Assembly (NCBI GenBank): GCA_949130485.1
Contig: OX422186.1
Span: 7,006,792-7,070,791 of the forward strand
Direction: 5' to 3'
From: Agelas oroides
Taxonomy: Eukaryota > Porifera > Demospongiae > Agelasida > Agelasidae
Length of the DNA: 64,000 nucleotides
Shown here: positions 1 to 64,000 of the stretch, in pieces
Position numbering within the stretch: position 1 is the first letter of the stretch
How the letters are laid out: every line of letters begins with the position of its first letter
Notes under the pieces: model-generated
Seen by the model: the letters and a program-made list of their open reading frames with translations, nothing else
What the model was told of the DNA's origin: nothing
Database searches by the model: none
Position numbers and translations under genes: made by a program

Positions 1-20
1 CTAAATCCTAATATATAGTG

Positions 21-88
<68 letters not shown>
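21..88. repeat. (CA)n microsatellite
   Basis: A nearly pure CA dinucleotide run at the left edge. Simple-sequence repeat, no coding meaning. Confidence 0.97.
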
Positions 89-89
<1 letters not shown>

Positions 90-2237
90 CCACAATCCCA
101 TACCTGACCCTTTAATGAAGTGTAGAGGGTCCATAGTGTATCTTTGTGGGATTTACCAGAGTAACTATAAACCTACGAGAGAGAGCAAGTAAGGGAAGCA
201 GTTAACTTCATCTCTGGTAGAGACGTTCAGCAGACTCTGTAGGCAGCCAAGCATGGTGTAACTCTGCTACTTTCGTATGTAACTTTGTACTACTATGTAC
301 GTTGACTAAATTCCAGCAGGGTGAGGTTCCAATAAATTCCAAGGCAAAGCCACCTCTCCCAGCTAAGCCTTGTGGAGATGTTATGCCACTGACCATGAAA
401 TGGGCAGAAATTGTACTCTAGCTGAGTGAGGCAGACCTATGGTAATAAACTTTAACAATTAATGTCTCACCTTTCTGGCTATGTAACCTCTCCTGCAATA
501 ATATGGAGAAATACAATCATTCACTTCTCATATGCATACAACAGTTTTATGCTATACAGTAATAGTTATACACATCACTGAGGGGTGGGTGTTTTACACA
601 TTGTGTTGTATGTTGCCGAGGTAATGGGTGCATACTTGTGTGTATATGTTGACAGGAAAACTATTGCCAAATAGTTTCTGTCAAATGACTTCAACCAATC
701 ATGCTCTTTAAAGTTTGAACGTCTGATTTTTTCCTTTAAAGGTAGTCACTTGTGAAGATCATGACAAACTGGTTAAAATTCAATAGTGTACAATATGCAC
801 TAAACATAGTTTAATCATTGACCCTCAAGATATAGTTCACTACTTCAATACCAGGTTTATGATAACAACGTGACAAGTGGCAGAATTGATCGATAACAAC
901 ATAACAAAATATGAATTACTAGTGTGTCCGCCTTGTTCCCAGGTCTACCTCATGTTTACTCCGTTTGTGGTCATATAAATACACAAAAGCAGAAGAGCAG
1001 TGAAAAACAAGCAGTGCCTGGGTTCTTCATTACGTGAATTATGTCAGGTGGATGGACGCAAGGTGGACTGGGGGGGAAAGTGGACTAGATCATCCATTCA
1101 AGCACTCCATCACTGGTCAGGACTTCGTTGAAACTACTTATCTGGGCAGGCAAAGCTTATCTAGGCTTACAACCTTAGTGCGTGCAATTTTAATATGTGC
1201 TCCTTCCCCCCCCCTGTCCACTTCACATCCGAATAAAGTGGGGAAGCCGAGGAAATGAGGCTACTGGTAAGCTATTCTCCAATGAAATTAGCTTCTTAAA
1301 CAAACATGTATGCACAAGGGTAGGTGTGACACAACTGATAGGTCAGATCTTCTTCTTCACAAATGTATACTGTATACTATGAAGCCACAAGTAGGACATG
1401 CAACAAAAGATCTATCATATTGATAGCCATTATCGCTGTGCTTGTTAATTGATTGTGAGCTCCCAGTACACCCCCACACACCTCAATATACAAGGACAAA
1501 GCTTCAGGGGATTAGAGGGAGGGCTCTTCTCAATTGCATTAATCTAGTGAACTATAGGTGCTCGGTATCCCACACACTGTCTACCTGAAACTGACCCCCC
1601 CATCCCACCTCTCCTAAAAAAAAGACAATAGATTTGGGCCTAGATACTATATATCCGAGACAGTGTGATCGATTTCACTCATAGTCACATACCCAGAGAT
1701 TTTGCCATCTGGGTACAGAGACAATCCAGAGACTCAAGAAAGAAATACAATTGCTGGAAACGCACAAAGTAGGACTGTTTTCAGGTACACACGCACTAAG
1801 ATAAAGAACAGGACTGCGGAATCATAAATTGCTTGTTTGAGCAATTCAATTTTGCAGACTGACAGACAGATGAACAACCGACTCTTTAAACCCTATGTGT
1901 GGCCTCGTTCCCCGCCCCCACCCACCCACCCAGCTCTCTGTATCATACTGCAATTGATGGAAAGCTGGGTAGGGCCCTGGGAATGATGGGTTAATGACTG
2001 ACTCAGATCTTCTCTTGTCTATGTGCTTGTTTACCAGTATTTCTGTATGACCAGAGCAGCCTTGTTCCTAGTGTCTGACTCCACCTTAGCTTTCCAGCTC
2101 AGAAGGGAGTCCACCTGCACAAGGGAGATACGTATGCAACCTAAAGGCTGCACTGTCTCAGTATTTGAACTTATTCTGTCACCTAGCACCCCTTCCACAC
2201 CCCATATCACCTCCACCCCTTCTGCTATTCATGTTTG
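89..2237. other. No gene seen (downstream of CEP97-like gene)
   Basis: Only short ORFs without domain character or splice support occur here. A degenerate half of the dispersed CCTTGTTCCCAGG hairpin family is visible near 930-943. The stretch lies 3' of the minus-strand CEP97-like gene, so its right end may contain that gene's 3' UTR. Confidence 0.5.
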
Positions 2238-2316
2238 GTTGCTAAGCAACAAAACAGACAACAAATGGTTGCTAAGTAATGGAACAGACATCAAGTGGTT
2301 GCTAAGCAACAGACGA

Positions 2317-5300
2317 CTAATGTGAAGGTGTTGCCCTGACCTCTTGCAGCAGGGATCCCACTGTTTCTTCCTGCAGCTGCACCATGTGGGCCTGGTGGGC
2401 CAGCTCCTGCCTACACCTGTGCACAAGAAGAAAACCACTGTGTTGATACACTAACATGTGTACACGTGTACTGCACATATTATATATACAGACGTGCTGC
2501 TAATATGTATTCGTCAGGTGGCAGACATATGGACGTGCTGACCCCACAGAATATTTGTCAGGTGGCAGACATATGGACGTGCTGACCCCACAATATGTAT
2601 TCGGCAGGTGGCAGACATATGGACGTGCTGACCCCACAGATTTTGTATTCGTCAAGTGGCAGAATATGTGGACGTGCTGACCCCACAGAATATGTGGCAG
2701 ACATATGGACGTGCTGACCCCACAGATTTTGTGAGCTTATAAACATTTTGTTGATTAATTCCACCAGCTACTGCAATAGTCATGCTTAGCGGCCCCACCC
2801 ACTTTTCCATGATTCCACAAAGGACAGGGTCTGGGAAGCTTGTATCAAAGACCAAGTTATGTGTGTCTGAGTGAAATAGGAAAGGGAAATAATAGGCTGT
2901 TGCCATAGCAACACACAGCAAAGTTGCTCGTACATATCTCTTGTGCACAGTAGTGTTACCTAGGTAACAGGTTACATATTGTGTGGCCATGCACATTACC
3001 ACAGATTTTTGCATTGGTGCAACAAATGAAAACAATTAAATACATGACGAATTAAATATGTATACATGTATGTGCTAACATTGCAGAGCTGTCAATATGG
3101 CAAAAAGGCTGAATTATTTATATCTTCATCTAAGGTTATGCTGGCCATACATATTGATGTCAGGACATAGCCTTATTGATAACCTGTTACCTAAGCAACA
3201 ACCAAGACACATATCCTTTTGGGACAGTGGTGTTGCCAAGGTTATGCTGGCCATACATATTGATGTCAGGACATAGCCTTATTGATAACCTGTTACCTAG
3301 GCAACAACCAAGACGCTTATATCCTTTTGGGACAGTGGTGTTGCCACGGTAACAAGTTATATATTTTGCACTGAGGGACATATTGATGTCAGGGCGTCGC
3401 CTGACTGTAGCCTGACACTACTATGCATGGCCACTCACAGGGAGGGTAACTGTTACGTTATTCATTGCATGACCGTGGGGCCTACTTCTAGTCCTTCAGA
3501 CTTACTCAAGAATTGTTATGGGGTCAACAAGTCTAATCACTAATTAAGCACCCCCACCTGTAACGCTACTCTTTGCTGACAGCTGCCAGCACTACTGAGA
3601 TGGTAACCATTATGTGGAATGTGAAACATGTGGTACAAGTCTGAGTTATAATTAGTCTATTGCATTTTTGACAAGGGCCATCAGAATCAAAAGGCAAGCT
3701 TCTACATGCAGTGGCCATGATATAACCGACTTATTTTATGTTGGCATATTGACTTTTCCATGTGCCAAGTTTTGATTGCTCAAACAACAACAAACAATTC
3801 ACATCAAGTGCAGGGAATATCTGCACACCATCCCATGTAGTTGTACCGCAAGGTATAGAGAAGTTACCATACATGTATGTTCAAACTATGCAGGAATAAT
3901 GTTGCATGAAAGCAGCGAAAAGCTTGTCATAAATTTGATTGTTGTGGTTCGCATTAACTGTCGCATTAGCTGTTGCACACTCATGCACAGTTGAGGTTGA
4001 GGCAGTTTGCTTTTTACTTTTTAGTTGCACTGATGCAGACTGACTTGCAAAATGCACACACAATTATCTACTGTAAAAAGTATAATGCTACACATACTTC
4101 ATGCAGTCTTTGTGCTGTTATTAAAAGCTCTCCCCCTACCTACAAGCAGCATTACCCACCAGGTTTCCCTGCATATACCAGTGTACAAAATTGCAGTGCA
4201 AGTGATTACAAATAAAAGCAGCTAGGAATTGGCTAGGAACATTGCACACAAAAGTCTCAAACCCAGTTACTGGCCACGCCCACACATTGTTAATAGGGCC
4301 TACCCTTGAAGTTGCAGGTAGAGGGTGGTGACATAACCCTCCAGCTTCCTCTTGTACAGCTCCCTCCTCACTTCCACCACCTCTGGGACACAGGTGCGAG
4401 TGACGTAGCCACGCCTTAAAGGTGAATGTAATACACACAACTGACTGATGGGTACATAGTAGACTATGTACAGGGATGGGTGGGGGGGGGGGGGTATGTA
4501 GACTATGTACAGGGGGTGGGGGTATGTACCGACTGTAGTACATTGCATATTGCAAAGGAAAACTCATGCCAGAACAGCTAGGATGGTAAAGAATGGACAG
4601 TTACACAGTTCACTGACCAAAAATTAGAATTCTACCTAACTCACAATGAATTACCTGCAGCTCTATCCACTGAGTCAATTGTGAGACTTGGTAGTTACAA
4701 TAGCAAGGTACATTCTATGTGGCCATGCACTCTGTGGTTGGCTTATGGTGTACTGACGGATAATTTCGTACTGCAAGCAGCAAAAAGCTGGGTGGTAGTC
4801 TGGGAACAGGGCTAATGTGCCTATACACACATAGCTAGCAATTGAGCAGAGTTTCTCACATATGTACCATGCTGCTTGTATCACTGTGGCAGCTTTATGC
4901 TTCTGGATGTACGGTTGCAGCCTCCTCCTAGCAGAGTAGCCCCTCACAGCTGACTGGATTCGTATGGCGGCAGCATTTTGTGAGAGAGCTTGCTCTGGAC
5001 GATCTTGATGGTCTGTTACAGAGGAAGGAAGGGTGTCAGTTAGAGAAGTAGGCCACTAACTTTGAGTGAGCAGGTGAGGATTCATTAGAGTCAAACTGTA
5101 AGCTACAACTCATACCTTGATGGTTTGCTTGGCTATGAGACTGTGAAGCAGCTGTGGCGGTGCCCATTCCTTCAGCAGTAGTTGATGTATGTATGCTTTC
5201 ACTAGGGTGCTCCTTCTTATCCAATAGCATGCCACCCACAGTTGTTAATAAGCTGGGGCCAGGGTTGGGGTCATGGTTCAAGCCCATGCTGTCCTTGCTG

Positions 5301-8300
5301 CCATCACCTACCAAGGATGAGAGAAGCTGGGATGTTTCAGCCGGGTTAGAAATACCGTAAGCTTGCGTTAGGGATGTGGCAAAGGCTCCAACATCAAACT
5401 GTGACTCGTCAAGGCTGTTGTCCCCACTTGGAGGTACTGGAATGTAGTAGGAGGTGGACGCCAGCACGTCCAGGTCTGGGTGAACGTCTGCAGGGGAGAC
5501 AGACTTTAAGACATTAATCAGACCTTTCAGGAATACACAGCTGTATGCATAACTGCACTACAGTTTAACATAACTCTTCTCCAATACTGCTCACTAAATA
5601 CACACATGTATACAGAGATGGGGGATAAATGAACTTTAGGAATTCCATTTGTTAAGAAAAATTATCTTCCCTCTATTGCCCTCCTTCCTGTCCCTCCCTA
5701 TCTCTGTCCCTCTTGTCCTTCTCCTATAAATGCACACCTGATAGACTATCCAGTGCACTTGTGCGTGTCAACACTCCCATGTGCTGCCCATGCACAACTG
5801 AGGTAGTAGAAGACTGTTCATTCATCAGACTACCAGACGTGATTGTCGACTCCAGCCTGTCAGCGCTCAATTGGCCCTCTACACCAACACCAAGTCGTTG
5901 AGTACCCTTGCTGTGGTATATTGGGTGGCTCCAAGTGCGCTGTATGCCACCCTTCACGCTTGAAGCTTGTCTTGTGGACACAGGAGGTGCATAAGAGGGT
6001 ACACCAGGCAACCGATACTCCACAGGTCTGACGAGTTTACTCACATCAGAGGCTGCTTGTCCCTGGGGAAGTATTCTTGTGACCACAGTGAAATCAGAGG
6101 ATGGCTGCGAACTCAGCGAGTATGTTGAAGTGAGAGCGGTGCCAGTGGGAACAGAGAGATTCGAAGCAAGAAATTCTGAAGTAATCTTAGCTCTGGACAC
6201 GTCTGAAATTGTTTTCACAGCCTGAGGTGGTGCCAAACCAACTACTGTATCTTTGGAAACATCAGAAAGTGACCCTAGAAGCTCTTGTGTTTGATAGTCT
6301 GCCTCAGCACCTTCCATTCCAGCTGAAGACATAACACTTGTCTCTAAATTACGCTCCACTTCTGCTGCGTCAGACAGATGAACATGCTGAGCCTCTAGTT
6401 TTGATCTCCTCTGGAGAGCGTCATGGCTGGTGGTGCCAGATGGATGCGTATGTTGTAAGCGCCTCTGGGCAATCTTGGCATTCAGCAATCGAAGCTGGCT
6501 CTGCTTTTGCTCCTGTAGAGCTTGCTCAGCTGATTTCTCCCCTCCACCAAGTGATTTTAACCCTTGCCCATCATCCCTTGCTGAGCACAAGTGTAGCGGA
6601 GCGGATAATATTTCAGCAGCGAGTTGCTTACTGTCAGACTCACTCACCTCAGTATTTACTGGATCCAGAATGTCGACATTTGAAGGGAGCAAAGGAAGCC
6701 TACAAGGCATTGTTGGGGGAGAGCTAGCACCACCAAGAAGAGGAGGGGAACTGGAGCCTTCCGACGTTGTTGGCATCTTGGTGAGTGATACTGTGTCAGC
6801 ATCAAGTTCAGAAGCAAACGGGTGATCAGAGGTGGTCGGTGGAAGTGGTCTAAGGTCAGGCCTTGTTGTGGACAGTGACACATTCCATTCCACCGAATCA
6901 GTGGTAGCTACAGTCAACTTGTTAGTGCCATCCATATTTGTGAGTCCCTCTGACAACACACTAAGTGGCAGTGATTCAGCACTAGTGTGTAGCTGTTGCT
7001 GCCGAAGTAACTGCTCCTGTTCAGCTATCATTTGCTGAACTGCCTGCAGTAAAGAGGGAAACCAGCCATACATACAACAGTACTCAGTACAGCCCTGTTC
7101 TAGGTTCCTCCCTAGCTATTGGATTGTACATTATGTGACTGAGAAGCTGGGGGGGGGGCTGGGAGCATTTAAGGCTACTCATGTACCATACAATAAGGCA
7201 GATGAACTTTATCAGGCTTACCCCTAGGATGATGACCGTCTGCCCATACGTACATCAGGCTCATGAACAATCAACGAAGCACATCTTCCTTAAAAAGATT
7301 GGCCTAGATGTTATGTAAAGTCACCCACCGCGTTTCGGCCATGCATTACAGTATGTTCAAACAGTTTACAGCTACATCCAAGTCCACCTCTAACCTGCAG
7401 AGCTTTGAGCTTCTGCACCAGCTCAGCCTGTTGTGCAGGAGGAGGGGATTGCCTGCTATCCAAGTTTGGACCAACATTCTCGCTGTTGTTGAGGCCATTG
7501 GAAGAAGACAGGACCTGAATACAATCACAAGCACACTGATAAATCAAATTACTAAATTATGAATTCAGTACACTTTACAAACAGCTCTGGGATTAGTATC
7601 AAGTTCTAAACTACATCCCAATGCGAGTGTGTCTGTATTATAACAGTGAATAAGTAGTACCATGTAACACAATCATGCTCATCCGAGATAATGGTACCTT
7701 CCCCCCTTGTTTCCCCTCCCTTCCTTTCAACAAGGTTTGGTGACTCATTTCACACACCACTCTCCTTAACGGTTCTCTTACACTTATACTCTCCTCTTAG
7801 CAATGCTTGGTTGGGAATGCTTAGCTAGTACACTCCCCTGGCCTCAAGGCTCAGCTAGTACACTCACTGCAGCCTTGCACCTCCTCTTAACAAGTTTGAT
7901 TGCCCACCTATGTATGTATACTCACCATCTGCATTGTACTGAGAGGGCTAACAGCAGTGAGGTATTGGACGAGGTGGTGGTGCTGGCCAAGGGAGAATGG
8001 GTAGTCCTGGCTGGAGGAGAATAGGGTAGCAGATCTCTGCCTACAGCCAGGGAGGGAGGAACGGAGGGAAGGAAGGGAGGGAGGGTAGGAGGCAGGGAGA
8101 GGAGGGAGGGAAGGGAGAGGAGGGAGAGGGGAGGGAGGAAGAGGAAGGGGAGAGGGAGGGGAGGAGGAAGGGAGAGGAGGGAGGGAAGGGGGAGGAGGGA
8201 TGGGAAGGGAGAGGAGGGAGAGAGGGGTGGAAGAGGAAGGGGAGAGAGGGGGAGGAAGGGAAGGGAGGAGGAGGAAGGGAAGGAAAGGAAGGGAGGGAGG

Positions 8301-10083
8301 GGAGGAGGCAGGGAGAGGAGGGAGGGGAGGGAGAGGAGGGAGAGGGGAGGGAGGAAGAGGAAGGGGAGAGGGAGGGTAGGAGGAAGGGAGAGGAGGGAGG
8401 GAAGGGGGAGGAGGGATGGGAAGGGAGAGGAGGGAGAGAGGGGAGGGAGGAAGAGGAAGGGGAGAGAGGGGGAGGAAGGGAAGGGAGGAGGAAGGGAAGG
8501 AAAGGAAGGGAGAGAAGGAAGGGAGGGAAGGGTGGGGAGGAAGGGAAGGGAGGAGGAGGAAGGGAAGGAAAGGAAGGGAGAGAAGGAAGGGAGGGAAGGG
8601 TGGGGAGGAGGGGAGGGAGAGGAGGAAGGGGAGGAGAGGGAGGAGAGGGAGGAGAGGGAGGAGAGGGAGGAGAGGGAGGAGAGCAAACTGGGGTGGAAAA
8701 CAACTTGCGAGGCATACCAACATGTAGATGGAATTGACATTCCAACTGTATCCCCAAAAGATTCCATTACAGCCACATAATTAACTGAGGATTGTACCAT
8801 AAGTGGAGCAACATCATCAGTACTGACCTCTCCTGTGCAGTGGCAGAGATTCCGTCCAAGGTAGTCAGAGCAGGGCACCAGTAGAGCACATAGGGACGAT
8901 AGTCAAACATCCTGTGGCAGAAATATACCAGGTGGTGTCATTACTGTTTTACCTGTTGCTATGATTGAGACTTCTAGTTGGCAGAAATCAAAGCTGTTTG
9001 GTGGTGCCTCAATTAAATGAGACTTTCTTTTTTTGGAGTCCTGAGTGGTTGTGTGTGTCCATGCCAGGTTTATTGTTCTGCACCAACCAACTATTTTTCT
9101 CAAGATAGAGATCAAATGTTTTCGGCCACTTGTCAGTGCAATACAGGCTCACAAGGATGAATGCAGTATTTGATTGTTCTTAAATGAGATCTTAGATTAG
9201 CTTGCTCCTTTGATACCTTTGACACTAAGAGTCATGTAAAGGGAAGCTGTGTTTCATCCTAGCTTTGATCTTTACTGTGATTGTCCAACTAATTGTTGTG
9301 ACTATAACCCATGTAATTTAAGAGGGTGTAATTTAAGAGGGGACTATCGGTGGTCTGTTTGACAAAGTACGTAGCTGTACATACATAGCTCACATTCTTG
9401 GGTCTGTGAGGGCAACACAGGGGTTGTTCATGACTGACAACTGAGTCAGAGCCTTCAAGGATGACAAGAAGGAAAGCTAGAGGAAATGAGGAAAGAAGAA
9501 GAGAGCTTTTGTTTCAGTATAATCATGGTCCTCTGTGCCTGAGGCACCCGGCTAGATTATGATGCATGTGTATGTACTTGCCTACATACGGAAGTCTAAT
9601 ATTAGATAAGAGCTATTTCAAGTGATGAATAAACAATAAATGAACCACATCTCCCTGCTAAAACCTAATATACAAAGTCAGTCACTGTGCAGGACACAAT
9701 TTGAGGCCTCATCAGCCATCTACACATAATACTAAGGGTATAGACATGCATGTGTGTACCTCATTCAGATCTGTAACATCATTCTCAGCCAGTGAAAGGG
9801 TGCTTATTGTAGCTGGTAGAAATTGGCCAACCCTAAATGGAAGGGATAAGGAGGAAGGTAGGAGAATAATGCATAAGAGCTCTCTGTAGCTAAGGAAGAT
9901 TGATGAGCTACAATTGGCAGTTAATTACTTATAGTACTTAGAGAAAGACAGAACTTCAACGGGCAGAGAAGAGCAAGACATAACCTTTTAAGTAGCTTCT
10001 CATACAAAACTGTATGCAACATTAGTGAACTACACTATTTGCAAGCAACAGACAAGTCGACTGATAGAGACAGACAGACAAAC

Positions 10084-10135
<52 letters not shown>

Positions 10136-13100
10136 CTTTGTAGTGTGCTGATGGCATTTCCATGGAGTAAAAGTGTCTAAACAAAGAGAGAAATGGTAAA
10201 TGAATTGCTACAGAGAGTTCTAGCTTAGTAGCACGTCCTCGATCTTATATGTACATGTGGATGATGACCACAGATAAACCATAGCGGGACATCATCTATT
10301 GTGTATACAAATCCCTATTCCACACAAATATGTACCTTCAACTGAAGTAGCGCTGATATGTCATAGAGTCGACTAATACTGTAGGGAATACATAAGCATA
10401 ATGCATTGATGCATGTATGTCAGAGTGGATATGGATAAAGGTAGGATAATGAATACATGGCTTACAAATGTCCATTAAGTATCCTATTTCCGGAGGGCAA
10501 ACATGCGATCAAGAAACAGCTACACAGCGGACCTTTCATATTGAGAGAAGCAGCTTCTTATATCCTTCAGCACTAATGGTAAGGACCCAATGTAGCACTT
10601 CCTTGTCTGTATTTAGCACAGAGCTGCACTAAGAGTGCATAAGAACGGGCGGCTAGAGTAAGAGCGTGTAACTCCGTAAATTTGAAACCAGTCAGAACGT
10701 TACTAAAAATAGTAACATGTACTGCACAGCTGCGCGTAGACATAAGCCGTTGTTGCTAAGCATGTGCCGGGTGTTCTAGTTTTAGTAACAGTTCAATAAT
10801 TTTGACTGGACTACGGGCTTCGATTGGAGTTACACGCTCTTACTCTAGCCGCCTGTTCTTATGTGCACTTGCTGCACTGAATGTAGACCCAGACTCTTGG
10901 CCTCCGGAAGTGAAGCCGTGCCCCATAAAAACTGCCTATACATGTACATTACACATTGATATCATATAGTAGAGGGTGTACCAGTTGTCAGAGAGATCCA
11001 AATGGTTAAGGTGGAGGTTTGAGGAGAGCCCGTGCATCTCCTGCAACATAACCACAATCATCAAAGCAGAAGAAGCAGATACAAGTGTAGACACATGCAC
11101 ATGCATGTACACTTGAACAATCAAAGAACTACATCTTCTTAATAAAAAAAGGCAGGCCTAGATGTTATAGGTAGGACAGAATGCATTTCAGCCAATACCA
11201 GGAGATGGGGACTGCTATCTCAAGCACAAAGTGCAGTCAGATTGCTGGACTTATTCATAAGGTATGTTAAGTAGAAGCATCTTGCATGCGCATTCACCTT
11301 TATACTGTTGCCTGCCAAACAGAGCCACTGCAAATTCATTAGTCTCTCGAGCCCTGCACAAAGCATAGTGACAGGCATGAACTAGAGGTATACAGCTACT
11401 GACGACTCCATATTTAAGTAAACAGCTTCTGATCTCAGTGCATTGTAATTCCGTCTTTGCCCCAGATTCTCCACAAATGGAGAACATGTACAGAGCATGT
11501 CCTTTCTGCATTTGTATTGCTGCAGAAACATACAGAATCCCTTTCAAAGGACATTCCTAGTGTCCCGAGTCTCAGAACCCTTACACGCAATCCCAGGCCT
11601 TGTCGGGCTTCCACCCCACATCAATGTGCTAGTTTTTCCAATATGATAAATGTACACAGTCCTTTCTACAATTTATTGCATCAAAGGACACTCCTCATTC
11701 ACTCCCCACATGCAGATCCCAGCCCCTGTCTGGTTTTCCCACCTCCTGTTCAGCTTCTCTGCACTGCAAGCAATGAAAAGCTGGTCAGGGCAAGTGAACA
11801 AGGCTATTCCAGGATATACCTTGGTAACATGACCAAGCCCCCTGCACTATGCTAGTTAAACTGAGGACACTTTGCTAACCAGGACATGCTTCTAGTCCAT
11901 CAGTGTCTGTATATCATACCATAGACAAGCGTCCAGGGGCACCTCATGCTCAGGTGTTTTAGCTACTGTGGGTCGTCAGAGACTAGTGGCTACTGGGGTA
12001 CTCCTGCATGTTGGCCTTCTCACCATCAATCTCAGTGATGCTGTTGTTTTGCAGATTAAGAGTGACAAGGTTTACCAGGGAAGCCACAGCCTCCATCCTC
12101 ACCAGATGATTGTCTCGAACAGAGAGCTATGAGAATAGATGTATAAAGGGTGTGCATTTACATCATAGCATTACATCATGCTGTCATCATAAACTGGGAT
12201 ACGTGATGGAGCTTGTGCAAGTTCACAAAGCAAGCTCTATATCTCAAAGCAAGCCCTGTATCTCAAAGTCAGCTCTGTATCTCGAAGCAAGCTCTGTATC
12301 TCAAAGTCAGCTCTGTATCTCAAAGTCAGCTCTGTATCTCAAAGCAAGCCCTGTATCTCAAAGTCAGCTCTGTATCTCGAAGCAAGCTCTGTATCTCAAA
12401 GTCAGCTCTGTATCTCAAAGTCAGCTCTGTATCTCAAAGTCAGCTCTGTATCTCAAAGTCAGCTCTGTATCTCAAAGCAAGCTCTGTATCTCAAAGCAAG
12501 CTCTGTATCTCAAAGCAAGCTCTGTATCTCAAAGCAAGCTCTGTATCTCAAAGCAAGCTCTGTATCTCAAAGTAAGCTCTGTATCTCAAAGCAAGCTCTG
12601 TATCTCAAAGCAAGCTCTGTATCTCAAAGCAAGCTCTGTATCTCAAAGCAAGCTCTGTATCTCGAAGCAAGCTCTGTATCTCAAAGCAAGCTCTGTATCT
12701 CAAAGCAAGCTCTGTATCTGGAAGCAAGCTCTGTATCTCAAAGCAAGCTCTGTATCTTGAAGCAGGCTCATAAAATGGCCTTGGTGTACAATTTCCTACT
12801 ACTTACTTAGCCTCATTCCCAGGCCTTCCCCGGTTCCAGTTTTTGATCGCTTGCAGTATGCAAAAACACTGCAAGCGATCAAAAACTGGAGCCAGGGAAG
12901 GCCTGGGAATGAGGCTACTACTTACTTGCCTCTCAACATATAACAGTACGTATGTGAATGTTGGTAGTGATGGCACCAAATGCGTGCCCTCTATTAGACT
13001 AGTTTCGGCTATTTCTTGGGTGCATTCTTCATTCTTTAATGCACCTATCAATGTTATGCCCCACTACCCCCTGTACGAACTATGTGGGGCAAGGTGGGAA

Positions 13101-13534
13101 TATATGGTAGAATCAAATCTCCTTGCAGAAGGTGGGGATTACTGGGAATTTGACACACGCAGTGTAATTATGCAGTATACGGAGACCATTGCTGTAATCA
13201 AGACGTCTTTAGAGGTAATCAAATGCCCAGCTATAGGGGCAGCCTCCACGGGGAGGTAGTAGGACATAACATTGATAGGCGCATAATATAAGAAAGCACA
13301 CAGTGTACCTGAATGAGGGAAGCATATTTGTCAATGCCTCTTAAAGTGGATAGGTTGTTGCTGTCGGCAATGAGGGCAGCTACACTTCCACCAGCTTCCA
13401 CGACCTGGCTCAATTTGTTGATGCCTTGTCCTATACAACACAAAAAATGGATGAATAAAGTATAGAAACATAGTATTAAAGAAAAAATCACCACCTGAGA
13501 TATCAATAACTCGAGAAGTGTTCTCCATCTCCAT
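2317..13534 (-). CDS. CEP97: CEP97-like centriolar LRR/IQ protein (about 17 exons)
   Basis: CEP97 works with CP110 at the distal centriole to restrain ciliogenesis. Predicted exons from 5' to 3': 13534-13495 (ATG), 13424-13309, 12126-12024, a tentative 23-nt exon 11965-11943, 11327-11298, 11040-10982, 10378-10336, 10176-10136, 9832-9760, 9476-9394, 8911-8828, 8040-7926, 7514-7395, 7043-5738, 5487-5116, 5012-4868, 4414-4304, 2416-2317 (TAG). Apart from the micro-exon every junction is GT-AG and in phase, giving about 987 aa (human is about 865). The N-terminal third has LRRs (HLDLSDN, TLLLHGN, LSLAENDVTDLNE), then MNNPCV and FDYRPYV cap motifs and GQHHHLVQYL, all hallmarks of CEP97. The 435-codon exon is low-complexity linker. 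Two IQ motifs follow (IQSAVRGYSARR; IQAAWRGYVTR, split by an intron), then a short coiled-coil tail. Only the micro-exon is weak. The start lies 116 bp from the divergent ALDH gene. Confidence 0.88.
2511..2732. repeat. Minisatellite in last CEP97 intron
   Basis: About five imperfect copies of a unit containing GACGTGCTGACCCCACA preceded by a GGCAGACATATG-type block. It lies in the last intron of the CEP97-like gene (2417-4303). Confidence 0.85.
3132..3345. repeat. Two-copy tandem repeat, period 106 bp
   Basis: Two near-identical copies begin with AAGGTTATGCTGGCC at 3132 and 3238. Each carries one X-box-like palindrome near its middle and a second, partly degenerate one at its end. Confidence 0.85.
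3354..4303 (-). other. Intron of CEP97-like gene, nothing else seen
   Basis: Remainder of the last CEP97-like intron. I see no exon, RNA gene or clear mobile element in it. Confidence 0.5.
8047..8683. repeat. Long homopurine (GGGAGG/GGAAG) tract in CEP97 intron
   Basis: About 640 bp of almost pure purine on the plus strand, built from GGGAGG, GGAAGG and GAGAGG units. It fills the intron between exons 8911-8828 and 8040-7926. On the transcribed strand's RNA it is a polypyrimidine run. Long proline/leucine/serine or glycine/arginine ORFs in it are artefacts of composition. Confidence 0.95.
10067..10135. repeat. (CAGA)n microsatellite touching a splice donor
   Basis: About 16 CAGA units. On the minus strand it reads GTCTGTCTG, and its first GT is the splice donor of the CEP97-like exon 10176-10136, so the 5' splice site lies in the microsatellite. 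Confidence 0.9.
10635..10868. mobile_element. MITE-like inverted-repeat element in CEP97 intron
   Basis: Terminal inverted repeats of about 40 bp, starting GTGCATAAGAACGGGC on the left and ending GTTCTTATGTGCAC on the right, surround about 140 bp of noncoding sequence. Superfamily not determined; I could not define a target duplication. Confidence 0.7.
12235..12769. repeat. 19-bp minisatellite in CEP97 intron
   Basis: About 28 tandem copies of a 19-bp unit, CTCTGTATCTCAAAGCAAG, with GTCAG/GCAAG variants. Because 19 is not a multiple of 3, a frame cycles through three peptides, giving apparent repetitive ORFs on the plus strand that are not genes. Confidence 0.95.
12809..12916. mobile_element. 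Short hairpin element with 11-bp target duplication
   Basis: A 108-bp near-perfect palindrome, AGCCTCATTCCCAGGCC to GGCCTGGGAATGAGGCT. It is flanked by perfect 11-bp direct repeats ACTACTTACTT at 12798-12808 and 12917-12927. It belongs to a family of short foldback insertions dispersed over this window. It has no coding capacity. Confidence 0.8.
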
Positions 13535-13650
13535 GCACTGTGCAGCTGCACCCCACCCAACTCCAACCCGCCAATTGGATCACGTGATCACTCTTTGATA
13601 GCAGTCTCACTCCGGATTTCCAGACCCAACATCAAAAACGAAGGCAGCAC
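13535..13650. promoter_or_regulatory. Bidirectional promoter, CEP97-like / ALDH8A1-like
   Basis: Only 116 bp separate the two divergent start codons (13534 minus, 13651 plus). The gap holds a CCAAT box (GCCAATTGG, about 13571) and an E-box (CACGTG, about 13583), and no TATA box. It must contain both 5' UTRs and core promoters unless upstream noncoding exons exist. Confidence 0.7.
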
Positions 13651-16600
13651 ATGGCGTCGGTACAAGTGCTCGAGAACTTCATCGACGGGAAGTTTGTGCC
13701 ATGCAGCCGTCACATCGACAGCTACAACCCCGCCACGGGGGAGGTACACCTGCACGTTCCGGACAGTGGAGAAGACGAGGTGAAAGCAGCTGTGCAAGCT
13801 GCACAGAGCGCCTTCAAGAAGTGAGGACGGCTTGCATGCCCAATTATCAGCTCCTCCTTCTCTTCCCCTTCCTCCTCCTCTCTCTTCCCTCCCCCCCCTC
13901 CTTCTCTTCCCCCACCTTCCCTCTACCCTCCTCCTCCTGCTCCTCTCCCTCTTCGTACCCCCACTCCTCACATTTGTAAATGACGATCATTCCACAAGCA
14001 CTTTACTTAATAGTCTAACAAGCCTTTGCAGACAGAGAAAGGATCTGATCAGAGTTGTTAGTGCAGTGTGGCCAGACCTCTCTCTGTAAAGGAGTGTGAC
14101 TTGTGTCCATTAGTTTCTATGCAATGCATATTAAGCTCCAGACAACCTCGTGACACATGTTGCTCATTTAAGAACTAATGGCAAGCAGTACACTAAAGTT
14201 GACTCATTTTGCTCATTTTTATCTAGAGCGCACAAGCCCTCAGTGGGGCTGCAGCTCACTGAAACTAATAAGCTTACCTGTAGGCCTCCTTGATGTGCAA
14301 TCATAACGTGTACAGCTGAAGATGCTCTTCCTTCCCACTCAAATGATGCTGTATCAAGGGGTAGTCACTTGTATGTCCCGTGTAGAAGCGTTTGCAACCG
14401 GGATCAAAATTGAATCAAGTGATCAAAGCCCTTTTTGGGGGCCGATCAAGGGATCAAGGTGGCCTCCGAGCTGCTAAAATCAATGGATCAAGAATGTGCA
14501 GCTGCAATTTGACCTTTGACCCTTGAAAATCAAGCGATCAAGAGACTCAGAAGGGAACGATCAAGCGATCAAGCATACTTTTGCCAATCAAACATTTTGA
14601 TCGCGGTCGCAAACGCTTCAACAGGCGACATATAAGTGACTACCCCTTGTGTATCTGGCTGCTCTGTTTGTTGTTCGTTTACGATTAATTACGTGAAGGA
14701 GTGCATAAGGTCTGTGTTTGTTGCATATTAGTTTCTGTTTTTTTCCTGAATTTCCTGCAGTCAGGCAGCTATTGTTATTCTATCATTAATCACCCACTGC
14801 ACAAAAGGTTCAGCTCCCAGACTTGTCGAACCCATTCTCAGTAAAAGGCACACAAAATGTCAGCATCTGGTGGTTACGTTAATGCTTTGATGTTCTAGGA
14901 AAAGATACATCTTTAAGTAGTTTTGCGTTATATATTAACACTGGTGTCAGCACACAATTAAAGTTGTGTTCTGGGAATGGGATTCACAACAGTGATGCTT
15001 TTCACAGAGTAGAAAAATGGGTTCTGATAGTATAAGGAGCCATGTAAGCTGTGGGCATTTCCACAGTTGACAACAACACATTTTCATGGATATCTAACTC
15101 CACATCAGGTGGTCTAAGACACCAGCAAAGGAGCGGTCACGCCTGATGAACCAGATTGCTGACCTAGTTGAATCACGGCTGGATGAGTTTGCTGAGGCGG
15201 AGTCTCGTGACCAGGGTAAACCTGTCTGGCTGGCTAAGGCGGTTGACATTCCCCGTGTGAGCCTCAACTTTAGATTCTTTGCATCAGGAATTCTACACAC
15301 CATTAACACGTGAGAGAGGGGAGGGATGGGGGCGGGGCTGTGGTGGTTACTACATTGGCCTTGGTAAGAAGCTAGGTAGGGATATACATATAACATGTAG
15401 CCCGTATTTTACCTGGGACAGTTTGGTTCACTATGTATATGGAGTTATTTATATAAACTTCCCTCCCAGTCCAGTATTAGCTACTGTTACGTAAGTGGTG
15501 TATCCAGCAAAAAGTCAAGACCTTGGCATGGGCCATGAATGCAAAATTATGATGTTACGCTATAGGATATGGTTTTAGACTTTGATTGATGCTGCAGATG
15601 TTTCAATAGGGATAGACAAACGTGTCAGTGTTAGCATGGCTTTACTTGACTCCAATACAATGGCATGGGAAACAAAAACTAACAGACTAAACAAAAAACC
15701 CAGACAAAGAATTTCCTTTGATAATGTTTTGGGTCATGTTTACTTTTATGTGCATTTTCATTTTTGTCAAGAAGTAGAATGTGGCATGAAACCATAATAT
15801 ACTGCCAGGGTTCTAGGCTAAGCAACAATGGATTAGCCTAGGCTCAGAGGAGGTATGACGCAATCACGTGATAGCAACAATTAACTAACATTCCAAAGCC
15901 AAGAAGTGTGGATGCAAACTAAACGAAAGGCTATATGGATGAAGTAGCGATGGGCACAATGGACGTGCATGGTTTTGGCAGTTAAAATGGCCTCCTGTGA
16001 CTCACCTTGCGTTGAACTTGCAGCCTACAAGCCTAGCCTGCGAGGTGAGTCATAATAACCAATTTTGACTAACCAGATGGCTTCAGCTTAGTCAAAAACC
16101 CAATGCGCCTGTCCATAGAGCGATCCTTGAAGCTTGATCCATGATTCTTGCCCTTGGAACGTCATCAGAGCACACTAATTGTTACTATGATGTGACGTCA
16201 TGTCCTCCCTCCACTGGTCTAGGCTTGTTCCCAGGCCTCGCTCGTACTGCAGGTAGTGACAAACTGGGCGAGAGCCTGGAACTGAAGCTAGGGTTAGCCT
16301 TAGTCTGGAATTATGGTACCTCTTTGTGTGTCTTAGATCCACAGTGCTTCCAGAGATTGATGCCGTCAACTATACCTGCTCTTCCCCAGTGGGCGTGGCT
16401 GGACTCATCTGTCCCTGGAACCTCCCCCTCTATCTCCTCACATTCAAGATTGCCCCTGCAATTGCAGCTGGGTGTACAGTGGTGTGCAAACCTAGTGAGA
16501 TGACCTCTCTCACTGCCTACTTGCTGGCGAAGGTCATGAATGAAGCAGGTTGGTGGAAGATGGGCTGCAAGCATTAATTCTCAGTTTTTACCTATACTTC

Positions 16601-19543
16601 AAGGATTCAAAGAGAAAACCAATACAATCTATGATACTGACTTGCTGAAATGTCAGCAAGTTTCTATCATTGTTTTCTTGAACATTTTTTTTTTATTGCA
16701 GTGTGCTGATTTCAGCTTGTAACTTTGTTCCCAGGCCTCCCCTGTTTTACTCTTCCGTTTGTGTTCATGTGGAATGTAAAATGGGAAAGGCCCGGGGATG
16801 AGGGTACTTGTAACCTAGGTCCTATCCTGTGTTGATACTCTGTTGACTTGCAGTGTGACTAACCTCCATTGTGTAGGTTTGCCTCCTGGTGTGTGCAACA
16901 TCGTGTTTGGTTTGGGCCCTCGTGCAGGAGAGGCCATTGTGAAGCACCCAAATGTCCCCCTCATCTCATTCACTGGCAGCACAGCAACTGGGGAGAGAAT
17001 CCAGCGGTTGTCTTCACCCTACGTCAAGAGACTCTCACTAGAGGTGAGAGAGACATAAAGCTAGAAAGGTAGAGAGTGCACCCAAGGTCTTTTACTAGAC
17101 CTTTGGCATCACTCCACTGTGTTTCATAGGGTACTTATAAAACGTCTCAAGTTATGATGCTAAAAGCTACAACTAGATGCTCTACATATCATCAGGGCAA
17201 AGAATAATTCCCATGGAAATAAGCTTCCTACTTCTAGCTGTGTATACACTGTATGTGTAGACTGCGTATTTGACGTCAAAACTAATGACTCCACCCTTAA
17301 AATCTTGACTGCAAGGATCCAGCGACCTTACCTTGCCCTTATCATAAGCGGTGTATGGATGACAGAAGCTGGACTGCTCATAGATAGCAGAGTTCTCCAT
17401 CTAGCATCATGGTTTGAGTGTCAAGTTTACCCATGTGTAGAGCACTGCAGCCATAGTACTGGCCATGGCTGGACAAATGCTTGCATTGAATACAGGATTG
17501 TATAGTCATCTACCTCTGGTTGTGGTTACCAAATTACTAATTGCTCAGGCTTGTGCTATGATAATGAAGCCCCTCCCTACACACACATGCACGCATGCAC
17601 ACACACACACACACACACACACCTCACCAGCTTGGTGGCAAGAATGCAGGTGTGGTGTTCAGTGATGTAAACCTAGAGAAATGCCTTCCAACGATGATCC
17701 GCTCCTCCTTTGCCAACCAGGGCGAAATATGCCTTACCACCAGTCGCATTTTTGTACAAGAAGCTATCTATGACAAGTTTCTTGAGAGATTTGTGGAAAT
17801 GACCAAGTGAGCTCTTTCGACCCTTCCTTTCTTAGCATGTACGTTTTAATCTTTCACCGTGCGTGTCTCCTTTGTGCAGGCAGATAAAAGTTGGTGACCC
17901 AACGGACTCCAGTAACATGATGGGAGCCCTTGTTAGCAAGGAGCACCTTGCCAAAGTTAGTGTTGTTCACAAAATCCTGTAGTTCAGAAGTTTAGGTATT
18001 AACTACCATTCAGTCCTCTCATGGTTATACTTTAGATTAGTTGCTACATGTAATAGCTTCAAGAGATTATCCTACGTGGATAGCACCCACTGCATGAAAT
18101 AGTGCTCAAACTTTGAAGAGATAAGCAACATGCATGGTAATGGAAATAGTTAATGATTGTACGGTTCTTCAATTCCAACCAAAAAGTTTATCAAACTGTC
18201 ACTACACTGGTACTACAGTGTTGTAGTCTCCATCTGGGCATGCCACACTAGGTTAAAATGGGGAGTACTCAAACCTTTTAATGCACAACTGGTTTCAGGC
18301 TAAGCCGGTCTTGTCAGGTGCAGAAGACAGACACCTTTAGACAATAGTACTAGTATAACAGGTGCGTAGGAGCTGCAGGGTTTCTTTGATTAATTTACCA
18401 AGTCCTTACACTACTTTGGCTTTTATGTGGGGTGGTTTAATTGGTGCACATTGTTTGAAGCAGCCTTACCGAATGCACAGGTGAAGGGGTACATTGAACT
18501 AGCCCGGCAGGAGAGCTGCACCATCCCGTGTGGAGATGGTGTGGAAGAGCTACAGCTACCAGAGAACCTAAAGAATGTGAGCAAAGTGTATGGCTACGGC
18601 ATCTTGTTGGCTGCCAGTCCAGTCTATAGTGATCAAACCAAGTTGTCACAGACTACAAGGGTGGAAGAGATGTTTGCTGAGGACTACTTGTTTCAAGAGT
18701 ACTTGTAACTTGTCTTAGTGAAACTTGTTTACCTTGCGACTTAAATACGATGTAAGCTTTAAATTTCAAGGTGCTTTCATATGAATTCCCAATACATACA
18801 TAGTTCACAAGGTAAATAAAAAGTATCTTATTTTATTCACAAGCTAAGACACTCTATCAAGCTACGGAGACTAAGTACAAGAAGGCTCTACAAATGTAGA
18901 ACACAGTCTCACTCTTACATCTGATACTTGAAGTTGTGTTTGACGCTATACATGCAGGGATATTTTATGCGTCCGACAGTGATCACAGATGTGTTGGATG
19001 ACAGCAGACTGATGCAGGAGGAGATCTTTGGACCAGTCACCTGCATCCTCCCCTTCAAGACAGAGGAAGAGGTGTGTGGATCAGCAGGGAGAAGAAGTAT
19101 ATGCATGTTATATCTTGTTCACATCATTGTCCTTGACGATGGCTCTATTCCAACAGGTGATAGAGAGAGCTAACAATGTAAAATATGGTCTGTCTGCTTG
19201 TGTGTGGTCAGAAAACTCTGGAGTCACGCACAGAGTCTCCCAAGCACTTGATGTGAGTTTGGTAGCTGGTCATTTTAGCAGCAGCCATGGAGTTGAGTGC
19301 CACTACACCAAGTGCCTACTTAGCTAATAGCTACATAGTGAAGTTGCCTATTGTTAATAGCCACTATAACTATACACAACTTGTTCATTTCCCCAGGTAG
19401 GGACTGTGTGGGTAAACTGCTGGCTAGTGCGAGATCTAAATGTTCCCTTTGGAGGTGCCAAGCTGTCTGGTGTGGGGAGGGAGGGGCTGAAAGATTCATT
19501 TGATTTCTATACTGAGAAAAAGACAATCTGCATTAAACATTAA
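13651..19543 (+). CDS. ALDH8A1: ALDH8A1-like aldehyde dehydrogenase (10 exons)
   Basis: NAD-dependent aldehyde dehydrogenase. The family oxidises 2-aminomuconate semialdehyde in tryptophan (kynurenine) breakdown and can also act on retinal. Exons: 13651-13820, 15109-15309, 16337-16548, 16877-17043, 17631-17806, 17880-17955, 18481-18576, 18958-19071, 19157-19252, 19397-19543. All are GT-AG and in phase; 484 aa against about 487 in vertebrates, so complete. Diagnostic motifs: LENFIDGKF start, [16 protein letters not shown], cofactor-binding [12 protein letters not shown], catalytic Glu250 then LGGKN across the exon 4/5 boundary, nucleophile Cys284 in [26 protein letters not shown], and an ALDH8-type [12 protein letters not shown]-terminus. 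An AATAAA near 19784 may be the poly(A) signal. No lesion seen. Confidence 0.95.
14355..14649. mobile_element. MITE in ALDH8A1 intron 1
   Basis: A 295-bp element with about 55-bp inverted termini, CAAGGGGTAGTCACTT on the left and AAGTGACTACCCCTTG on the right. It is flanked by a 5-bp TGTAT direct repeat (14350-14354, 14650-14654) and is noncoding. The rest of intron 1 (13821-15108) shows nothing I recognise. Confidence 0.8.
15310..16336 (+). other. ALDH8A1 intron 2, no gene seen
   Basis: Noncoding intron without recognisable features apart from a hairpin-family half-site (CTTGTTCCCAGGCCT) near 16215. Confidence 0.5.
17588..17622. repeat. (CA)n run before an ALDH8A1 splice acceptor
   Basis: A CA microsatellite ending 8 bp before exon 5 (17631). 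It occupies the place of the polypyrimidine tract. Confidence 0.85.
17956..18480 (+). other. ALDH8A1 intron 6, nothing recognised
   Basis: Noncoding intron between exons 6 and 7. No repeat or RNA gene seen. Confidence 0.5.
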
Positions 19544-20077
19544 TAATTATTGACTTCAGTTTGCATGCTGTAGGATTATGTATAGGATTTTTTCATGAGA
19601 CAATTTTCATTGCAAATACATTTTCAAGTCAGATTGCAGTATTCCTCAGTACCTCAGGATGTCAAATATTGCTTTCAAAATCAAGTCTTGGACCCACTTG
19701 GTTTGATGTATATACCAGTATACACAATATTATGTGTACGATTAAATTTGGAGCTAAAGTAGAGGACTGACTTAGTTGTAAGCAATAAAGAACTGGACGA
19801 TGGGAAGGCCTGGGAACAAGGCTACTTTACCTTGCATTAGTCTAATGACAGTAATAGTAGCTACATACGTATACAATGAATGGTATTAACAATTCATCAA
19901 ATAAGGAAACATGCATGCTTGTGTAATACTTAAAAGGAAACATTATCAATGTAGTCGATTCTCAAGATACAAACATGTAAGGTGCAAGATATAATTTCTT
20001 AGTTCATGTTATTAGCCTACAATGATTTCAGAACTCTATCAAGAATGACTGTAAGCCTGTTATGTATAGATCCATAC
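19544..20077. other. Convergent intergenic region
   Basis: Holds the ALDH8A1 3' UTR, with AATAAA at about 19784, followed by one arm of a hairpin-family element (AAGGCCTGGGAACAAGGCT, about 19805). The minus-strand membrane protein gene ends at 20078. Confidence 0.5.
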
Positions 20078-21931
20078 TTATTGATGTTTGCACCACCAAC
20101 TGGTGTTTTCAGAACCATCATCATCTTCGTCCCTGTTCTGGGGCAGCGGCTGGTACTCACATGAATTCACTATCCTATCTGAAAGTTGCTCTTCATCACA
20201 CAACTCTTGTTGCCTAAAGCAATGGCTTTGCCAACTTTGTTGCAGGTACTGGCACACAATTCTTGACTTTTGCTGACATTTTTGAAGTATTTTCAACCAC
20301 AAAAGAAGTCTGTATGCTACATATGTAAGAAAATAGATTAGCGGTAGTGTTGCAATGAGCCCTGCCAACTGGATCCACTGTGATTTTGCACTGTAAATCA
20401 TCCACAATGATCCAACACCCAGTGATGCTAAAATCAGACTATCCAAAACATTCAACCAGTTTTTCTTGTATGGGCACAGCAAAGCAAACAGCAGGGAACC
20501 TATGATAAGGACAACTGTAGACACGACCAACTCAAGTGAATTTTTTTCAACACAAGCAACATCGATCACAAAAATCACAATGCGTGTAATGAAATAAAAT
20601 GCAGCAAACCACCTGTAATCATTTGTGCCATCTGTTCTGTTCTTGTAACAACCCTGGAAAACATCAGCAAATATGTGCAGTGCAGGCCACCTGATTTTCA
20701 AGCAACCAAGCAGCTTCTGAAATGTTTCTGTTGGGTATAAAATGAGAAGCAATGGTGGCAGAGCAACGAAAGTTGACAGGACAGCAATTGCAAGAATGGC
20801 AAAAGGGAGGTGTTCGTTACCAAAGAAGGGAACCGTTGGAGCAAGCAACACAAACCGTGACACATTTCCTTGAATATCTGTTACACTTACTTCACTCAGA
20901 AGTTTGCCTGATACTATGATGAGTTTGGTGTATGCTAGTGTCAGGAAGGTGATGAAAGTACTAATAATGGAGGCTTTTGGATTCCACCTTGAGTGCTTTT
21001 GGAAAGGAGCAAGACATCTGTGAAAAGGTTTCCACATACACACAACCACTCTAACATTCCTATCATGTAGCTCAATGAGAATATATGTGATAACTATCAG
21101 AAGCAGTGGGTAAAATGCTGGTAAATATTGTAAAGCTAGTGCTTGAAGTGTAGTAATATTCTCACTTACACAGAATGGTGGGATTGTGGAACGAAAGAAA
21201 TCCAAGTTCCAAATACCATAAAATGTGATGAAAATTTTCCCTGTGTCCTGCACAGACCAAAATTGATCAGCATGTATAGTAAATGCTAATTTGTTGTTTT
21301 CTATGACTCGTGCAATGATTTGTGCAGAGAATATAAACACATTCAGAGGCCCTGAAGTTGCACTGACTTGAAACATCACAATGACCAGGTAGAACACAGT
21401 TATTGGCAAGAGTAGATACAGTGCCCAGCCATAGTTCTGGGAAGAACACTTTGCACACTGCAGGTCATAAGTAAGTAGAGCAGGACCATACCCTTTTTTA
21501 CATACTCCACATAACTGACCTTCTCTGTTAAAGTATCCACACATGAAATTGTTTAGTTCTGAGACATTTGATGGCAAGGTGGTTCTAAAATCTGACTTGC
21601 TTTCAAAAAAACAAAGTCCTACAGCTTGAACTCTTGTGATGGGATTATAAGTTAAACAGTATTGGAAGAGAAGTGATGTGTTACATGTCTTTGGGTTACA
21701 AACGATCCCTTCGGTTGGAGGACCACATACACATTCAACAGTTGTGTTATCACCTACTATCTCTCGCTGTATGAACCAGGGTGGACAAGGGTCAGTATCC
21801 TCATCACTGGGAGCTGGAACAAAGCAGTGTTCTTGGTCACTGCCAGCTACAACTGCTGACAAACCAAACAATCCAACTAGTGCTTCACACCAGATGAACA
21901 ACTGCAAAACTGCTAGCCTGAACATTTCCAC
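20078..21931 (-). CDS. Cys-rich multi-pass membrane protein, intronless
   Basis: 617 aa from a single exon. An N-terminal hydrophobic segment (residues about 4-29) looks like a signal peptide. It is followed by a Cys-rich, presumably extracellular region of about 130 residues, including an EGF-like CGVCKKGYGP and CAKCSS stretch. Eight or nine hydrophobic helices follow, beginning at YGWALYLLLPITVFYLVIVM and including CPYKKNWLNVLDS between two late helices, then a polar, acidic cytoplasmic tail. I associate this architecture with a large, functionally unassigned family in sponges and other early animals. No enzyme or channel signature is visible. The lack of introns, beside intron-rich neighbours, could reflect retroposition. 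Signal-peptide-like fragments upstream suggest local duplication. Confidence 0.85.
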   Translation of the reverse strand: MEMFRLAVLQLFIWCEALVGLFGLSAVVAGSDQEHCFVPAPSDEDTDPCPPWFIQREIVGDNTTVECVCGPPTEGIVCNPKTCNTSLLFQYCLTYNPITRVQAVGLCFFESKSDFRTTLPSNVSELNNFMCGYFNREGQLCGVCKKGYGPALLTYDLQCAKCSSQNYGWALYLLLPITVFYLVIVMFQVSATSGPLNVFIFSAQIIARVIENNKLAFTIHADQFWSVQDTGKIFITFYGIWNLDFFRSTIPPFCVSENITTLQALALQYLPAFYPLLLIVITYILIELHDRNVRVVVCMWKPFHRCLAPFQKHSRWNPKASIISTFITFLTLAYTKLIIVSGKLLSEVSVTDIQGNVSRFVLLAPTVPFFGNEHLPFAILAIAVLSTFVALPPLLLILYPTETFQKLLGCLKIRWPALHIFADVFQGCYKNRTDGTNDYRWFAAFYFITRIVIFVIDVACVEKNSLELVVSTVVLIIGSLLFALLCPYKKNWLNVLDSLILASLGVGSLWMIYSAKSQWIQLAGLIATLPLIYFLTYVAYRLLLWLKILQKCQQKSRIVCQYLQQSWQSHCFRQQELCDEEQLSDRIVNSCEYQPLPQNRDEDDDGSENTSWWCKHQ

Positions 21932-24008
21932 TGCGATGTACCCCTATGATAGCTAGCTAGTTGGTGATACTCAATCTTCTACAGATATTGTTGTAACAGA
22001 GTGTTTCCAGTTTTTCTGCCTTTTTATAATGGCAAGCCAAAGGAGGCTATAACAACACTGATGTAATGTTTATTAATTCTTGCCCAGGGCTTTTCTTCAC
22101 CTTGAAGGCTTCGGTTTCAGTACTAGTGTAAACATTAGCTCAGACATGATACCTAATAACAGATGATGTAATGACTACTTTGTTAGGTTTCTCAAAGGTT
22201 CTTGGCAACCAGCCTTTATGCCTATACCTAGCTGTTTTGGATGATGTGATGTAATGTTGTGTCGATATCATGTTGCTAGGCAACATGCTGTGGTAGGCAA
22301 CATGCTGTGGTACGCTACAGATTGGCCATAATTACTTAGGGGAACTTCAGCAGTGTCTAAACTCCTACAAGGAAACATGGATTGTCCTGATTAAAAATGT
22401 ATCTTTGCTACTGCCATAGTTCAGTTCTTTTCAGTGTCCATTTTCGATCTGCTAACGATTTGCTCCTTGAATTTCTCCCTTATGACCTGCCACAATTCTT
22501 TCTTATCAGCACCTCAATCTCTCTAACTTGCTCACATGGTGTTGAATTTACATCTTGCCACTTGTGAGCAAACATACATATTTACTGTAGGAACCCAGAG
22601 CAATCTCGATTGTGTACATTCAGTAGCAGGTGAGCATTTCAGACTATAGATGGTTTACAAATATCAATTAAACCTCAGACCCTGACTTTTGCCCTCAGGA
22701 ACTGAAGCCATGCCCCCATGAAAACCATCCATAGCTAACAGCATTCGGGAGGAATGATAGAGGCAGTTCAGTTTCTACTGTACTAGGTACTATATATCTA
22801 TTCTGAGCATTACATAGAATAGGTACCAGCAAGAGAACCAACGTACAGCAAGTTATGTTGAAGGATAAAGATTTCCAAACCTGCAAAATTACTGGCCAAA
22901 ACATCACTACACCTGTGCACTTACAAACATCAATGCATGATACTGAATGATGAACTCTACATTGTTGTGAGCTAGAAATATACTGTTATATTGACATTGC
23001 ATTAGAACACTGCCATATTGTTTACACTGTGGCTAGAATAATGACATCATATATTATTATGTCTAGTACAGACTAAGGTGGCTAGCATGACAATTATATT
23101 ATGTCTAATACGGATGTTACAAAGGCAGAGTAGCAGCAGTAAGGTATGTACATATTCCATTAAAGGTTATGTGTAATAATGTTGGTGTGGGGGTGGGGGT
23201 TCCTTGCTATTTGATCTATGTGTATGTTACAAACCATCAAGGGGAGTAGGCTACATCACATGCCTATGATTATTGTGCTAGGTAGTAGTTGTGCTCTGGT
23301 TTTGTGTTGCAATATGTTGTCGTGACGCCATACTGTGATACCATGTATACTGGTACCATAGCTGTACCCATATAGTTCAAACTCAATTAGTCTCTACCAA
23401 TACCCCACTGTGGGATCCAACTGATACGAGTAAGTCTTAGAGCAAAAATAAATGTGAAAGGGGACTTTATCAACATCATAACATTTTCAAGTCCAAAGTG
23501 TAAACAAACAAACAAACAAGCCAATGTAACATTTACAGATGCATGTTCCTTCAATTTCTCCTTTTGTTAATTTCTCTGTCATGATTAATATATTGCTATT
23601 TTAAAGAACCCAGTTTACTGAATATGCTTACAGACATTCCCCATAATGCTAACAAGTTAATTTGAAAATACCCACCTTGATATTGGCATTTCCTACACTT
23701 ATTTATTTTGCTACCATGAAACCATAACACCAGCATGCCATCACTGCAGTGTATAGCTATACAAGCATGACATCATGGTGATGTAAGGCGTAGGTAGACA
23801 ATACCAAAGAAATATCTTACTACAGAAAAAATCAATTTTTTTGCTATGGGCAGTTGACCTTTATCTAATTTCTACGTACATGCTCGGATGCACAAGTTTT
23901 CTACAAAAATGTCATGCCCAGGTATGCATGTATGTGTTTGTCCATGCAACAGAGCCATCAAGAACATTGGCAATCACTTGGTTCTGTTGCAATCTGCTGT
24001 GATCTTAA
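21932..24008. other. Intergenic, mostly featureless
   Basis: One X-box-like palindrome, GTTGCTAGGCAAC, lies at 22272-22284, about 340 bp upstream of the membrane protein gene. Apart from the short ORF at 22695-22907 I see no genes. Confidence 0.5.
22695..22907 (-). other. Short ORF with signal-peptide-like start
   Basis: A 70-codon ORF with a strongly hydrophobic N-terminus (TCCTLVLLLVPILCNA) and a plausible cleavage site. Its first residues loosely resemble those of the neighbouring membrane protein. It could be the first exon of a third paralogue or chance; no downstream exon was found. Confidence 0.2.
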
Positions 24009-24179
24009 TTAATACACACCATGATGTATAAACCAGGGGGGACAAGGGTCAGTATCCTCATCACTGGGAGCTGGAACAAAGCAGTGCTGTTGGTCACTGC
24101 CAGCTACAACTGCAGGCAAGCAATATAGTAATTCACGCAACATAAACAACTGCAAAACTACTAGCCAAAACGTCTCCAT
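24009..24179 (-). pseudogene. Truncated duplicate of the membrane protein N-terminus
   Basis: A 56-codon ORF whose signal peptide and first extracellular residues match the 617-aa neighbour closely (shared VVAGSDQ, HCFVPAPSDEDTDPCPPWFI). Similarity stops abruptly after FI, followed by a stop codon. A possible donor (CATG|GTGTGT) lies at the break, so it might be a lone first exon, but no continuation is seen. Confidence 0.7.
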
Positions 24180-25432
24180 GGCAGCTGTGTATGTATACCC
24201 TAGTTATTTCTGGACTGCTATTTAGTAGCAGTTTAAAGTACATAGATACAAAAATATGCCAAATTTATGCGCCTAACAGTGGTATGCCCTACCTACAACA
24301 CCTGGGGCTTGATGGGTGGTAGGAAGGAAATTGACATATCCTAATGGAACACGTACCCATACCTGGGATACAAACCTGCGTACCATCCCAATACAAATCC
24401 CTTACAAATGCCCATTATCTCCCTGTCATGCACAGTGTGTGACAGGGAGATAAGGGTGTTTGTGGAATCCACAAAGAATTTTCCAAAGACATTTAACACA
24501 ACAAAAGAGAATGTGTATGCTATTCAAGTGGATTGGGACAATCATGACTAAGTACCAACCCCTCGGGGAAGATTCTGACGGCAAATCTCCCTCCTTTCTC
24601 CAACATCTTCCCCAGGTATGCAAGGTGGTGCATTACAATTGATAGGCCCATTAGCACTGAACAAAAATATCCACTACGCGGTACATAAATAATGCATATT
24701 GGGCCTCAGAAGTCACCCAGTGCAATTTCAGAACACTTAGACACTTCCAAGTTGGGGGTGAGGGGGGGGGGGGGGGGTGGAGGACATACCCACGAACTTC
24801 TTAGACAGTTGACTGCTACAGGGCCAGCTTGATGCCACTACACATCACAACTTTCCTCCCTATGTACACATCATTTTCCTCTCAACCATGAAGCCCTTAC
24901 AATAGCAACAGTGCATGGTAGCCATGGTTAAGTATTGAAGCAATAATTAACATGCAATTAAATGTGCCCACAAAACAAATGTATGTCTTGTTTCGAATCA
25001 ATAAACTGAGCAAACATGCGCATGGACTGGTAATACATAGCAAGATTGTGAACTCAGCTGGCAAAGGTGTTTCTACTGCTCTAAATACGGGGAAAGGTGG
25101 TATGAGATTTACATGCAGCTGAGACAGATAGGTGTATGATATACGCATGAGGAGACAGACTGTGTGGGCTATGAAGTGAAAGGGAACAAACAGGTGATAC
25201 AAACTCAGCAGAAAGGATGAACACAGCAAGTCTATAACACTGGTACAAACCACACGGAATAAGGGAATTGAACTACATCTTTACTGTACAAACAAGCAAA
25301 TAAACTATACAATCATCTAGCTAGTGAAATTTCATTCAAGTAATATATCTAACAGCTAATCGACAGGTGCTTACACTTACCATGGTTGAATGGATCAAAA
25401 TGTAGTTTATAACAAAACAGGTTTGGTACGAA
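24180..25432. other. Intergenic, no gene seen
   Basis: Contains a poly-G run near 24760. No credible coding sequence. The left end is upstream of the truncated duplicate; the right end is 3' of the NLR gene. Confidence 0.5.
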
Positions 25433-28400
25433 TTAGCGTGTGTCAGCACTGTTTTGGTTTTCCTTTTCTTCTATACTATGGACTTTGACAAACTTGACTG
25501 AGTCGTCCTTTAGGCCACAAATGAGGTATGACTGTTTGTAACTAGAGGTCAGCGATGCTGACATTGTGCAAATTAGTGTATGAAAGGAAAGGCAAGTAAC
25601 AAGTGAGCCTGTAGCAACTTCGTAGACAAAAACGGCTCTCTGTTGTAGACTTCGTGAACATATGTACTTGTCATTGCAAGTAAAGCACAGATTAAGAATG
25701 AGATTAGCATATGGTGGCAAACGATTCAGAAGCTCCCCCGTGAACCCATCCCAGACTATGATATTTCCTGCTCCATCTCCCGATGCTATCAAACTTCCAT
25801 CAGAAGAAATTGCAACCTTCTCCACAGAAGTGCTGTGTCCTTCCATTCTTTTTATTAAGTCACCAGCAGGAATGCTGTAAAGATGAAGCGAACTATCTGC
25901 ACTACAGGTGACTATCCTTTTCACATGCCCAAAAGAGAAGGCCACTTGCTCTACGCTATCATTGTGGCTTGACAGAGGAACCTTGTTGACTTCTAGCTGA
26001 TCTCGTGTAAAGAATACTTGCCACATTATAATCTTCCCATCCATATCTGCTGAGACAAAGTATTGACCACAAGGAGAGAACTCAAGGAAAGTGATCAGAG
26101 CATCATGAGCACTCAGGACCTTAACAGACAAGTAACCCTCTCCATACCACAGATAAAGACCTCCATCTCCGGTGCCACCAACAACTAGGCCCTGATTTGA
26201 GACAGCACAGTGGCAAATATCTTCTGGAGACGATGAATCTGGATCACTTGACCTCGTATAAGTGTTCCCTTGCCTCTGATAACACAGCGTACTCTTTCTG
26301 TCAAGTTTATCTGTATTCCATACTTGAATGTAGCTTCCTTCCCCGTAAGTGAGCAACAACTTTCCATTGGAAGAGAGACGTATCAAGTAGCCATCAACTG
26401 TGTTTTGGGCTGAAGCAAGTAGTCTGTTAGTGGGAATGTGCCAAAGAAAGAGGCTACTATTTCCACATGTGATTGCCCTTTCTCCATCGGGAAAGAAGGC
26501 AGATGTGGTGGCATTGCCAGGATGGACTGTGATAGTCTTACTGTTCCCAGCTCTAGACCTTTGCAGTAAGTCTTCATGACTATAAATGTGAATGCTAGTC
26601 TCAATCACACATATGATGTCAAACTGCTTGTCAAACATACAACAGGTTATAGGATTTGATGATCCATCAGGTCGAGTGGCTAATTCCAGCTTGAATGGCT
26701 CGTCTGAGAACTGTAAAATCCATGTTTTTAGGTATCCATTGGAAGTACCTGCAATGAGGTGTTGGCTGTCAGCAGAAAAGGCACAGAATCTGTACCTTGG
26801 AGGACGTTGTTCATCTAATACTTCCAGATCTAATGGCAGCACTTGAAGCAAACTGAGGGCTGCTGCATCCCAGATGAGGATTCCCCGATTACAGCAAGCT
26901 GCAAAGTAGTGACCATTTGGTGAATACACAACATGGTATATGGGATCGTCTTTTGGTTCAGAATCATGATGCTCTAGAAGTTCAGAGCCTGAAACAGAAT
27001 AATAAACGTAAGAACTTGTATGAACACATAATTTAAACCAATTACCATTCGTAGACAGGCTATGGATGGTTCTATGTGACCAGGTGAGGCTTAATGCTGA
27101 CAAACTATGATTATACTTTATTCAGATAGGCTGGGTTTGGTTGCCTTAGACTTAGATAACCATTGTCTGAGAGTTTGCAGTGACTTACTCAAGTTGGCCA
27201 GTGTAACATACTTTGTCAGCATTAAGGCTCATCTTGTCACATAGAAGCATGCATTTACCTGTTTTAGTCACTGATCCATCAGTGCAGAGGATGGCAGTTG
27301 GCTTGCCGGTAGAACTTGCCCACTGTATGATCCTACCATCTCTATGTCCACAGACGATAAACTTTCCATCGTGAGAAAAGCATGCAGAGGAAGGTCGGTT
27401 TTCTTTTCTTCTTGTGACCTCTAGTTTTGTACATGCGAGACTCGTTAAGTCCCAGAGTTCCACGGTAAATTCTGGCTTGAAGTTTATTCCAATTTCTTTC
27501 ATTAGTCTCAGAATGCCATCAACAAAGTGACTCCAGGCAAGAAGCTTCTTCCCATCAGGGCTGAATATACATGCAGTAGTATCACTATTAGCATTTCCTA
27601 TCATTGGTACAGTACTGCCAGTGATTTCTATTGCTTCATTAATGCTTCCATAGATCACGAGGTTCCTATCTGGAGAAATGGACAACCTGCTTATCTGATG
27701 ATTACCTGTCTCTTCCTCATGCAAGAGCTCAGCTGTCTGCTTCTTCCAGAAATAGATCTTGCCCTGCGAATCACTACACAGCAAAATATCTTCTGAAGAT
27801 GTCATTACACAACCAGTTATGCTGTCTTTACATGTGTAAGTCAGTAGAGCTGAGTGTGAGCTTTGTGATTTGTTAGTCACTTCCAGAAATGCCTTCATTT
27901 CTGAAAAAGTTTTTGTTGGGTCAGCAAGGAACTGGCTTATGCCCACTCTCTTGGTGAATGCATCTGATTCGTTGAGAGCACACTGAAAGACAAGATGAGG
28001 CAATATGGCTAGAATGTGTGCATACCTGCGTATGAAGGCTGAACAATCTTCTACTTGTTCAAAAAGCTGGGGATCTTCTTTCAATACTTCCTTTGCATTC
28101 ATGCAATCTGCTAGGAGATCTTCTGTACTGCCATCTGAGAGATGCAGCCTGTAATACATGAAGTGTATATCTTCAAGAGTTGTCACAAGTTTCTTGAGGA
28201 GACACTTTTTCTCAGAACTGCTCAAGTGATAGGCAACATTCTCAACCACATACTTCTTGACTGGGTTGGACGAGAGCTCCTCAATCCTTTCTCTGTTAGC
28301 CTTAGCTTCTTCAAGCATTGCATGACAGAGGGTTGCTAGGTGTTCATGCCCTGCTGTAGGATCCACAACACACTTACCTGCAAGTTGCTTATCTGTCAAC

Positions 28401-29484
28401 CATTCACGAACAGTTTTATGGAAAATGTGGATATGGTTGTTATGAACTGGGAGGAGAACTGAAGCAGCACTGATTATATCAGCAGCATCAGTTTGACTAA
28501 TTTGAAGCACTGGGGCAACAAGACCCTTGGGAAAGTCAGTTCGAGCAGCTATAACAGCCTGAAGTAGCCTTTGGTACTTCTCTTTACCCAATCTTTCGTA
28601 CAGCCTCAGGAAATTCTGATCATAGTAGTCATCAATTCCATCGGGAAGAAGTGTTTTGAGATCAGTCAATGTCAAGAACTGCTGTGAAATTAGTGTTTCA
28701 ATGGCATAGTGGAAGTAGAGAAACATTCCTTCGGACTTCTTGACAAGTAGATCAACTCCAGCCTCAAAATCTTCAGGGCAGATCCTCTCCTTCAGGATGT
28801 CACTCAAGAATGTTTTGATGTCATTAACATTGTGAGGATCATTTGGGCGGAGCTCAATAACTGGCCTTATTTTTATGAGCTTTTGCAAAATTTTCTGGTC
28901 TGGACGAGAGGTGAGTATAACACTGATCCACCTAGGAAGCTTCACAAACTCACGCACAATTAGTTTAAGAAGATCACTGCGTGAATCAAAGTTGCATTCA
29001 TCAATAGCATCGATAACGATGTACTTCTTTGGTTGACTTTCTGGAAGCCGAGAAAGGGGCTCAAGGATGAGGTAGGTGAAAAGTTCACTGACACTCAATG
29101 TTGATAGATCTGTACTCTCAAGTACATCCATCACCTTCGCACTGTACTGCGAAATGTGTGAACAAAATTGGTACACCAATGTCTGCACAAGCATTTTTGG
29201 GGTGCTTCGGTGACTTTTTTGGTGTTGGAAGAAAAAACAACCAGCTAGAGAATGTTCCTTTTCTCCTTTGGTACAGAGTTTTGCTGCAATTACTGATTTT
29301 CCCATACCTGGATTGCCTGTGATAAGGCAGATTTTGGAATGGCCTCGGTAGGCTGGTTCCTTTTCATGCCATTGCATGGTTTGCTTAAAGAGCCATTCTC
29401 GTGTACCTGGGTGGTGTTGCTCAGAATGATAGTCAATGTCAGCTTTAAAGTGGGAAGGATTTAGTTTGTGCGATAGCTCTTTTT
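25433..29484 (-). CDS. NACHT-WD40 core exons of the NLR
   Basis: Three exons (29484-27259, 27096-27046, 26988-25433) encode about 1277 residues without interruption. The NACHT ATPase has intact Walker A and B motifs and a helical region with LTSRPDQ (sensor-like). The C-terminal half is WD40 repeats, typically ligand-sensing or autoinhibitory in STAND proteins. The exon 5 acceptor (TTGCAG at 29485) shows that coding sequence continues upstream of the first in-frame Met at 29377. Confidence 0.92.
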
Positions 29485-32400
29485 CTGCAAGGGAGGAAGA
29501 ATGAACTGGTACTAGCTATATAGTGGTATCACCCTAATGCAAACACTATTGAAATCACTAGTATGCATTATTAAAGATTAAAAGATCCTATACTTTGTTA
29601 GAAATAATGACTAACATTTCAACACTAGATGGGATGCTGTAGACTCTGGTTAATAAAGTGCATGCGCTTATAAGTGTAAGTGGTAAGCAATATGCGCGTA
29701 ATAGAGGATATGCACTAAATAAGGGACGCAATGAAAGCCACCCCCCAGGTGGGCATGAGTGTGCAGTAGATCATTAGACGCATTCACCTGGCAAGTTTCG
29801 ACGTAAAATCAGAAGGCTCCATCCTCCACGAGAGACCGTGACTTGCAGCCATTGTATATTCAAGGAGATGTGCGGGGCTCTACGTGTCATATGGGAGAAG
29901 TTTTACTAGGCCTAGCTTAGTAGTCCAGTCATAAGCCACAAAGGATGCGGCTTATGACTTTGTGTTAGCCAGAAGTGGGAAAAACCTGTGTAGCTCTTAC
30001 TTCAGGATGACCATCAAGTGTACGTAATGGCAGTGAGTTCCGGGAAAGAAGTTGCGTTCAACCAGGTCGTATTATAGGCCATCGGTAAGGTTAGAAAGCC
30101 AGGAATGGTGCTGAAGGATGAACAAACGCTGGCATACGCTGGCAGCCCATCTTTCGTCACTGCTACCAGAAATATCCGTCCAAGGCAACTTGCAAGATCT
30201 TCCAGCTCACCTTGAATAGTGAACAACCTGCTAGCGTGTCTTGCATCCTCTTCGGAAAGGCAGAAATGACACAGCAAAGTTGTCACCATTGCGCGTCGCC
30301 GACTATGTTCTACACTCGTGCCAGTTTGTATATTTACCTCCGTGTTACTACCTGCAAGCTCAGCTTACGTGTTACGATAAATTTTACGGAAAGTATCATG
30401 AAATTCTTCACGCATGCGCGAACAGCGTGTACGAGGCGCTCCCTCCGATTTTTCGAGCGCCTGGGAATGAGGCTTTTACTTATTTCAAAGAATAAGGGGT
30501 GCAGAAAATAAGAGGTGCGAATTTCAGAATACAACATAAAACCCTTTTTTCCCCTTGAATTTGGATGCCTTAAAGCATCAAAAATGTCTGGAGAAGGCCC
30601 CTTCATACATTGCCAGACATCCCAAGCTACACCAAAAGCCTGGGGAAGGCTATGCATGTGTAACAAATCAAGGTGATGCAATTTTCCCCCTATTGAAAGC
30701 TGTCGGAACATGGCCATACCAGCTCTTAAGCAAGCGGTCCAGATAATTGGATTTTAAAGCAAGAACAGGACTCCGAAGTGCCTGGGAGGCTTCATTCTAA
30801 CATGTAACTAGCATGCCACTTGCTTCCTAACTTTCCAGCAGACTGCTCTCTCAAACCATGGCTGATTCAAGCCGGATTTGAGCTTGTTTCTATACAATAG
30901 TACCTTAGCTTTACAGAACTCTACTTTTGGTCGGCATAAGGCAAGGTTAGGCAGTGTACAAGCGGCTTTTGTCAACATTGTCACGCGCAACTCAATCGCC
31001 ATTCTCACACAAAAATTTGGAACATTTTGTAACGCCTGGACCAACCTGCACAATCTACATATCGGCGGATAACCCAAGAAAAATTGCACAAAATACATGA
31101 AAAATTACCGACCTGTACTTTTTGCACTACCCGAGCTACAAGCAAGCCAAAAATTCACATTTACATGTATGTAGATGGGTGTTGGACACAGCTCAATTAG
31201 GCAAAAGAAGCTAAAGACCATCGACACAAGCGAAAAGAAGCCAAAAGTAGATAACAGCAAGTTGAAATAATGTGGGCAATAGCATTGTAAGTACACACAT
31301 TTGTTCAGTGAATTACTGGTTGGTATTTTCTAGACGGCATTATCTTAGCTATATGGTAAGAAACTGGGTTATACTGTAGCATTTTCCGTAAAAGCATCAT
31401 GCATACAATGATGACTAGTCCCATACCCAGGAGCGTGGAGTATAGATTGAGACAAATGTGTAAACCGGCAAGCAACAAAGCATATGCATTCTTTATCCAC
31501 AAAGACGGGTGATACGAGCAAGGATAAAGAACAATTAATGCTTGAAAGTACTTTAGGCATGACAAAGTACACCTCAGAGTTCAGTTTTCTTTGAAATATT
31601 GTATCAATTCGGACCTTGCCAGTATCACCCATCTTTAATGCCTTTGATATGACACTGCTTGGCATACAAACATGTCACACAGGTAGTGACCCCATCACAT
31701 ACCTTTAACTATGCTATTTTTGTAGCCTCATGCCCAGGCACTAGTGCTGCACGATATTGAAATTTTGCATATCAATTATTGTGGACTCCATAGTGGGTTC
31801 TCAGAGTACGGTGACACGACCTTACCGAGACGACAAACAGCTAGTCCTGGGTAGAAATCAACCGTTGCGTGTTTCGACCGCGTTACATGCTGTAGCACAA
31901 AACTTCCATTAAGAGCGGGGCTCATACGCTCTACATAGACTTATCAGGTATTCATGCATCTTCGCTGCCCATATGAGCCCCGCCCTTAACGAAAGTTTTG
32001 CGCTACAGCGCTTCGAACACGGTAACGCGGTCGAATTGCGCAACGGAATAATGTTTGATTTCCACCCGATTGGAGAAATGCGCGTGCGCGTCTCAATAAT
32101 CGCGATATAGCGATATATCGATACGCAAGCGAGCCGTATCGATATAGGTATCGAGTAAGTAGCTAGACCAATATATTGGAATATTTATATATTGTGCCAG
32201 CACTACCAGGCACCCAGACCACAAAGGGGAAAAATACTTGTGAACTGCCTACAATGGTTTGGTTCCAGTCACAGTCATGTTGTGAATATCGGGAAACTTT
32301 CGAGGGGGGAAACTTCCACAAATTTGGGAGGTTTTGTGGCTATTCATGAAAGTTTTCTTCATGAAATTTGGGGGCATAGTGTCTTTTGGAGGTAAAATTG

Positions 32401-35400
32401 GTGGCACCAGCGAGCACTCCGCGAACGTTTTCTCTGCAAAAATCTTATTTTCCACCAATTTGCAAAACTTTTCTCCCTTGAAAGTTTCCCGCTATCAAGG
32501 GTGCATCGAGCCACCGAAGGCGGTGAGAGGGCATGCAACTTCCCATAGTCTATGTATAGACGGCATAGTGCTGAGTGTTACTATAAAAACGTTTCTGGTT
32601 AAGCACGTGAAAAATTGTGTACGGTATGATTATTGACGTTCACGGAAAGCTTTCCTACAGCAAGACGACGATATCAGTAGTGCTTAGGAAGCGCCATCCA
32701 AGCGGAGGGAGACAGTCTCTTCCAGCCAGGGTAACTCATCAACCTGGGTAGTCGGCCAGATTCAGCACAAGTATCGTCGGATGCAGCTCAAACATTCACC
32801 GCTCTCAACAAAAGCTCAACGTATGCCACCCTATGGCACCTTCTGTATCCGAGAAATCTTTGATTTCCAGTTCACACGCTAAGTCTTCGCCAAAGATGAG
32901 TGCTGCAGACGGGATCTCAGCCACTCTAGAGAAAAATGTGGCACGAGCAATGCACGTACTGGAAATACATTTGAAAGCTATTTAGTAACGCTCAGCATTT
33001 TGCTGTGTATGTACGTTACATGCCTTCTCGCCGCGATACGCCCTTGCCACTATACAGTATTTTATGCAAGGGGCTAGTAAGAACAATCCATGTACATGTA
33101 CCTGTACAGTGTACAAGGCTACTATACTAGTACGGGCAGTTGATGCACTAGTACATGAATTCTTATTGAACACCATCCTGTTGGTCTCTTGAGATGGCGG
33201 CATAGCCATGGCACAATGATATCGATGTAAATGCACACCCTGTAGCTATGTGCCAGTGTTGTCACTGTATCACCTACCAGCTCAGTGAGTGAAATTACCA
33301 CATTCAATAGCATGGTATTTTCATGTCCATTCAGGCACACTTATTCTATTGAGACACAGTAGCACACTGGTTGGTTGCACATTGAGGGAGTGAGACAACA
33401 CTGGCATACTGATTGACAGATATAGCAGCACACTTGCTACAGTACACTTCAGGAATTACTGGCTGGTACTTTCTAGATGGCATTATTTTAGCTATATGGT
33501 AAGAAAATGCTATTGCCTGCATTATTTCAACTTGCTGTTACCTACTTTTGACTTCTTTTAGCTTATATCAACGGTCTTTCGCTTCTTTCAGCTCCCTGAG
33601 CTGTGTCCGATGCCAGTTTACGTAAATTTTTGGCTTGCTTGTAGCTTTGGTAGTGCAAAAGTTTACAGTACTTTGTGCAGTTTTTCTATCTGCCAATATA
33701 TAGATTGTATAGGTCGGTCCAGGCGTAACAAAATGTTCCAAATGTTTGTGCGAGGATGCCAATCGTCACGCACGACAATGATGACAAAAGCCACTCGTAC
33801 GCTGCCTAACCTGGCCTGATGCTCACCAAAGGTAGATTTCCTTAAAGCTAAGGCACCATTGTATAGAAATGAGTGCAAGTCCCTCTTGAATCGGCCATGG
33901 TTGGAGAGAGCTGTCTGTTGAAAAAGACAGGAAGTAAACGGCATGCTAATTACACGTTAGAATGAAGCCTCCCGGGCACTTCCTGTTCTTGCTTTAAAAT
34001 TCCAATTATCTGGATCACTGGCTTAACAACTGATACGGGCTGTATCAGTGCCACTGGACACTTGACTTTCATTGACATCAGTTTGATAAGCACTTACCTA
34101 AGCACATCTATTTACAAATGCTGCTAAAAGGATACTCTCTTATTGACAGAAAACAGTGAAGTTTGACTCTAAAAGCGATATAGTGCATGTACTTATGCTA
34201 TTATTTGTCAACTTTAGTTGACATTTGTAGTAGGAAATCCCCACAATGAGTAAAAAAAGTTGACAATAGGTTAACCAAAGCTTAGTCAACACTCCCAACG
34301 TATGATTCCATGATTTTGCATGGTGACTAGGTTAGGATGGGAGTTCCGGCATCTTCCAAGGAGTGTATAATGGCTGACCTGTCTCTAGTGAGATATCCAG
34401 AGACAGTTGGCGTGCAGCACCAAACCATTCAGGGGGAATTTCAAGAAGTTCATCATCTTCACCAGAGTCAATACCTAACAAGAAAGTGGTTGGAAATGGA
34501 TTATAGAAACATCCTTGGGAGGCACACGGTCTTAACTGTAAGTCAGAGCATTCTCAATGCCACTTACCCAAAGCTGTCTTCATTCTGTCAGCTAGTGGTT
34601 TTAATGCAGGGTAGCTTCTAATAATACTGCAAAACTTCCTCAGATGTTCATGGGGCTTGTTTGAAGTTTCCAGCCCAGCTTCTATCTCATTTACAAGTTG
34701 AGCTGCTTTCCGTTCTGTAGAGTAACTCTTGTTGGTCATAATGTCTACTTGAGTAGCCTTGCTGATCAGTCCCTTACTATAGAGATCAGCAGCAAGGGAT
34801 TCAGGCTGTTGAATGGCCTGTGCCAGTTCAGAATACTGTCGACGGAAGACCTTCCTCACTTCACTAGGACAGGGAGCCGACTGGTCTGAAATTGATGCAA
34901 TACCTGTGAGTATTAGAAGTTTCAATTAAGTTGTCAGAGTCTCTCATTGAAAAATCCATTTAAGCACAATGCGCATGGATAGGTCAGAGAAGGATGGAAC
35001 GTATTTCGTGATCTTTCACGTGGTTGCCTTTATTACACATAATTACTCACGCTAATGTATGGGAGTCAATGGGGAAGCCTCGCAGCTGCATGCAGCTTAT
35101 AAAAAGCCATATTTTTTACTACAAGCCACGTGACAATCCGTATCAGTACTGCAAGTCACGCGAGAATCTGCATCAGGTACTACAAGTCACGCGAGAATCT
35201 GTATCAGGTACTACAAGTCACGTGCGCTGTGTCTGACCGTGCAATGAAATTGAAGGTTCGTATGATAAAATCATTATTCGCCATAGTACCGAGCTATACC
35301 AGAAAAAATATCACTCGTTTGTTGCCGTGGCATTGTTACTTGTGCTGCGCACTCGTACTTATATAATCCGATATCAAATGTCAAAAGTGGACAAATCTAG

Positions 35401-38400
35401 CTGGAGAATGTTTCACTTTAATATTTCTCAAAAAGTGAAAGCAATTCGAGATCTGTACCTAATAGTCTACCCTATAATTTTGGAAAGACAGTGCTCATGG
35501 AGCAAGAGGGCCCAAGAGTGTCACAAGATTCTTATCTTCTCTAGTATATGTCTACATGCAATGTAGCGACGTTTTAGACTGCTGTTTCTGCTGCCTTGCA
35601 AGCTATGGAACACTAGCATTCTTAGTCTCATTCCTATACCCAACTATTGTGGGTTGCCCTTGCCTGGATGACCCAGTTTTTTAACCCCCGGCGCGCATGC
35701 GCAGCGAGGGTTACGGTACTTGGTCTGTGTGTCTGTCTGTGTGTGTGTCTGTGTGTCTGTTACTCAACATCTCACTTTTCATGTGATTATTCGTGCCACA
35801 AACGATACTAACCTTCTCAGCGGCGGATGAAGGTCGAAAATTTTAAGCGATTTTCTCTGAAAATGCTTCGTTGCAAAGCTAGAGTGTTACCTGTTGGTAC
35901 GGCTATATGATAAGTCGGCCATTTTTTACTCCGCGGAAAATGCACATGCGTATGAACCTGGACCACGTGGCTAACGGCCATTTTGTTCTTGGGAGAGGCG
36001 TTCTTTGCGAGTTCGATTATTGGCCATTGGCAGTATGCCTCCAACGAAGGTATGCCCGCTGCCCTTTACTTATCAGGTTTCATCCAGTAATTATAATACT
36101 GGCACTGCTGCGCCGAGGGTTTGGCACTTCAGTGCCTTTCATTGTTCACGTACATGTTACTACAATAATTTCACACATATTGAAACATACGAAGCATACA
36201 CATGCTGCTGCATTGCCAGTCCATATTGGGGCAACTGCAAAACACGGAAACGCGGGAACGGAAAGAATGCCTAAAACAGAAGTCAATTTTTTTATAGTAG
36301 CCAGATACCACGAGAGTCTGGCTACGTGAGACTAAGCCGTAGTAGCCGTAGTAGCTGCCCTAGCAGGACATAAATGTAATTATTTCTTTGCATGCGTAGC
36401 TACTAGCCTCGTTCCCACGCTGGTGCGCGGGCTAGTTTAGCTGGTGAAAACTGTCTTTGCCTACTGATATGAAATTCTAGTACATTTCAAATCAGGTTCA
36501 CCCCCCAATACGGCTGTAATGTGAGCTACGTTTCACACCCACACTACGATGACATCGGAAGACACACAAGCCAGGTCGCTCAGGGTCAATAGATTGAGAG
36601 CTATGCACACTAATCTTGGACCCGAGCACGTTGCGCCCTAAGTTCTGGCTGAAGTTCTTGTGTTGGGTACTTTAAACCAACAGACAGGACAAATGACTGC
36701 ATTGTCATATGCCAGCAGTGTGGTCGTCTACCTGGCTGCTTAGTCTCACAGGCCAGACTATCACGTCCCGCGTGAGAGTCTGGCCTGCGTGACTACTGGC
36801 TGCTATCAGTCAGTCGATACACAACTACTCAAGGTCCCACGATGACGAAGCGGCTATGTCTCCCTGGTATAAGTTCACGGATCGAAGAATGTATCCAGTG
36901 TGGTGCTAGTTCAGGCTTATCTGAGATGCTTGGCGAGAGTAAAGCCACGAGACTGGCTCAGGTTTGCCACATCTTTAGGTTATTTCCGTTCCCGTTTCCG
37001 TTCCCACGTTTCCGTGTTTTCCAGTTGCCCTCCATATTGCTATGTCCAGGGCCAAGCATATGCAGCGCACACACATGTAAAATTATTGCATGATATTGCA
37101 GTAAGTGACTTATGCATGCTTAATGCCAGCTGCATTCTTTACATACACTACCCAATGGCTGACTAAGGTAGATTTTTCTTGTCTCAGCAATATAATTAGG
37201 CTAAGTCCCTGAAGCATAAAAATGATCAGCAGTGAACTCATGGTATAATTTTCCGACTCAGTTCTAGAGCAACCCTTAGTCTTGTTTTGAGGTCATACTT
37301 TTCACTCCCACTTGGCAAAATATAGTCTAGATCTCAGTGCGAGACCATGCATTTCCACTCTCCTTGTTCAAGTCTGATGTTGTTTAAAGAGTATATGTTA
37401 TAAGATTCTGTACGTAATGCGGGTTGCCATTCCTCTTTAGCAGGGCCAAGAATGATGCCACTGTCATAAGCATGCATGAAAACTTTATCATCATCCTTGA
37501 TCACCATCACTTATCTGTAATAATTTCGTCTCCTGTCCATGAGTCATATCACTATTTTTGTAGTAAAATAAATTTGCAATATTCACTGGCTAAATCATCA
37601 GCCTGTTATCAGTGTTGATAGTAGTTACAAACCACCACAGCAAGCAAGATTGTGACAGTGATTGACTGCTGTAGTAACTGGCAATGAATAATCCTACCTA
37701 GCTAGCGGTGATCTGATAATGCAGTCCTGAAAATATGTCTTTGATAATGACCCTATAGAGCTGTTATTGTCATTTGCATTTAGCACAAATTGCACAGAAA
37801 CATCGGCTCTAAAAAGTTAAGCACAATTTTTAGCTAGCTAGGTAGCTTATCTAACTCTACTGGTGCTGGCTACAAGTCCCTTTGCTGACAATTTTTTGCT
37901 AAGGTTACAAATATTTGCCATCAGGAGACTCAATTCTTGGCTTATGAGCTTCTTGTAATCCAAGAAATGATATTCTGATGGTTGTAGCCTTACCAACAAA
38001 TGGGTTGCAATAAAGCAATGAAAGGCACTGAAGTGCCAAACCCTCGGCGCAGCAGTGCATGTGATTGTACTTGTGTGTTAGCTAGAATCAATCACTGTCT
38101 CGTGAACAATAGTATCATGACGTTTGCTCTCGAGTTGATATGGCACGCTTTTTGATATTAAATACCATTCCTAACTGTCTGTCCTCGAATCTGTTCTGAC
38201 AGCTAGGCACTTGGGCCTAATAGCAGTACATTGTGGTTATTTGACATCATGCAACCTACACAGCTATGCAATATGACATTGCATTGTGGTCATTATACAT
38301 CTATACTATATTTAGAGCAGCAATACATCAGTGTTACTATTTATACACACATGACACAGCACAGTGACTAAGTTATGACTTAGCAATAATAACTATCTCT

Positions 38401-40495
38401 TACTTTGTGCATTCTATCTCGCTCTTTCCTCTACACAGTTTGCTCAAAGGTTTCAGAGTCTCTCATGCTTGCCATGCGCATTCTGTTTTGTTCCTGCCTA
38501 TACAGAGTTCGCTCACGAGTTTCTGACGCTCTTTCACAGGCCTTGTGCAACTTATCTTTAGCTTTCCTAGCTGATTTCGCATTATCTGATTCTACTGATC
38601 TCATACGTTTCATAGCTTTCTCTCGCAAGTTACACTCTGCTTTTCGTTTGGATCGAAAGACATGATCACAGCGTTCACATGTCTTCCATCTTACAGGTAC
38701 AGCAGCTTTACACTGCGGGCATACCTTTGTTGGAGGCATACTTACTGCCAATGGCCAATAATCAAACTCGCAAAGAACGTCTCTCCCAAGAACAAAATCG
38801 CCGCTAGCCACGTGGTCCAGATTCATACGCATGCGCGTTTTCCGCGGAGTAAAAAATGGCCGACTTATCATGTAGCCGTACCAACAGGAAACGCTCTAGC
38901 TTTGCAACGAAGCATTTTCAGAGAAAATCGCTTAAACTTTTCGACCTTCATCTGCCGCTGAGAAGGTTAGTATCGTTTGTGGCACGAATAATCACGTATA
39001 AAGTGAGATGTTGAGTAACAGACACACAGACAGACAGACACACAGACACACAGACCAAGTACTGTAACCCTCGCTGCGCATGCGCACCGAGGGTTAATTA
39101 CTAGAAGTGCACATACGGGCCGTCACTATTTGGTGGACTAGACTACTGGACTGGGTTCGTGTAAAAGCCGGACTGCCGGATCACCCGGATCACCAAAGAA
39201 TGCGAGCAAAATTGAATGGACAATTTTAAAGTTTTTTTGCACATGCACAGTAAACGTACATCACACTGGCTCTCGTTCAGGCAGAAATCTACTTTTTCTC
39301 AGGCTAGCAGCCTCCAGGCTTCTTTGTATAGTGTGACTGTTTTGAGGCAGTGGCACAAAAAAGGCATTCATGAAAGCTCTGCTGCCTCAAGGCTTATGCA
39401 CGAGGTAAGCCAGCTAGTCACCTACCTGGTAGTTTCTCGCTGTACTGTGCACTACCGCTGCGTGTTAGGCACACTCTTTGGTTTCAGTAAGTTGGCATTC
39501 GCGTAGAACACCTACCGTGAGCTTATAGCATGCTTGTACCTCTGTGTTTGTACATAGCTATCGTGACTTACCTATGGCAAGGAGCTCAGCTACACCTATG
39601 AAGATTTTCTATATCTGTGAAGGCCTTAGGAAGGCCAAACCACACGATCAAGACTGAATACTGCCAGCCCAATGGGTTCAGGCCTACAACATCGTAGAGC
39701 CAGCGCTCGTTTCCGTACAGCAAAAGGTGGGCGTGGCCTGGTAACGAGGCTTACATAACATACTTATATGCAGATAGAAAACACTTTATAATGGTCCGTT
39801 CAATTTTTGCATGCAGTTTTGGTGATCCGGCAGTCCGGCTTTTACATGAAGCCCTACTGGACTAGACCACTAGACTGTACTACTCGACTGACGAAAAATG
39901 CCTCGAAATGAAGAATGAACAGGACTGTAGTGCTAAAGAGCTCCAACTACAGCCTAGCAAGTTACACAATTCATGCAACACAAGCTGAAGTGTGCTTACA
40001 AGTCTTATAGATAAGCGTGCTCGTTAAGTGTCGTACAGTCCCAGTCCCAGGCCGCATAGAACAAAGGCAGGGTGGTCACAATTGGCTATATACTGGACCC
40101 ACTAGATTTATGAGTTGCAATAACTAACTCCTTTCCCCAGGCTCCACCCTCAGAGTTGGGTGATAAATCCCTGGTTACCATGCAATATTGATTACATACC
40201 TGTTGGGTGGGTTCCATCAGAATCATGTTTCCTCAGGTAAGTTACAGCCTCTCCCTCACTACTGCTGCTACTGCTCTCATTGCCTATTATGGTAGAAGAA
40301 GGTGGATCTGATTGATTTCACTACTGGTAGTAGAGAGTTCACCTTCCTGCAATAGTTAGATGGCTTATAAAAGCCTACCAGTATAGGTCTAGTTGGCTTG
40401 TATCATGTGGCCACACAATTGCCTATGCACTACGACATAAAGGACAGGTAATTGATACCAGCTGCACAGTTTGGCAGGTTCTTTGGTGGCTGCTT

Positions 40496-40576
<81 letters not shown>

Positions 40577-43500
40577 ATATAGGAGTGCTCCATCAATTTC
40601 ATTTTACTACTACAGAACAAAAAACTGCCACAGAAGACACAAGCTTCTTTAGCATACAAATGTTTTTGTTTGAACTCCCTGCACTGTGATGCAGGAACAT
40701 AGTGAGTGAAGTTATTTCATAGTACAGAAGCGGATCCTCCCCCCCCTTCGAGACTAAGCAAGCGCGAAACGCAGAGGTTTACCACACGCTTAGTGCACGT
40801 ACATGTAGCTACTCCAACACAGTGCGCATCTCTATATGAATCACTGCTTCATGTCCTGTGAATGTAAAGCACTCAAATCTGCCGCTCCCAAGAGACAGTT
40901 CTGTGGCAATGCCTCAAATACAAAAACTGATTCCAAAGGGAAGGGGCTCCGAGAAATGACCATACGATGAATCACCTGAGTTACACTCCAGTTGCCATAA
41001 ATGTTGCATGGTTATGGTGGTCTCCGACGGACTCAGAACTCAGCCACTGAGTTGCTGAGTGACTCGGTAGCTCAGTTGGTTAGAGCATGGCAGGCCATTT
41101 GCCAGGTCGCGGGTTCGAGTCCCTCCCTGAGTCACTGTCTTGTTTTTCCCCTCTTTCTTTCTCGTCTTTACTTCTCACCTTTCTTTCTCTCTGACTTTGA
41201 CTTGGGTTAAAAGGTCTGACTGTCAGGTCTGGAGCATGTTTTATCTGAGCCTTCATGTGCCTCACGCTTTGCGCTCACCGCACCCCCCCCCCCCCTCCCT
41301 TCGAGACTCAGCAAGCGCGAAACGTGAAGGTTTACTGTGCGCTTAGTGCACATTCTTGTAGCTACTCCAACACAGTGCACATCTCTATATGAATCACTGC
41401 TGCTCCCAAGAGACAGTTCTGTGGCAATGCCTCAAATACAAAAACTGATTCCGAAGGGAAGGGGCTCCGAGAAATGACCATACAATGAATTGCCTCAGTT
41501 GCCATAAATGTTGCGTGGTTATAGTGATCTCCGATGGACCCAGAAGCAAGGTCTAAATTTTAAAATTTTACGGGGGAACGTGCCCCCAGACCCCCCTAGA
41601 ACGCTGTGCGCTATATGCGCATACAGCGGATTTCAGTTGTGTTCGAATCTTCCGTGTTGCGTACGCAATCCGGAAGATTACGTGCATGTGGGTGTTCACC
41701 ACACGTGTACATGAATTGCGCAATTGCGCGGGTACTAGTACACCGAAACGTTGAAGCTAAAGCTGATTTCCTCTGTTTGTAGTTCTAGTTTGAAATTGCC
41801 CTGCATTATGGAGGGAGGCCAGTCTGACCCTGAAGCTGACAACCCGCATTGGAATTGGAGCGAGGAGCATCCTTACAGCCAGCATGGCTACAGTGATTAC
41901 TACCCACCATACTATGACTCATCACATCGCACACTCTTGGCGTTTCCTCCAGCAGCTACAAACTGTATGCAGAAGGACCTAAACATCCAGGTGAGGTGCT
42001 CCAGGTGAGGTGCTCCATTTAGAATAGCCGGGCTGAGGGTCACTTTATATGTGCTAGTGCGAAGCACTATGCTCCCATCTGGATTCACCCAGTGTGTGTG
42101 TGTGTGTGTGTGTGTTGGTGTCGGTGTTGGTGTGTGTGTGTGTGTGTGTGTTGGTGTCGGTGTTGGTGTGTGTGTGTGTGTGTGTTGGTGTCGGTGTTGG
42201 TGTGTGTACGTGTGTGTGGGCATATCTATGGTGTGGGTATGTGTCGGTGTGTATATGTGTGTGTGCATGCGATACATAATTATATGTATCGCATGCACAC
42301 ACATCGCATATATGTATTGTATTGCCTTACCTATAGGCATTACATTTCTGTCTTTCTGTTACAGTGCAGCTCAGAGAACTCTACACAGTTGAGAATCTCG
42401 TCAAAGCAGACATATACATACAGAGTTAAAGTGGTGAATCGTGCAAAGAAATCTGAGTACAGTATCAAACGAGTTAAATACACTGAGAAGTTTAGTTCCG
42501 TAGAAGATGTACGTACAGAACTACAGTCTCTGGATGTAGCTACAAAAGATGTTGGCTACATTGAACCTGGCCATGGCGTTAAGGGTAGACAGATGTGGCT
42601 AGGGACAGAAGACGACTTGCATGAAATGTACCAGATACATGATAAGAAGGTTAGGAGTGAAATATTGTTGTGGTGTTATATGAAGGTGGAAAGTGAGGAT
42701 GACCGACCAGTCGGATCAAGAAAGCGTCCTTTGTCACCGACAAACTGTGACTCGGTGCCTGCCACAGGATCAAAGCGTACGTCATTTGCTCAAAAACTGC
42801 AAGAAGTGGAAAAGATTGTCGAGGAGCTAAAGGAAAAACATGGTGCTAGTTATGGCATTGAAAAATTAAATGCTTGGGCTCATCTTCTCCACATGGGCAA
42901 ACATGATTCGTATGAAACACCACCTAATCTTCCCTATTTTGGAAAAGGTGGAGATGGTATGAAAGACAAACGGAAATCACAGAAAGCACAACCTGTTGAG
43001 ATAAGTTCTTCACCAAGTAAACGCCTAGGGCTTCGTGGAGAGTGCATAGAGCAGCTCAGTAAGTGGCACAACTTACTCGAAAAAGGTGCCATCTCAGTTC
43101 AGCAATACGATGAGCTAAAGGAAACAATAATGGGTGACCTTTTCAAGTTGGGACCTACTGACTAGCTTTGTGTATAGTAAGTTACTTAGTACTGAATGCT
43201 ATTACAGAACATGCATTTCAGTTTTGTTCATCTGATTACACATCAAATGGTTGTTATATGTGATCAACATAATTCAGTTTCCTTGAGTCACTATAAATAA
43301 CATAATTGGGGTTTACAAATATCCTGAATGTGAAATCCATGCCTGACAATGTTCTTCTGTAATGCTGTCAAATGCCGTCTTGATCAAGTCTATAGGGGAA
43401 GGGATTGATTGGAACAGTTCATCGTGTTTTCTTAAATAGCCCTTAATATAACTAAATGCTTCCTCTAATGGGTTGAGATCAGGGCTGTATGGAGGGAGAA

Positions 43501-44963
43501 AAAGTACTACAATTCCAGCCTGCCTTAGTAACTCTGTCACTTCTTCAACATGGTGCACTGAGCAGTTGTCCATTATAACTATGGACCGTGGGTTCATCCC
43601 ATTAAATGCCATCATGTTTGGGATTAATGATGCTCTGAGATAATCGAAAAACTTGTCACCATTTACAGTGTCTGTTGTCAGGTCCAGTGCTATTATCCCT
43701 GTGGAAGACATTGCTGTGATGGCATTGACTCTCTTGCCTCTTGTTAACAGTCGATGGTACTCAGCCCTCATTCCACGGAGAGAATATCCATACTTTCGGA
43801 TTGCATCCCTGGTTGCTGAACCAGTTTCATCTATCCAGACAAACATATCACGTTGATATAAGAATGTCTGAGCCATAAAGGCTCCTCTTAAGCTGTCACT
43901 TCTCTGGAGGGCAACCTGCCTTATCTTTTTGCGTGAAATGCCATATCGCTTAAGTAGCCTGCAAACAGTGGAAGGGGATACTGCTTCCCCAGTAATATCA
44001 CGTATGTTGTAGCACACTTCACTGAGGTAGACAGATGGATTTTCAATCACAAAACCGATAACATGTAGTTCAGTGTGCATGTCAACTGCTCGGATTTCAT
44101 GCCTCTCTAGCGTTTGCACAGGATCTACTCCTCCAGTTTGCTCAAACAGCTGATAAATCCGGTTAGCTGTACTGGCAGCGATGTTCAAGTTGCGGGCGAT
44201 TTTGTAGAAAGGAAGGTTCATCGCTATGCGTTGGTACACTATTCTCCATCTCAGATCAGCAGAATACGACTTCTTTCTACCTGGTTCGGCTGACATGGCT
44301 TACAGCTATAGTTTTTAAAAATACCGCCACACGCAGATACGCATTACGCATGTGCACGCAAAACTCATCGTTGCGTACGCAACATGGAAGATTCGAACGC
44401 AACTGAAATCCGCTGTATGCGCACAGACAACTGCGTGCTGCGCGCGCCGCACCACCCCCACACCACTCTATATGTATGCCCCCCCTCCCCTTCTACAATC
44501 TCTGGATCCGCCCCTGTAGTAGCCTATCTGTAAATTTCCACTCACCAAGCTCGCTTCTTATGTCTTTTGCGACAGGTTTCAGTGCAGGTTGATTCTTAAC
44601 AGCTCTACAAAACTCCTTCAGGGCAACCGCTGGTTTGTGATGGGTAAGGAGCATCGCCTCCACGGCATTCAGGATTTTCACAACTTTCTGAGTCCTTGGA
44701 AGACCTTGTGTAGTTAGTACCTCGTCCCGAGTTCCAGTACTAATGAGACCTTTAGCGTACAACAGGGTGGTTAGCCGGTCTGGGTTGACGACACCTCCAG
44801 CTAACTGGTCGTAATGACGCCGGAAAACCATAGCTACGATGCGCTTTTCAGCGCTAGAAGTGGGCCGTGAGCCCCAGTCACTGGGTGGTAGCTTTTGTTG
44901 TAGAGCCATAGCAGCTGCGTGCAGGACAAAATTTGGACCAAGATCAAAGTTGGTCCGCTCCAC
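25433..44963 (-). CDS. NLR/STAND receptor: CARD-like x2 - NACHT - WD40 (7 exons)
   Basis: Predicted intracellular sensor of the STAND ATPase class. Exons 5' to 3': 44963-44546, 40307-40200, 34903-34568, 34474-34379, 29484-27259, 27096-27046, 26988-25433. All six joins are GT-AG and in phase, and the sum is exactly 1597 codons including the stop. Residues about 25-139 and 177-288 are two related helical death-fold domains; 140-176 and 289-320 are Ser-rich and acidic linkers. NACHT follows with Walker A GNPGMGKS (about 376) and Walker B YIVIDAIDEC (about 474). From about residue 880 there are roughly 14 WD40 repeats (GKIIMWQV, GNIIVWDGFTG), enough for two propellers. The NACHT-WD40 half is certain. 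The link to the upstream CARD-like exons rests on strand, order and phase. Another start, Met19 at 44909, is possible. No lesion was seen. Confidence 0.72.
27046..27265. repeat. Inverted repeat around an NLR intron
   Basis: The first part of the small WD40 exon with its acceptor (about 27050-27104) is repeated, inverted, at 27212-27265, where it spans the donor of the same intron. In the core 29 bp (27076-27104 against 27212-27240), 26 match. Transcribed RNA could pair and bring donor and acceptor together. Confidence 0.75.
29485..30715 (-). other. NLR intron, left part
   Basis: No additional exon, RNA gene or complete element recognised. A hairpin-family half-site (CCTGGGAATGAGGCT) is near 30461. 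Confidence 0.4.
31742..32205. mobile_element. hAT-like MITE with 8-bp target duplication
   Basis: Termini TAGTGCTGCACGATAT and ATTGTGCCAGCACTA, flanked by perfect 8-bp direct repeats CCAGGCAC (31734-31741, 32206-32213). The TIR style and 8-bp duplication fit hAT. The interior includes a strong palindrome (about 31850-32072). Confidence 0.82.
32286..32495. mobile_element. Small TIR element inside foldback B
   Basis: Inverted ends GGGAAACTTTCGAGGG and CCCTTGAAAGTTTCCC bound about 200 bp of noncoding sequence. Target duplication not clear. Confidence 0.5.
34379..34903 (-). CDS. NLR exons: second CARD-like domain and acidic linker
   Basis: Exon 34903-34568 encodes a death-fold-like helical domain with YSKGLISKAT, FCSIIRSYPALKPLA and a C-terminal ALG. 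Exon 34474-34379 encodes an acidic linker (DSGEDDELLE) that joins in phase to the NACHT exon at 29484. Two acceptors 18 nt apart (34904 and 34886) both keep frame, so the domain start may vary by six residues. Confidence 0.75.
35142..35225. repeat. Three-copy 33-bp tandem repeat
   Basis: Three units of the form TACTACAAGTCACGCGAGAA in an NLR intron. The surrounding 34037-35680 has nothing else recognised. Confidence 0.8.
36745..36800. repeat. Hairpin GGCCAGACT...AGTCTGGCC
   Basis: An inverted repeat around a CACGTCCCGCGTGAGA centre. Related TAGCCAGA/TCTGGCTA arms lie near 36298-36325. Confidence 0.6.
38431..38739 (-). pseudogene. Truncated zinc-ribbon protein ORF of the TTAA element
   Basis: Starts MPPTKVCPQCKAAVP with a CxxC...CERC zinc-ribbon, followed by an Arg/Lys/Glu-rich helical tract with repeats of an ASMRDSET type. 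A TAG after 102 codons probably truncates the repeat region. The start codon lies in the element's inverted arm, so the opposite arm (plus strand, about 36033) has the same MPPTKVCP start without the continuation. I recall similar N-termini in multi-copy proteins of early animals; function unknown. Confidence 0.55.
39153..39854. mobile_element. 702-bp TIR element with 9-bp target duplication
   Basis: Inverted ends GGGTTCGTGTAAAAGCCGG and CCGGCTTTTACATGAAGCCC, flanked by a perfect 9-bp direct repeat TACTGGACT (39144-39152, 39855-39863). The 9-bp duplication suggests a Mutator-like non-autonomous element. No ORF. Confidence 0.82.
39864..40199 (-). other. NLR intron sequence
   Basis: No feature recognised between the 702-bp element and the linker exon. 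Confidence 0.5.
40200..40307 (-). CDS. NLR linker exon (Ser-rich)
   Basis: 108-nt exon with acceptor CAATCAG and donor GTATGT encoding a Ser-rich hydrophilic linker (NESSSSSSEGEA). It is in phase with the CARD-like exons on both sides. Recognised by splice signals and phase only, so less certain than the domain exons. Confidence 0.55.
40497..40576. repeat. (GATA)n microsatellite
   Basis: About 20 GATA units. The minus-strand ISIYLSIYL ORF through it is an artefact. Confidence 0.97.
40741..41535. repeat. Pair of about 270-bp direct repeats flanking a tRNA-like unit
   Basis: Copies at 40741-41035 and 41290-41535 share CTTCGAGACT, TAGCTACTCCAACACAGTGC and AAAAACTGATTCC. The left copy has about 45 bp extra. 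The spacer holds the tRNA-like sequence. Confidence 0.8.
41061..41134 (+). other. tRNA-like sequence (probably SINE-derived)
   Basis: Acceptor halves GACTCGG/CTGAGTC pair with one wobble. The D-arm has a good A box (TAGCTCAGTTGGTTAGAGC), the anticodon stem TGGCA/TGCCA pairs perfectly, and the B box GGTTCGAGTCC is intact. Against a working tRNA: position 33 would be G rather than U, the T-stem has a mismatch and there is one surplus base. Nominal anticodon CCA. It more likely marks a tRNA-derived SINE or pseudogene. Confidence 0.5.
41808..43165 (+). CDS. Passenger protein of the DD34E transposon (two exons)
   Basis: Exon 41808-41990 and exon 42365-43165 join in phase (donor CAG|GTGAGG, acceptor CTGTTACAG), giving 327 aa. 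The N-terminal 60 residues are rich in acidic and aromatic residues. The middle is a compact basic domain (KRVKYTEKFSSVEDV; MWLGTEDDLHEMY). Then come KRP nuclear-localisation-like patches, a WAHLLHMGKHDSYETPP motif, and a C-terminal helical pair LLEKGAISVQQYDELKE resembling a SHOCT domain. The intron contains a complex TG repeat. The location between the TIRs makes it part of the element. Function unknown; a DNA-binding or regulatory partner of the transposase is a guess. Confidence 0.72.
42092..42222. repeat. Compound (TG)n/TTGGTGTCGG microsatellite
   Basis: TG runs interrupted three times by TTGGTGTCGGTG, in the intron of the passenger gene. Cys/Val or Thr/His ORFs here are artefacts. Confidence 0.92.
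43313..44296 (-). CDS. DDE transposase, Tc1/mariner-IS630 superfamily, intact
   Basis: 327 aa, uninterrupted. An N-terminal paired-like HTH (YKIARNLNIAASTANRIYQL) is followed by a second helical DNA-binding part (SPSTVCRLLKRYGISRKK) and a DDE_3 catalytic domain. Catalytic residues are Asp in FVWIDETG, Asp in IVIMDNCSVHH and Glu in SPDLNPLEEAF. The second Asp and the Glu are separated by 34 residues (DD34E). No stop or frameshift, so the copy may be young or active. It is convergent with the passenger gene, 147 bp apart, between shared TIRs. Confidence 0.92.
   Translation of the reverse strand: MSAEPGRKKSYSADLRWRIVYQRIAMNLPFYKIARNLNIAASTANRIYQLFEQTGGVDPVQTLERHEIRAVDMHTELHVIGFVIENPSVYLSEVCYNIRDITGEAVSPSTVCRLLKRYGISRKKIRQVALQRSDSLRGAFMAQTFLYQRDMFVWIDETGSATRDAIRKYGYSLRGMRAEYHRLLTRGKRVNAITAMSSTGIIALDLTTDTVNGDKFFDYLRASLIPNMMAFNGMNPRSIVIMDNCSVHHVEEVTELLRQAGIVVLFLPPYSPDLNPLEEAFSYIKGYLRKHDELFQSIPSPIDLIKTAFDSITEEHCQAWISHSGYL
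44546..44963 (-). CDS. NLR first exon: N-terminal CARD-like domain
   Basis: 139 codons. A short leader precedes a helical death-fold-like domain sharing FRR(H/Q)Y, LY(A/S)KGLIS, FCRAVKNQPALKPVA and a terminal ELG with the second CARD-like exon at 34.6-34.9 kb. The donor is G|GTGAGT in phase 1, the same phase and relative position as in the second domain, which indicates exon duplication. The first ATG is at 44963, an alternative at 44909. Confidence 0.8.
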
Positions 44964-45060
44964 AGCTCCAGTCCTTGTCCACTTATAACCTATGTGACGT
45001 CACTATATTCCGCACTGCACCTGTACTATGTACTAGACTAGGCTTGTTTACCGCGACAGG
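44964..45060 (-). promoter_or_regulatory. Candidate NLR promoter with CRE palindrome
   Basis: TGACGTCA (44995-45002), the ATF/CREB consensus, lies 32 bp upstream of the first ATG, with a TATA-like GGTTATAAG between them. If the ATG at 44963 is used the 5' UTR would be very short, so the start may be Met19 or there may be an upstream noncoding exon. Confidence 0.35.
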
Positions 45061-45318
45061 CGGGAATTCCCGGGGAAATACCCAGAGAAATGCCCGGGGA
45101 AGCCCGGGGAATTGGAATCCGGAATGCCCCACGAACACCCCGGCATACTATTTCGGCAGGTAGAACTCGGGCATTTTGCTTTTTGTTGGGCGAGAACATT
45201 GACACACGCCAGTGTCATCTTATTAGTATTCGAAGCCGGTCCAACTTCCAAACAGTGCGCGAATGTTGCAAGTATGGCGGTCTCATCGACCGCGATATCT
45301 ACCAGGTAGGAATATACT

Positions 45319-45358
45319 TAGTCTCGTGCCCAGACTATTTAGTCTGGGCACGAGACTA
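45319..45358. mobile_element. Perfect 40-bp hairpin with flanking direct repeats
   Basis: A 19-bp perfect stem (TAGTCTCGTGCCCAGACTA) with a 2-nt loop. GAATATAC directly repeats on both sides. A minimal member of the short hairpin family. Confidence 0.75.
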
Positions 45359-45691
45359 GAATATACCATAGAGGCTTAACTATGACTATACATAGTTACA
45401 GAGATAGGATGAGATGTACAGTATGACCAGTACAAGTACGAAAACAATTAATGTGTAAGTACTATTAAAGTGTCCAAAGTGGGGTATGGTGAACAGCAAA
45501 ACCTTGTCACTGAGTGCACCTGTACCCAGCGGTGTCACTGACGATTTGGTACCCCATGGCACCCCCATACCATTTTTCCTGAGAAATTTTCTCAGGAAAT
45601 TTTGGAACCCCCTTCTAAGTCAGGAATATTGCACTGTGGGTGCTAATTTTCATATTTGGTACATGTACCCCATGCAAGATATCTTGTATCC

Positions 45692-46174
45692 CAGAGGAGG
45701 TTGGAAGCTAGTAATTAGCGACGCGTGCGATCACGCGAAGGTAGCAATTAGTGCTACGTGATGACGTAATCATACGAGCTGCCATTGAGGCCCATAGTAA
45801 AAGGTAAAATCGATTTACACTACGGCGCCCTCGCTTGTTTGAAACAAAACTCGCTCAGTGGATACTGCTAGGTGAACTCTAGATCGACCGCTATGGCATT
45901 TTGTGACGCGCAAAATCTTTTACGGGGATTCCCAAGGAAACACTCAAATGCTTCGCGTATAAGGAAGAGCTATAGTGGTCGATCTAGAGCTCACCTGGCA
46001 GCATCCACTGAGCGAGTTTTGTTTCAAACAAGCGAGGGCGCCGTAGTGTAAATCGATTTTACCTTTTACTACTGGCCTCAATGGCAGCCTGTATGATTAC
46101 GTCATCACGTATCACTAATTGCTACCTTCGCGTGATCGCGCGCGTCGCTAATTACTAGCTTCCAACCTCCTCTG
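45692..46174. mobile_element. 483-bp palindromic element with 9-bp target duplication
   Basis: Two arms of nearly 200 bp are almost perfect inverted copies, ends CAGAGGAGGTTGG and CCAACCTCCTCTG. Flanked by the perfect 9-bp repeat CTTGTATCC (45683-45691, 46175-46183). Long TIRs with a 9-bp duplication fit a Mutator-like foldback. Noncoding. Confidence 0.88.
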
Positions 46175-46259
46175 CTTGTATCCCATGCCAAGTATCCTAG
46201 GATTTCTGGTACTCCATAAAAAGTACCCATGAAAAATGAGTGAAAATACTAGGATCATT

Positions 46260-46345
46260 GGGGCGAGCCTGAGCGAACCCCACACTAGCGTGACTGCATT
46301 GCACACGCATGTGTGTATTCGGCCAGGGGACTATGGACCGACCAT
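46260..46345. mobile_element. Terminus of a Helentron-like family
   Basis: TGGGGCGAGCCTGAGCGAAC followed by CCACACTAGCGTGACTGC matches the ends at 52933, 60726 and 60846. Confidence 0.6.
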
Positions 46346-46687
46346 AGCCTCGTACCCAGGCTCTTTCTCGTAGAGGAAAGAGCCTGGCAACATTGGGGGG
46401 TCGGAGCCGTTTACTTCCACTACGTCATGATTCATGTGATTTACAGCGACCATGCCCTATTTTTGAAAATTATCATGTGATTTTAGCGAGGGCAGTACGC
46501 ATTTTTCAAATGTTTTTCGAGTGAGAAAAGCAGCACAAAGCGTTAGAAACCTCAGGTAAATCGTTCGACTTCTACCCGGGACTGCCACACTATACCGGTA
46601 CAAGACTACAAAGCAGGTAAGCTTACAATTTATTCAATTACAAATTTCTACCCTACCAGCTGTCTTGGTCGTCCTTTTCTCTTATAA
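46346..46687. other. Flank of hAT element
   Basis: Begins with a hairpin-family unit (CCAGGCTCTTTC...GAAAGAGCCTGG) whose inverted counterpart is at about 50822-50890, so a larger element may span 46.34-50.89 kb around the hAT. Nothing else recognised. Confidence 0.4.
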
Positions 46688-49545
46688 CAGGGCCGTAGAC
46701 AATTTTTTTTGTCTGGGGGTGCTAACTTTCACTACACATTATAAGCAGTTATGTGCTGTGCACTTTGTGCACAGCCACCTAGAGGGGTCTGGGGGCATGC
46801 CCCCCCAGGAAATTTTTTTTAAAATAAGCCTTCTGAGAATGATTCTGAGCATGTTCTGAGGTAACAGACTTTATTAAAAAGTTGTAGTTATGAACATGAA
46901 ATTGAATACACAATTACACAAAATTTCCAAAAATTGAATAGCGGCTAGCATTTCTACCAATGAATTCATTGGCAAGTGCTGTTAGGTCAAGTTTGTCAGT
47001 GTCTTCACAGTGCACATGCAGGAGCATGCACCAGTTCAGTCTGCTCTGGTGCATAGTACTTCTGAGCCATGTCTTTAAACGTCTCAGTGCACTGAATGAT
47101 CTCTCGCTTATTGCATTAGTGGCAGGCATGACAAGAATCAACTTGACAAGCTGCATCACCATACTGTAAAACTGACATCCTGCAGGACTTAGACACTGCA
47201 AAAAGTTGATTATGCTCTTCAGCTTCATCCCACCTTTCTCATTTTTAATGTCTTTTGGGATATTGCTGTGTAGAACACATAACTGTGTTGCCAGCCGATC
47301 TTTGTTCAAATCACTGTCATACAGACGAAGCAGATCATCAAAGTCATCCAGGTTTGCTTTCGCATCACAGAGTAACTAATCTGCTGAGAGTCTTATATCC
47401 ATCTTGATCAAACCTGGAGCGAATAGCTTGTACAACATGGTCAATCACCTCATAGTATGTTCGTCTGTAGAAGGATTCTACTGAAGTTGGTGCATCAGGA
47501 ATTGATGATCCCACTTCATATCTCCTTGGCACTTTTCGCAGTCGTGGTAAGTTTGGCTCTGCTACTTCAAATTGTTGGCGTCGTTGTTCTGTTTTTTTCC
47601 AAAACAGAGTAAAAGACTCCTCAGATCTGATACTTTCTAAAGTTGTAATAGTCATGCTCATGAGATTCTGCCCTTCACTTGCAGAGACAGTGGAACCTTG
47701 TAGTGCAGCTGACAGATTATCAGCCATGTTCAACACCATACGTCCCAATTCAATTCCAAATAAAAAGTCAAAATTTTCCATCTGCTTTGCAACACCACCA
47801 ATACGAGCACGCATTTCACTGTCATTGCTTTCCTGCTGTGCTAGAGACCATGTATCCCTCAAAACATCATAATTTTCTGAGATTGACATCAGAGCAGCTG
47901 CATGAACAGTCCAACGAGTGGGACATAACAAACGTATTCCAGGTGACTCACAGGCAATGTCATTTTTAACCTTCTGAAATATTGTTTCACGTTTTGGCGA
48001 TTTCTTTATCAGTTTGGTCATCTCCTCTACTGTATCCAAAGTATCACGAAGTATGTGGTTAGCTTTCACTGATTCTTGGACAGCAAGATTTAGAGCGTGG
48101 CCATAACAATGGGTGTAGAGAGCCCGTGGCTCATTTCGAAGTAGAGTGGTTGCAACCCCAGTTTTGCAACCAGCCATTGCACTGGCCCCATCGTAACATT
48201 GACCCCTACAATTTTGTAGCTGCATGACAGCCTTAATAGAATGTCTTCTATTGTACGAATGATATTTGGTGCTGTGGTAGAATCAAGGCTATGTAGCCCA
48301 ATAAATTCCTCATGGCTCTTGAGTTGGTCATCAACATACCGAATACAAAACACAAGTTGTTCTGTGTTAGAAACGTCAGTGGTCTCATCGAAAACAGCTT
48401 TCCAGTAAGATTATGTGCGAGTTTTCTAAGGATAGTTGTTGCCATGATTTCCAGCATTTCATTTTGGATTGCTGGACTTGTAAACCGATCCTTGGACTTC
48501 TCCAGCCATGCACCTAGATTGGGAACATCATCCTTGCGCAGTTGTAGTAGCTGCATCAAATTACTGTTGGATTCACCACATCCATGAGCAACAAAACTCC
48601 CTCGCAAAGGTAATCCTTGCCGAGCAAGAAAACGTACAGTAGACAGAGTAGTGTACAAAGCTTTTCGGTTCTCAGCCTTCTCTTTGGCGTGAGCACTACT
48701 AAGCATCTCATCCAAATCCTTTGAACTCTTTATTATCATGTCAACAGCGTATCTGTGACATACAGACTGCTCATGCTTAATGAATTTATGACGGGCCTTT
48801 TGCCAGTTATTAAAACCAGTTTCAGTAAAAGTTTCCCTGTCATTGGAAGCTTACGCTGGATAGCTGTGGCACAATAGAAGCAGAGTACTGAATCTTCTTC
48901 CTGTAGATAGTGTAGCCATGGATGATGTTGATACCACGATGCAGAGAAGCCACGTTGTTGTCTACCAAATGTATGTTTTGGGAAATTTAACTTAGGCTGG
49001 TTTGGCTCATTAGGAATTACATGATGCTTCTTAGTGCTGCTGTTAGAGGTACTAAGATCTTCTGTGCTCTCACTGCTGCTATCTGGGACCAATGAACTTG
49101 ATAATGAGTCCGACCTACTCCCTGACTCACGTGTGTGCTCATCATCAGATGGGCTGACTTGTGGCCTTGTGGATGCAACAGCACTAGTTGATGGCTGTGT
49201 CTCAGTAGACTTGAAGTATTTGAACAATCCAGACATATTCCAAGAGTAGCCATATAAGTTGAACCACATGTTGACTCACGTTTATATCGAGGGTGCGTAA
49301 TAAATCAGAGAACTTTGACACAGGGCACGCGACCCAAGACGTAAGAGGCTCCGCCCCAAGGATCGTGATCGATCATCGAGCGATACGATGTGAGTTTGTC
49401 ACTTTGGATAGCAATATCAAGCTTTACTTTCGAAAACACTTAGTGACTACATAGCTAGTTTGTGATATAGTATTTTTTACATAGACCGATGCCAAAATTT
49501 GGGGGTGCTTCAGCACCCCCAAGCACCCACTTGTCTACGGCCTTG
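46688..49545. mobile_element. hAT transposon with zf-TTF transposase, decayed
   Basis: 15-bp TIRs CAGGGCCGTAGACAA and TTGTCTACGGCCTTG bound 2858 bp that contain a broken transposase gene. Flanks share only TATAA, so the expected 8-bp duplication has decayed or is obscured. Confidence 0.85.
46914..49269 (-). pseudogene. hAT-superfamily transposase (zf-TTF / DUF4371 type), broken
   Basis: In order on the minus strand: Ser-rich N-terminus, TTF-type zinc finger region (WYQHHPWLHYLQEEDSVLCFYC), a DUF4371-like part (SFVAHGCGESN, FIGLHSLDSTTA), the conserved CRGQCYDGASAMAG and YTHCYGHALNLAVQ hAT RNase-H-like motifs, and a C-terminal hAT dimerisation segment (ATNAISERSFSALRRLKTW). The reading frame is broken at about 48.83, 48.3 and 48.22 kb and by a stop near 47.37 kb, so it is not functional. 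It resembles ZMYM1-like proteins derived from such elements. Confidence 0.88.
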
Positions 49546-49876
49546 TATAATACCCTTGTGAAGGCTCAGATCACTTCGTGTCTGGAGCGACCGTGTGCAG
49601 TGTAGTAAGTAAACACTTGGCCGTACCTCCGGTCTCGCTAAACTTATTATTCGAGGCGCTTAGTAGTGCTACAACATGCCAACGGGCGAATTTAAGTTTC
49701 GTCGACAACATCGCCATTGCGTAGGCCACCGTCAGATACTAACAGCGAGTTTTTAACAGTCCTAGAACTCCTTGTTTGTCTTAGACTGGCTAATTTCTGT
49801 TCGCCACGCCTTTAGAGAGTCACACATCCACGTGATTTCGTTCCGCAATCTGATTGGAGGCGCCCTGTCTGAGCCG
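49546..49876. other. Intergenic, nothing recognised
   Basis: Sequence between the hAT and the GATCCG-rich element. Confidence 0.5.
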
Positions 49877-50799
49877 CCGGTGTCACAGGAAATCCGATCC
49901 GGGCCTATACCGATCCGGGCGGATCGGATCCGCTAGTGGAATCAATCCGTCGGATCGGATTCGCTAGCGGATCCGATCCGCCCCCGGATCAATTTTACTA
50001 GCGGATTCGATCCTTCGCCGCGAAAACGATCCGTCTTTGGTGCAAGTGTTCTGTCAAGAAAATCACTAGCTGTCAGGATGATGTACGATTTCTCAACACT
50101 TCTAGAACATTTTACATGATTCAGAGCTTTGGGACTCATGGAAATCGACTACCAGACGATCTATGACTATCTCCACTGCGGGAAGTGTCCAGCAGGAACG
50201 GATGTGTAAACCAGAAGCGAGCAACGTGGAACAAGGCGAAAAAGTTTGTCATCAAGGATGGCGTTTTACACTACATAGCCAAGGAATGGATGCATATACA
50301 GAGTTGCTTTCAGAAGAAGGAAAGGCAGCCATTCCCACTGACCCGGACAGCCCCGCATCACCAGAGTTACTTCCCTCTTATAGGGATCGACAAGTGTTGG
50401 GACTTGTACCACATGGAGTGTGTAGGACTTGAAAGACCACCATCAAACAAGAGCAATGGAATTGTAACAATTGCTCTATACAGTCATAATAACTGTTGTA
50501 TTTGTTTCAGACCAAACCATTTGACATGGATATTCGTTATACCCTAAGTCAAGGGTTAGTCAAGTCAGACTCTGAGTCAAGGAATACTCTGACAAAGTAG
50601 ACTCGTAACCTATATAGTATCTATGTCAGGTCCGCATGCCAGAATACACTATAGTTTACTATGAGAAGTCAACAGTAGGAACCCTATGGCACCCGTTGAT
50701 ACCCCGGATTGAATCCGCTGAGGTAGGATCGAAACCGCTAGCATATCTGATCCGGCCCGGATCGGATTTTCGGGGGGATCGGATCCGCTGTGACACCGG
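49877..50799. mobile_element. GATCCG-rich TIR element
   Basis: Ends CCGGTGTCACAGGAAATCC and CGCTGTGACACCGG are inverted, and each is followed inward by a dense array of CGGATCGGATCC-type words (49880-50015 and 50690-50790). No clear target duplication. The interior carries an integrase-like fragment. Confidence 0.68.
50163..50547 (+). pseudogene. Integrase zinc-binding-like fragment
   Basis: One frame contains NKAKKFVIKDGVLHYIAKE, resembling the H2C2 region upstream of retroelement or KRAB-A-like integrase domains; another frame continues the similarity only weakly. Too short and frameshifted to be a working gene. Confidence 0.35.
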
Positions 50800-50901
50800 A
50801 AGTCAACGGTACGCGGTTTGAACCCCCCAATGTTACCAGGCTCTTTCCTCCCGCGCGCGGAAAGAGGAAATGAGCCTGGGGACGAGGCTTAAATCTGCGG
50901 A

Positions 50902-50991
50902 TTTACGAAAATTGTACGTGCACGTGCACACTTAAAATCCAAATTTGAAATTGTGCGTGTACGTGCACACTTCAAATCCAAATTTGAAATG
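50902..50991. repeat. Duplicated GTACGTGCACACTTNAAATCC block
   Basis: Two tandem copies immediately upstream of the Helitron start codon (50992); a possible promoter repeat. Confidence 0.55.
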
Positions 50992-51077
50992 ATCATGGAG
51001 TCTTCACCATCTTCCTCAATGACAGTGGATTTTCCGAGTTCGAGAGAGAGATTGCGTCTTGAGCGAGAGGAAAGGGC

Positions 51078-52450
51078 TTTTTTTTTTTTTTTTTTTTTTT
51101 TTCTCTATAAAACTTTATGCAAAAGGCAAAGGATGCACAAAATAGCCATACGCTAATAAGAAGTGCACCCTGTTAAAGGGGGACAAACACAAAAACGAAC
51201 ACACCACTACAAATAAGACAAAAAGCACAGGAGTAGTGAGCTATAATGTACAGAGTTTAGAACTATAGTTAACAATGTTACTCTTAAAATGCAGCAGAGG
51301 TAAATTAACAACAGACTCAGGAAGCAAGTTCCACGCATGAACAGTATGTGGCACAAACGAGTGTAAATATGCGTTGGTACCAGCAAATGGTTGTTGGAGC
51401 AGTAGTTGCCTGTTTGTACGCTGAATCATATTGGGTGGGAAGAAGCATAAACCATGAACAATTTTAAACAACATGCACAGGCTGGCCTGAGCTCTTCTGG
51501 GTTCCAGGGCAATAATATCAGTCAATGACAAAAGGTGCTGATAGCCACTGTCCCAAGATTTGGTTGCCATACGCAATGTGTCTTTGCTGGCATTATTGTA
51601 GAATCTTCGATACAGGAGACCAAGAATCTTTCTGGCTTTTGAGCAGACAGAGTCTATGTGTTGAGAAAAGGATAAGTCTCTGGCAAGAATCACGCCAAGA
51701 TATTTGAAGCATTCTACCTGTTCCAGGGGTGTATCTCCGAGGTATAAAACTCCAGGATAAGTAGGCCTTCTTTTTCTAGATATCACCGTATACTTGCATT
51801 TGGCAGAATTAAAGGTAAGATGGTTCTGTTGTACCCATTTGTCAATGCTTGAAATATCATCCTGTAAAACTTGAAAGTCCTCCCTTCCTTTGATGGTACG
51901 AAACAGTAGGAGATCATCTGCATAGAGAACAGAGTGACTGCCATCTGAAGTGCGTAGGTATGTCAGGTCGTCAATATAAATTAGAAATAGAAGAGGGCCC
52001 AAAATGGATCCTTGGGGTACCCCCGATAGAGCATGCGAGTCTGATGAGCTTGAACCATTAACCACCACCATCTGCTTCCTGGAAGTAAGATAGTTTCCTA
52101 CCCAGGCCAGGATGTTGATATTTAGGCCCGTCTGTTGTAGCTTTTCCATAAGTACTTTGTGGGGAACAGAATCAAACGCCTTTCGTAGGTCAAAAAAGAC
52201 CGCTCCAATTTCACTACCCTCATCAAGCATTCTCAGCCAGTTGTCAACTGTGGCTAGTAGTGCAGTCACTGTGGACTTCCCTGGTTGAAAGCCCCATTGA
52301 GAGTTTGAGAGAGGGTGCATGATATGGAGATGGTCCGAAATAATATGATGAACATGCCGTTCCAGCACTTTGCTCAGAATACTCAAGAGAGAAATAGGCC
52401 GATAATCGTTAGGGGTGGTAGCTGTCGATGATTTTGGTATTGGTACTACT
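51078..52450 (-). mobile_element. 5'-truncated LINE insertion with poly(A) tail
   Basis: Minus-strand LINE copy. Its 3' end is a 25-nt A tail (T run at 51078-51102 on the plus strand) and its 5' end stops inside the RT domain at about 52450. It splits a Helitron ORF; at most 2 bp are duplicated. Confidence 0.85.
51241..52450 (-). pseudogene. LINE reverse transcriptase fragment
   Basis: About 400 codons open, containing NDYRPISLLS, FDLRKAFDSVPH, GVPQGSILGPLLF, the catalytic YADD box and KYLGVILARDLSF, typical of CR1/L2/Jockey-type LINEs. Endonuclease and ORF1 are missing through 5' truncation. The ORF upstream of 52450 is chimeric read-through into antisense Helitron. Dead on arrival, but the RT core is intact. 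Confidence 0.9.
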
Positions 52451-52932
52451 GCCAGGCTGCAGCGTCGGCGCGAAAGAGACCGAGAGCGAAGACGATCACT
52501 CAACAGACCGAGGTGAGGCAACGTAATTTGTTAGCTAGACGCGAGCGCAGAGCGGGGGAGCAGCCCGAAACTAGGCAGGCCAGGCTAAATAGACTACGCG
52601 AGCGCGACCACGAACGTAAAGCAATGGAACAGCCCGAGGCTAGACAACCCCAGTCGTTAGGCCAGCGGTCCATTTCATTCAGATACAGGAAGTGCACGTA
52701 GAGCTACATTCCAGTGTGTAATTAACGCAATGGATACTTCCTGACTTTTCTACAAGCTAGCTCCAGCCAGCAATGGCAGAAACGAACCGGACTTGCACCA
52801 GTTTGCGAAGAGGTACCTTTCTGCTGTTCATAAATGTACTTTGTATCCCGGTTTGATAATGCCTTCCAGCGTTGCGACCGTTTTTCGCAACCTCGTCGCG
52901 GGACGAGACTCGTGATATGTTGCCGCGTATTT

Positions 52933-53777
52933 GGGCGAGCGTGAGCGAGCCCCACACCAGTGAGTTGAATCGAGATTTTTCATCGAATATTATTATTATT
53001 ATCTGTCATACGTCGTTCCGTATATTCTTGACGCTGTAATTTAACGCGATAGCCGCGGGCCGCGTGCGGCTACAGTACCGGAGTGCGTTTCAAAGCTCTA
53101 ATCTGATTGGTTGGGTTAGGGGCTCGCGTGCGGACCTTAAGTAAGATTTTCGTACAACTTGGCAGCCAGCTAGCTCCATGGTGACTTTGAAAGATGACGC
53201 TTATGAAAGATAGCTAGGGATTGCAGGCGGAGCGTGCGCACTTATTGAAGAAAGGATAGCCTATAGAAGTTGTGTTTGCGGCGACACCCAGGATATATAG
53301 GTAGCTGGATCGAGCGTGAGTGTCTACTGTATGTAAACAGTTGTGTAGAGAGGTTAGCAGAAATCGGCAGAGACCCTCCTTCTATCCATGGCTGATGGAT
53401 GGCGAACCCTCTCTGCTGTATCTCTAAGATGCCTCAACTTGAGGCTTCTTAGCATAGTCCTTACTTGAGACTCAAGTAAAGACTATGCACGACAAGCCAG
53501 GCTGTGTTTAGACTTAGCCTACAGTTAGCCAGAGTAGATGCTTAGGTTGCACTAATGGCATTGTATGGTACCACCCCATGAGAAGCTAGTCTCTGCAACC
53601 ATCTCCTCTAAGCTGTTAAGCACTTGTGTAGAGAGTAGAGTGACAAGCTTTGTTCAGCTACATGCCACGCCACCTGTGTGCTGTGATCTGACACTTCACT
53701 GAAAAGCCTTTGATATAAGTTAAAGCTGTGTGTTGCTTGCTCACGCTCGCCCAACAATGTTCTACATTCTCCTAGTT
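52933..53777. mobile_element. Helentron-like non-autonomous insertion in foldback arm
   Basis: Starts GGGCGAGCGTGAGCGAGCCC; the complement GCTCACGCTCGCCC lies about 25 nt inside the other end, which finishes CTAG(TT). The uninterrupted sister arm at 55720-55740 shows the empty site TATTTTAGTAC, placing the insertion at a T/T with no target duplication. Asymmetric inverted ends and T-T insertion are Helentron traits. Confidence 0.72.
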
Positions 53778-55255
53778 TAGTACATTTTTTTTTGACTACC
53801 CGAACCCTGGCGATATATATACGTACAGATAGCCCTTGGATAGCTCTACAAAATATGTAAAAATCAAAAACTTCCGCTCGGGCAGTTAGCAGTTATGCGG
53901 GCTCAAAGTTGGGCTGAAATATTATTCTGCGGTTTACATAATTGGCATGTTTTCTGGTGCGTTCTAACTGGGAATGCTGTACAGAGAGATGCACTGGCCA
54001 CTGTGCAGGGTGAACTGAAAGGTAAAGTGATTTGAGTACCAAAAAATAAAGTAACTGACTTGGCTTGTATGCATTCAGGGTCCCAAAGTTGGATGACAGG
54101 CTATGTGATAGCTGATAGCTATAGTATAGCTCAGCTAGCATCCGTTAACACACGTGCTGGGTGGGATAATCAATCAGTCAGTAGTAGCAACCTTATTTTG
54201 TATTTGCTGTGCCATAAGAAATGGTACTGCAGATCCTGGGCTGGAGCACACGGAGCCATCGCTACTTGCCAGCCCTACACAACCCCCCACCGCCCCTTTC
54301 TAAGGCAAGTTTGGGAAATAGCAATTTTGTGTTACAGTTTAACCCTGTAGGCAGCAGGGTAGTATTAGAGTGAGCTCAAAACAGTTACGCAGAGTGCGTT
54401 ATACTGCATAATCCAGGTTGCCTATTGCAGGTGTGCGCTACAAGCATGCTGAAGACTTGAGGGCCAGCGTTCGTATTGGACTGGTCCTCCTTTGTGTACA
54501 AGTAACGTTAAAGGCACAATGTGACTTGCTACATGAGAGTGCGCACTGCTACTGACATTGGAGAAATTCTTTTAAAGTTCCCTCTGGGCACACCACCATC
54601 CAAAGATATACATGTCATCTGAAAGCTCTTCGCTACTCATACAAGCCCTCAGTGATGATGTGCTGCACTAAAGGTGCAGTGGTGCTCTCCAACTTCATTG
54701 GCTCTTCAGCTGCTAGCCCTGGGACATTCTAGGATTTAACTTTTTGGCTCCCCCACCTGATAATGCTAAGGCACTAACACAAGTCATTGTCGTCACTATC
54801 ATTGACAACAAGCCGTTAACGACAGTATGTTAGCATGATATGCTATACGGTACTTATACCAGACCTAAACCAACACTAACCCCACCCTAACCATATAAAT
54901 CACTGTATAGCATATGGATGCCAATGTACTGTCGTTAATGGAAATACATTGACACCCTCCTTGTCATCTTCCTCTCTATCACTGTTGTCCTCCTCTTACT
55001 CTTCTATATACTGGGATCTGCACTGAGTACCATTTCTTATGGCACAGCAGATGCTAAAGTTGCTACCACTGATTGTTTATCCCACCCAGCATGTGTGAAA
55101 CATTAATGGGTGCTAGCTGAGCTTAACTATCAGCTGCTTAGCCTCATGTTGGAATAGAGTTTAGATGTTTATGAGGTGAACTGGGTGTGTGACTGAGGCA
55201 TTTCAGTACCACCGTGCTGCACATATAGAGGATTGTGGGGGCTGGTGGTTGTCCG

Positions 55256-55323
55256 TTTGTCGTAGCTCAGTCGCAGAGCACTGGCTGCACAAGCCAGGTG
55301 TCCTAGGTTTGATTCCCGGCAAC
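55256..55323 (+). other. tRNA-like sequence in foldback element A
   Basis: A box TAGCTCAGTCGCAGAGC, perfect anticodon stem CTGGC/GCCAG and B box GGTTTGATTCC. Acceptor and T stems pair poorly, so probably a SINE head or tRNA relic. Confidence 0.4.
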
Positions 55324-55999
55324 TGCTGGCCTTTCACTTTCCTCTATTTCGCCTCAAAAACATCTGAACTATCAGCTATCACATAGCCTGTCTTCCAACT
55401 TTGGGGCCCTGAATGCATACAAGCCAAGTCAGTTACTTTACTTTTGGTACTCAAATCACTTTACCTTTCAGTTCACCCTGCACAGTGGCCAGTGCATCTC
55501 TCTGTACAGCATTCCCAGTTAGAACGCACCAGTAAACATGCCAATTATGTAAACCGCAGCATAATATTTCAGCCCAACTTTGAGCCCGCATAACTGCTAA
55601 CTGCCCGAGCGGAAGTTTTTGATTTTTACATATTTTGTACAGCTATCCGTGGGCTATCTGTACATATATATATCGCCAGGGTTCGGGTAGTCAAAAAAAA
55701 ATGTACTAAAATACGCGGCAACATATCACGAATCTCGCCCCGCGATGAGGTTGCGAAAAACGGTCGCAACGCTGGAAGGCATTATCAAACCGGGATACAA
55801 AGTACATTTATGAACAGCAGAAAGGTACCTCTACGCAAACTGGCGCAAGTCCGGTTCGTTTCTGCCATTGTTGGCTGGAGCTAGCTTGTAGAAAAGTCAG
55901 GAAGTATTCATTGCGTTAATTACATACTGGAATGTAGCTCTACGTGCACTTCCTGTATCTGTTCTATTGTTCTTGGACCGCTGGCTTAACGACTGACCC

Positions 56000-57619
56000 A
56001 GGCTAGAGAGACGACGCGAGCGCGACCACGAACGTAGAGCAATGGAACAGCCCGAGGCTAGACAACCCAGGCTAGAGAGACGACGCGAGCACGACCACGA
56101 ACGTAGAGCAATGGAACAGCCCGAGGCTAGACAACCCAGGCTAGAGAGACGACGCGAGCGCGACCACGAACGTAGAGCAATGGAACAGCCCGAGGCTAGA
56201 CAACCCAGGCTAGAGAGACAACGTGAGCGCAACCGCCAACAACGAGCAGCTGAACAGGCTGATGCAAGACAAGCTAGGCTTACACGAAACCGGGAGGCTA
56301 ACCGACGAAGAAGGCAAGCTGAAACACAGCCTGAGCCAGAACGAACCAGCATGCCTGCTTTAGAGGATGAGTGGGTACAGGGTAAGCTTGCTGCCTTTCA
56401 TTCCAAAATGTCAAGCTTATCTTTCTGTCACTGTAGCTGCTGCAACGAGTCATTTCCTAGCATAAAGCTCAGCTCTGACACCTCTGTATGCAGCCGCTGT
56501 TCACGTGACAAGCAAGAACCAAAACTCTATTCGGCTGCCAACAACATGGATCCGGGTTCAGTGCCACCAGCATTACAAGGTCTAACGCAGGTTGAGATGC
56601 TAATTTCTCCTGTGATGCCAATTATGAGTGTGTACCAACTTCCTCTAGGTCAGTATGGCTATAGTGGGCACGTTATCAACCTACCACAAGATGTAGCAAG
56701 CTTTGTCCGCAGCCTTCCACGCATTCCTAGCCAGCTTGATGTTGTGGTAGTACGCAGAGAAGGTGCAGCTGGATCACACAAGGACTTTAAGGTAAGGCGC
56801 TCTTGTGTGCTGCAAGCGCTGAAGTGGTTGATGGAGAACAACCCATACTTCCGTGGGATTTCCCTTGACCATGCTGCTTTGGCTCAACTGCCTGAAAATG
56901 GTGAGTTACCTGGACTGTCTGCTGTGACCTTGCCTGATGATGAAAGTGGCACTGAACCTGATTTTGAACAAAGCGAAGAGCACGATAGTGAACTGCTGAG
57001 CAGTAGTTTTGTGCCAGCAGCTCCTCGCCAAGCAACTGAGCGAGAAGGTGTAGAGCAGGTAGTGACTGGTGAGCAGCCAGTTGCTTGGCCTCCACGTGGT
57101 GACACCCCTTTGAATGAGTTCCATTCAGAGGGGTACATTACTCTGGCTTTCCCAACTCTCTTTCCTACTGGGGCTGCAGACTTCACTGCACCGCACATGC
57201 GCACTGTTACCCTTGGTTACTATTTGAAGCATTTGATGATGTACAGTGACGGTAGGTTTGCCAGGCATCCTCGCTTCAGATACTTTGCCCTCAACACTGA
57301 AATGCGCTGGCGTGCTTTACAAGCTGGTCGTGTTTACGTTCGTCAACATCCTGAGGATGCACGCCTTTCTGTGGATGAGTTGCGTGACATGGTTGGTACA
57401 TCCTTTTCCAGTCGTGTCTGTCACTATGCTGGCTCTCTGAGGGGAACACGTCAGTACTGGATGAAGCAACGTAGCTGCTTGATAGCCATGGTCGACACGC
57501 TTGGGCTTCCAACTGTTTTCTTCACCCACAGTGCTGCTGACCTTCAGTGGCCAGAACTTGCAAACTTGATCTGCCAGGATAGTCCAGAAGATGCAAGTGC
57601 CCGCAGGCATGCAGTCTGA
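56000..57619 (+). pseudogene. Helitron N-terminal part: charged repeats, Cys cluster, Helitron_like_N
   Basis: Four copies of a 25-residue repeat containing ERRAMEQPEARQPRLERRRE are followed by a Cys cluster (CHCSCCNESF...CSRCSRDK), a PALQGLTQVE / VINLPQDVASFVRSLPR region typical of Helitron-like N-terminal proteins, an acidic linker, and the start of Helitron_like_N (LKHLMMYSDGRFARHPRFRY). The frame ends in TGA at 57617 through a frameshift near 57605. Confidence 0.85.
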
Positions 57620-58664
57620 CAACCCAGCTGTAGCTGACTGGTTTTTCTATGAGCGATTCCAGCAGTTCCTCTAGTGCTTTTACCTGGACATCCTTGATGC
57701 CAAGGACTATTGGCTGAGGTTTGAGTGGCAGCACCGTGGCAGTCCTCATGTGCATGGCCTGGCTTGGCTGCCAGGTGCGCCAGACATACAAGTATTTACT
57801 GACCCTGCTGCGGCTGAGGAGAACCGCCAACAATCTATTGCATTCATTGACTCTGTAATCTCCACCACCAACCCTGCTCTTCTGCCTGATGGTAGCAACC
57901 TGTCAGAAGCACCTCGTGCTCAGACAAATCCACACATCTGCAACAAGGCTTATGCAGAAGTGACAGACCATGAACAAGACCTCAGCCAATTGATTGCCAC
58001 ATGCCAACGCCACACTGTTTGTTCCCCTGCCTACTGTCTCAGGACCAAGCATGGTAAGCAGGAATGTCGCTTTCACTGCCCCAAGGCTTTGTGTGAGGAG
58101 ACAGTTGTGTCAGTAGAAGATGGTGATGTTGAGCTTCAAACAGCCAGGAATGATCCACTGATCAACAGCTTCAACTGCATCCAGCTCTCAGGGTGGCGGG
58201 CAAATGTAGATATGCAGTACTGTGTCTCCAGGCAGAAGGTGATTTCATATTGTGCCAAGTACGTTACTAAGTGTGAGCCTCGTTCCCAGTCATTGAAGGA
58301 TGTGTATGCTACAATTGTAAGGGGGTTGAAAGAGGATGATAGGGCACTGAAGGCAGTGCAGAAGCTGTTGATCAGCACAACTGCAGAGCGAGACTACTCT
58401 GCACAGGAGACGTGTCACCTCCTGTTGATGCTCCCAATGTACACGGCTTCACGTGACTTTGTGATGCTTAGCTTAGATGGGTCTAGACAGGTAGAGGAAC
58501 GACTGGAAGAAGGTAAGCCCGCAACTGCATTGTCAGCTCTCGACCACTACACTAGCAGGCCAGCCACTCCACAGTTTGAGGAAATGACACTGCTCCACTT
58601 TGTGCAGCACTACTCAATGCCAAAGAATGTAGGGCAGCCAAGCCAGGCCATGCACATGAGGTGA
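57600..58664 (+). pseudogene. Helitron Rep (HUH, two-Tyr) part
   Basis: In frame after the shift: FFYERFQQF, an in-frame TAG near 57672, then the HUH motif in RGSPHVHGLAW (about 57735) and the two-tyrosine motif YCAKYVTK (about 58250), the nuclease signature of Helitron rolling-circle transposase. Similarity continues to HFVQHYSMPKNVG, then the frame is lost. Confidence 0.85.
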
Positions 58665-58767
58665 GGAACCAGTGGTTAGAAAGAAGATGGTTGTGGTGAG
58701 GGTGTAGCCCCACTGCTCTCCTGACACAAGTGGTCCACAGTACGAACAGTACTGCCAGCAAAAGCTG

Positions 58768-59151
58768 ATGCTACACAGGCCTTTCTGGGAGTACCAGCAG
58801 CTCAAAGCTGGATGTGACACCTTTGCTGAGGCCTTTGCTGGCTACCTTCAGTCAGGCAGCATCCCTCCATCTCTGGAGGACGATCTGTATCGGTTACATC
58901 AGCAGCAACAGCAACACCAGGATCCAGGTGAGTCTGATAGTGATAGTGAGGAGCTTACTGACGAGCAGGGCCAGCACAACCAAGCCAGGGAAGAGTGGAT
59001 GCTGCTCTGTTCCAACCTGCAGCCGTCAGCTGAGGGGCAGGAGGAAACACAGCAGTCCACAGACTGGACAGCTGTGGCACAGCTTTATCCTAACTTAGAA
59101 GAGATGCCACGTTTGTCACACATGCCAAGGAGAGTGCTCAGCTACAAGTAG
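58768..59151 (+). pseudogene. Helitron Rep-helicase linker fragment
   Basis: Resumes near 58740 with YEQYCQQKLMLHRPF and FAEAFAGYLQSG, followed by a Gln/Glu-rich linker and a TAG at 59149. The 58665-58740 stretch has several stops, so at least two frameshifts lie there. Confidence 0.7.
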
Positions 59152-59159
59152 CCACTTCA

Positions 59160-60101
59160 ACTGCTGATCCTGAACGCTTGCAAGGTAAGCAGCGACTTGT
59201 GTACGATGCAGTTCATAGTCACATGCAGGCAGAAGATCCTGAGCCTTTGCGGATGATTGTTTCTGGAACAGCAGGTACAGGTAAGTCATTTCTCATTCAC
59301 TGCTTGAAGGCACTTCTTTTAGACCACTTGCATGTTATGGCACCAACAGGGGTAGCAGCTTTCAATGTAGGAGGTGTCACCTTGCACTCTCTCTTACATC
59401 TGCCAACACGTGGCGAGTTCAAGGCATTGGAAGGTGAGCAGCTTCAGCAACTCTAGCAAAGTTTTAGTGGAGTGGACTACCTTGTCATTGATGAGATGTC
59501 CATGTTAGGTAGGAAACTCTTTGGGCAGGTTGACCAGCGGCTTCGTCAGGCTTTTCCACATCGTGCTGGTGAGGCTCTGGGAGGGTGCTCTTGCTTGCTT
59601 GTGGGTGACTTTGGCCAGCTTCCTCCAGTCATGGACCTCCCCCTCTACTCTTCTGTACCCAGGTCAGCCATTGCTGATCTTGGGCGTAGCACATACCAAT
59701 TGTTTGCCAAGGCGGTAGTGTTAACTGAGGTTTTGCGACAGGATGGACAGGACAGAGAACAGGTAAGATTTCGAGAACTGCTTCTTCACTTAAGGAATGG
59801 AGAGGTAAGTGTTGCAGACTGGGAGCTCTTGATGACGCAATGTCATTCTTGGGTGGACAGTGCTGCTTTTGATGATGCCCTTCACTTGCACCCTACAGTA
59901 CAAGCTGTAGCTGAATACAATGTTGCCAAGCTTCGTAGCGCTGAAGAGCCTATTGCCACCATAAAAGCTGTACACACTGGTCCCAATGCCAGCAAAGCAT
60001 CTTCAGAAGATGCTTCAGGACTTGAGTCAGTCATCTGCCTTGCTCGTGGTGCCAGGGTTATGCTCACTTCTAACCTATGGACCGAGATGCTGGCCTTGTA
60101 A
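59160..60101 (+). pseudogene. Pif1-like helicase domain of the Helitron, broken
   Basis: Walker A VSGTAGTGKSFL (about 59260), motif Ia MAPTGVAAFNVGGVTLHS, then a TAG at 59454. The frame continues with Walker B YLVIDEMSMLG (about 59474), motif III LLVGDFGQLPPV, and later ARGARVMLTSNLWTE. It ends by frameshift at 60101 where a (V)NGAVG motif would follow, so the C-terminus is lost. Superfamily 1B helicase, 5'-3'. Confidence 0.85.
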
Positions 60102-60664
60102 ACGGAGCAGTGGGAACAGTCTAGGCCATTTGTTACCAGAGTGGAGGTCCACCTAGCCTTCCTTTCGCTGTGATGGTGAGGTTTGATAAATACTGAGGTC
60201 CAACTTTGCATGACGGAAGTGTCCCAATTGTCCCTCAACGACGTACTTGGATGCAAGGCGGTCTGTTCAAACTATACTATCTCATCACTTCAACACTTGT
60301 ATTACATGTTCCTTACCAAAGAGCAGATATTTAACATCATGAGTGGAAGAACTGAAATCCTGCTGACAAACTCTTTTTAGTACTGTAGAAATGTGCCAGT
60401 TTTAATTTAGGTTTTTTTCCCACCAAAAAAGGGTTTTTCCTCTGGGTTTTTCCCTTGATTCATGTAGAGCCGGCATGAATCTAAATCAAACCTTTATCTC
60501 GGCCCCTGGCACCTGCAGTGTGATTGCATATATATACATTTATGTGGACACATTTGACAATAAACAAAAAACCCTTGTGAATAATGAATGGATGTGCATG
60601 CAGGACTTGATAAGTTACATCACTCTGCTCACCAGTGACATTGACATCATCGAATTGAGATTTT
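60102..60664. other. Helitron 3' remnant and unassigned sequence
   Basis: The first 100 bp still resemble degraded helicase C-terminus in shifting frames. Three GGGTTTTTCC-type repeats lie near 60408-60460. Nothing else seen. Confidence 0.45.
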
Positions 60665-60713
60665 TTATCAGCTTGCTCAGGCTCGCCCCCGCAATGTTAT
60701 GCATTTCCACTAG
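60665..60713. mobile_element. Helentron-like 3' end
   Basis: GCTTGCTCAGGCTCGCCCCC, then about 25 nt ending CTAG, matches the right end of the insertion at 53777. Confidence 0.6.
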
Positions 60714-60724
60714 TATCTTATAAT

Positions 60725-60960
60725 TGGGGCGAGCCTGAGCGAGCCCCACACTAGCGTGACTGCATTGAGCACGTGTGTGTATCTATGCTTGCTTGGACCG
60801 ACCACTTACCGTAAATTTCAAATGAGCGCATTCGAAATTTTAATTGGGGCGAGCCTGAGCGAGCCCCACACTAGCGTGACTGCATTGCACACGCGTGTGT
60901 GTATCTATGCTTGCTTGGACCGACCACTTACCGTAAATTTTAAATGAACGCATTCAAATA
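60725..60960. mobile_element. Two tandem Helentron-like 5' ends, 120-bp period
   Basis: Near-identical 120-bp units each start TTGGGGCGAGCCTGAGCGAG and end near GACCGACCACTTACCGTAAA, at 60725 and 60845. Confidence 0.75.
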
Positions 60961-62062
60961 TTTCACTAAGATCGATATCTTGAAGCATGTGAAGGCCAGT
61001 GGAGGGCTACGGTCAGAGTGCAGCGTCGGGGACCCGGAGCGAAGACGACTGAAGTTGAAGCACGCGTGGCACTGGTTTGTGCTTCTACCGATGACGGCAG
61101 GCCACTCACAGGCGGTACAAATGTTATATGGACGATGGTTGACTGGGTCCATGCATCATGAAACGGCACTCATAAATGAGCTCGGTGTAAAGCTTAGTCC
61201 ATGCATGTGTAGCCATGTTTGCTGCTCTGGCTGGAGAAATGGCTGGCATATGCGATACTTACATTTATCTCTGGTGAAGACTTAATTTAGCCTCGTTCCC
61301 AGGCTCACCCCGCTAAGGAGGGGAGCCTGGTACATTTTATCACGTGCGTGACGTCAAGGGTAGACACGGGGTAGACGCGACTTAATTGCGCGTGGGAACA
61401 GCGAGTTATGCGCCCACGTATTACACGCAGCTCGGAGTTTTACAAGTTTGCGGTGAATCTGTGAAGACAGGTACTCACAGGTGTTGCTAAAACTCCTGAC
61501 GCCCTTCACAAAACTTGACCAAGCACAACAGCGAGTCGGATACTGGCCGCTTCAGGACCTCGAGGATACATGAGATACTAAGGTGAGTCTGTTTTATATA
61601 ACTACCTAAGACTACGACTATTTGGATTCTACAACTGTCATGGTCTCCTGTTTTGGTACTGTAAGCCGACGATAAACGCTTACAAGATCATTGAAATTGC
61701 GCAGGAAAGTAGAACGTGATTTGTGTGTGCTGTTAAGTATTACATTCAGAACCTCGTTCCCAGGCTTCACCTGCATAGCCTGGGCCCGAGCCTACAATGG
61801 CAAGCAATGGTTTGATGGGCTAGGGAGTGCTGAACTCCTGCTAGCAACCTTGTGCAAAGTGTAGTAAACACGAAGTGTGCGTGTGTGTGTGTGTACGTGC
61901 GCATGCATAAGATGTTGGCTACTAGGGAACGTGACATGAGCCAGAGATAATATGTAGGATATCAGACGCCATCCCTTGTCTTTTTATGCATTATTGATGG
62001 AACGTTGAGAGTATTTATACTGATGTGCAAATTTCGAAGGCCATGACGGTTGATAAAATGTC
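60961..62062. other. Intergenic with hairpin units
   Basis: Hairpin-family units at about 61286-61331 (AGCCTCGTTCCCAGGCT, GGGGAGCCTGG) and 61752-61793 (CCTCGTTCCCAGGCTTC, AGCCTGGGCCCGAGCCT). A short TG run is near 61878. No gene recognised. Confidence 0.5.
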
Positions 62063-64000
62063 TCATAGATGCAGCTCAAAGTCCAAATCCACTTCTCCTT
62101 CCCTTGACTCCCACTGCAGATCATCGTCTGATAACGTATTTGAAAGGACACCTTCCAGCCAGCTGGTGGTTAACTTTTTCATTCCAGTTTCAATGGGATC
62201 CACAAAGGGTGGTGAGGTGCGTTCTGCCTTTTTCACAGTTACTTCCTTATCAGTAAGGTATGAGGCCATTTTGGTGATATCTTTATTAGCATCCCTGACG
62301 GTATGTGCTGTGGCTTGAGGTGTTACACCAAACTGGTTGTCAGCCTTTTTTGCAGCCTCCATTAGGAAAAATGCACTGGGGGATTGTGCTTTGGGGTTGC
62401 ATTAGCACCACTGGCACGCAGTGCTTGTTTAATAACCCTATAGCAAATAGAAATTATTAGAAAGTATTTAAAGAACTGTGAGGGTGAACTCTAGCCTTGT
62501 TCCCAGGCTCTCCCCGCTAAGGAGGGAAAGAGCCTCGGAATGAGGCTAGGTAAACTCTATTTACTTAATACAGTTTTTGGAACAAAGCTAGCAAGCCACT
62601 AAATACATTTACATAACTTACAAATTATAGTGTTCCATGACAAGGTCCAAAGGCTTTCCTCGTCCTGGTTTGCCTTCCATGTTGACTGTACGATTATTTA
62701 CGGCTATATATGCTATGTGTTTTGGAAAATCAGCTTTAAGATTGGCAAGCAAATTTGCTGCTTCTACTGAATAGTTTTTCTTTCCTGTACCAAGAAAGCG
62801 TGGTAGCCACAGTTGCCAGTGTCGAATAATCTGAGGTCCATCCTCAAAACGAATGGCATTCCTTAAGTCACTGTATAGAAATCCCATGTGAAGGAAGGTG
62901 CAGTGGAACAAATAGACTGGATCATCTGATGCCACAGGATAAAATACATCGGATACTGTTGCCATTGCAATGCTCTCTAACCACTCCAGGGTTGGTTCCT
63001 GCTCAATGGGATCGTCAGTTGAGTCCACATTCAGAACAGTGCAAAGACGGGCTATTAAATGAGCTTTGAATGCATGGAGTAGAAACTCGTCACCAACATT
63101 GAAAACCTTCACTTCTTTACTCACACGGACTCGGTGAATATATTCCCGGAGGTTACACAGTGAGCCAGGTTGTGAAGGTGAGCCCCAAAAGATGTTAAAT
63201 ACCACACGCAAACATTCCCACAAAAAGTGAAAATCTCCTAGAGTGACAAATGGACAACAGAATTGATGCTGCATTTCACTGGATTAGATTGAATTTGTTT
63301 ACCTGGAAGTTCATGGGCCCATATCAGGCGATCTTTGTAGTCAAGCTCACATTGTCTCCATTTTTTTCATGCTCGGATGTTTTTACAAGTCAATTGGTCT
63401 CCCACCACAACCTACATGTATAGTATAATATGATACTCAAAGATGCCACAAGCTTTGTCTGTAATATACATACCTGAGGTTCACCACTTAGTTGAGCATC
63501 TTTCATCAATTGGCTAAGGATGTCAATGGTTTCTGATTTATACTTTTCATCCTTCTGTAGGAGTTTCATTGGAGCAACTACTGACTTTCGGACTGGGTTT
63601 GGAGGATGCTGAGCTGGCACAAGTGATGACAAATCAGACAGTGAGCTGAACTCACTGACGAGAAAGCTCATGAGAAATCGAACAGCTCGCTTCTCAAGCA
63701 CACTTGCATCTTCTGCGCTGGGAAGGATATCACTAATTGTAAGAGCTTTTCTACTCTGCTGGGGGTGGGTATCGAACCAGTCAACATCCCAGTCTGGTAG
63801 CTTCTGAATTTTGACAGCCAGGCGAGCAGTGCTATTCATCATAGTTGCATGCTTATCTGTAGTGATGAAAGAGCTTTTACTAAACCTGTTATTTGGAAGA
63901 AAGTGTCAATGAACATACCTTCATGCTCATGGCGAACTGTCAGATGGATATTTAGATTATCATAAATCCATAACCAGTGACCTGTCCTGATCACCTCTAA
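62063..64000 (-). pseudogene. DUF6589-family protein, partial and broken
   Basis: Runs off the right edge. Exons: (edge)-63919 with YDNLNIHLTVRHEHE, 63856-63474, 63411-62622, and about 62442-62063. Diagnostic DUF6589 pieces are VVVGDQLTCKNIR, TLGDFHFLWECL, KKNYSVEAANLLANL and the LVMEHYN block. Lesions: an in-frame TGA at 63367-63369, a frameshift near 63270 before QHQFCCPF, and another near 62395 in the last exon. The donor GTAAGT at 62621 is preserved. The family is multi-copy in early animals, of unknown function and possibly transposon-related. Lesions could also be assembly errors, but three argue for a pseudogene. Confidence 0.75.
62493..62547. mobile_element. Short hairpin element inside DUF6589 intron
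   Basis: AGCCTTGTTCCCAGGCT paired with AGCCTCGGAATGAGGCT, 55 bp. Flanked by imperfect 11-bp direct repeats GGGTGAACTCT and AGGTAAACTCT. Confidence 0.7.

Follow-up and report, generated by a model that had tools for sequence, protein, structure and literature searches.

Gene organization at the locus

The window, i.e., the whole 64,000-nucleotide stretch of Agelas oroides DNA analyzed, holds on its minus strand a predicted gene of six coding exons, running from 44909 to 25433, whose product combines two CARD-like domains with a NACHT domain and WD40 repeats. A DNA transposon occupies part of its first intron, and a probable membrane protein gene follows it. The features are presented in Table 1.

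Table 1. Exons of the double-CARD NACHT-WD40 gene and other features of the window.
Feature	Position	Strand	Content
Exon 1	44546..44909	-	ATG and first CARD, residues 19-121
Exon 2	40200..40307	-	Ser/acidic linker, 36 codons (108 nt); symmetric 1-1; weakest exon, may be skipped
Exon 3	34568..34903	-	Second CARD, residues 169-269; symmetric 1-1; no ATG ahead of the domain
Exon 4	34379..34474	-	Linker, 32 codons; symmetric 1-1
Exon 5	27259..29484	-	NPHP3-type NACHT, residues 328-514 (Walker A at 358, Walker B at 456), by Pfam
Exon 5, further domains		-	TANC1-like winged helix, 643-734; APAF1_C-like helical domain, 704-808; first WD40 blades from about 833
Exon 6	25433..27096	-	Remaining WD40 repeats and stop codon
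Probable multi-pass membrane protein gene	20078..21943	-	Directly downstream of the double-CARD gene; by eye
DNA transposon	41616..44423		Inside intron 1
DDE_3 transposase ORF	43316-44299	-	In the intron 1 transposon
Multi-copy ORF	42374-43162	+	In the intron 1 transposon

The joined exons amount to 4794 nt, that is, 1597 codons and a TAA, with no internal stops. The preliminary description of this DNA had proposed an in-phase join to exactly 1597 codons, which holds, from seven exons and a start at 44963, which do not: six coding exons are found, and the first in-frame ATG is at 44909, the frame being open upstream to 44999 without a further ATG. All five introns are of the GT/AG type and every junction is of phase 1. 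Given that every internal exon is thereby of the 1-1 class, agreement of frame is weak proof that the exons are spliced together. Exons 5 and 6 alone keep about 1296 codons open, and this places the core gene beyond reasonable doubt.

The donors of exons 1, 3 and 4 score 7/9. Exon 2 has a good donor (8/9) and a poor acceptor (41% pyrimidine), and since all internal junctions are of phase 1, skipping it would keep the frame, leaving a protein of 1561 aa. The frame is also kept by an alternative exon 5/6 junction at 27189/27071, which gives 1612 codons; hence, 1597 is not the sole in-phase total. This junction was not chosen, as its WD40 blade is worse by eye.

NACHT-WD40 core

Pfam assigns the core to NPHP3_N (1.7e-28) and NACHT (2e-9, with 38 bits against a cutoff of 26.7), both above the curated cutoffs. 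The motif GNPGMGKS lies at residue 358 and YIVIDAIDE at residue 456, which we take to be Walker A and Walker B, respectively. With a NACHT match above cutoff and both Walker motifs, the core has the marks of a NACHT STAND NTPase. Beyond the NACHT domain, the winged helix (HTH_TANC1, 2.9e-7) and the APAF1_C domain (PF17908, 6e-6, 26.7 bits against a cutoff of 22.8) also exceed the Pfam cutoffs, and exon 6 presents six WD40 stretches (4.1e-29). The C-terminus matches WD40 and beta-propeller families, and not the LRR of a bona fide NLR (NACHT-LRR). Other libraries add little: NCBIfam yields one weak NTPase match on exon 5 (0.019), and PADLOC yields HEAT-ARM_XIII on the WD40 exon (1.9e-8) and two weak matches on exon 5 (0.0052 and 0.0075).

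In terms of the APAF-1 family, the predicted gene model has the N-terminal CARD and the C-terminal WD40 and lacks the NB-ARC domain, which is absent among the best 25 of the 35 Pfam families listed for the gene; nor is the locus among the seven NB-ARC places of the genome. The earlier proposal that NACHT stands in place of NB-ARC is therefore upheld. In an exon-wise search of the genome, NPHP3_N was found at E<=1e-5 in two places only, namely this gene and a paralogue at C4:7080416, hereafter gene B.

N-terminal CARD domains

The domains encoded by exons 1 and 3 are homologous, as had been claimed: 37 of 97 positions are identical (pairwise E 2e-25), and their alignment score of 189 compares with a maximum of 48 in 2000 shuffles. 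Both are basic, with pI values of 10.1 and 9.4. Their predicted structures are CARD-like bundles of high confidence (pLDDT 95 and 92), nearest to Apaf-1-type CARDs and resembling CARD more than DD or PYD, so the expectation of death folds survived the fold prediction proposed as its check. The first helix is unbroken in the exon 3 model, unlike in that of exon 1.

A family profile of 29 rows, 26 of which were kept by the program, was compared with four CARDs of the same genome (two at L037 and one at L038 checked by Pfam, one at L039 by eye), yielding Prob 91 and E 1.1e-6 over 87 columns. The control with the genome's own Death domains, which remained unmatched, yielded Prob 1.1 and E 0.05. 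Predicted fold and family profile together support the reading of both N-terminal domains as CARD-like and, with the Pfam matches of the core, the overall architecture of two CARDs, NACHT and WD40 that had been put forward.

This CARD family is not called by the standard domain library. None of the 29 members scanned reaches the PF00619 gathering score of 23.9 bits, and weak matches to that family occur in three of the 29, the best (E 0.013) being far under the cutoff (compare 38.5 bits at 1.1e-9). The exon 3 domain matches HSR in Pfam at 17 bits, where 24.9 are needed, and no publication that links the HSR domain and the death domain in sponges was found. Searched by sequence against solved structures, exon 3 alone has no match at E<=10; a two-row profile finds no CARD and two weak Dlg1 matches (best E 0.74), and the 29-row profile finds no CARD and three weak matches (best E 0.51). 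The two-row alignment, scanned over viral contigs (53 pattern matches) and genome contigs (20), gave no confirmed relative.

CARD family across the genome

Across 259 Mb in 141 contigs, the exon 3 query matches at least 84 places at E<=0.01, both CARDs of the window included. Flanks were inspected for the best 28 places outside the window, and the ORFs of nine of these were scanned with Pfam. NACHT lies in or beside five of the loci (L004, L010, L013, L019 and L025), Death at L016, AIG1 at L011 and a protein kinase at L022, with a ZU5 match below cutoff beside L003. At L007, NB-ARC follows the CARD by 1.9 kb. L025 carries CARD and NACHT in one open frame, and equal frame lengths indicate that five more loci do so.

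A listed PF05729 NACHT lies within 5 kb downstream on the same strand at 19 of the 84 CARD places, compared with none of 84 for NACHT downstream on the opposite strand and two of 84 for NACHT upstream on the same strand. Given that the NACHT list consists of 105 scored out of 314 candidates and lacks the NACHT of the window itself, the figure of 19 is a lower bound.

Several further arrangements were observed. At L022 and L018 a RING/TRAF-like exon (RING by eye) precedes the family CARD, with a protein kinase next in L022; this row may encode a RING-CARD-kinase protein. The CARD of L018 contains a stop. Two CARDs at C11:1424815 and C11:1427470, followed by a NACHT at C11:1429293, form a candidate tandem-CARD NACHT locus by position only.

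The family also bears on the origin of the CARD pair. Exons 1 and 3 stop at the same point of the domain, each with a phase-1 donor, and this shared phase and exon end had been taken as a sign of exon duplication. The likeness is present, yet it is not special to the pair: near the CARD end, 24 of 30 family loci (the window's two included) have a best donor of at least 7/9, and 23 of these 24 are in phase 1, which makes the shared phase and end a family trait. A local duplication is instead suggested because the two exons are nearest to each other. The best genome match of exon 3 is the exon 1 CARD (2.4e-18, the next being 1.5e-8), and the two are mutual nearest rows in the 29-row tree with support of 93/88, a good value that is below the tool's star mark and involves a long exon 1 branch. 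Hence, the derivation of the CARD pair by local duplication of a phase-1 exon, out of a large CARD exon family, is moderately supported by sequence comparison.

Paralogues, neighboring genes and mobile elements

Gene B (L032, L034-L036; C4:7080416-7086590) is an inverted paralogue that faces away from the double-CARD gene and has the same NACHT-WD40 core, the NACHT exons of the two genes being 42% and the WD40 exons 30% identical. No CARD was detected in the 10.9 kb ahead of its NACHT exon. The best match of exon 1 or exon 3 in the 32.7 kb gene B stretch (E 0.09) falls within the core of gene B and that of a third copy, located at C4:7098448, which seems 5'-truncated. Three ORFs upstream of gene B were scanned with Pfam; two have no family at E<=0.01 and one matches JAKMIP_CC3 below cutoff. 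The lack of a detected CARD at gene B implies that a NACHT-WD40 core need not be accompanied by CARDs; the pair would then have been either gained by the double-CARD gene or lost by gene B.

The membrane protein ORF downstream of the double-CARD gene matches nothing in Pfam at E<=0.01. Members of this membrane protein family are also found, by eye, downstream of gene B (L035), and their presence after both NACHT-WD40 genes suggests that a block of two genes was duplicated in inverted orientation.

The transposon in intron 1 has terminal inverted repeats of 78 nt, 83% complementary. Its plus-strand ORF was considered as a host gene splitting exon 1 from exon 3, and was rejected: its family amounts to 106 genome matches when the ORF itself is counted, and the closest of the others is 97% identical. 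With a family of this size the ORF looks repeat-borne, and the content of intron 1 is a transposon, not a rival host gene. Upstream of the gene, the window also contains a hAT-like ORF (46914-49275, by eye), an RVT_1 reverse transcriptase ORF (51241-52530, Pfam), a Helitron-like ORF (55997-60101, by eye) and DUF6589 ORFs at 62618-63905, one above and one below cutoff.

One receptor or separate products

We consider it likely that the locus produces one double-CARD receptor from one predicted transcript. This is favored because exon 3, having no ATG ahead of its CARD, needs an upstream coding exon, and because exon 1 supplies both an ATG and a phase-1 donor, its CARD being the one most similar to that of exon 3 anywhere in the genome. 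The recurrence of CARD before NACHT elsewhere in the genome (19/84 against 0/84 and 2/84) argues in the same direction.

It could instead be that the receptor contains only the exon 3 CARD, exon 1 either opening a CARD gene of its own or being left over from the exon duplication, and the true first exon lying elsewhere in the 10 kb between them. Exons 1 and 2 are indeed separated by a 4.2 kb intron with a transposon, exon 2 is weak, and several family CARD exons resemble first exons, with an ATG shortly ahead of the domain (by eye). Introns of 4 to 5 kb also leave room for alternative first exons. We regard this arrangement as unlikely, however, as the clean phase-1 donor of exon 1 requires a downstream exon, exons 1 and 3 are mutually nearest, and no further 1-1 exon with a donor of at least 8 turned up on either strand of introns 1 and 2 in a screen that would miss donor-7 exons such as exons 1, 3 and 4. 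The same screen found three in intron 4 on the strand of the gene.

Less credible still is a division into two transcripts, with a NACHT-WD40 protein begun near exon 5 and an independent tandem-CARD adaptor made from exons 1-4. Exon 5 does have an in-frame ATG ahead of the Walker A motif, so a transcript beginning nearer exon 5 is possible, and the core of gene B has no CARDs found upstream. We nonetheless hold the division to be improbable, given that the phase-1 donor of exon 4 fits the strong acceptor of exon 5 (pyrimidine 0.88) and that a CARD exon ahead of NACHT recurs in the genome. Finally, a reading of the gene as the APAF-1 orthologue of the genome, its NB-ARC having diverged, is disfavored and hardly tenable: the order of parts is alike, the APAF1_C-like domain is present and the CARD fold is nearest to Apaf-1, yet the matching families are NPHP3_N and NACHT, NB-ARC is absent among the best 25 of the 35 Pfam families and the locus is not one of the seven NB-ARC places, and C6:8632847 holds another gene, of CARD-CARD-NB-ARC type, that is followed by WD40-like exons.

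Proposed mode of action

The explanation we prefer, and deem probable on balance, is a single gene for a double-CARD STAND receptor with APAF-1-like action, its CARD pair having arisen by local exon duplication. The protein would be a cytosolic STAND switch consisting of CARD, linker, CARD, linker, NPHP3-type NACHT, winged helix, APAF1_C-like domain and WD40 propellers. By analogy with APAF-1, the WD40 part may keep the protein in a closed state and sense a ligand of danger or damage, whereupon nucleotide exchange in the NACHT domain would lead to opening and to the formation of a ring. The paired CARDs could then seed a CARD stack and recruit CARD-bearing partners encoded in the same genome, for which CARD-Death adaptors, CARD kinases and possibly CARD caspases are candidates. 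What the analysis establishes is the anatomy, comprising open frames, the splice frame, the homology and predicted fold of the two CARDs, the order of domains and the family context; ligand, oligomerization, partners and an immune or death output are all inferred from the analogy.

Implications

The divergent CARD family, uncalled by the standard domain library, is a more useful result than the gene itself. PMC12909245 reports CARD-NLRs as missing from seven of eleven sponge genomes; with a CARD family that escapes Pfam, the CARD-NLR counts published for sponges may be too low. A re-count with the family profile could alter this seven of eleven, as well as the sequence in which CARD and Death receptors are inferred to have originated. 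The gene, in turn, offers a test case of whether the APAF-1 layout was attained independently by NACHT and by NB-ARC receptors.

A wider reading, which we advance tentatively and rate as somewhat short of an even chance, is that the animal operates a pair of double-CARD WD40 wheels side by side. One, its APAF-1, would be based on NB-ARC and the other, the product of the gene described here, on an NPHP3-type NACHT, each having been put together independently from a different CARD family. The Pfam-uncalled family, with its at least 84 places, would then be the main signaling plug of intracellular receptors, and the scarcity of CARD-NLRs in sponges would largely be a detection artefact.

Comparison with known systems

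The NACHT-WD40 core is shared with the fungal HET-E/NWD2 proteins, whose N-terminal effector domains differ from CARD. Vertebrate NWD1 is likewise a NACHT-WD40 protein and is not known to carry a CARD. Within the same genome, gene B has this core in common with the double-CARD gene and differs in that no CARD was found ahead of it, whereas CARD-NACHT genes such as L025 have the same CARD family before the NACHT domain. The NACHT of L025 is a canonical PF05729, in contrast to the NPHP3-type NACHT of the double-CARD gene.

NACHT-WD40 is also mentioned for a sponge (PMC12909245) and a ctenophore (PMC11797021), and NACHT or NB-ARC with WD40 for coral (PMC4083563). Related combinations appear in PMC6321704, where NB-ARC or NACHT of placozoans is found together with CARD or death-like domains and with WD40 or TPR repeats, and in PMC2575513, where amphioxus has TIR-NB-ARC-WD40. 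A literature search, for which the Amphimedon (Yuen 2014) and coral (Hamada 2013) studies were known from citations only, found no report of a double CARD on an NPHP3-type NACHT with WD40 in which the CARDs are uncalled by Pfam. The layout thus appears new in combination, its kind being already known.

The doubled CARD ahead of a STAND-WD40 core, which the preliminary description had set apart from the APAF1 layout, is not new, because the Nematostella Apaf-1 homologue is reported with two and a gene of the same genome also has two. According to PMC2246300, the Nematostella protein has two CARDs before NB-ARC-WD40, and CARD pairs are mentioned in amphioxus too. The gene at C6:8632847 (L037) has two Pfam CARD stretches (1e-23) and an NB-ARC (5e-34), with several small WD40-like exons downstream by eye (L037/L041), and is probably the APAF-1 of this genome; in the double-CARD gene, by comparison, the WD40 repeats are contained in two exons. 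With these two-CARD forms of APAF-1 the gene shares the CARD pair, a STAND ATPase, a WD40 sensor and an APAF1_C-type helical domain. It differs from them in that an NPHP3-type NACHT replaces NB-ARC and that the CARDs come from a different family, uncalled by Pfam. The gene would hence be a NACHT-based counterpart of APAF-1.
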